32,357 nt of DNA from a virus, in IMG/VR virus record IMGVR_UViG_3300042945_001164, positions 1-32,357 of that record; one strand, given 5' to 3'. The stretch's first letter is position 1, and every line of letters starts with the position of its first letter. The notes under the pieces were generated by a model. It was not told where the DNA came from. It searched no databases and saw nothing but the letters and a program-made list of their open reading frames with translations. Position numbers and translations under genes: made by a program. Of this stretch, positions 1 through 32,357 are shown piece by piece.

Positions 1-1791
1 AGTAATTCAAACAATTTAGAAATATTTGATTCAATCGATAATTTTGGAACAGATTGGTATATTGACATCGATTTATCGGAAAATATAACAAAAGATATTA
101 TAGATAAATCAACAAAATATGGAAAATTAAGATACAATAGTCACTCTAATAATGTTGATCCTGGATCTGGATATTTTTCAATAAATTCATCAACTGTGTG
201 GTCAGAAGCAACTGAATTATATCTATCCATTGATAATCACGAAAAAAATACAGAAATTAGTTCTTCAAAGTCTTCGTTGTATTCATCGACTTTAAATGAT
301 TTATTTTATCAAAAAATACTTGGATCTAGAATTAAATTAGAAAGTGATGTAAGTGGTGATAATACTTACAAAATATTTGAAGTGGAAGATGTTTTATTAG
401 TAACTGGTTCCGCAGATAATTATGTAAGATTAAAAGTAACTGAAAAGGACTCATATTCAAGTGGTTATGTGTTACTTGCAATAGGACAGAAATTCAATAT
501 TGATTTTGAAATATTAAACAAAAATAAAAGACAAATAAATTTTATTACCGAATCTAAAAGTTTTAAACCTCCATATTGGGCAAAAGAAGTAATAGTAATG
601 TCAATAGGATCTGGAGGAGGTGGTGGTGGTGGAGTTGATGCAAAATCTAATCACCAATATGCAGTTGGAGGTGCAGGTGGTGGTGGTGGATCAATATCAT
701 ATTCTCATTTTAAAGAAGTATCTGGAAGTATAAGAATTGATTGTTTTGTTGGTAATCCCGGTAGAGGTGGAAACACCGGATCATCAGCGAGGTCAGATTC
801 ATATGGAACATTGTGTGTAACTTGTAGCTTTGAATCTAATTTGCCATTTTATGAAGAACTTAACATTGTAGATACAGTTCCTACCATTTTGAGTCAATCT
901 AGTGTAAATCTTTTTGAAATATTGGATGAAACGGTTGTAACTGGTTCTTGTGGTATGTCTGGAGATTCAACATTTGCATATGTGTATAACACCGATTTTA
1001 TTACAAATGAATCAAGTTTATTAGGAATAGTATCTGCACCAGGAGGAGTGGGTGGTTCTGGTGGATATTCATTAGGATTAACCGGTTCATTATCATCGTC
1101 TCTAGTTTATGATTTAATAGTTTCAAACTCATTATATCCGTTTTCTATTCCAGGTGGAACAAATTTAAATTCAAAGGAATCAATAGGTGAAGAAACATAT
1201 TATGGTGGTCCAGGTGGTTATGGTATTGCATTAAATATATCGGAAACAAGTGAAATAAGTAATTTTGCACCATCACTTCCTTGGGAATCAAATTCCATAA
1301 TAAACATAGACCTTCCTTTTGGAAGAAATATGAATACAAGTAAAAGAACCGATTCAAATTATGATGTAAATTCTGTATCTATTGGGAGATTTTGGCTTTC
1401 ACATAAAAACTCAACTAAAATACCAATTATATCAACGAATTTAAATAAAGATTATTTGTCATTTAGTTATGATAAACCATCTAGTTATGCACCAACAGGC
1501 GGTGGTGGTGGAACCGGATGGTTGGATGGTAGTATAGTTTCAACATCGAGTTTGTCACTTGGTATAGGTGGAAAATTAAATTCAAAAAATTCAATATTTG
1601 AATATCCAATTTCTGTTGGAGGAAACGGTGGAAATAATTCAACTTTAGGTGGTTTGCAAATATTATCACCACAATCTGGTTCTGGTCCAGGTGCAGGTGG
1701 TGGTGGCGGTGCATCCGATTATACTAATGGAAATCCGCAAAATGGTGCAGACGGTGGTTCCGGTGTAGTTGTTGTAATTTCAATAGGTTAA
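1..1791 (+). CDS. Glycine-rich tail fibre / adhesin, 5'-truncated
   Basis: The reading frame is open from base 1, so this is the 3' part of a longer gene (596 codons visible). A GTG at 196 is in frame but has coding sequence of the same character before it, so it is probably internal. The first ~190 codons look like a beta-rich fibre domain (GYFSINSS, then YKIFEVEDVLL). From about codon 195 it becomes a glycine-rich domain: an aromatic lead-in (KPPYWAKEVIVMSIG), Gly runs, GGPGGYG, APTGGGGG and a hydrophobic end (GVVVVISIG). The lead-in and end closely match the two following genes. This resembles the glycine-rich C-terminal domain of phage receptor-binding proteins, where Gly-rich loops pack as polyglycine-II (known for Salmonella phage S16 gp38). 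A role as distal host-recognition tip is inferred. The missing N-terminus prevents saying how it attaches to the virion. Confidence 0.8.
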   Translation, partial: SNSNNLEIFDSIDNFGTDWYIDIDLSENITKDIIDKSTKYGKLRYNSHSNNVDPGSGYFSINSSTVWSEATELYLSIDNHEKNTEISSSKSSLYSSTLNDLFYQKILGSRIKLESDVSGDNTYKIFEVEDVLLVTGSADNYVRLKVTEKDSYSSGYVLLAIGQKFNIDFEILNKNKRQINFITESKSFKPPYWAKEVIVMSIGSGGGGGGGVDAKSNHQYAVGGAGGGGGSISYSHFKEVSGSIRIDCFVGNPGRGGNTGSSARSDSYGTLCVTCSFESNLPFYEELNIVDTVPTILSQSSVNLFEILDETVVTGSCGMSGDSTFAYVYNTDFITNESSLLGIVSAPGGVGGSGGYSLGLTGSLSSSLVYDLIVSNSLYPFSIPGGTNLNSKESIGEETYYGGPGGYGIALNISETSEISNFAPSLPWESNSIINIDLPFGRNMNTSKRTDSNYDVNSVSIGRFWLSHKNSTKIPIISTNLNKDYLSFSYDKPSSYAPTGGGGGTGWLDGSIVSTSSLSLGIGGKLNSKNSIFEYPISVGGNGGNNSTLGGLQILSPQSGSGPGAGGGGGASDYTNGNPQNGADGGSGVVVVISIG

Positions 1792-1794
1792 AAA

Positions 1795-4575
1795 ATGTCA
1801 TTATATGCTCTAAAATCATTACAAACGAATGAAATATTGAATGTATTTGAATGGGATGGTGTAACAGAACTGTTTGCTCCACCCGGAACTAGTATAGTTG
1901 AATATATTTCCGGAAGCATAGAATCCAACCAAACCAATTATCAGTTGCAACAATTTGGTGGTGATTTTTATGGTAATTTTTCAGGCCAAATTGATGGAAT
2001 ACTAAAAGGAACAGTAGAATCATCTTTATCTTCATTATCGTCTCAATATCCAGGATTTGAATATAGGTTTGCAACTTGTGAATCTTGTGGTGTTGTAAAT
2101 GATACAATATCTGGAAGTACATATACATTTTTTGATTATGATTCTAATGTTTATCCAGGAGACGGTTTAATATTAACAAATTTTAGAGATTCAAATGTAA
2201 ATCAAACATATGATTGGATTAGCGTTTTAAGAGCAAGAAGGGGATTTGAATATAAAATATCTTTATCTGAATTTACATTCGATACACCTAATTTACTAAA
2301 AAACACATCAAATTCTGTAAAAGATTATATTTCATTTTTTCAATCATTAGATTTAAACACAAAAGTTAGTTTAGAACTAAGACAAAAGGCATTTAATTGG
2401 TCTTCTAGTGAAATTTCAATTTCCGATGAAGAAAAAACGATGATTTTTGATGTAATATCTGTAACTTCAAAATCAAATAATATTGGAAAAAATTGGTTAG
2501 AATTAACAGTAATATACAAATACGGTTCAAATGATTTAGAATATCAACCCATATTAAGTGGTAGTACATACTTAGAAGGAACTATGTACGCCAATACATA
2601 TCCTTACAATCCTGTATCCGATATTTCGGCATATTCAATTATGTCTCTGAATATAAATGATACAACATCAAAAACAATACCACCAATTAAAGCAGCTTTT
2701 AATATAAATGGTATAGCAGGTTCAGCAGGTTCAGCAGGAACACATGGAACATCCGGCACAACTGGTACATCTGGAACATCTGGCACAAGAGGAACATCTG
2801 GTACATCTGGAACATCTGGCACAAGAGGAACATCTGGTACATCTGGAACATCTGGCACAACCGGTACATCCGGAACTTCTGCTGATTCATCCGGAACATC
2901 TGGTACAAGTGGAACATCTGGTACATCCGGAACAGATGGAACAAGTGGAACTACTGGTACATCTGGAACTACTGGTACATCTGGTACAAGTGGTACATCC
3001 GGCACAGATGGAACATCCGGCACATCCGGCACATCCGGCACAGATGGAACATCCGGCACAAGTGGAACATCTGGAACATCTGGTACAAGTGGAACTTCTG
3101 CTACATCTGGCACATCTGGTACATCTGGTACATCTGGCACATCTGGCACATCTGGTACATCCGGTACAAGTGGAACTTCTGCTACATCTGGTACATCCGG
3201 TACAAGTGGAACTTCTGCTACATCTGGTACATCTGGTACATCTGGAACATCTGGCACATCTGGTACATCCGGTACAAGTGGAACTTCTGGTACATCGGGT
3301 ACGGGTGGAACATCCGGAACATCTGGTACATCAGGAACATCTGCAACATCTGGAACTTCTGGTACAAGTGGTACATCCGGTACATCTGGAACAAGTGGAA
3401 CATCTGGTACAAGTGGTACATCCGGTACATCTGGAACAAGTGGAACATCTGGAGTAACTACACTATGTGATGTTACTATCTGGGAAACTAACAGTTTAAA
3501 TCTATGTTTTGTTAAAACATTTTTTATAGATGCTCTTGCGAAAAAAGTAACATTTATATTGGTTGGTGGCGGCGGTGCCGGTGGTGGTGGATCATATTCT
3601 ACTGATGAAAAAAGAACTATAACAGGTGGAGGTGGAGGTGCCGGTGGAAGTATTTTAACAGTTGAGGTTAATGATTCTTATGAATTTTTTGAAAACCTAA
3701 AAAGTCCTGGAAGTGGAATATTTTTGAATGTAGCTGGATCAGTCCGTGGCGGTAAAGGATCTTTAGTAAACAATACTAATGGAGAAAACGGTTTTGATGG
3801 ATTTGATACATTAGTTTCGTTTTTAAATTTAACACAGACATTTGTTGCTTTTGGTGGTAAAGGTGGTCGAGGTGGAATCGTTGGTGAAATAGATTCTATT
3901 TACGATTATTATACATATGGTGGTGCTATATCAAATATAACACCATCAACTGGATTAATTATTGGTGGTCCTGGAGGCGTTGGTAGGGCGAGTTTATCAT
4001 ATGTTATTAATAATTTACAATCTGCAAATTTAAAACTAACGGATGAAAATTTATCGTCTGGTTATTCCATGACATACACAATGAATGGTGAAATAATTCC
4101 ACCAAATAATACACATTGGCTTCCTTTTAAATGGTTGAATTTGCCTTTTAATGGAAATTACAATAGACCATCATTAATTGCACCAACTGGTGGCGGTGGC
4201 GGTGGGGGTAGATTAAATACAACCATTCTTAATAAAAATGTTCAAGTAAATTTAAACGGAAATAATACAACAACAAGACAACTTGATCATGCGTGGATTC
4301 CAGGAAGAGGTGGATTTCAACAAAATGTAATGTTACCAAATAGTATAGGAGAACAACCAAGTGAAACTGCTCTGTTTAATACTATCGTTGGTGTTGGTGG
4401 TAATGGTGGATCATTTGCATATAATAAAATATTTACGCCTCAAAATGGAAAATTTTACGGTGGAGGTGGCGGTGGAGGTGCAGCGGGTAGAGCTTTTATT
4501 ATCAATGGAACCGTATTTTATAGTCAAGACGGTGGAAATGGTGCAAGAGGATCGATAACAATTATAGAGGAATAA
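1795..4575 (+). CDS. Tail fibre with Gly-Thr-Ser array and glycine-rich tip
   Basis: 926 residues, starting 3 bases after the previous stop. Layout: residues 1-40 are a module shared with the next two genes (Y-x-L, then FEWDGVTELFAPPGTSIVEY). Residues ~40-300 are a beta-rich region with a CESC pair near 103. Residues 306-553 are an almost pure G-T-S triplet array. Residues ~555-926 are a glycine-rich domain with FILVGGGGAGGGG, GGPGGVG and APTGGGGGGG, ending GSITIIEE. By analogy with other phages, the N-terminal module would dock on the virion, the array would be a flexible or fibrous shaft, and the glycine-rich end the receptor-binding tip. Those roles are inferred from architecture. Reading frames in other phases and on the minus strand of the array are by-products of its 9-base period. 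The family is a confident phage fibre; the receptor is unknown. Confidence 0.85.
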   Translation: MSLYALKSLQTNEILNVFEWDGVTELFAPPGTSIVEYISGSIESNQTNYQLQQFGGDFYGNFSGQIDGILKGTVESSLSSLSSQYPGFEYRFATCESCGVVNDTISGSTYTFFDYDSNVYPGDGLILTNFRDSNVNQTYDWISVLRARRGFEYKISLSEFTFDTPNLLKNTSNSVKDYISFFQSLDLNTKVSLELRQKAFNWSSSEISISDEEKTMIFDVISVTSKSNNIGKNWLELTVIYKYGSNDLEYQPILSGSTYLEGTMYANTYPYNPVSDISAYSIMSLNINDTTSKTIPPIKAAFNINGIAGSAGSAGTHGTSGTTGTSGTSGTRGTSGTSGTSGTRGTSGTSGTSGTTGTSGTSADSSGTSGTSGTSGTSGTDGTSGTTGTSGTTGTSGTSGTSGTDGTSGTSGTSGTDGTSGTSGTSGTSGTSGTSATSGTSGTSGTSGTSGTSGTSGTSGTSATSGTSGTSGTSATSGTSGTSGTSGTSGTSGTSGTSGTSGTGGTSGTSGTSGTSATSGTSGTSGTSGTSGTSGTSGTSGTSGTSGTSGTSGVTTLCDVTIWETNSLNLCFVKTFFIDALAKKVTFILVGGGGAGGGGSYSTDEKRTITGGGGGAGGSILTVEVNDSYEFFENLKSPGSGIFLNVAGSVRGGKGSLVNNTNGENGFDGFDTLVSFLNLTQTFVAFGGKGGRGGIVGEIDSIYDYYTYGGAISNITPSTGLIIGGPGGVGRASLSYVINNLQSANLKLTDENLSSGYSMTYTMNGEIIPPNNTHWLPFKWLNLPFNGNYNRPSLIAPTGGGGGGGRLNTTILNKNVQVNLNGNNTTTRQLDHAWIPGRGGFQQNVMLPNSIGEQPSETALFNTIVGVGGNGGSFAYNKIFTPQNGKFYGGGGGGGAAGRAFIINGTVFYSQDGGNGARGSITIIEE
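2710..3453 (+). repeat. 9-base in-frame minisatellite coding (Gly-Thr-Ser)n
   Basis: 744 bases, 248 codons, built from units such as GGTACATCT, GGAACATCC and GGTACAAGT. The protein is Gly at every third position with Thr-Ser, and occasional Thr-Arg, Thr-Asp, Thr-Thr or Ala-Thr units. The wobble bases vary between Gly GGT/GGA/GGC, Thr ACA/ACT and Ser TCT/TCC/AGT, so the amino acid pattern is kept while the DNA drifts. Larger multi-unit blocks recur, for example the stretch ending in GGAACTTCTGCTACATCT around 3090-3230. Gly at every third position is compatible with a collagen-like or polyglycine-type shaft, but there is little proline. Confidence 0.95.
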
Positions 4576-4578
4576 AAA

Positions 4579-6099
4579 GTGAAATATTATAGTCTTTTAA
4601 CATCAGGATCCAATCAAGTAATAAGTATTTTTGAATGGGATGAAATTGCAAGTGGATCAGTAACTGCTTCAATAACGTTTCCAAGTGGAACTCTTTTACA
4701 AGAAGTTTCTGCAAGTGCTTCCTTTACATCATCGGCGGATTACAATGATTTTGTAAATGTTGGAGTATTTGGTGGATTTTTTAGTGGATCTGTTTATATT
4801 AGTGAGTATGACACTTTTAATATAAATAATAATTTCATAATATATTCACCAACTTCATCAAATAGTGGTTCAGTTTATTTATCACTGTCCGGTTCCGTTG
4901 CTGTTTCTGGAAGTGTTGCATCTGATATTTTCACTGGATCATTCACCGGATCTTTTAAAGGTAATTTAGAAGGAACTGCATCATATGCAATATCATCATC
5001 TAATTCGGTATCATCGTCTTATTCTATAACAGCGTCATATGCATTATCGACTACACCATATTCAACAATAGAAACATTTGAAACATCTTCAAATTGGACA
5101 AAACCATCTTGGGCTAAAAAAATAAAAGTAATATTAGTCGGTGGTGGAGGTGGTGGTGGAAGTGCTTATGGTTTAACTGATAGTAATATGGAACCAGGCG
5201 GTGGAGGTGGTGCCGGTGGTTCTCTAACAGTAATAGAATTTGATGCAAATACCTTACCAACATCTTCAATATCCGTACTTGTAGGAGGCGGTGGATTCAG
5301 AGGCCAATCATCAAATGACGGTGGAAACGGTGGTAATAGTCAATTTGGTAATTATGCATATGCTGCCGGTGGACAAGGAGGACAAGGTAGACTATCAAAC
5401 AGACCAAAACCCAATGGATTTAATTTACATTTGGGTGGAGTTGCACAACCATCGTTAAACTTTACAAATACAGGCGGTGGTCCAGGTGGAATGGGTTCTG
5501 TAAAAAGATTAAGCACAATAATATTTGGTCCACAAAATACACTTGAAGATTTTGAATGTGCAATAGCACCATCTTTGCCTTATGCCGATATTTATTTACG
5601 AGCAAAACCTATGTATTTCAATGGTGATATTGCTGGGTGGAACGGTTCATTGAATATTCCAGGAGTTATTGCACCAACAGGTGGCGGCGGTGGATTAGGA
5701 TATGAAACGGCAGCAAGTGGTGGGGTTGAGCCAAATCCGATAGGTGCAACTATCGGTGGATCTATAAAGAGTTCAACTGCACCCTATAACAATTTAAATG
5801 GTGAAACATCATTTGGTATAGCTCCATTAGAATATAATGCAAATGGTACAAAATCTAATTTATTGAATCATTATCCTGCATTTAATACAAAAATAGGATT
5901 GGGTGGAACGGGCGGTTATCATAATCCTACATCATACCCATCAGGATCCTTTCTTCCACAAGCTGGATCAAAATATGGTGGAGGAGGTGGTGGTGCTTAT
6001 GCAGGTGGAATACAATACAGTACAGATCCTAATGAAATAACATACAACGATGGAGCAGATGGCGCTTCTGGTGTTGTAGTAATTATATCGGAGGCATAA
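4579..6099 (+). CDS. Glycine-rich tail fibre / adhesin
   Basis: 506 residues with a GTG start supported by AGAGG at 4566-4570, 8 bases upstream. The N-terminal module is shared with the flanking genes (YYSLL, then IFEWDEIASG and FPSGTLLQEVSA). Residues ~60-165 are rich in Gly-Ser-Phe-Thr (TGSFTGSFKGNLEGTASYA, then SSSYSITASYA), a pattern common in beta-helical fibre shafts of aquatic T4-like phages. From ~170 the glycine-rich domain starts with an aromatic lead-in (SNWTKPSWAKKIKVILVG) and runs through GGPGGMG and APTGGGGGLG to the C-terminal GASGVVVIISEA. There is no Gly-Thr-Ser array, so this is a shorter-shafted relative of the preceding gene. Role as receptor-binding tip is inferred. Confidence 0.85.
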   Translation: MKYYSLLTSGSNQVISIFEWDEIASGSVTASITFPSGTLLQEVSASASFTSSADYNDFVNVGVFGGFFSGSVYISEYDTFNINNNFIIYSPTSSNSGSVYLSLSGSVAVSGSVASDIFTGSFTGSFKGNLEGTASYAISSSNSVSSSYSITASYALSTTPYSTIETFETSSNWTKPSWAKKIKVILVGGGGGGGSAYGLTDSNMEPGGGGGAGGSLTVIEFDANTLPTSSISVLVGGGGFRGQSSNDGGNGGNSQFGNYAYAAGGQGGQGRLSNRPKPNGFNLHLGGVAQPSLNFTNTGGGPGGMGSVKRLSTIIFGPQNTLEDFECAIAPSLPYADIYLRAKPMYFNGDIAGWNGSLNIPGVIAPTGGGGGLGYETAASGGVEPNPIGATIGGSIKSSTAPYNNLNGETSFGIAPLEYNANGTKSNLLNHYPAFNTKIGLGGTGGYHNPTSYPSGSFLPQAGSKYGGGGGGAYAGGIQYSTDPNEITYNDGADGASGVVVIISEA

Positions 6100-6100
6100 A

Positions 6101-8653
6101 ATGGCCATATATGAGTTAAGAACAACATCAAGTGGCGAGGTAATAAATTTAATATCATGGGATGGTATAACAGATTTGAGCTTACCGTCTGGAACAGAAT
6201 TGGTAGAAGCAACAAGTTCTGTATCATCATCGTGGACTGGTTCATTTGAATCATCTTCCGTTTCTTTATATGCTGGTAATTTTTATGGAAGCACCTATGG
6301 TTCATTATTTGGATCAGGTTCTGGTTCATTTACTGGATCATTTAATGGTTACTCTGGATCATTGGTTGATTTTGTAGATGGAGCAGTTTTATTTATATCT
6401 GGCGCAAGAAGTGGTAATTTTACTGGATCTTTATCCGGTTCATTAACCGGTTCGTTTGAAGGAAATGCATCTGGTTCATTTACTGGATCTTTCTCTGGTA
6501 GTAGTGTAATAAGTGATATTACACAAATTAGAAATGCTCTTATAGTATCTGGTGCTTTAAATATAACTGGCAGTTTCATAATAAATGGAAGTTCGTATAC
6601 AGATTCAACATCTGGTACAAGTGGAACTTCTGGTACTGCAGGTACAAGTGGAACTGCCGGAACATCTGGAACTGCCGGAACATCTGGAACGTCTGGAACT
6701 GCCGGTACAAGTGGAACTCCTGGTTCATCTGGAACGTCTGGAACTGCCGGTACAAGTGGAACTCCAGGTTCAAGTGGGACATCTGGAGCTAATGCATTAT
6801 GGAACTTTTTAGGTGCGTGGTCTGGTGGTCAAATTTATATTATTGGGGATGTTGTAACACATGGTGGTGAAACTTGGTATTGTATTCAATATGCACCATC
6901 TGGTTATGGTCCATTTGGTGGTTACATTGATGTATATTGGACTTTAATCGCGGCATCAGGAACTGCGGGTACTTCAGGTACTTCAGGTGTTTCAGGTTCA
7001 GATGGTTCTTCAGGTTCAAGTGGAACAAGTGGTACATCTGGAACCGCAGGAACATCTGGAACTGCCGGTACAAGTGGAACATCCGGAACTCCCGGTACAT
7101 CGGGTACATCAGGTCAAGATGGTGTGAGCGGTGGTCAAAATTATTTTATCAACTATACCGTATCATCCGATGTAAGTCCATATAAAACACTTGGTAGATT
7201 AACAACAACTGGCTCACAACAATCTATTACAACTAATTTAACTGCTAATCAAACCGGTGTATTGGTTGATGGTGGATTTATGACTGTTGCTGGTGATTCA
7301 AATACAACCGTGATACCAAACGGTTTATGGCATGGATATTTTTACTTTACAAAAAATACAAGTGGAGATAATGTAAATATCTACTATACCGTTTCAAAAT
7401 ACAGTAATACTGGCGTTAAAACTGCATTATTCACTTCTGATACAGTTGAAATCGGTTGGTCTAACAATAATACCACACCGGTTGAAATTAAAATAAATGC
7501 AGTTGCAACATCTGCCGCTTTAAGTTCTACCGATAGAATTATATTAGACATATATGCAGATAATGTTGATAATCAAAATAGAACTATAACATTTTATACC
7601 GAAGGTACATTCCACTATTCTTATCTTGTAACTACGATTGCTGCACCATCTGGAACATCTGGAACGTCTGGAACTGCTGGCACATCAGGAACTCCTGGTT
7701 CAAGTGGAACATCCGGAACTGCCGGTACAAGTGGAACACCGGGTTCATCTGGAACATCCGGAACTGCCGGTACAAGTGGAACACCGGGTTCATCTGGAAC
7801 ATCTGGCATAAAAGGTGATGCAGGAACAAGTGGAACATCCGGAACTGCCGGTACAAGTGGAACTCCCGGTTCATCCGGAACATCGGGTATAACCGGTGAT
7901 CCAGGAACATCTGGTACAAGTGGAACATCTGGAACTCCCGGTTCATCCGGAACATCCGGTATAACCGGTGATCCGGGAACATCTGGTACAAGTGGAACAT
8001 CTGGAACTCCCGGATCATCCGGAACTTCTGGTCTTACTGGTAATCCAGGAACATCTGGTACAAGTGGAACTTCTGGTCTTACTGGTAATCCAGGAACAAG
8101 TGGAACATCTGGAACTGCCGGTACAAGTGGAACTGGATTTTCAACGGTATCTAATACCGGAAATGATAGAATACTAACATCAGACGGTACTGCAAATGCA
8201 GCGGTAGCTGAAAATAATTTATCGTTTAATGGATCAACTTTATCCGTGACTGGATCTATAAACATGGGAACTGGATCTGTAGTGAATCCATTACTAACGG
8301 GATATTATGAAACTATGGTATCGAAATCCGTAGCCAATGATTTTGGTGGTGGTATAGTTAATATAGATTTAAGACAAGGTAATGTCTATAAATTAAAATT
8401 AGATGCTAGCGTATTAGATTTCAACATACAAAATAATCCAACATCATTACAAGCCGGTACTTTTACATTGGTTTTAGAAGGAGATGGAACTGCAAGAGCA
8501 TTTAATTGGGGTACAGAAGTAACTTGGCCAAATGGAGCACCTGCAATCGTAAGTGGATCGGGTGTGATTGATGTATATTCCTTTGTATCATTTAATAGTG
8601 GAACGGAATATTTGGGATTAGTTATTACACAAAATCAAACAGGATTAGTATAA
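6101..8653 (+). CDS. Modular tail fibre with carbohydrate-binding-like insert
   Basis: 850 residues. ATG is preceded by GGAGG (6090-6094) inside the end of the previous gene. Module order: 1-40 shared N-terminal module (YELRTTSSGEVINLISWDG); ~45-165 Gly-Ser-Phe-Thr repeats; 172-229 first G-T-S/G-T-A/G-T-P array; ~230-286 a small domain with ALWNFLGAWSGGQIYIIGDV, GGETWYCIQ and a closing YWTLI, the pattern of CBM5/12-type chitin-binding modules; 287-338 second array; ~340-515 a beta-sandwich-like domain; 518-679 third array; ~680-850 a C-terminal beta domain (NVYKLKLDASVLDFNI, then VTWPNGAP) resembling ends of other marine phage fibres. It lacks the glycine-rich tip of its three upstream neighbours, so it probably contacts a different ligand or is a structural fibre. 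Ligand and fold are inferred. Confidence 0.85.
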   Translation: MAIYELRTTSSGEVINLISWDGITDLSLPSGTELVEATSSVSSSWTGSFESSSVSLYAGNFYGSTYGSLFGSGSGSFTGSFNGYSGSLVDFVDGAVLFISGARSGNFTGSLSGSLTGSFEGNASGSFTGSFSGSSVISDITQIRNALIVSGALNITGSFIINGSSYTDSTSGTSGTSGTAGTSGTAGTSGTAGTSGTSGTAGTSGTPGSSGTSGTAGTSGTPGSSGTSGANALWNFLGAWSGGQIYIIGDVVTHGGETWYCIQYAPSGYGPFGGYIDVYWTLIAASGTAGTSGTSGVSGSDGSSGSSGTSGTSGTAGTSGTAGTSGTSGTPGTSGTSGQDGVSGGQNYFINYTVSSDVSPYKTLGRLTTTGSQQSITTNLTANQTGVLVDGGFMTVAGDSNTTVIPNGLWHGYFYFTKNTSGDNVNIYYTVSKYSNTGVKTALFTSDTVEIGWSNNNTTPVEIKINAVATSAALSSTDRIILDIYADNVDNQNRTITFYTEGTFHYSYLVTTIAAPSGTSGTSGTAGTSGTPGSSGTSGTAGTSGTPGSSGTSGTAGTSGTPGSSGTSGIKGDAGTSGTSGTAGTSGTPGSSGTSGITGDPGTSGTSGTSGTPGSSGTSGITGDPGTSGTSGTSGTPGSSGTSGLTGNPGTSGTSGTSGLTGNPGTSGTSGTAGTSGTGFSTVSNTGNDRILTSDGTANAAVAENNLSFNGSTLSVTGSINMGTGSVVNPLLTGYYETMVSKSVANDFGGGIVNIDLRQGNVYKLKLDASVLDFNIQNNPTSLQAGTFTLVLEGDGTARAFNWGTEVTWPNGAPAIVSGSGVIDVYSFVSFNSGTEYLGLVITQNQTGLV
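6614..6787 (+). repeat. Gly-Thr-Ser/Ala/Pro array 1
   Basis: 58 codons of Gly-X-Y triplets (GTS, GTA, GTP, GSS), placed between the Gly-Ser-Phe-Thr shaft and the CBM5/12-like domain. It contains Pro, unlike the array in the gene at 1795. Confidence 0.9.
6959..7114 (+). repeat. Gly-Thr-Ser/Ala array 2
   Basis: 52 codons of Gly-X-Y triplets linking the CBM5/12-like domain to the following beta-sandwich-like domain. The first part (GTSGVSGSDGSSGSSG) uses TCA serine codons more than the other arrays do, suggesting a separate origin. Confidence 0.9.
7652..8137 (+). repeat. Gly-Thr-Ser/Ala/Pro array 3
   Basis: 162 codons of Gly-X-Y triplets. A higher-order unit (GTPGSSGTSG followed by GTAGTSG, ITGDPG or LTGNPG) recurs several times with near-identical DNA, for example the blocks around 7880-7960 and 7945-8025. 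This indicates recent duplication within the array. Confidence 0.9.
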
Positions 8654-8666
8654 AAGGAGTTTTAAA

Positions 8667-11600
8667 ATGGTTGGTAATAATGTAAGAAATGCTGCTTTAA
8701 CATCATATCCTGGTTATGTTGCTCCACCAATTCCAAGTTTATTATATGGTTGGGGAAATAATGTAACTGCACAATTAGATAATAATTCAAGTGGTTTATA
8801 TGAAAATCAAAGAGGTAATTTTAACACTTGGGTATCTAGCAGTTATGTTGCCCAACAGGTTTTTGCAATAAAATCCGATGGGACACTTTGGAGTTGGGGT
8901 AGTGGTAATAATGGTGGTTATGAGAGTACCGATAGATCATCACCTATACAAGTTGGAAATGAAACAAATTGGTCAAAAATAAGTGTTGGTTTTAATCTAA
9001 GTCATGGAATGTTTATTAAGTCAGATGGATCACTTTGGGGCTATGGAAACAATAGCAACGGTCAATTAGGTGATAATAACTCCTCCGATGTTTCCAATAG
9101 AAGCTATATGATACAGGTTGGAAGTTTAAAGAATTGGAGTCAAGTTACTTGTGGTGGTTCACACACTATGGCTGTAAAAACAGATGGTACTCTGTGGGGT
9201 TGGGGGCTTAATACTCAAGGGCAACTGGGTGTTAATAATAATATTACTAGGTCATCTCCTGTTCAAATTGGATCATTAACAAATTGGTCATTTGTTTCGG
9301 CTGGTGCTTCATATACCATGGCTATAAAAACCGATGGTACACTTTGGGGTTGGGGACTAAATTCATTTGGTCAAGTCGGTGATAATACTGCTATAACCCG
9401 ATCATCTCCTGTTCAAATTGGAACGGGTACAAATTGGAGTAAAGTGACAACGGGAGCATCACACACAATGGCTGTAAAAACAGATGGAACGATTTGGACT
9501 TGGGGTAGTAATAATAATGGTGAATTAGGATTCTCTACGGGTGGTGCAACCAGATCATCTCCAGTCCAAGTGGGTTTATTAACAAATTGGAAAGATGTAT
9601 ATGCAACAGTTGATAATTTTGGAATGGGTGCATCTATAAAGACAGATGGAACTATTTGGTTTTGGGGTAATAATGGCAGTGGTGGATTTGGTAATGGTAA
9701 CTTTATATCTACTACATCTCCAGTCCAAATCGGAACTGAGTATTGGCAAACTTTGGGTTTAAGATCAAATGCATTTGTAGGCATTAAAACGGATGGGACG
9801 TTATGGGAATGGAACGCTAATAATGGTCTTACTTGGCTAAATAGTGTTGTGTCACCAACGACTCTAACATCCTTTACCGATTGGAAATCTGCTTCAACTG
9901 GTCTATCGCACACTATGGCTATAAAAACAGATGGCACTCTTTGGGCTTGGGGTGTTAATAATTTAGGACAGTTGGGAGACGGAACTGAAATTGCAAGACA
10001 ATCTCCAGTTCAGATAGGATCTGGGACAGATTGGGATAATGTATCATGTGGCAGTGATCATAGTGCGGCTGTTAAAACAAATGGAACACTTTGGTCTTGG
10101 GGTGCTAATAGTGGTGGAGCACTTGGACACAATAACCAAACCACTCGTAGTAGTCCAATTCAAGTAGGATTATTAACAAATTGGTCAAAAGTTTTTTGCG
10201 GTCAATCATTTACAATGGCTATAAAAACAGATGGGACACTTTGGGCTTGGGGTCTTAATCTTATTGGACAATTAGCAGATCCAATGCCTGTAAACAGATC
10301 ATCCCCAATACAGATTGGCACTGCAACAAATTGGAAATCTGTTGCTCCCGCTATAGGCGGTTCACATACAATGGGTGTACAAACCAATGGTACATTATGG
10401 GGTTGGGGACTTAATAGTAGTGGTCAATTAGGTAGGAATAACGCAGTTAGTAGTGCAACTCCTACACAAGTGGGAACAGATACAGATTGGGATAGTGTAT
10501 CTACGGCATATTCATTTACAATGGCTATAAAAACAAACGGAACTATGTGGGCGTGGGGTAATAATGGTAATAATACATTGGGAATAATGCGAACACCTAG
10601 ATTGCCATTTCCTGTTAATACATCATTAACAAATGTTTCCGATATGATTGCTGGAGATAGTTATACTATGGCTATTGCTTCGGATGGTGCCCTTTGGGGA
10701 TGGGGATTAAATTCTGCTGGTTCATTGGGTGTTGGTAATACTGTTACTAGATCATCTCCTGTTCAAATTGGATTATTAACAAATTGGTCAAAAGTTTTTG
10801 CAGGCATATCACAAACTATGGCTATAAAAACCGATGGTACACTTTGGGGTTGGGGATTAAACTCATCTGGTCAAGTCGGTGATAATAGTATTTTAGGTAA
10901 ATCATCTCCTGTTCAAATAGGTACAGGCACTGATTGGCAAACAGTAGGATGTGGAACTGCACATACATTTGGAATAAAAACAAACGGAACACTTTGGGCA
11001 TGGGGAAATAATGTATTTGGACAATTAGGCGATGGTACAATAATAAACCGATCATCTCCTGTTCAAATCGGAACAGATACAAATTGGTCAAAAGTATCAG
11101 GTGGTACAGGACATACCATTGCATTAAAAACAAATGGAACACTTTGGGCATGGGGACTTGATGATAGATACCAATTAGGAATTAGTTCAAACTCAAATAA
11201 ATTACAAAAAATTGGAACCAATACTGACTGGTCTATTTTACCAACTGGATCACCTGGATCACATGTAATGGCAATTAAGTCCGATGGTACTCTTTGGGGG
11301 TGGGGATTAAACTCATCTGGTCAAGTCGGTGATAATAGTGCTATAACTCGATCATCTCCTGTTCAAATTGGAACGGGTACAAATTGGAGTATATTGAGTT
11401 TGGGTGCTTCACATACAATGGCTATAAAAACAGATGGAACTATTTGGGGATGGGGGAATAATAACAGAGGTCATTTGGGTGATAATACACTAATAAACAG
11501 ATCATCTCCTGTTCAAATTGGAACAGATACAAATTGGAGTAAATTGAGTTCGGGTAACTCACATACAATGGCTATAAAAACAAACGGAACACTTTGGGCT

Positions 11601-12962
11601 TGGGGTAATAATGCCTTTGGACAGCATGGTGATGGTAATACTATAAATAAATCATCTCCTGTTCAAATAGGAAGTGATGTTGATTGGAGTGAAATTGCAA
11701 CAACCGATACAACATCAATGGGAATTAAAACCAATGGTACACTTTGGGGGTGGGGTTTTGATAGATTTGGAATATTGGGATTGAATATAGCTGCTGGTTT
11801 TACATCTTTAACAAATTCACCAATTCAAGTAGGAACTGATACAAATTGGTCAAAGGTATCATTGGGTGTGTCTCACACAATTGCACTAAAATCTAATGGT
11901 ACATTATGGGCTTGGGGTAATAATGAAAATGGCAGTCTTGGTGACAATACAATCATAAACATATCATCTCCTGTTCAAATAGGAACCGATACCGATTGGA
12001 CATTTATTAGTGCGGGTGCGTTTCATACATTAGCACTAAAATCCAATGGTACTCTATGGAATTGGGGATCTGGAACATCAGGACAACTTCCAGATGGGCG
12101 CATTATGACATTATCTTCACCAACGCAAGTTGGGAGTTTAACCAATTGGTCAAAAATTTATTCGGGAAGATTTCATTCGGTGGCGATAAACACATCGGGT
12201 GAAATCTATACACTTGGTATAAATAGTAGTATATCTATAACTGTTAATGAATTTAGTCGCTCATCTCCAGTTCAAATTGGTACAGACACAGATTGGTCTG
12301 ATATTTCAGCATATTCAAATAATAGTGGAGCAATAAAAACAAACGGAACACTTTGGGTTTGGGGAAATGGTAATGAAGGACAACTTGGCCAAAATGATAG
12401 GTTCTCTCAATCTTCGCCAACACAGATTGGAACTGGTACAGATTGGTCATATTTTCCAAAATTGGGAGCAAGAAGATGGGGTCTTATGGCAACAAAAACT
12501 GACGGAACTACTTGGGGCTCTGGATATGGATTTGATGGTGCATATGCTGATGATACAAATATATCAAGATCATCACCGATTCAGATTGGAAGTATTGCTT
12601 GGTCAAAAATAACATCTGGATTTCATACAATTGGCATGGATTCTAGCGGTAGTCTGTACTCATGGAATCAGAGTAGTGGTAATAGTGCTATATTAGGTAG
12701 AGAGACTGAACTCGGTCAAAATAGATCATCTCCTGTACAAGTTGGATCAGCCACAAATTGGGTTAGTTCATCACTTGGTTCAAATCATACAATGGCTATA
12801 AAAACAGATGGTACTCTTTGGGGGTGGGGTAATAATACTGCATTTCAAATGGGTGATGGGACTACACGAAGTAGGTCATCACCAGTTCAAATTGGAACTG
12901 CAAGTGGATATAAAACAGTTGATTGTGGTGTGTCATACACAATTGCGATTAAAGAAGAATAA
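8667..12962 (+). CDS. Giant RCC1-type beta-propeller repeat protein (28 blades)
   Basis: 1431 residues, the longest gene here. Strong Shine-Dalgarno AAGGAG at 8654-8659, 7 bases before ATG. After ~28 residues the whole protein is RCC1-type repeats of ~50 residues: DGTLWGWGLNSSGQLGD, then RSSPVQIGT, TNWSKV and GxSHTMAIKT. I count 28 strands of the DGxLWxWG type, from LLYGWGNN near residue 30 to DGTLWGWGNNTAFQ near 1395. The final GVSYTIAIKEE would complete the opening half-blade. RCC1 propellers have seven blades, so 28 fits four propellers; that grouping is inferred. No signal peptide, membrane helix or catalytic motif is visible. Its position after four fibre genes suggests a virion surface or host-binding protein. 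A secreted or intracellular binding protein is the alternative. Confidence 0.8.
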   Translation: MVGNNVRNAALTSYPGYVAPPIPSLLYGWGNNVTAQLDNNSSGLYENQRGNFNTWVSSSYVAQQVFAIKSDGTLWSWGSGNNGGYESTDRSSPIQVGNETNWSKISVGFNLSHGMFIKSDGSLWGYGNNSNGQLGDNNSSDVSNRSYMIQVGSLKNWSQVTCGGSHTMAVKTDGTLWGWGLNTQGQLGVNNNITRSSPVQIGSLTNWSFVSAGASYTMAIKTDGTLWGWGLNSFGQVGDNTAITRSSPVQIGTGTNWSKVTTGASHTMAVKTDGTIWTWGSNNNGELGFSTGGATRSSPVQVGLLTNWKDVYATVDNFGMGASIKTDGTIWFWGNNGSGGFGNGNFISTTSPVQIGTEYWQTLGLRSNAFVGIKTDGTLWEWNANNGLTWLNSVVSPTTLTSFTDWKSASTGLSHTMAIKTDGTLWAWGVNNLGQLGDGTEIARQSPVQIGSGTDWDNVSCGSDHSAAVKTNGTLWSWGANSGGALGHNNQTTRSSPIQVGLLTNWSKVFCGQSFTMAIKTDGTLWAWGLNLIGQLADPMPVNRSSPIQIGTATNWKSVAPAIGGSHTMGVQTNGTLWGWGLNSSGQLGRNNAVSSATPTQVGTDTDWDSVSTAYSFTMAIKTNGTMWAWGNNGNNTLGIMRTPRLPFPVNTSLTNVSDMIAGDSYTMAIASDGALWGWGLNSAGSLGVGNTVTRSSPVQIGLLTNWSKVFAGISQTMAIKTDGTLWGWGLNSSGQVGDNSILGKSSPVQIGTGTDWQTVGCGTAHTFGIKTNGTLWAWGNNVFGQLGDGTIINRSSPVQIGTDTNWSKVSGGTGHTIALKTNGTLWAWGLDDRYQLGISSNSNKLQKIGTNTDWSILPTGSPGSHVMAIKSDGTLWGWGLNSSGQVGDNSAITRSSPVQIGTGTNWSILSLGASHTMAIKTDGTIWGWGNNNRGHLGDNTLINRSSPVQIGTDTNWSKLSSGNSHTMAIKTNGTLWAWGNNAFGQHGDGNTINKSSPVQIGSDVDWSEIATTDTTSMGIKTNGTLWGWGFDRFGILGLNIAAGFTSLTNSPIQVGTDTNWSKVSLGVSHTIALKSNGTLWAWGNNENGSLGDNTIINISSPVQIGTDTDWTFISAGAFHTLALKSNGTLWNWGSGTSGQLPDGRIMTLSSPTQVGSLTNWSKIYSGRFHSVAINTSGEIYTLGINSSISITVNEFSRSSPVQIGTDTDWSDISAYSNNSGAIKTNGTLWVWGNGNEGQLGQNDRFSQSSPTQIGTGTDWSYFPKLGARRWGLMATKTDGTTWGSGYGFDGAYADDTNISRSSPIQIGSIAWSKITSGFHTIGMDSSGSLYSWNQSSGNSAILGRETELGQNRSSPVQVGSATNWVSSSLGSNHTMAIKTDGTLWGWGNNTAFQMGDGTTRSRSSPVQIGTASGYKTVDCGVSYTIAIKEE

Positions 12963-13000
12963 TAAAAGTATTACTATAAACTACTTTTGAAAAATATTTT

Positions 13001-13010
13001 TATATTTATA
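13001..13010 (+). promoter_or_regulatory. Candidate late promoter motif
   Basis: TATATTTATA followed by GTTA, 30 bases upstream of the gene at 13041. It matches the recurring motif [C/T]ATATTTAT[A/T] seen in other gaps of this window. The promoter role is inferred from recurrence and position only. Confidence 0.4.
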
Positions 13011-13040
13011 GTTAAATGTTTTGTTTTTTAAGGTTTTTAT

Positions 13041-14048
13041 ATGAAAAATAAAGAAATGCATCCTTTGGATATGGCGTTAGATGCGTCAATTAATGGATTT
13101 CCAGAAATAAGTGAAGATATTTTACGCAATCAATCACAAGATGATTTAAGAGTTTTATTTAATCTTGGATGGCATGAAATGCGAAACGGCAATATGAAAA
13201 AGGCATTTGAACATTTCAATTATGGTCGTTTTATAGATGTATTTGGATTGCCACCAATACCTGGTAAAATATGGAAAGACGAACCGCTTGAAAATAAAAC
13301 TCTATTGTTTAGATGTGAAGGTGGTTATGGTGATCAAATACTAAATTTTCGTTTTGCTAAAAAATTTGAAGAAATGGGTGCAAGAGTTTTAGTATCATGT
13401 TCAACGGAATTGCGAGAATTATTTTCTCGTCATGGATTCATTACAATAGATAATTCAGTAGTTAGTGGTGTCCATTATGATTATTGGATTCCAGCAATGT
13501 CAGCTGCATACATTCTGAATTTAGAATATAACGATTTAGATGGTTCCCCATTCCTATTCCCAAAAGAAAAAAGAAACCTATTTTCAAAAAAAGGTAATTT
13601 GAAAGTTGGAATTAGATGGAGTGGTTCACCTGATTTTGAAGATGAACAACACAGAAGATTCCCGCCTGAGTTAATGATAGATTTACATAATATACCAAAT
13701 ACAACAGTTTATTCTTTACAAAAAGATGAAAATTGTATTGATGGTCTTCCATTCGGTGATATGCGTGAACAAATGAAAACATGGGATGATACTGCAAATA
13801 TTATTGCAGACTGTGATTTAATAATATCATCATGTACATCAGTTGCACACCTTTCAGCTGCAATGGGTATACCAACATGGGTGGCAACACCAATAATGCC
13901 ATATTATACTTGGGCTGTACCAGGAACCACATCAAATTGGTATAATTCGGTTCGTCTATTCAGACAAAAAAAATATGGTGAATGGGAAAATGTTTTTGAT
14001 GAAATTAGAACAGAACTAACTAAATTATCAGAAAAACATGGATCTTAA
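13041..14048 (+). CDS. TPR plus GT9/GT41-like glycosyltransferase
   Basis: 335 residues. ATG is preceded by AAGG at 13030-13033. Residues ~20-70 look like a tetratricopeptide-type helical pair (DDLRVLFNLGWHEMRNGNMK, AFEHFNYGRF). The catalytic-type part follows: EGGYGDQILNFRF (93-105), the loop also found in heptosyltransferase and O-GlcNAc-transferase-like proteins; KVGIRWSGSPDFEDEQHRRF (188-207); and the nucleotide-sugar region ADCDLIISSCTSVAHLSAAM (256-275) with PYYTW. This is the usual layout of short bacterial and phage TPR/GT-B proteins related to GT9 and GT41. Donor and acceptor are unknown. It lies 2 bases before a second glycosyltransferase-like gene, so the two probably act together, for example on virion proteins or surface glycans. 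It could also be a non-catalytic relative. Confidence 0.75.
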   Translation: MKNKEMHPLDMALDASINGFPEISEDILRNQSQDDLRVLFNLGWHEMRNGNMKKAFEHFNYGRFIDVFGLPPIPGKIWKDEPLENKTLLFRCEGGYGDQILNFRFAKKFEEMGARVLVSCSTELRELFSRHGFITIDNSVVSGVHYDYWIPAMSAAYILNLEYNDLDGSPFLFPKEKRNLFSKKGNLKVGIRWSGSPDFEDEQHRRFPPELMIDLHNIPNTTVYSLQKDENCIDGLPFGDMREQMKTWDDTANIIADCDLIISSCTSVAHLSAAMGIPTWVATPIMPYYTWAVPGTTSNWYNSVRLFRQKKYGEWENVFDEIRTELTKLSEKHGS

Positions 14049-14050
14049 AT

Positions 14051-14839
14051 ATGAACAATGACACCAAACCAAGTCTTGATATTATTTTAAGAACACATGA
14101 TTTTATTGATATTCATGGTTCACCAAATGGTAGATATTGTAAAACAGACAAGACAACACTAATATGTAAATGTATAACTTCTCTCGTAAATAGTGCAAAC
14201 GATTATACGGGTAAAATAAAATTTATATGGATAGACGACCACTCCTCAGACAGTAGTTTAGATAAAATGCGAAAGATTTTTGAAAAATCAAAGCATGAAG
14301 TCGAATTTGTTGCATTAGAATTACGGGGATGGAATGCTTCTGGATATGAACAGTTTGAACGTGGTAGAGCTTCAAATGCAGATTTGGTTTATTTTGTAGA
14401 AGATGATTACTTACATTATCCAACTGCAATAGAAGAAATGGTAAATGATTATCTAACATTTAAAAACAATTTAGGTGTAGAGGTTGCTATACATCCGTTT
14501 GATGATCCAGATAACTACAAACCAAAATACATAGAAGAATGTAGAATAGTTTTAGGCGAAAAAAGACGATTCAGAACAAATACATATAGTACATTTGTAT
14601 TTATGTGTTCACCCAAAATAGTCAGAGATAATTGGAGTATATTTTACACATTATCAACGGAATATATGACAGAATGGGGGGAAAAAAATAATATACACGA
14701 AGGAACTACCATAAATAAACTTTGGAGAGATAATGTAAAATTATTTACACCAATACCATCCTTGGCTTTACATATGGGATTTGATGAACAAAAAGATGCC
14801 TATTTAGATTGGAAAGAACTTTGGGATTCCATTTCCTAA
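14051..14839 (+). CDS. GT2-like (GT-A fold) glycosyltransferase
   Basis: 262 residues, starting 2 bases after the previous stop with no clear Shine-Dalgarno site, so translation is probably coupled. The N-terminus has the GT-A beginning LDIILRTHDF (9-18), then FIWIDDHSSDSSLDKM (58-73), the nucleotide-binding strand and Asp motif of family-2-like enzymes. VYFVEDDYLHYP (113-124) supplies an acidic DxD-like metal site (E117-D118-D119). A late SLALHMGFDE (237-246) may provide the active-site His region. No membrane helix is visible, so it would be cytoplasmic. The substrate cannot be deduced. Together with the preceding TPR/GT-B gene it forms a two-gene glycosylation unit inside the tail-fibre region. 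Confidence 0.75.
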   Translation: MNNDTKPSLDIILRTHDFIDIHGSPNGRYCKTDKTTLICKCITSLVNSANDYTGKIKFIWIDDHSSDSSLDKMRKIFEKSKHEVEFVALELRGWNASGYEQFERGRASNADLVYFVEDDYLHYPTAIEEMVNDYLTFKNNLGVEVAIHPFDDPDNYKPKYIEECRIVLGEKRRFRTNTYSTFVFMCSPKIVRDNWSIFYTLSTEYMTEWGEKNNIHEGTTINKLWRDNVKLFTPIPSLALHMGFDEQKDAYLDWKELWDSIS

Positions 14840-14840
14840 T

Positions 14841-14850
14841 CATATTTATA
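14841..14850 (+). promoter_or_regulatory. Candidate late promoter motif
   Basis: CATATTTATA followed by GTTA, directly after the stop codon of the GT2-like gene and 27 bases before the ATG at 14878. The same 14 bases, apart from the first, occur at 13001-13014. Inferred promoter. Confidence 0.4.
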
Positions 14851-14877
14851 GTTATACTTATAGTAACGGAGAAATAA

Positions 14878-15330
14878 ATGTCTTATGCAAGAGTAGAAGA
14901 TGGTAAAATAGTACAACGTTCTGAATTGTTACCTAATAGTTGGGATAACATATCTAATTTTAATACTTTAAATAAAGAAGAAATAACAAATCATGGTTGG
15001 TATGTTCACAAGTTTATAGAGGCTGAAAAATTTGACGGATACATCTATGACGGAACAACATATTCCATAGAAAACAATGAAGTAGTAGAATATGAACAAG
15101 TTCGTCAAAAAACCACAGAAGAAATGGATTCTGAAATAGAATCTAAATGGATTGAAATACGGTCTCAAAGAAATATTCTTTTAATGGAATGTGATTGGAC
15201 ACAGTTACCAGATTCACCACTAACTAATCAAAAACAAACGGAATGGCAAATATATCGTCAGTCTTTGAGAGATATGACAAATGCTGATAGTCCTTATGGT
15301 ATATCTTGGCCACCAAAACCAGAGGCATGA
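14878..15330 (+). CDS. Tail fibre assembly chaperone-like protein (Phage_tail_APC)
   Basis: 150 residues. ATG is preceded by CGGAGA at 14867-14872. The C-terminal ~50 residues carry the signature of the phage tail assembly chaperone family (Pfam Phage_tail_APC): RNILLMECDWTQLPDSPLT, then WQIYRQSLRDM and WPPKPEA. The N-terminal half (YARVEDGKIVQRSELLP, then GWYVHKF) resembles the small beta domain often found before it. In many phages such proteins are encoded next to fibre genes and assist fibre folding or attachment; in others the same domain is part of the fibre itself. Its position shortly after five large receptor-binding-type genes fits a chaperone or fibre-tip accessory. Confidence 0.75.
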   Translation: MSYARVEDGKIVQRSELLPNSWDNISNFNTLNKEEITNHGWYVHKFIEAEKFDGYIYDGTTYSIENNEVVEYEQVRQKTTEEMDSEIESKWIEIRSQRNILLMECDWTQLPDSPLTNQKQTEWQIYRQSLRDMTNADSPYGISWPPKPEA

Positions 15331-15331
15331 A

Positions 15332-16054
15332 ATGAATAAATCCGTATTAAAATTGATACGAGAAATGAATTTATCTATATTCACCGAAGAAGAATTGGTA
15401 GATAAAGAAATAATTGTTTTGTTTCCTGGAAATTTTCAACCAATGGGACAACATCAAAGGGAAGAATACCAAAGACTTTGCCGTAAATTTGGAAAAGATA
15501 ATGTTATAGTTGTAACCGATGATAAAATAGATCAACAAAAACATCCTTTTTCATTTGATGAAAAGGTTACAATAATGAAAAGACATGGTGTTAAAAATGT
15601 TGAAAAGGCATTAAACCCATTCTATCCAACAGAAGTTATTTCAAAAATGGATGAAACTAATACGGTTTTAATAATTGCGGTTAGTCAAAAAAATATTTCG
15701 GAATTAAAACAAATAAAAAGATTGACACGATATAATGGTTCAGCAAATTTAACAATAAAAGATATTCAAAATCCCTACATCTATTATATGATAACAAATG
15801 ATGTGGATTATGATATACCCAGTGTAGGAAAATTAAATTTTAAAAATATACAAAGAGCACTTGGTGATAGAGATGCAAAATTATCCGAGTTGAAATCTAG
15901 ATTCATTTCAATATTTGGTTGGTTTGATGCGAAAATTTTTAATATGGTAATTCATAAAATGAATACGGATAGAGGAGACATGGTAGAGAAATCAAATCCG
16001 TTAAGTTTGGTTACTAGAACATTTTGGAAAAAAGTTTACAATGAAATAAAATAA
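15332..16054 (+). CDS. Nucleotidyltransferase-like protein with degenerate motifs
   Basis: 240 residues. I place the start at ATG 15332, one base after the preceding stop and 6 bases after AGAGG (15321-15325). The same frame is open back to an ATG at 15281, but that lies deep inside the chaperone gene. Residues 26-42 (EIIVLFPGNFQPMGQHQ) match the first strand and signature loop of the cytidylyltransferase-like (HxGH) superfamily, as in NMN adenylyltransferases (GRFQPxHxGH). Here the first His is Gly39 and the second is shifted and followed by Gln. The second signature, ISxTxxR, would fall near VGKLNFKNIQRALGDRD and is also not canonical. Related genes occur in T4-like phages of aquatic bacteria. 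The fold is likely; enzymatic activity is uncertain. Confidence 0.65.
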   Translation: MNKSVLKLIREMNLSIFTEEELVDKEIIVLFPGNFQPMGQHQREEYQRLCRKFGKDNVIVVTDDKIDQQKHPFSFDEKVTIMKRHGVKNVEKALNPFYPTEVISKMDETNTVLIIAVSQKNISELKQIKRLTRYNGSANLTIKDIQNPYIYYMITNDVDYDIPSVGKLNFKNIQRALGDRDAKLSELKSRFISIFGWFDAKIFNMVIHKMNTDRGDMVEKSNPLSLVTRTFWKKVYNEIK

Positions 16055-16064
16055 AGGTTATGTT

Positions 16065-16688
16065 ATGGAAATTAAAATTGATAGTATAAAAGATGTTAAA
16101 AATCTTTTAGAAGGAAACCATGAAAGTCAAAACAAGATTCAAGTTGGATTTGATGGAGAAAAAAAAGAACAGAATATTGATAGACAAGTTGGTGAAAAAT
16201 GGTTTGATTCAGATGGAAATGAATGGGAGCAAAAGAAGGGATATAAAGTTAAACTCGGAAAAGTATGGCAACAAGAATTACATGAATATTTAAATTCATT
16301 TCCAAACTGTCCAAAAGAAAGTTGTACTTGTGGAATGCCAAAAAGACTTGATGAAAAAATGAGAAAAATTCATGGTATGTGTTTTGATTGTGTTGTTAAG
16401 ATGGAACATAAAATTAGAATAGAAGGAAAATGGCAAGAATACGAAAAGACTAAAATGAAAGAAAATGCTTTGGCTTGGTTAAAAGAAGCTGAACGTGATA
16501 AAAATTTAATAGTAGAGGAACTTTCAAGACTAGAGTTTGCTAATGAATTTGGTGATGTTGAAAAGTGGGACACCAAAGTAAACAAAGAAGAACTGTTAAA
16601 AAAAATTGAAGATGAGTTCCAAACTTTTAGAACTGATTTCATAGAAAAGTTAGAAAAGGATTTAGAGAATATGAATGAAACGGAATAA
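16065..16688 (+). CDS. Hypothetical protein with Cys cluster and coiled coil
   Basis: 207 residues. ATG is preceded by AAAGG (16053-16057). I do not recognise a named family. Visible parts: a charged N-terminal region (1-60) with RQVGEKWFDSDGNEWEQKKG; a central cysteine cluster CPKESCTCGMPKRL followed ~20 residues later by MCFDCVVKME, a spacing that could hold one zinc ion; and a long Lys/Glu-rich helical C-terminus (~125-207) likely to be a coiled coil. No signal peptide or membrane helix. Its end overlaps the start of the holin-like gene by 14 bases. It could be a small DNA- or protein-binding accessory protein; no function is claimed. Confidence 0.7.
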   Translation: MEIKIDSIKDVKNLLEGNHESQNKIQVGFDGEKKEQNIDRQVGEKWFDSDGNEWEQKKGYKVKLGKVWQQELHEYLNSFPNCPKESCTCGMPKRLDEKMRKIHGMCFDCVVKMEHKIRIEGKWQEYEKTKMKENALAWLKEAERDKNLIVEELSRLEFANEFGDVEKWDTKVNKEELLKKIEDEFQTFRTDFIEKLEKDLENMNETE

Positions 16689-16938
16689 TATAACAAGAGA
16701 AATATTTATAGGAATGGGTGGTGAAATATCATCAAAAAGAGTGATGATGTTTTTATCTTTTTGTATGATGATTACAATGGCTATATTTTCTACTATTTAT
16801 AGTATGAAAGTTGAACAATTTATTTTTGATGGATTTCTTTACATAGTAGTCGGAGGACTGTTTTCAGTTGCCTCCGAAAAATTCAGTAATGCTTTTAAGA
16901 AAGTAGATGGAGAAAAAAGTGAAACAAGTAATAGTTGA
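16675..16938 (+). CDS. Small two-helix membrane protein, holin-like
   Basis: 87 residues from ATG 16675, overlapping the previous gene. An in-frame ATG at 16714 is an alternative start giving 74 residues. Two hydrophobic segments are evident: MMFLSFCMMITMAIFSTIYS (~24-43) and FLYIVVGGLFSVAS (~54-67), separated by a short loop, with a charged C-terminal tail. Size, two transmembrane helices and a location upstream of a cell-wall hydrolase fit a class II holin. Holins share little sequence, so the call rests on architecture and neighbours. A generic phage inner-membrane protein is the alternative. Confidence 0.6.
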   Translation: MKRNNITREIFIGMGGEISSKRVMMFLSFCMMITMAIFSTIYSMKVEQFIFDGFLYIVVGGLFSVASEKFSNAFKKVDGEKSETSNS

Positions 16939-17494
16939 AAGGGCAGTACCAACGGATAAAAAACTTTATGCAAGTGTCAAATCTAGAATAAAAAGAAAGT
17001 ACAAGGTATGGCCAAGTGCATATGCTTCTGCTGCTGTTGTTAAGGCATATAAGGCTGCTGGTGGTGGATATAGAAATGTAAAAGAAACCATAAATAATGC
17101 ATCATATAAATTAGAGGGATATTCCACGAATGGATGTGGTAAAATAACTGAATTGTATTTTGTATTAGGTGAAACCGATAAACATGATATACAAGAAGCG
17201 GAATATCGTGGTAGAAAAGTTAGTTTAGGAAAACCGTTCAGAACACCTGGAGGTCCAAAAAAGTTTTCTGTTTATGTTAAAAAACCAAATGGAAACATCG
17301 TAAAAGTAAATTTTGGTCATAAAGGTGAAGGTGGTAAAAAAACTATGAAAATTAAAAAGAGTAATGCAGCTCGTAGAAAATCATTTCGTGCACGTCACCG
17401 TTGTCATTCTCCTGGACCAAGACACAAAGCTAGATACTGGAGTTGCCGTTTTGGATGGCCTTCTAGTGGCAAGGGTGCAATAGATAAAACATAA
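16907..17494 (+). CDS. DUF5872-like basic protein
   Basis: 195 residues from ATG 16907. A GTG at 16919 with GGAG at 16909-16912 (spacing 6) is at least as good a start, and shortens the overlap with the previous gene. Residues ~17-65 (DKKLYASVKSRIKRKYKVWP, SAYASAAVVKAYKAAGGGY) match a small domain frequent in phages of aquatic bacteria (DUF5872-like, from memory). The C-terminus is highly basic with conserved-looking Cys, His and Trp: KKSNAARRKSFRARHRCHSP, then KARYWSCRFGWPSSGKG. A related tail occurs at the end of several T4-like structural or accessory proteins. The function is unknown. The basic, cysteine-bearing tail suggests nucleic-acid binding or a packaged internal protein, which is inference. 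Confidence 0.75.
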   Translation: MEKKVKQVIVERAVPTDKKLYASVKSRIKRKYKVWPSAYASAAVVKAYKAAGGGYRNVKETINNASYKLEGYSTNGCGKITELYFVLGETDKHDIQEAEYRGRKVSLGKPFRTPGGPKKFSVYVKKPNGNIVKVNFGHKGEGGKKTMKIKKSNAARRKSFRARHRCHSPGPRHKARYWSCRFGWPSSGKGAIDKT

Positions 17495-17497
17495 GTT

Positions 17498-19369
17498 ATG
17501 GATGTAAATTTATTTAAAACCATATTAAAACCAAATATTTCAGCAAAGTCATTAAAAGATTCAAAAAAAACAGCAGAAGCAATAACCAATGCTTATGTAA
17601 AGGCAACCGAAAAAATAACAACCACTATTTTTGGATCTAAATTATTGTCTGGAAATAAAAATTCATTGCAAAGACATTTAGAACAAGGATTGATTCTAAA
17701 TGATAAAACACGGCAAAAAAGTCAAAAAACAGAAAGTGGTTGGTTTATCATGTCAATGGGTTTTATTTTTTATTGGGTTAATTCAAAATTCACTCCAGTT
17801 CCACCAATGCCACCATCTACTGGACCTGCTCCTGGTCCATTGGGTGGAACAACCACAACATATCAAGGTGATCCAAAAACATTAGCAGACGATTTGAAAA
17901 AGGCATTTAATCTTGGAAGTACAGAAGATATTTTAAATGAATTGGGTATTGTGTTATCAAAGCATTTACTAAAAGTCAGTGGTATTTACACTGGAGTTGG
18001 TCCTGCCGGTCCACAAGTTACTCCATGGACAGGACTATTTGGAAAACCTGCACAATCTAATGATGGTAAAATAATAATAGATTCAAAATTAACTTTCCAA
18101 GAATCCATTAGTGGAATAGATGCCCCAAAAAATGTAATAGATTCTTTGGTGTTATTGGATATAGATTACATATCATCGGATAATAAATTACATCGTGGAC
18201 AAATTCTTGTAAATAAATCAGTTCAAAACGAAGTAAAACAATTTTTTAAGTTATTGTTAGAAGAAAAGTTTCCAATAAACAGAATGATTCCTGTTGTAAA
18301 ATATGGTTGGAATGACGATAAATCAATGGAAGATAATAACACATCTGGATTTAATTACAGAGTAATAGCTGGATCAAATAAAATGTCTAAACATTCATAT
18401 GGTGGTGCAATAGATATAAACCCAAGATGGAATCCTGTTATTTATAGAGATGGTAAAGTTTCCCCTCCTGGAGCTATTAGAGACAAAGATAGACCTGGTG
18501 TTTTAAAAAATGATACAAATGGTGTTAAATACTTAAAAGAAAAAGGATGGGAATGGGGTGGTGATTATACCAGTTTTAAAGATTGGCACCATTTTGATAA
18601 AGATATTGAACAAAGCAAAGATAGTTCAAATGTTGTTCCTGAAAGCGATTATTCATTTTCTATATTTAGTCCGTCTAGAGTTACTGTTGATATAGGTATT
18701 CCAAAAATAAAACAAGTAGATGGGAAAAAAATACAAAGTGGTTTTATGTTACACGATATACCAGGATGGAAAGATAGAAATTTCATATGGTCTTTTGCAA
18801 ATTTAACTTTATACGAACCTTCTGGAAAAGCAACTGGAGTATTTGTAAAAAATGGTAAAATTGCTAATCCAGAAACGGGATATCCATATTATACCATGAT
18901 AAGTGAAACAACTGGACGAAATTTTAATAAATACGTTACAATAGCAATAATGAAAGACAATACAGTTAGGTTGTATGAAACAGACAGTACCACTACGGCA
19001 GAACAAAAAATATTAAGAGATTTGAAAAACATTAAATATGCATTTTCTGGAACTGATGTTTTAATAAGAAATGGTGGTGAAACTGAAGAACGCGCAATAT
19101 CAAAATTGGAAGACGATAAAGATAGACCAAAAACATCAGTTGGTTTTTACAACAACAATTTAATGGTTGCCGTCACTACTGCCAAAACAAGTCAAAATTG
19201 GGAAAAATGGGGGAATACATTGAGAAAAATAAATTCAAATGCAACTTGGATTTCCATGGATGGCGGTGGTTCATCAACTATTGTAATTAAAGGAACACCA
19301 AGACAAGTTGCAGAAAACGTTCCAAATGGAAGAAAAGTGGCAACTATAATAGGTTGGTATGATGTATAA
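17498..19369 (+). CDS. M15 peptidase fused to phosphodiester glycosidase (NAGPA) domain
   Basis: 623 residues, ATG 3 bases after the previous stop. Three regions. Residues 1-~195: a helical and proline-rich domain with a hydrophobic stretch (GWFIMSMGFIFYWV, ~81-94) and no signal peptide, like the N-terminal part of some marine phage structural proteins. Residues ~215-370: a zinc peptidase of family M15 (D-Ala-D-Ala carboxypeptidase / L-Ala-D-Glu endolysin type), with SKHSYGGAIDINPRW holding ligands H299 and D306, and KDWHHFD giving D362-x-x-H365. Residues ~385-623: a NAGPA-type domain (phosphodiester alpha-GlcNAcase family) with FANLTLYEPSGKATGVFVKN, RPKTSVGFYNNNLMVAV and SMDGGGSSTIVIKG. Peptidase action on peptidoglycan is well supported; the second activity is by family only. 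It probably serves as endolysin or virion-associated wall enzyme. Confidence 0.82.
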   Translation: MDVNLFKTILKPNISAKSLKDSKKTAEAITNAYVKATEKITTTIFGSKLLSGNKNSLQRHLEQGLILNDKTRQKSQKTESGWFIMSMGFIFYWVNSKFTPVPPMPPSTGPAPGPLGGTTTTYQGDPKTLADDLKKAFNLGSTEDILNELGIVLSKHLLKVSGIYTGVGPAGPQVTPWTGLFGKPAQSNDGKIIIDSKLTFQESISGIDAPKNVIDSLVLLDIDYISSDNKLHRGQILVNKSVQNEVKQFFKLLLEEKFPINRMIPVVKYGWNDDKSMEDNNTSGFNYRVIAGSNKMSKHSYGGAIDINPRWNPVIYRDGKVSPPGAIRDKDRPGVLKNDTNGVKYLKEKGWEWGGDYTSFKDWHHFDKDIEQSKDSSNVVPESDYSFSIFSPSRVTVDIGIPKIKQVDGKKIQSGFMLHDIPGWKDRNFIWSFANLTLYEPSGKATGVFVKNGKIANPETGYPYYTMISETTGRNFNKYVTIAIMKDNTVRLYETDSTTTAEQKILRDLKNIKYAFSGTDVLIRNGGETEERAISKLEDDKDRPKTSVGFYNNNLMVAVTTAKTSQNWEKWGNTLRKINSNATWISMDGGGSSTIVIKGTPRQVAENVPNGRKVATIIGWYDV

Positions 19370-19380
19370 AAAATATTTTA

Positions 19381-19390
19381 CATATTTATT
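19381..19390 (+). promoter_or_regulatory. Candidate late promoter motif, close to start codon
   Basis: CATATTTATT ends only 3 bases before ATG 19394. If it acts as a -10-like element, the transcript would be leaderless or nearly so; no Shine-Dalgarno site is visible upstream of that ATG. Inferred from the motif's recurrence. Confidence 0.4.
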
Positions 19391-19393
19391 GAT

Positions 19394-19738
19394 ATGACAC
19401 AAGAACAAAAAAATATGATAAAAAGCATAGTCAGAGAATATGTAATTCAATATGCAAAAGAAGGAAAAAAGCCGACCGGCGGATTAACTGGATGGTTTAG
19501 AGACCGTTGGGTTGATATTTCTCGTAAGAAAAAGGGGGGAGGACATCCAGAGTGTGGTGCATCTGCCGGTAGTAAATCTCGTAAAGGTGGAAAGAGGGCA
19601 TATCCAAAATGTGTGCCAGCAGCAAAGGCGGCATCAATGTCAAAAAAACAAAAAAGAAGTGCTGTAACACGAAAGAGAAAAAAAGGTGCAACAGCTCGTG
19701 GTAAAGCAAAAATGGTTTCAACTCATGTAAAGGATTGA
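19394..19738 (+). CDS. DUF6321-like basic protein
   Basis: 114 residues, strongly basic. Residues ~25-75 (GLTGWFRDRWVDISRKKKGG, then HPECGASAGSKSRKG and AYPKCVPAAKAASM) match a small family common in phages of aquatic bacteria (DUF6321-like, from memory). The signature is the W-F-x(3)-W-V-D-I-S-R motif and two cysteines. The rest is Lys/Arg-rich (SKKQKRSAVTRKRKKGATAR), like a nucleic-acid-binding tail. No start-proximal ribosome site is visible, and a candidate promoter motif lies immediately upstream. Function unknown. It sits between the wall hydrolase and two small membrane proteins but shows no lysis feature itself. Confidence 0.72.
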   Translation: MTQEQKNMIKSIVREYVIQYAKEGKKPTGGLTGWFRDRWVDISRKKKGGGHPECGASAGSKSRKGGKRAYPKCVPAAKAASMSKKQKRSAVTRKRKKGATARGKAKMVSTHVKD

Positions 19739-19740
19739 TT

Positions 19741-20073
19741 ATGGAAATTGATAAAAAAATAGAAATGATACTTAAATTATTTGCTACATTTGCTGCAATC
19801 GGTGTTATATTATCCATATTCATAGGTACAAAAATCGAAGGCGATAATATAAGACAGTATACGAAAACCAAAGACAGTTTGGAGGCAGTGATAAACAAGT
19901 ATGAATTCGATTATGTTGAATTAAAAAAAAGAGCTGATAAACTCGATTCTCTTATTAAAGTTCGTAAAGATAGTATTCTGATAATAAAAGAAAGATTCTA
20001 TATTTACAAAAACAGAGAAATAAAAAATCCAGATGAAGCTACAAAACTTATTAAAAACTTTTTGAATGAGTAA
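19741..20073 (+). CDS. Small membrane-anchored coiled-coil protein (i-spanin-like)
   Basis: 110 residues. ATG 19741 is chosen; a TTG six bases earlier is in frame but overlaps the previous stop. One N-terminal transmembrane helix (LKLFATFAAIGVILSIFIG, ~11-29) is followed by a charged, probably coiled-coil domain (YELVELKKRAD-type heptads from ~45 to 85). This type II membrane topology with a periplasmic coiled coil resembles inner-membrane spanins (Rz type). The next gene, 3 bases later, encodes a secreted coiled-coil protein, so the pair could form a disruption complex for the outer envelope. The call is by topology and neighbourhood only. Confidence 0.55.
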   Translation: MEIDKKIEMILKLFATFAAIGVILSIFIGTKIEGDNIRQYTKTKDSLEAVINKYEFDYVELKKRADKLDSLIKVRKDSILIIKERFYIYKNREIKNPDEATKLIKNFLNE

Positions 20074-20076
20074 TAT

Positions 20077-20448
20077 ATGAAATACGTTATAGCATTATTA
20101 TTTTCCCTTTCAACTGCTTTTGCTTCCGAAAAAGATTCTCTCGTTTGTTTTACAAAACCTGAAATAACTAAATTGTGGAATAAAATTCAACTCATACGAG
20201 ATTCAGTCGAATACCTAACCGCAGTCGTTAATGTCCAAGACACCGTAATAGATTTGTATGTTTCTAGATCAGAAATGTTTATACAACAATTAAAAAATCG
20301 TGATGAAGCACTTGCCGCTTGTAAAAAAAGAAGTGTGGAATTAGAAAAAATAATTGATGAACTTCAACCTCGTTGGTATGATAATAAATTTTTGTGGTTT
20401 CTAACAGGAGCCGCTTCTGTTGTTGGGATAATAGTGGTAACAAAATGA
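20077..20448 (+). CDS. Secreted coiled-coil protein with C-terminal membrane helix
   Basis: 123 residues. The N-terminus is a clear signal peptide (MKYVIALLFSLSTAFA with Ala-x-Ala before Ser17). A helical coiled-coil region follows (~28-97) with cysteines at 24 and 82. A C-terminal hydrophobic segment (FLWFLTGAASVVGIIVV, ~105-121) would anchor it in the membrane. There is no lipobox, so it is not a classical o-spanin; a unimolecular or otherwise divergent spanin is possible. Its stop overlaps the terminase start as ATGA (20445-20448), so the two are translationally coupled. It occupies the place where a small terminase might be expected, but signal peptide and membrane helix argue against that role. 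Confidence 0.6.
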   Translation: MKYVIALLFSLSTAFASEKDSLVCFTKPEITKLWNKIQLIRDSVEYLTAVVNVQDTVIDLYVSRSEMFIQQLKNRDEALAACKKRSVELEKIIDELQPRWYDNKFLWFLTGAASVVGIIVVTK

Positions 20449-22031
20449 GTGTAGTTACAAAAAATTTAAAAGATATTATCAAAGAAGAATACGCAAAATG
20501 TGCTTCTAATCCTGTATATTTTATGAAAAGATATGCAAAGATTCAACATCCAACTCGTGGCAAAATACTGTTCGACCTATATCCGTTTCAGGAAAATGTT
20601 TTAAAAGAGTTCAATGATAATCGATGGAACATAGTCCTAAAATCTCGTCAGTTAGGAATATCAACGCTGATAGCTGGATATTCACTTTGGATGATGTTGT
20701 TCAATCAAGACAAGAATATTCTTGTTATTGCAACAAAACAAGAAACTGCTAAGAACTTGGTAACAAAAGTTCGTGTTATGTATGACAATCTTCCAAGTTG
20801 GTTGAAGACAGGAGTTCAAGAAGATAATAAACTTTCACTTCGATTCAAGAACGGTTCACAAATTAAAGCCGTTTCTGCTGCTGCTGACTCTGCTCGTTCT
20901 GAAGCACTTTCACTTTTGATTATAGATGAAGCCGCTTTTATTGATGACATAGATAGAATATGGGCATCTGCACAACAAACACTTGCAACAGGTGGAACTG
21001 CAATTATCAATTCCACACCGAATGGCGTTGGTAACTTTTACCATAAACAATGGGTAAAGTCAAAATTAGGTGAGAGTGCATTTAATCCAATAGAATTACT
21101 TTGGCAAGTTCATCCAGACCGTGATCAAAAATGGCGTGATGAACAAGATGTTCTTCTTGGTCCAGATATGGCAAAACAAGAATGTGATGGAAACTTTCTT
21201 GCATCTGGACGTTCTGTAATTGATGGTGAGTTAGTACAATGGTATAAGGAAACATATGTTTGTGATCCAAAAGAAAAAAGAGGATCTGAAGACGCTTATT
21301 GGATTTGGGAATATCCAGATTCTTCAAAAAATTATATTGTTGTTGCTGATGTTGCTCGTGGTGACGGAAATGATAATTCTGCATTTCATGTAATTGATAT
21401 AGATAATCTTGAACAAGTTGCAGAATATCGTGGTAAACTTGATACAAAATCATATGGTAATATGTTAGTATCAGTTGCAACCGAATATAATGATGCAATG
21501 CTTGTTATTGAAAATGCTAATATTGGTTGGGCAGTAATTCAACAAGTTATAGATAGAGGTTATCCAAATTTGTATTACACTTATCGTGAAGATGGATATA
21601 TCGATCCATCCGTTCATATTCCAAAAGGATATGATATTAAAGATAAATCACAAATGGTTCCTGGATTTACTACAAGTTCTAAAACAAGACCACTTATTAT
21701 ATCTAAATTGGAAACATATTTTCGTGAAAGAACACCAATAATAAAATCATCTAGATTAGCAGAAGAACTTTTCGTATTTGTATGGAATGGATCAAAAGCG
21801 GAGGCACAAAGTGGTTACACTGATGATTTGGTAATTTCATTTTCAATCGGATTGTGGGTTAGAGATACTGCAATAAAATTGCGTCAAGAGGGATTGGTAC
21901 GAACAAGAATGGGATTGGATTATATTGGAAAGGGAAGTGCAATAAAATCCACAATACAAAATAAATTCGATGATGGGTGGTCTATGAAAGTTAGAGGAGG
22001 GGATGAAGATTTAACTTGGTTAATAAAGTAA
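20445..22031 (+). CDS. terL: Large terminase subunit (gp17-like)
   Basis: 528 residues from ATG 20445, which overlaps the previous stop. The frame is open further upstream from a GTG at 20394, but that extension lies inside the previous gene. ATPase domain: YPFQENVLKEF; Walker A-like SRQLGIST (67-74), the T4-type variant; Walker B LLIIDEAAF (157-165); and a coupling-type INSTPNGVGNFYH (188-200). Nuclease domain: ADVARGDGNDNSAF with D302, VIENAN with E356, and YTDDLV with D460/D461, matching the acidic triad of RNase H-like terminase nucleases. It pumps concatemeric DNA into the prohead through the portal and cuts it at headful. Length is shorter than T4 gp17 (610). The portal gene follows 59 bases later. 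Confidence 0.95.
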   Translation: MSVVTKNLKDIIKEEYAKCASNPVYFMKRYAKIQHPTRGKILFDLYPFQENVLKEFNDNRWNIVLKSRQLGISTLIAGYSLWMMLFNQDKNILVIATKQETAKNLVTKVRVMYDNLPSWLKTGVQEDNKLSLRFKNGSQIKAVSAAADSARSEALSLLIIDEAAFIDDIDRIWASAQQTLATGGTAIINSTPNGVGNFYHKQWVKSKLGESAFNPIELLWQVHPDRDQKWRDEQDVLLGPDMAKQECDGNFLASGRSVIDGELVQWYKETYVCDPKEKRGSEDAYWIWEYPDSSKNYIVVADVARGDGNDNSAFHVIDIDNLEQVAEYRGKLDTKSYGNMLVSVATEYNDAMLVIENANIGWAVIQQVIDRGYPNLYYTYREDGYIDPSVHIPKGYDIKDKSQMVPGFTTSSKTRPLIISKLETYFRERTPIIKSSRLAEELFVFVWNGSKAEAQSGYTDDLVISFSIGLWVRDTAIKLRQEGLVRTRMGLDYIGKGSAIKSTIQNKFDDGWSMKVRGGDEDLTWLIK

Positions 22032-22047
22032 TTTTCATTTTTTCATA

Positions 22048-22057
22048 CATATTTATA
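22048..22057 (+). promoter_or_regulatory. Candidate late promoter motif
   Basis: CATATTTATA in the 59-base gap between terminase and portal, 33 bases before ATG 22091. A TATAAT sequence follows at 22064-22069 and could instead be a sigma70-type -10 element. Inferred. Confidence 0.4.
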
Positions 22058-22090
22058 TTCATGTATAATACTATTAATAACAGGTGAAAA

Positions 22091-23983
22091 ATGGCAGAAA
22101 GAAAGTCATTATTTGATAGATTAAAAACCTTATTTTCTACAAATGTTGTTGTTAGAAATGTTGGTGGAAAACGATTAAAAGTTGTTGATACGGCTCGTTA
22201 TCAGGCCGATGGAAACCCACATACATCAAAAGTTATTGATAGATATGGTAGACTTCATGGAAGTAGGGGAACCCCAATATCTGTCTACAATCAATACAAT
22301 TCTTTCTCTGCAACAAAAATAGACCTTTATACTGATTATGAAGCAATGGACACTGATGCCATTATTTCATCGGCTCTTGACATTTATTCCGATGAAAGTA
22401 CCCTAAAAAATGACATCGGTGATGTTCTAACAATTAGAACTGATAACGATAATATCCGTAAAATTCTTCGTAATCTTTTTTATGATATTCTTAATATAGA
22501 ATATAATCTGTGGCCTTGGGTTCGTAATTTATGTAAATACGGTGACTTTTATCTTTATCTTGATGTAAAAGAAGGATTAGGTATAACAAATGTTGTACCG
22601 TTCTCACCTTATGAAATGCAAAGAGAAGAAGGAACTGATCCAGAACATATCTATATGACAAAGTTTATCTATGAAGGTCCACTCGGAAAGGGTGAATTTC
22701 AGAATTATGAAATTGCACATTTTCGTTTAATGGGCGATACTAATTTTTTACCTTACGGTAAATCTATGGTAGAGGGTGCTCGTAAATTGTATAAACAATT
22801 AGTTCTCATGGAAGATGCTATGCTTATACATAGAATTATGAGGGCACCGGAAAAAAGAGTATTCAAAGTTGATATTGGAAATATACCGCCTGGTGAAGTA
22901 GATACTTACATGGATCAAATAATGAAAAAGATGAAAAAAGTTCCTGTAATGAACGAACAAACCGGTGAGTATAATTTAAGATTTAATATGCAAAATTTAT
23001 TAGAAGACTATTATCTTCCAGTAAGAGGTGCTCAATCAGCAACAAGTATAGATACTTTGCCAGGATTACAATATCAAGCAATAGAAGACGTTGAATATTT
23101 AAAAAGTAAAATATTTGCTGCTTTGAAAATACCAAAGGCGTTTTTAGGATATGACGAATCAACGGAAGGTAAGGCAACACTTGCGGCTCTTGATATTCGT
23201 TTTGCAAGAACAATAGAGAGAATACAAAGGATAGTAATATCAGAATTAACTAAAATTGCAATAGTTCATTTGTATTCACAAGGTTATGAGAATGCAGACC
23301 TTGTAAACTTTGAACTATCATTGACTAGTCCATCGATAGTATATGAACAAGAAAAAGTTGCTCTTATGAAAGAAAGAGTAGATTTGGCATCACAGTTGAT
23401 AGAAAATAAATTATTCTCAATGAAGTACATATATTCAAACATATTCAATTTGTCTGATGATGAAGCAGAATTTGAAAGAAATGAAATATTAGAAGACATT
23501 AAACATAAATTCCGTCAATCACAAATTGAAAGTGAAGGAAATGATCCTGCAATAACTAAGGAATCATTTGGAACTCCACATGATATTGCAACAATGCATA
23601 CATCCGGTGGTGGTTCTTCAAAGATGTACCAAATAAATGATAATGAAGTTCCAGATGGTGGATGGCCAGGTGCAGGTAGACCTGCAAAAAATCTTTCATA
23701 TTCTACCGATGATAGTCCATTTGGTCGTGATCCAATAGGAAAAAAAGATGTGGGAAATACATTAAAAACTAACAGAAGTATGAAACATAACTATAAGAAC
23801 AATTCCCCATTATCATTAGAAACAAAGATGATGTCACATGATGTTGATAAATTGATAGATAGTATGAACGGATTTAAAGTAAAAACAAAAAAAATTATAT
23901 CGGAAAGTCTTAAACCTGTTAATTTTGATGAAGAAAATGAATCAAATTTATTAAATGAAAACAATTTATTGAAGGAATTGTAA
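22091..23983 (+). CDS. Portal protein (gp20-like)
   Basis: 630 residues. It matches T4-type portal proteins in order: an N-terminal LFDRLKTLF; YTDYEAMDTDAIISSALDIY (~108-127); WVRNLCKYGDFYLYLDV (~142-158); the FRLMGDTNFLPYGKSMVE region (~215-232); APEKRVFKVDIGNIPPGEVD (~252-271), a hallmark of gp20; and KIPKAFLGYDESTEGKATLA (~347-366). The last ~130 residues are a low-complexity polar tail longer than in T4 gp20 (524 residues), with GGWPGAGRP and several SL/NNLL segments. It forms the dodecameric ring at the head vertex, through which the terminase packages DNA, and starts prohead assembly. Position directly after the terminase fits a head operon. Confidence 0.95.
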   Translation: MAERKSLFDRLKTLFSTNVVVRNVGGKRLKVVDTARYQADGNPHTSKVIDRYGRLHGSRGTPISVYNQYNSFSATKIDLYTDYEAMDTDAIISSALDIYSDESTLKNDIGDVLTIRTDNDNIRKILRNLFYDILNIEYNLWPWVRNLCKYGDFYLYLDVKEGLGITNVVPFSPYEMQREEGTDPEHIYMTKFIYEGPLGKGEFQNYEIAHFRLMGDTNFLPYGKSMVEGARKLYKQLVLMEDAMLIHRIMRAPEKRVFKVDIGNIPPGEVDTYMDQIMKKMKKVPVMNEQTGEYNLRFNMQNLLEDYYLPVRGAQSATSIDTLPGLQYQAIEDVEYLKSKIFAALKIPKAFLGYDESTEGKATLAALDIRFARTIERIQRIVISELTKIAIVHLYSQGYENADLVNFELSLTSPSIVYEQEKVALMKERVDLASQLIENKLFSMKYIYSNIFNLSDDEAEFERNEILEDIKHKFRQSQIESEGNDPAITKESFGTPHDIATMHTSGGGSSKMYQINDNEVPDGGWPGAGRPAKNLSYSTDDSPFGRDPIGKKDVGNTLKTNRSMKHNYKNNSPLSLETKMMSHDVDKLIDSMNGFKVKTKKIISESLKPVNFDEENESNLLNENNLLKEL

Positions 23984-23990
23984 TTTTTTT

Positions 23991-24000
23991 TATATTTATT
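23991..24000 (+). promoter_or_regulatory. Candidate late promoter motif
   Basis: TATATTTATT in the 53-base gap after the portal gene, 36 bases before ATG 24037. Same recurring motif as the other gaps. Inferred promoter. Confidence 0.4.
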
Positions 24001-24036
24001 CTATGAAAGTGTAAATTTTATTGGACATCTGCAAAA

Positions 24037-24879
24037 ATGAAAAAAATAAAGCATTCAAAATTTAAAAACACTGCAATGTTATTTGAGCTATTAACGCGTC
24101 AAATAACATCTGATATTATTTCTTCAAATGAATCTGCCGCAATTCAGATACTAAAAAAACATTTTGGAAAAAATACAGAATTATTAAAAGAATATATTTT
24201 GTATAAGACACTTTGTGAAGAAAAATTAAAATCAGAAACTCGTGCAAATATGTTAATCGATGCTGCTATTAAATCCAAAAAAAATATTGATAGAAAAAAA
24301 TTAAATCAAGAAAAATATGATTTGATTAAAGCTATAAAAGAAAATTTTGATATTAATTTATTTTTTCAAACAAAAGTTCAAAACTATAAAATATTGGCAT
24401 CAATATACAAATTATTTGAATATAAAGATTTAGACAATCCAATAGAGATTACAAAGTCAAGAATAACCTTAATAGAAACTATAACAACAAAAAATAACAC
24501 CAAATTCTTAAATGAAATTTCTACAATAGAAAACCAACCGAAAGATGTTCGATTACTTTCTCAAAAATTATTAATAGAAAAGTTTAATAAAAAATACAGT
24601 GATTTAAACGAACTTCAAAAAAATTTACTAAAAGAATATATTGGAAATGTTAGTAACACTAATAACTTAAAATCGTTTGTTCAGACAGAAGCATCAACTA
24701 TAAAAAATATATTCAAAAATAACATTTACAGAGTAAAAGATTCTTCTTTAAAGATAAAGTTAAACGAAGTAATAACATTATTAGATCAATATGATTCTAT
24801 AAAGTTTGTGGATGAGAGTCACATATCCTCATTGCTTAGATATTATAGTATCATAGATGATTTAGATTGGAGTAAATAA
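24037..24879 (+). CDS. Conserved hypothetical protein of T4-like head region
   Basis: 280 residues, almost entirely helical, Lys/Asn/Ile-rich. It begins MKKIKHSKFKNTAMLFELLT RQITSDI, a start resembling hypothetical proteins I associate with portal/protease clusters of aquatic T4-like phages. No signal peptide, membrane helix or catalytic motif is visible, and the C-terminus ends DDLDWSK. The stop overlaps the next start by one base (TAATG). T4 has gp67 and gp68 (prohead core proteins) between portal and protease, but this protein is much longer and shows no obvious match, so equivalence is only positional. A head-assembly or internal-head role is inferred from context. Confidence 0.7.
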   Translation: MKKIKHSKFKNTAMLFELLTRQITSDIISSNESAAIQILKKHFGKNTELLKEYILYKTLCEEKLKSETRANMLIDAAIKSKKNIDRKKLNQEKYDLIKAIKENFDINLFFQTKVQNYKILASIYKLFEYKDLDNPIEITKSRITLIETITTKNNTKFLNEISTIENQPKDVRLLSQKLLIEKFNKKYSDLNELQKNLLKEYIGNVSNTNNLKSFVQTEASTIKNIFKNNIYRVKDSSLKIKLNEVITLLDQYDSIKFVDESHISSLLRYYSIIDDLDWSK

Positions 24880-25193
24880 TGGGAAACCCAATACACCCTT
24901 ACAATTTTCCAGCGTCTCAGGCAAATGATTTTGAAAGAAAAGGACATCCTGGAAAATTTTTAAAATCAATATCATGTACAAGTGGAACAACTCACTTCAC
25001 CGCTTCAGATTATGGTGCAGGTGGATTGATAGTTCCTACCTCAGCTGAAGGAACAGTAACTCTTTCAGGTGGTGGGGATATACCACTAGCAACACTTGCT
25101 GGATCTCAACGTATATTTGAATTTTCTGTAAAGTCGGTTAATGTTACAACCGGAACAGTTTATGTATTGATAAAAAATCAAATTTCTAAATAA
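24879..25193 (+). CDS. Small beta-rich protein, possible head decoration or structural protein
   Basis: 104 residues, start overlapping the previous stop by one base, so translation is coupled. The N-terminus is polar (MGNPIHPYNFPASQANDFER). The rest alternates short beta-strand-like segments with Gly/Thr/Ser turns (ISCTSGTTHFTASDYGAGGL, then GTVTLSGGGDIPLATL and IFEFSVKSVNVTTGTVYVLI). This looks like a compact beta-sandwich or barrel, as in head decoration or small structural proteins, and I recognise no family. Its location among head genes supports a virion component. It stands out from the helical Lys-rich neighbours on both sides. Confidence 0.65.
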   Translation: MGNPIHPYNFPASQANDFERKGHPGKFLKSISCTSGTTHFTASDYGAGGLIVPTSAEGTVTLSGGGDIPLATLAGSQRIFEFSVKSVNVTTGTVYVLIKNQISK

Positions 25194-25201
25194 GGACTAA
25201 T

Positions 25202-25726
25202 ATGAGTGCGAATGATTTTATCAAAAAAATAATTCAATCTGAAGACTTTAAAAAGTTCAAACAAGAGATGTATGAAAATGGCAATGTTACCGCAAATGTA
25301 GACGGTTATCAGACCCCAAATGCTTTTGCTAAAAGTGAAGAAGAATTTGAAAAAACATCAAAAGATAGAATTGAAGTTTTTGGTTACAAAAAGGTAGAAA
25401 AAACTAAACCAAAACATTTTAAACCAGTCTATAAAGTTGAATCAAAATCAACATATAAAGAATTGATGGACATTTTAGGTGAAGTTTCTTACAAAGAATA
25501 TAAAACAGATGAAACCAAATCTGTCAATAGAAAAATAAATGATTCTATTAAAAACATAAATAGAACAATTTATGAAGTAGAAAGAGTTGTAGAACATGCA
25601 CTTAAATTAAAAACAGAAATGAACGTTGATCAAAGAACACTTTGGGGTTCATCTATGAATAGATTGAGAAAAATATCCGAAAGAATAAATAGAATTACAA
25701 AAAAGATAAATGAATTGGGTGCTTAA
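25202..25726 (+). CDS. Helical hypothetical protein, possible prohead core component
   Basis: 174 residues. ATG is preceded by AAGGA within TAAGGACTAATATG. The N-terminal half is polar (KVEKTKPKHFKPVYKVESKS). The second half is a long, probably coiled-coil helix (SVNRKINDSIKNINRTIYEV, ERVVEHALKLKTEM, then MNRLRKISERINRITKKINE). An aromatic VDGYQTPNAFA near residue 32 resembles a segment seen in portal-neighbouring proteins of aquatic T4-like phages. It lies 2 bases upstream of the prohead protease, where T4 encodes the core protein gp68. Equivalence to gp68 is suggested by position and helical character only. Confidence 0.65.
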   Translation: MSANDFIKKIIQSEDFKKFKQEMYENGNVTANVDGYQTPNAFAKSEEEFEKTSKDRIEVFGYKKVEKTKPKHFKPVYKVESKSTYKELMDILGEVSYKEYKTDETKSVNRKINDSIKNINRTIYEVERVVEHALKLKTEMNVDQRTLWGSSMNRLRKISERINRITKKINELGA

Positions 25727-25728
25727 AA

Positions 25729-26397
25729 ATGAAAGAATTATTAATAGATACGATGTTGTTTAACGTCAGTCCACAACAAATAGCTGAAAGCCAGAATAGT
25801 AATGGTAAAGTTATAGTATCTGGCGTTCTACAAAGAGCAGAAGCAAAAAACCAAAACGGTAGAGTATATCCGAAACAAATATTGATGCGAGAAGTAAAAA
25901 AATATCAAGAGAATCAGATAAAAGAAAACCGTGCTCTTGGGGAATTGGATCATCCAGAATCTTCTGTAATAAATCTTCGTAACGTATCACACAATGTTTT
26001 GTCTGTGGAATGGAAGGGAAATGATGTTGTTGGAACAGTTGAAATATTACCAACACCGTCTGGAAATATATTAAAAGAATTATTAAAATGTGGTATAAGA
26101 TTGGGGATAAGTTCAAGGGGAATGGGAACTGTTGAAGAAATAAACGAAGGAACCGTTGAAGTACAAGATGATTTTGAATTGATAGGGTGGGATTTCGTTT
26201 CTAATCCATCAACTCATGGCGCATTCATGTACCCAAATAGAAGAAATAAAAATGTAAATGAATCTTTGATACAAGAAAACATCAGTTTAAATACAATTTC
26301 ACAAATTGATCCTAAAATGCAAAGAATACATAAAAACATAACAAACATTATATGTGAAATTGGTAATGTTTGTGAATGTATATTTGATGGGAGATAA
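25729..26397 (+). CDS. Prohead core protease (gp21-like)
   Basis: 222 residues, close to T4 gp21 (212). It has the herpes/HK97/T4 prohead-protease pattern: VSGVLQRAEAKNQNGRVYPK (31-49+); RALGELDHPESS with catalytic His75; strand VVGTVEILPTPSGN; and IRLGISSRGMGTVE with nucleophile Ser128 or Ser129. DFELIGWDFVSNPSTHGAFM (148-167) follows. After head assembly the enzyme degrades the scaffold and trims capsid proteins; the T4 enzyme cuts after (Leu/Ile)-x-Glu. Its own C-terminal part contains such a site (IQE, 181-183), which may be used for self-processing. Neighbouring head genes on both sides agree with the role. Confidence 0.93.
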   Translation: MKELLIDTMLFNVSPQQIAESQNSNGKVIVSGVLQRAEAKNQNGRVYPKQILMREVKKYQENQIKENRALGELDHPESSVINLRNVSHNVLSVEWKGNDVVGTVEILPTPSGNILKELLKCGIRLGISSRGMGTVEEINEGTVEVQDDFELIGWDFVSNPSTHGAFMYPNRRNKNVNESLIQENISLNTISQIDPKMQRIHKNITNIICEIGNVCECIFDGR

Positions 26398-26399
26398 TA

Positions 26400-26999
26400 A
26401 TGCCTGCTTCATCTCAACAACAACAAAAACTTATGGGTTTGGCGCTTTCATATAAAAGAGGAAACGTATCAAGTTCAGAAGTCAGTTCTACCGTAAAAAA
26501 GTTAGCAGATTCAATGTCAGAAAAAGACTTAGAAAAGTATGCAGGAACATCACATAGGGGTTTACCTAAAAAAGTTGGTGAAACGAAAATAAAAGTTGAA
26601 GATTTAAAAAAGATGGTTCAAGATGCAGTAGAAGAAGTCATGCATGAAAGACTTTCTATGAAAAAATTGACGCCAGAACAAAAACAAAGATACATCGAAT
26701 CAATCGGTAGATTTAATGAATATAAAGAACCAATATACAGATCAAAACAACTTGCAGAGACAGTTAATGAAATAAGAAATATTGTAGAGTTTGCTTCTAA
26801 AAATATGGTAGAAGAATCTGGAGATTGGTTTGAAGGAATATCACATAGAAGAAATTCAAAAAAATTAAAAGAATCATTTGCTTTATTTGAAAAAACAACT
26901 GATAAAATAATTAAGTTACAATCAACACTTGAATCTATTTATGAAGGAATGGGTAGATATTTAAGTAAATTTTATGAAATAAAAGATAAGGAAAAGTAA
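26400..26999 (+). CDS. DUF3008-domain protein with helical extension
   Basis: 199 residues. ATG is preceded by GGGAG (26389-26393). Residues 1-57 match the DUF3008 pattern: PASSQQQQKLMGLALSYKRG, then LADSMSEKDLEKYAGTSHRG and LPKKV. DUF3008 normally makes up a whole small bacterial or phage protein. Here it is extended by a ~140-residue helical domain with an amphipathic Lys/Glu pattern (KVEDLKKMVQDAVEEVMHER, then EIRNIVEFASKNMVEESGDW). It lies between prohead protease and bS21, in the head cluster, so a core or internal-head role is possible. Function unknown. Confidence 0.75.
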   Translation: MPASSQQQQKLMGLALSYKRGNVSSSEVSSTVKKLADSMSEKDLEKYAGTSHRGLPKKVGETKIKVEDLKKMVQDAVEEVMHERLSMKKLTPEQKQRYIESIGRFNEYKEPIYRSKQLAETVNEIRNIVEFASKNMVEESGDWFEGISHRRNSKKLKESFALFEKTTDKIIKLQSTLESIYEGMGRYLSKFYEIKDKEK

Positions 27000-27002
27000 G
27001 TT

Positions 27003-27233
27003 ATGACAGACAGAGTATATGCTCCGGGATCAAAACCTGCCCATGTAAAAGTAAAAGCAAATGGAATGGACATTGATTCAATGATTAGAATATTCAAAAG
27101 AAAAGTAAAAGAAGCGGGAATACTTGAAGAATATAAAGATAGGATGGAATACATAAAACCATCGAAAAGAAAAGTTGAAAGAAAAAATGCCGCAATTCGT
27201 AGGCAAAGAAAAATGGACTCGGAAAATAAATAA
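27003..27233 (+). CDS. rpsU: Ribosomal protein bS21 homologue
   Basis: 76 residues, ATG 3 bases after the previous stop, with AAGGAAAAG (26988-26996) upstream. Residues 14-68 follow the bS21 pattern: VKVKANGMDIDSMIRIFKRK (strand then helix), then VKEAGILEEYKDRMEYIKPS and KRKVERKNAAIRRQRK, with the basic second helix. bS21 is the 30S protein near the anti-Shine-Dalgarno region of 16S rRNA, and its homologues are known to be encoded by a range of aquatic phages, where exchange into host ribosomes is proposed. The ~14-residue N-terminal extension (MTDRVYAPGSKPAH) is longer than in typical bacterial bS21. A location inside the head cluster implies late expression. The family call is firm; the effect on the host is inferred. 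Confidence 0.88.
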   Translation: MTDRVYAPGSKPAHVKVKANGMDIDSMIRIFKRKVKEAGILEEYKDRMEYIKPSKRKVERKNAAIRRQRKMDSENK

Positions 27234-27246
27234 AAATAAAAATAAA

Positions 27247-27256
27247 CATATTTATT
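27247..27256 (+). promoter_or_regulatory. Candidate late promoter motif
   Basis: CATATTTATT, 14 bases after the bS21 stop and 115 bases before the scaffold ATG at 27372. Same motif as the other gaps; here a terminator-like hairpin lies between it and the gene. Inferred. Confidence 0.35.
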
Positions 27257-27299
27257 GAAATACAATACCCTATCAAATTAAGAATCAATATAATATCTT

Positions 27300-27327
27300 A
27301 AATATATGGGGTTCATATATTTTTTTT
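27300..27327 (+). terminator. Terminator-like hairpin between bS21 and scaffold genes
   Basis: A perfect 9-bp stem, AAATATATG (27300-27308) with CATATATTT (27314-27322), loop GGGTT, followed by a run of T to 27327. It has the shape of an intrinsic terminator but is almost entirely A-T, so strength is doubtful. It could also be a leader hairpin affecting scaffold expression. Confidence 0.45.
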
Positions 27328-27371
27328 GTTGATTGATGTTTAATAATAACATCAAATAGTTGGAGATTTTT

Positions 27372-28553
27372 ATGAATGATTTACTTAAAGAAGCAATAGC
27401 AGATGCAAAAGCAGTTCGTGAAGTTGCACTTGCAAATGCTAAACTTGCTTTAGAAGAAGCATTTACGCCAAAACTGCAATCAATGTTATCAAAAAAACTT
27501 TCTGAAGAAGCTGAAATGGATGATGATTCCAAAGAAGTAGAAGAAGAAGGTTACTCTAATGAGTTTGCAATGGATGAAGCCGAAGAAGAGACAGCCCTTG
27601 AAAAAGAAGGATATTCTGATGAATTTTCAATGGAAGAAGCTGAAAATGAAGATGAAATGGACATCGATGAGTTTTTTGGTGAAGCAGAAGATTCTGAAGA
27701 AGATTCCGGTGAAGCAGATTTAGAAGAAAGAATACATCAACTTGAACAATCCTTGGCAAAACTTGAAGGAAAAGATTCCGATGAAGAATCCATGGAAGAA
27801 GCAGAAGAATCAGAAGATTATTCTGATGAAGAAGATATTGATGAAGATTTGATGGAAATAATACGTCAATTAGAAGAAGATATTGATTCATCCGGAATTG
27901 GTACTGGTGATAATAAAAAACCATCTCCTGTTGCATCAGACGATAGCACAGAAGATAAAAAAGAGAAGTTGGTTCAATTAGTTAATGAAGAAGACGATGA
28001 AAAAACCGATGATATTGATGAAATGATTCGTTCTATACGTGAAGAAGATGAAGAATCCAAAGAAAAAATGGATGAGGCAGAAGATGACGAAGAAACTGTT
28101 GATATTAAGGAGATTTTGCGTGCTCTTCGTGAAGAAGAAGAAGAATCAAAAGAAAAAGTAGATGAAGGTGAAGACGAAGAAAAAGAAAAGGAAGTATCAG
28201 AAGCAAAATTGCGTGAAGCATATGCAGTTATTACTTTCCTTCGTTCAAAAATAAACGAAGTAAATCTTTTAAATTCAAAATTACTTTTCTCTAATAAAAT
28301 TTTCAAAAAGTATTCTTTAACTGAAAATCAAAAGTATACGGTCATTGAAAACTTTGATCGTGCATCAAGTTTGCGTGAAGTGAAGCTTGTATATGCAACT
28401 CTTTGTGAGGCAATTAAATCAACAAAATCAAATATTAAGCCAATCAAAGAATCATTTGCAAGTAAACCGATTGCAAGTACCCGTCCTAAAAACATCATAA
28501 ATGAAGGTGATAATATGGCGGATCGTTTAAGACATTTAGCTGGTTTAAAATAA
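27372..28553 (+). CDS. Prohead core scaffold protein (gp22-like)
   Basis: 393 residues from ATG 27372, with GGAG at 27362-27365 (spacing 6). A TTG at 27360 in the same frame overlaps the ribosome site and is rejected. The protein is extremely acidic and helical, as expected of T4-type scaffold, with a helical N-terminus (LLKEAIADAKAVREVALANA). Internal duplications are visible: EEGYSNEFAMDEAEEE versus KEGYSDEFSMEEAENE (~55-100), and DEMIRSIREEDEESKEKMDE versus KEILRALREEEEESKEKVDE (~215-275). The C-terminal ~110 residues are less acidic (LREAYAVITFLRSKINEVNL) and end RLRHLAGLK, likely the capsid-contacting part. It would be degraded by the prohead protease after assembly. Position between protease and capsid gene matches T4 order 21-22-23. 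Length exceeds T4 gp22 (269) because of the acidic region. Confidence 0.88.
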   Translation: MNDLLKEAIADAKAVREVALANAKLALEEAFTPKLQSMLSKKLSEEAEMDDDSKEVEEEGYSNEFAMDEAEEETALEKEGYSDEFSMEEAENEDEMDIDEFFGEAEDSEEDSGEADLEERIHQLEQSLAKLEGKDSDEESMEEAEESEDYSDEEDIDEDLMEIIRQLEEDIDSSGIGTGDNKKPSPVASDDSTEDKKEKLVQLVNEEDDEKTDDIDEMIRSIREEDEESKEKMDEAEDDEETVDIKEILRALREEEEESKEKVDEGEDEEKEKEVSEAKLREAYAVITFLRSKINEVNLLNSKLLFSNKIFKKYSLTENQKYTVIENFDRASSLREVKLVYATLCEAIKSTKSNIKPIKESFASKPIASTRPKNIINEGDNMADRLRHLAGLK

Positions 28554-28571
28554 TTAATTAAGGAAAAAAAT

Positions 28572-30224
28572 ATGAGTATACAATCTCTTTTAGGTGCTAG
28601 TGGTAATCCCCATAAGCGTCTTATCGAAGAAAATCGTGGTATTGTTAAGAAATGGCAAAAATCAGGTCTTCTTGACAACATCAATAACGATTATGAAAAG
28701 AACTCCATTGCAGTTCTTTTGGAAAATCAAGCAAAACAACTTATTGAAGAATCAAACCGTACAGGTACAGCAGCCGGTTCAGAAGAATGGGCAGGCGTTG
28801 CACTTCCGTTGGTTCGCCGTATTTTCTCTGAAATTGCTGCGAAAGATTTCGTGTCAGTTCAACCTATGAACTTACCATCAGGTCTTGTATTCTTCTTGGA
28901 TTTCAAATATGGTACATCACAACCTGGCTTTACTGCAAATGCAGGTAAAGATTCACAGACAGATTCATTGTTCGGTGTGACAGGTAAAGACGCTAAAAAC
29001 GCTGATCCTTCAGGCGGTCTTTATGGTGCAGGTCGTTTTGGTTATTCAATCAATGAAGCAACAAGTGGAACATTAACAAATGGTGCTCTTGCTGTTGATA
29101 AAATCGTAACTGGTTCAGTAAGTCATGCTACACCAAGCACATATCAACACGATACTGAGTTTGAAAATGCTTATTCAGCATCTCTTGCAGCTGGAAATAT
29201 TTACACAGTAACTATTTCTTCATCTGCTCTTGGAACAGCTGGTGTAACTGATGCTGATTTTGAGGCAGTCCGTGCTTTTGTAGTTAGTGGTTCTGGTATT
29301 GCAGAATATTTTCCACAATACACTTATACAAATGCTGCAAATTCACAAATTACATTCGTTGTTAGATCAACAATCGGTGTTGTAAATGCAGTTATCAAAT
29401 ATGAGAAACAACCAACTGCTACAAGTCGTGGTGACTTTGAAGATCAATTAGGTGGTGCAGCTCTTGACATTCCTGAAATCAATCTTGAATTGCGTTCAGA
29501 ATCTATTGTTGCTAAAACACGTAAGTTGAAGGCAGTATGGACACCTGAATTTGCACAAGATTTGAATGCATACCACTCAATCGATGCAGAAGCTGAATTG
29601 ACATCAATGTTGTCTGAATACATTTCACAAGAAATTGATTTGGAAATTCTTGATATGTTGATTAAGAATGCACAAACAACAGAAAGATGGTCTGCTCGTA
29701 TCGGTCGTACTTATGATGGTGCTACTGGAACATTTACAGATTATGCTACCGCTCAAGCTGCTGCTTCTGCGTTTAACCAACAAACATGGTTCCAAACACT
29801 CGGTACAAAGATTCAAAAAGTATCAAACACAATTCATCAGAAAACACTTCGTGGTGGTGCAAACTTCCTCGTATGTTCTCCACAAGTTGCTACACTTCTT
29901 GAATCAATGCCTGGCTATGCAGTTGATGGTGAAGGTATGAAATTTGCAATGGGTGTACAAAAAGTTGGTCAGTTGAATGGTCGTATCACAGTCTATAAGA
30001 ATCCTTATATGCTTGAAAACCAAATTCTTGTAGGTTTCCGTGGAAGTCAATTCCTTGAAACAGGTGCTGTGTACGCTCCGTACATTCCACTTGTAATGAC
30101 ACCTTTGGTATACGATCCATCAAACTTCACACCAAGAAAAGGCGTGATGACTCGCTATGCTAAGAAGATTGTTCGTCCAGAGTTCTATGGTCTTATCCAA
30201 ATCGATTCTCTCGGTGACATCTAA
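28572..30224 (+). CDS. Major capsid protein (gp23-like)
   Basis: 550 residues, close to T4 gp23 (521). ATG is preceded by AAGGA at 28560-28564. Residues ~45-115 show the family core: AVLLENQAKQLIEESNRTG, then WAGVALPLVRRIFSEIAAKD and FVSVQPMNLPSGLVFFLDFK YG. Later segments also match: KTRKLKAVWTPEFAQDLNAY (~316-335), LTSMLSEYISQEIDLEILDM, GGANFLVCSPQVATLLESMP (~432-451), and a C-terminal VMTRYAKKIVRPEFYGLI. It forms the hexamers of the head shell. The protease specificity (Leu/Ile)-x-Glu predicts removal of an N-terminal propeptide after LIE (57-59) or IEE (58-60). Arginine is almost always CGT here, unlike the AGA-rich fibre genes, consistent with very high expression. A strong terminator follows. 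Confidence 0.96.
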   Translation: MSIQSLLGASGNPHKRLIEENRGIVKKWQKSGLLDNINNDYEKNSIAVLLENQAKQLIEESNRTGTAAGSEEWAGVALPLVRRIFSEIAAKDFVSVQPMNLPSGLVFFLDFKYGTSQPGFTANAGKDSQTDSLFGVTGKDAKNADPSGGLYGAGRFGYSINEATSGTLTNGALAVDKIVTGSVSHATPSTYQHDTEFENAYSASLAAGNIYTVTISSSALGTAGVTDADFEAVRAFVVSGSGIAEYFPQYTYTNAANSQITFVVRSTIGVVNAVIKYEKQPTATSRGDFEDQLGGAALDIPEINLELRSESIVAKTRKLKAVWTPEFAQDLNAYHSIDAEAELTSMLSEYISQEIDLEILDMLIKNAQTTERWSARIGRTYDGATGTFTDYATAQAAASAFNQQTWFQTLGTKIQKVSNTIHQKTLRGGANFLVCSPQVATLLESMPGYAVDGEGMKFAMGVQKVGQLNGRITVYKNPYMLENQILVGFRGSQFLETGAVYAPYIPLVMTPLVYDPSNFTPRKGVMTRYAKKIVRPEFYGLIQIDSLGDI

Positions 30225-30246
30225 TCTATCTTAGCTTGATAGAAAT

Positions 30247-30277
30247 AAAGGAGTGAGATTTTTCTCACTCCTTTTTT
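30247..30277 (+). terminator. Intrinsic terminator after the capsid gene
   Basis: A perfect 12-bp stem, AAAGGAGTGAGA (30247-30258) with TCTCACTCCTTT (30263-30274), TTTT loop and T-run to 30277. It lies 23 bases after the capsid stop and would end the head transcript. Confidence 0.9.
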
Positions 30278-30339
30278 GTTTTTTGTAAAAATATAATAAT
30301 TATTTGTAGTATTCATTTGATAATAAATGTGGGATTTTT

Positions 30340-31032
30340 ATGAAAAATAGCAATAATAATAATTTTATTAATAAAAAGATAGAAAAATTCATCTATGAAG
30401 AAATTGAGAGAAGATTAATGATAGAATCATCTGATATTTCTCAAATGGAAAAAGAATTTGAACAAGAATTAAAAAATATGGTTAATGATTTAAATTCAAG
30501 CAAATTAGAATTAGAAAAAAAACAAAAAGATAAGGAAGAAATCAAAACCGCATTGAAAAATGCTCCCGATTTAGCAAAAGCCGCATCAAATACATCGAAT
30601 GAATCTAAAAAAAGTAAAATAAATGAATTAGACGCAGTATTTTATGTTGGCCTTGCATTGGCTTTACCAAAAATAGCTGAAATTGTTGCAAATTTGATTA
30701 ATTCTTTGTCAAAAAAACTCGGTGGTGGTGATAAAACGAAAATTGCAGAATTTTTAAGAACTAGTGCTCATAAATTACACCATACATATGTGAAAATAGT
30801 TAGAGTTGCTCTATTAACTGTACCATCTTTTAGAAATTCAGACAGAAAAACACAAGAAAAGGTTGCAGAAGTTATATTTACATTAATAATTGCAGGACTT
30901 GCAGTTTATTCGGGATATAGTGCAGCTAAAGCTGGAATAACAACAGTAGGTGCATTGGAAGGAGCCATGGCAGCTATTAAAAGTGGTGAAGTAGTTCAGT
31001 ATCTTTCAAAACAATTTGCATCACTTGCTTAA
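30340..31032 (+). CDS. Hypothetical coiled-coil membrane protein
   Basis: 230 residues. ATG follows GGGA (30331-30334). An Asn-rich start (MKNSNNNNF) leads to a charged coiled-coil region (~15-95; LNSSKLELEKKQKDKEEIK). Two hydrophobic stretches follow: AVFYVGLALALPKIAEIVAN (~105-124) and VAEVIFTLIIAGLAVYSGYS (~176-195). The segment between them is basic and aromatic (LRTSAHKLHHTYVKIVRVAL). The last ~30 residues are Ala/Gly-rich. I recognise no family. Flanked by terminators on both sides, it is probably a single-gene transcript. Membrane or virion-internal location is inferred. Confidence 0.65.
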   Translation: MKNSNNNNFINKKIEKFIYEEIERRLMIESSDISQMEKEFEQELKNMVNDLNSSKLELEKKQKDKEEIKTALKNAPDLAKAASNTSNESKKSKINELDAVFYVGLALALPKIAEIVANLINSLSKKLGGGDKTKIAEFLRTSAHKLHHTYVKIVRVALLTVPSFRNSDRKTQEKVAEVIFTLIIAGLAVYSGYSAAKAGITTVGALEGAMAAIKSGEVVQYLSKQFASLA

Positions 31033-31055
31033 AATTTGAATAAATATTTTTACAT

Positions 31056-31082
31056 AAAGGATGATATTTGTCATCCTTTTTT
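31056..31082 (+). terminator. Intrinsic terminator
   Basis: A perfect 9-bp stem, AAAGGATGA (31056-31064) with TCATCCTTT (31071-31079), loop TATTTG, and T-run to 31082. It lies 23 bases after the stop of the preceding gene. It also shows that the frame open upstream of 31108 is not all coding. Confidence 0.85.
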
Positions 31083-31107
31083 ATTTTATACTTGCTATTT
31101 ATTGCAA

Positions 31108-31707
31108 ATGGAAAACTTGATAAATTATACTGACCTAATAAAGCTCGGAGTGTCTAGTTTGGCGACTCTTTTGGGAGTATTTTTGTCCTGGTATTTAAAA
31201 TACAAATACGGCGAATATAAACAAAAGAAAATTGAAAAAGAAATATCAAATTCCAAATTAATAAAAACAATCCTAGATCAATTGCTTGAAGAATACTCTT
31301 GCCAAAGAGTTTTTATATTACAACGTCATAATGGTGGAAAGTATCAAACTGGAAAATCTATGAATAAACTTTCTACATCATTTGAATCACTCGAAGACGG
31401 TGTTAGTACAGAATTTATACAATATCAAAATCTACCAATGTCATTGTATTCAAATTTTGTAGAAGATGTATCAAAACATAAAGCAATATATCCCATCGTG
31501 GAAGACATACCAGATTTAATAACTAAGGCGTTTTTTACACAAAGAGGAACAAAATCAGCAACGGTATATCCAATAAAAAAATCACAAGAGTTGATTGGTT
31601 TGATTGGATTTGAATGGACTCATACTTCTGAAAACTTTAATGAAATAATCGTTATGGTTCAAGAAGATGTTAAAACAATAAGCGAAACACTATCAAAACT
31701 ATTGTAG
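31108..31707 (+). CDS. Membrane-anchored protein with GAF-like domain
   Basis: 199 residues from ATG 31108. The frame is open from a TTG at 31036, but the intrinsic terminator at 31056-31082 lies in that extension, so the later start is chosen. One N-terminal transmembrane helix (VSSLATLLGVFLSWYL, ~15-30) is followed by a basic coiled-coil linker (~33-60) and a globular domain. That domain has CQRVFILQRHNGGKYQTGKS (65-84) and a closing KKSQELIGLIGFEW (157-170), the strand arrangement seen in GAF-like sensor domains; small phage proteins with an R-x-x-I-x-x-x-HNGG motif are known to me from other phages. Ligand and role are unknown. It lies 8 bases upstream of the phoH start. Confidence 0.65.
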   Translation: MENLINYTDLIKLGVSSLATLLGVFLSWYLKYKYGEYKQKKIEKEISNSKLIKTILDQLLEEYSCQRVFILQRHNGGKYQTGKSMNKLSTSFESLEDGVSTEFIQYQNLPMSLYSNFVEDVSKHKAIYPIVEDIPDLITKAFFTQRGTKSATVYPIKKSQELIGLIGFEWTHTSENFNEIIVMVQEDVKTISETLSKLL

Positions 31708-31715
31708 GAGTTTAT

Positions 31716-32357
31716 ATGACACTCGATAAAGGCTCAAACGAAATAAATCAAAACGATGTAAATGGATTTGAATTAGACGGTATAAAAAAAGGAAGAAAAA
31801 CAATAAAAAATAAAATACAATTTCAATTATCATTAAACGAAGAACAAAAATCAGTAAAGTCACAAGCATTGCAAGATACTGTTTCTGTTTTTTTAGGTAA
31901 GGCTGGTTCTGGTAAAACTCTATTAGCAACTCAAATTGCTTTAGAATACCTTTTTTATCGTGAGGTAGATAGAATAATAATTACAAGGCCAACTGTATCG
32001 AATGAAGACTTGGGATTTCTTCCAGGAAACATAAAAGAAAAAATGGATCCTTGGTTATCACCAATTCAATCAAATATGCATATGTTGTATAGTAAGGAAA
32101 AGATTGAAAAACTTACACAAGAAGAAAAAATAGAAATTGCTCCTATAAGTTTCCTTCGTGGTAGAACATTTGTTAATGCATGTGTGATTGTGGATGAATC
32201 ACAAAACGTAACTAAAACACAAATGGAAATGGTTTTATCTCGTTTGGGTGTTAATTCAAAAATGATATTAACCGGTGATACAAGTCAGATAGATTTGAAA
32301 CAGAAAAAAGATTCTGGACTACCATATTTATTCGATATGAAAGATAAAATACATGGA
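31716..32357 (+). CDS. phoH: PhoH-like ATPase, 3'-truncated by window edge
   Basis: 214 codons are visible from ATG 31716, which has TAGGAG (31705-31710) five bases upstream, overlapping the previous stop; the frame runs off the end. Walker A GKAGSGKT (61-68), ITRPTV (89-94), DLGFLPGNIKEKMDPWL (98-114), Walker B VIVDESQN (157-164) and LTGDTSQID (185-193) are the motif series of PhoH-family P-loop ATPases. The family is widespread in aquatic phages and is often linked to phosphate stress, though its biochemical role in phages is unsettled; an RNA-related helicase/ATPase function is proposed from related PhoH proteins. It lies after the head genes in a separate transcription unit, so it may be expressed at a different time. 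Confidence 0.92.
   Translation, partial: MTLDKGSNEINQNDVNGFELDGIKKGRKTIKNKIQFQLSLNEEQKSVKSQALQDTVSVFLGKAGSGKTLLATQIALEYLFYREVDRIIITRPTVSNEDLGFLPGNIKEKMDPWLSPIQSNMHMLYSKEKIEKLTQEEKIEIAPISFLRGRTFVNACVIVDESQNVTKTQMEMVLSRLGVNSKMILTGDTSQIDLKQKKDSGLPYLFDMKDKIHG

Follow-up and report, generated by a model that had tools for sequence, protein, structure and literature searches.

Among the ribosomal proteins that viruses encode, phage bS21 is the most frequent (PMC6375957). Mizuno and coworkers (2019) found that the bS21 of the pelagiphage HTVC008M enters the 70S ribosomes of E. coli and that translation drops to about 5% (PMC6375957). Chen and coworkers (2022) described 47 freshwater phage genomes in which bS21 lies among the terminase, portal, protease, and capsid genes, on the opposite strand; the gene was co-expressed with structural genes in metatranscriptomes, and a late takeover of the ribosome was proposed (PMC9723584). 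A prohead protease lies within ten genes 310 times among 900 published bS21 phages (PMC9723584). The occurrence of bS21 among head genes is an already published catalogue fact, and the hypothesis reached in a sequence-only reading of the DNA considered here, that a bS21 synthesized late from within the head cluster could bias ribosomes toward phage late messages, is a rediscovery, since both studies precede it.

The window that we analyzed is the whole of a single IMG/VR virus record (32,357 bases), and it resembles the Bacteroidetes freshwater phages of Chen and coworkers in placing bS21 in the terminase, portal, protease, and capsid region, for which a late role has been proposed in those large phages. 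In contrast to their phages, whose bS21 gene runs opposite to the head genes and whose protein has an aromatic residue where Flavobacterium johnsoniae has Tyr54, the bS21 of this clade is co-directional with its neighbors, carries Arg or Lys at that position, and has a conserved N-terminal extension in a genome rich in Shine-Dalgarno (SD) leaders. HTVC008M provides another aquatic myovirus bS21, and one whose incorporation into E. coli 70S ribosomes is known (PMC6375957), but it is a host-related alphaproteobacterial sequence. RpsU of the Microcystis phage Mel-JY01 (PP395634, WWT39311) occupies the same operon slot, is 52% identical by tblastn, and has a similar N-terminal extension; it is annotated in the deposited genome, and no paper on it was found in the literature searched.

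It is near certain that the product of the gene at 27003 to 27233 is bS21. The open reading frame begins with ATG and encodes 76 residues that score 48.8 bits against the Pfam Ribosomal_S21 profile (curated cut-off, 27) and 50.1 bits against the NCBIfam equivalog TIGR00030 (curated cut-off, 28.95), in both cases over nearly the full profile length; the protein also matches PHROG 21469, "ribosomal protein S21," and solved bS21 chains (best E value, 3.6e-6). The family and coordinates given by the sequence-only reading were therefore right, and the profile search that it proposed bore it out. In an alignment with the E. coli and F. johnsoniae proteins, the core columns of bS21 (KR..G...KP..A) are present, with K32, R33, G39, K52, P53, and A64 invariant, and the start is credible because the AAGGA sequence upstream is common to all 34 related loci (Table 1).

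The surrounding genes follow the order of a T4-like head cluster, all in one direction: gp20 portal, S77 protease, DUF3008 gene, bS21, presumed scaffold, and gp23 capsid. The earlier placement of bS21 between protease and scaffold genes holds at the level of the cluster but not for the adjacent protease, since the DUF3008 gene intervenes. The scaffold assignment is presumed from an acidic composition and a place ahead of gp23, and the gene had no family match in profile searches; its in-frame ATG at 27372 stands behind TTGGAG, and a longer reading frame opens with TTG at 27360. bS21 lies within a few genes of the terminase, portal, prohead protease, and major capsid genes, and it follows the upstream open reading frame by 3 to 18 nt on the same strand in all 30 loci measured, Mel-JY01 included; given this position in the head operon, it is probably made together with the head proteins. 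Elsewhere in the window, a 1,431-residue protein of RCC1-like repeats (8667 to 12962; phrog_4219, 8.2e-148) adjoins collagen-repeat and glycine-rich tail proteins at 1 to 8653.

Table 1. Features of the bS21 locus and the head gene cluster in the window
Feature	Coordinates	Strand	Evidence or remark
Terminase large subunit	20394..22031	+	phrog_2 4.2e-47, PF03237 9e-13
Portal protein gp20	22091..23983	+	PF07230 1.1e-71
Prohead core protease (S77, gp21-like)	25729..26397	+	PF03420 6.5e-30, phrog_207 2.1e-55
DUF3008 gene, immediate upstream neighbor of bS21 (3-nt gap)	26400..26999	+	PF11450 4.4e-14
AAGGA Shine-Dalgarno sequence of the bS21 gene	26988..26992	+	Ahead of the same start in 34/34 loci
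Phage bS21 gene, 76 aa	27003..27233	+	PF01165 5.6e-13, TIGR00030 1.8e-13; 33 IMG/VR relatives and Mel-JY01
N-terminal extension (MTDRVYAPGSK; about 11 residues) with no counterpart in the cellular bS21 examined	27003..27035	+	phmmer alignment; conserved in 34 loci; pN/pS 0.33
C-terminal segment after KPS, no aromatic residue; Arg at the F. johnsoniae Tyr54 position	27165..27230	+	Alignment with F. johnsoniae bS21 (7JIL)
Candidate terminator or attenuator: conserved hairpin and U run in the gap from bS21 to the scaffold gene	27267..27327	+	Alignments and fold
Acidic presumed scaffold/prohead core gene	27372..28553	+	Position before gp23, acidic composition
Major capsid protein gp23	28572..30224	+	PF07068 6e-79

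The relatives comprise 33 loci from a scan of IMG/VR, with bS21 65 to 100% identical, together with Mel-JY01. An N-terminal extension had been noticed from the sequence and given as 14 residues; its existence and conservation stand, but its net length is about 11 residues, because residue 15 of the phage protein pairs with residue 4 of cellular bS21 in the phmmer alignment, where homology begins. It is kept in 34 of 34 loci, the divergent L032 to L034 and Mel-JY01 among them. The gene is under purifying selection: pN/pS is 0.13 over its whole length (146 pairs, calculated with a script that also scores one nonsynonymous step in multi-hit codons), 0.096 for codons 13 to 45, 0.17 for codons 46 to 75, and higher for the extension (Table 1), and loci L007 to L013 encode an identical protein despite up to 17 synonymous differences. 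bS21 is missing from the sister Flavobacterium phage immuto (NC_055915; L036 and L074 to L081), whose capsid protein is 54.6% identical, and the corresponding place holds an unrelated 75-residue open reading frame.

The next large open reading frame downstream of bS21 begins 8 to 18 nt away in about half of the loci and 95 to 138 nt away in the rest. About half of the clade has a hairpin with a U run; L007 and similar loci have no room for it, because the scaffold gene starts 10 nt past bS21. Across seven aligned loci, the 13 pairs of the hairpin are maintained in 98.7% of cells, and two of them show two-sided changes. It is a candidate only, since the fold of the longer stretch is not exceptional against shuffled sequences (z = -1.08) and it was missing from the output of a built-in terminator scan.

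The residue that sets this clade apart faces the anti-SD sequence. In F. johnsoniae, Tyr54 of bS21 helps to hide the anti-SD, and in vitro the Y54A change gives about 3-fold more translation from an SD template (PMC9976891). The residue aligned with Tyr54 in the phage clade is Arg or Lys without a gap and Ile, Val, Arg, or Lys with a one-residue gap, and no locus of the clade has an aromatic residue there under either placement. SD-like motifs at -18 to -4 were counted with the same simple gene caller in the clade and in immuto, and they precede 63% of genes in the related genome G001, 48% in G002, 53% in G003, 36% in Mel-JY01, and 40% in the window, against 2 to 4% in control windows; these absolute fractions are probably underestimates, because each gene was assumed to begin at its first ATG. 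In immuto, which lacks bS21, the motifs occur on 4% of genes. A set of 21 loci with Bacteroidia-type phage bS21 has Tyr or His near position 54, in a KA.Y or KAAH motif (the fixed offset of the script misreads rows with KKC or KNT), and SD motifs occur on 0 to 17% of their genes, mostly 0. Cellular Bacteroidia likewise have Tyr or His at 54 and SD motifs on 2% of genes (six genomes, 85 genes); the other cellular Bacteroidota classes have Arg at 54, and in the pooled candidate-host class, that of G038, SD motifs occur on 28% of 296 genes (control, 8%).

The promoters of the relatives indicate a host in the Bacteroidota. The motif TTG-N17..22-TAnnTTTG was found 10, 6, 3, and 19 times upstream of genes in G001, G002, G003, and Mel-JY01, where 0.55, 0.78, 0.47, and 0.87 were expected; it occurred 0 to 1 times on the antisense strand, and none of the four genomes had an excess of sigma-70 promoters. 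Two real cyanophages gave the reverse pattern, with no enrichment of the Bacteroidota promoter, and immuto, intended as a positive control, failed (0 observed, 0.27 expected). The signal is only at phylum level, because TTG-N-TATATTTG is about 1.7- to 1.8-fold more frequent than in the scrambled control in both SD-using and SD-blind cellular groups, and TAnnTTTG was dropped as a class marker. The Mel-JY01 record (PP395634.1; L002, L066 to L073, and L082) has 19 promoters of this type and, in its annotation as read, no photosynthesis gene; Microcystis elabens is given as its host, perhaps wrongly, and the real host may be a bacterium in a nonaxenic culture. SD leaders and the Bacteroidota promoter motif, which the bS21-bearing relatives have, are both lacking in immuto.

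Class-level evidence comes from G002, a relative with bS21 that carries a tmRNA (tag GNTTSYAMAA), a tRNA-Leu, and a full groEL (L053:455-806 and 14861-16507). In this one relative, compared with 149 and 60 genomes in the two classes, the tRNA-Leu is 93% identical over 74 nt to one from the class of G038 (best in Bacteroidia, 81%), segments of the tmRNA are 98 to 100% identical over 41 to 46 nt in that class (one 34-nt match in Bacteroidia), and the best groEL match scores 765 bits against 630 bits in Bacteroidia. Together with the promoters, these similarities point to an SD-reading Bacteroidota class other than Bacteroidia, a better fit than the Bacteroidetes hosts of the phages of Chen and coworkers, with which the promoters agree only as to phylum. 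That this class is Ignavibacteria is a guess from G+C content, sequence type, and a published table that gives Ignavibacteria a value of 32, taken here as the percentage of genes with an SD (PMC10783764); the window's own host would be of the same class by extension from its relatives. The bS21 proteins of the candidate hosts and other non-Bacteroidia Bacteroidota share Arg54 with the phage protein, several also have its RRQ motif, and the genomes use SD sequences, but they have no N-terminal extension, and the phage clade is not nested among them.

The bS21 phylogeny that had been proposed as a means of naming the host was rejected for this purpose: the phage clade is monophyletic (100/96, 100/100) on a long stem supported by few columns and falls outside every sampled cellular group. 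A first scan of cellular genome contigs yielded no close cellular source of bS21. A second scan was set aside, its list being biased because the search pattern misses the FKKKYE type; the top entry was a Cytophagales metagenome-assembled genome (L083, JAKSDE010000015.1; 42%) with Tyr at position 54. A profile search that ranked Flavobacteria first was discarded, since its alignment had included F. johnsoniae bS21. No CRISPR spacers were recognizable among the matches listed from 20-kb searches, which were genes, tRNA, and tmRNA.

Several functions of the phage protein can be weighed against these data. According to the sequence-only reading, bS21 could adjust ribosomes to favor the translation of late phage mRNAs over others. 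This agrees both with the placement of the gene in an operon with the head genes and with data on related aquatic phages, in which bS21 is co-expressed late (PMC9723584). However, SD leaders in G001, G002, G003, and Mel-JY01 precede 50%, 46%, 45%, and 48% of genes within 15 kb of bS21 and 80%, 52%, 61%, and 36% of those more than 40 kb away; they are thus commoner far from the gene in three genomes, with Mel-JY01 mildly opposite, and because they are not concentrated near the head genes, selection of late messages through SD is unsupported. The residue facing the anti-SD, moreover, departs from Tyr only as the likely host's own bS21 does, and we regard late retuning as unlikely. The missing Tyr54 also led us to consider a switch in a Bacteroidia host with SD-blind ribosomes, whereby the phage bS21 would unmask the anti-SD and SD-bearing phage mRNAs would outcompete those of the host. 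The lack of an aromatic residue in phages with SD-rich genes, the effect of Y54A in F. johnsoniae (PMC9976891), and the Bacteroidota-type promoters are all in its favor, but SDs also precede genes with host-type promoters, which are presumably expressed ahead of bS21 (70% in G001, 33% in G002, 60% in G003, and 47% in Mel-JY01); a non-Bacteroidia class agrees better with the tRNA, tmRNA, and groEL of G002, and the candidate hosts already have Arg54 and use SDs, making a switch improbable.

If bS21, a small and exchangeable protein, limited the recycling of 30S subunits late in infection, the phage might simply supply more of it, with no selective role for the extension; the conserved core and the more relaxed extension are compatible with plain dosage, whereas retention of the extension in every locus, however divergent, is not readily so, and we rate this as rather unlikely. 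A basic, nucleic acid-binding protein encoded among head genes might instead serve in capsid assembly or be packaged in the virion, and the sequence is indeed rich in Lys and Arg, but the full equivalog score, the conserved bS21 core, and the presence of the same head gene type without bS21 in immuto make such an extraribosomal role highly improbable. It is also a tentative and distinctly unlikely proposition that phage bS21 exists as two matched types, SD-blind with Tyr or His54 and SD-reading with Arg or Lys54, and that the extension of the latter, on the 30S platform, favors phage SD leaders over host mRNAs.

The best explanation as a whole, to which we give an even chance of being correct, is that the phage bS21 tops up or replaces host bS21 in an SD-competent 30S pool. 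The gene would be transcribed together with the head genes of this T4-like phage, probably late, and its product would enter host 30S subunits in place of, or besides, host bS21. Because its anti-SD pocket would remain SD-permissive in the manner of the host protein (Arg or Lys, as against the Tyr of Bacteroidia), the pool of SD-reading ribosomes would stay complete while head proteins are made in a burst and the host has presumably ceased to make its own bS21. The advantage would go to all phage messages, and not to late ones in particular, since SD leaders occur on 36 to 63% of phage genes and 28% of candidate host genes. Counting against this explanation are the hairpin with its U run, which in the window lies between bS21 and the presumed scaffold gene, the long stem of the phage clade outside the sampled cellular groups, and the origin of the tRNA, tmRNA, and groEL evidence in the single relative G002. 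Replacement, moreover, need not be beneficial, because the HTVC008M protein cut E. coli ribosomes to about 5% of their activity (PMC6375957).

What is new here is the contrast between a clade with Arg or Lys54 and SD-rich genomes and the sampled Bacteroidia phages with Tyr or His54 and rare SD motifs. Both groups carry bS21 in their head clusters, with opposite anti-SD pocket chemistry and opposite use of SD sequences, and this contrast makes the alternatives of a phage bS21 that matches the host ribosome and one that retunes it a testable choice.
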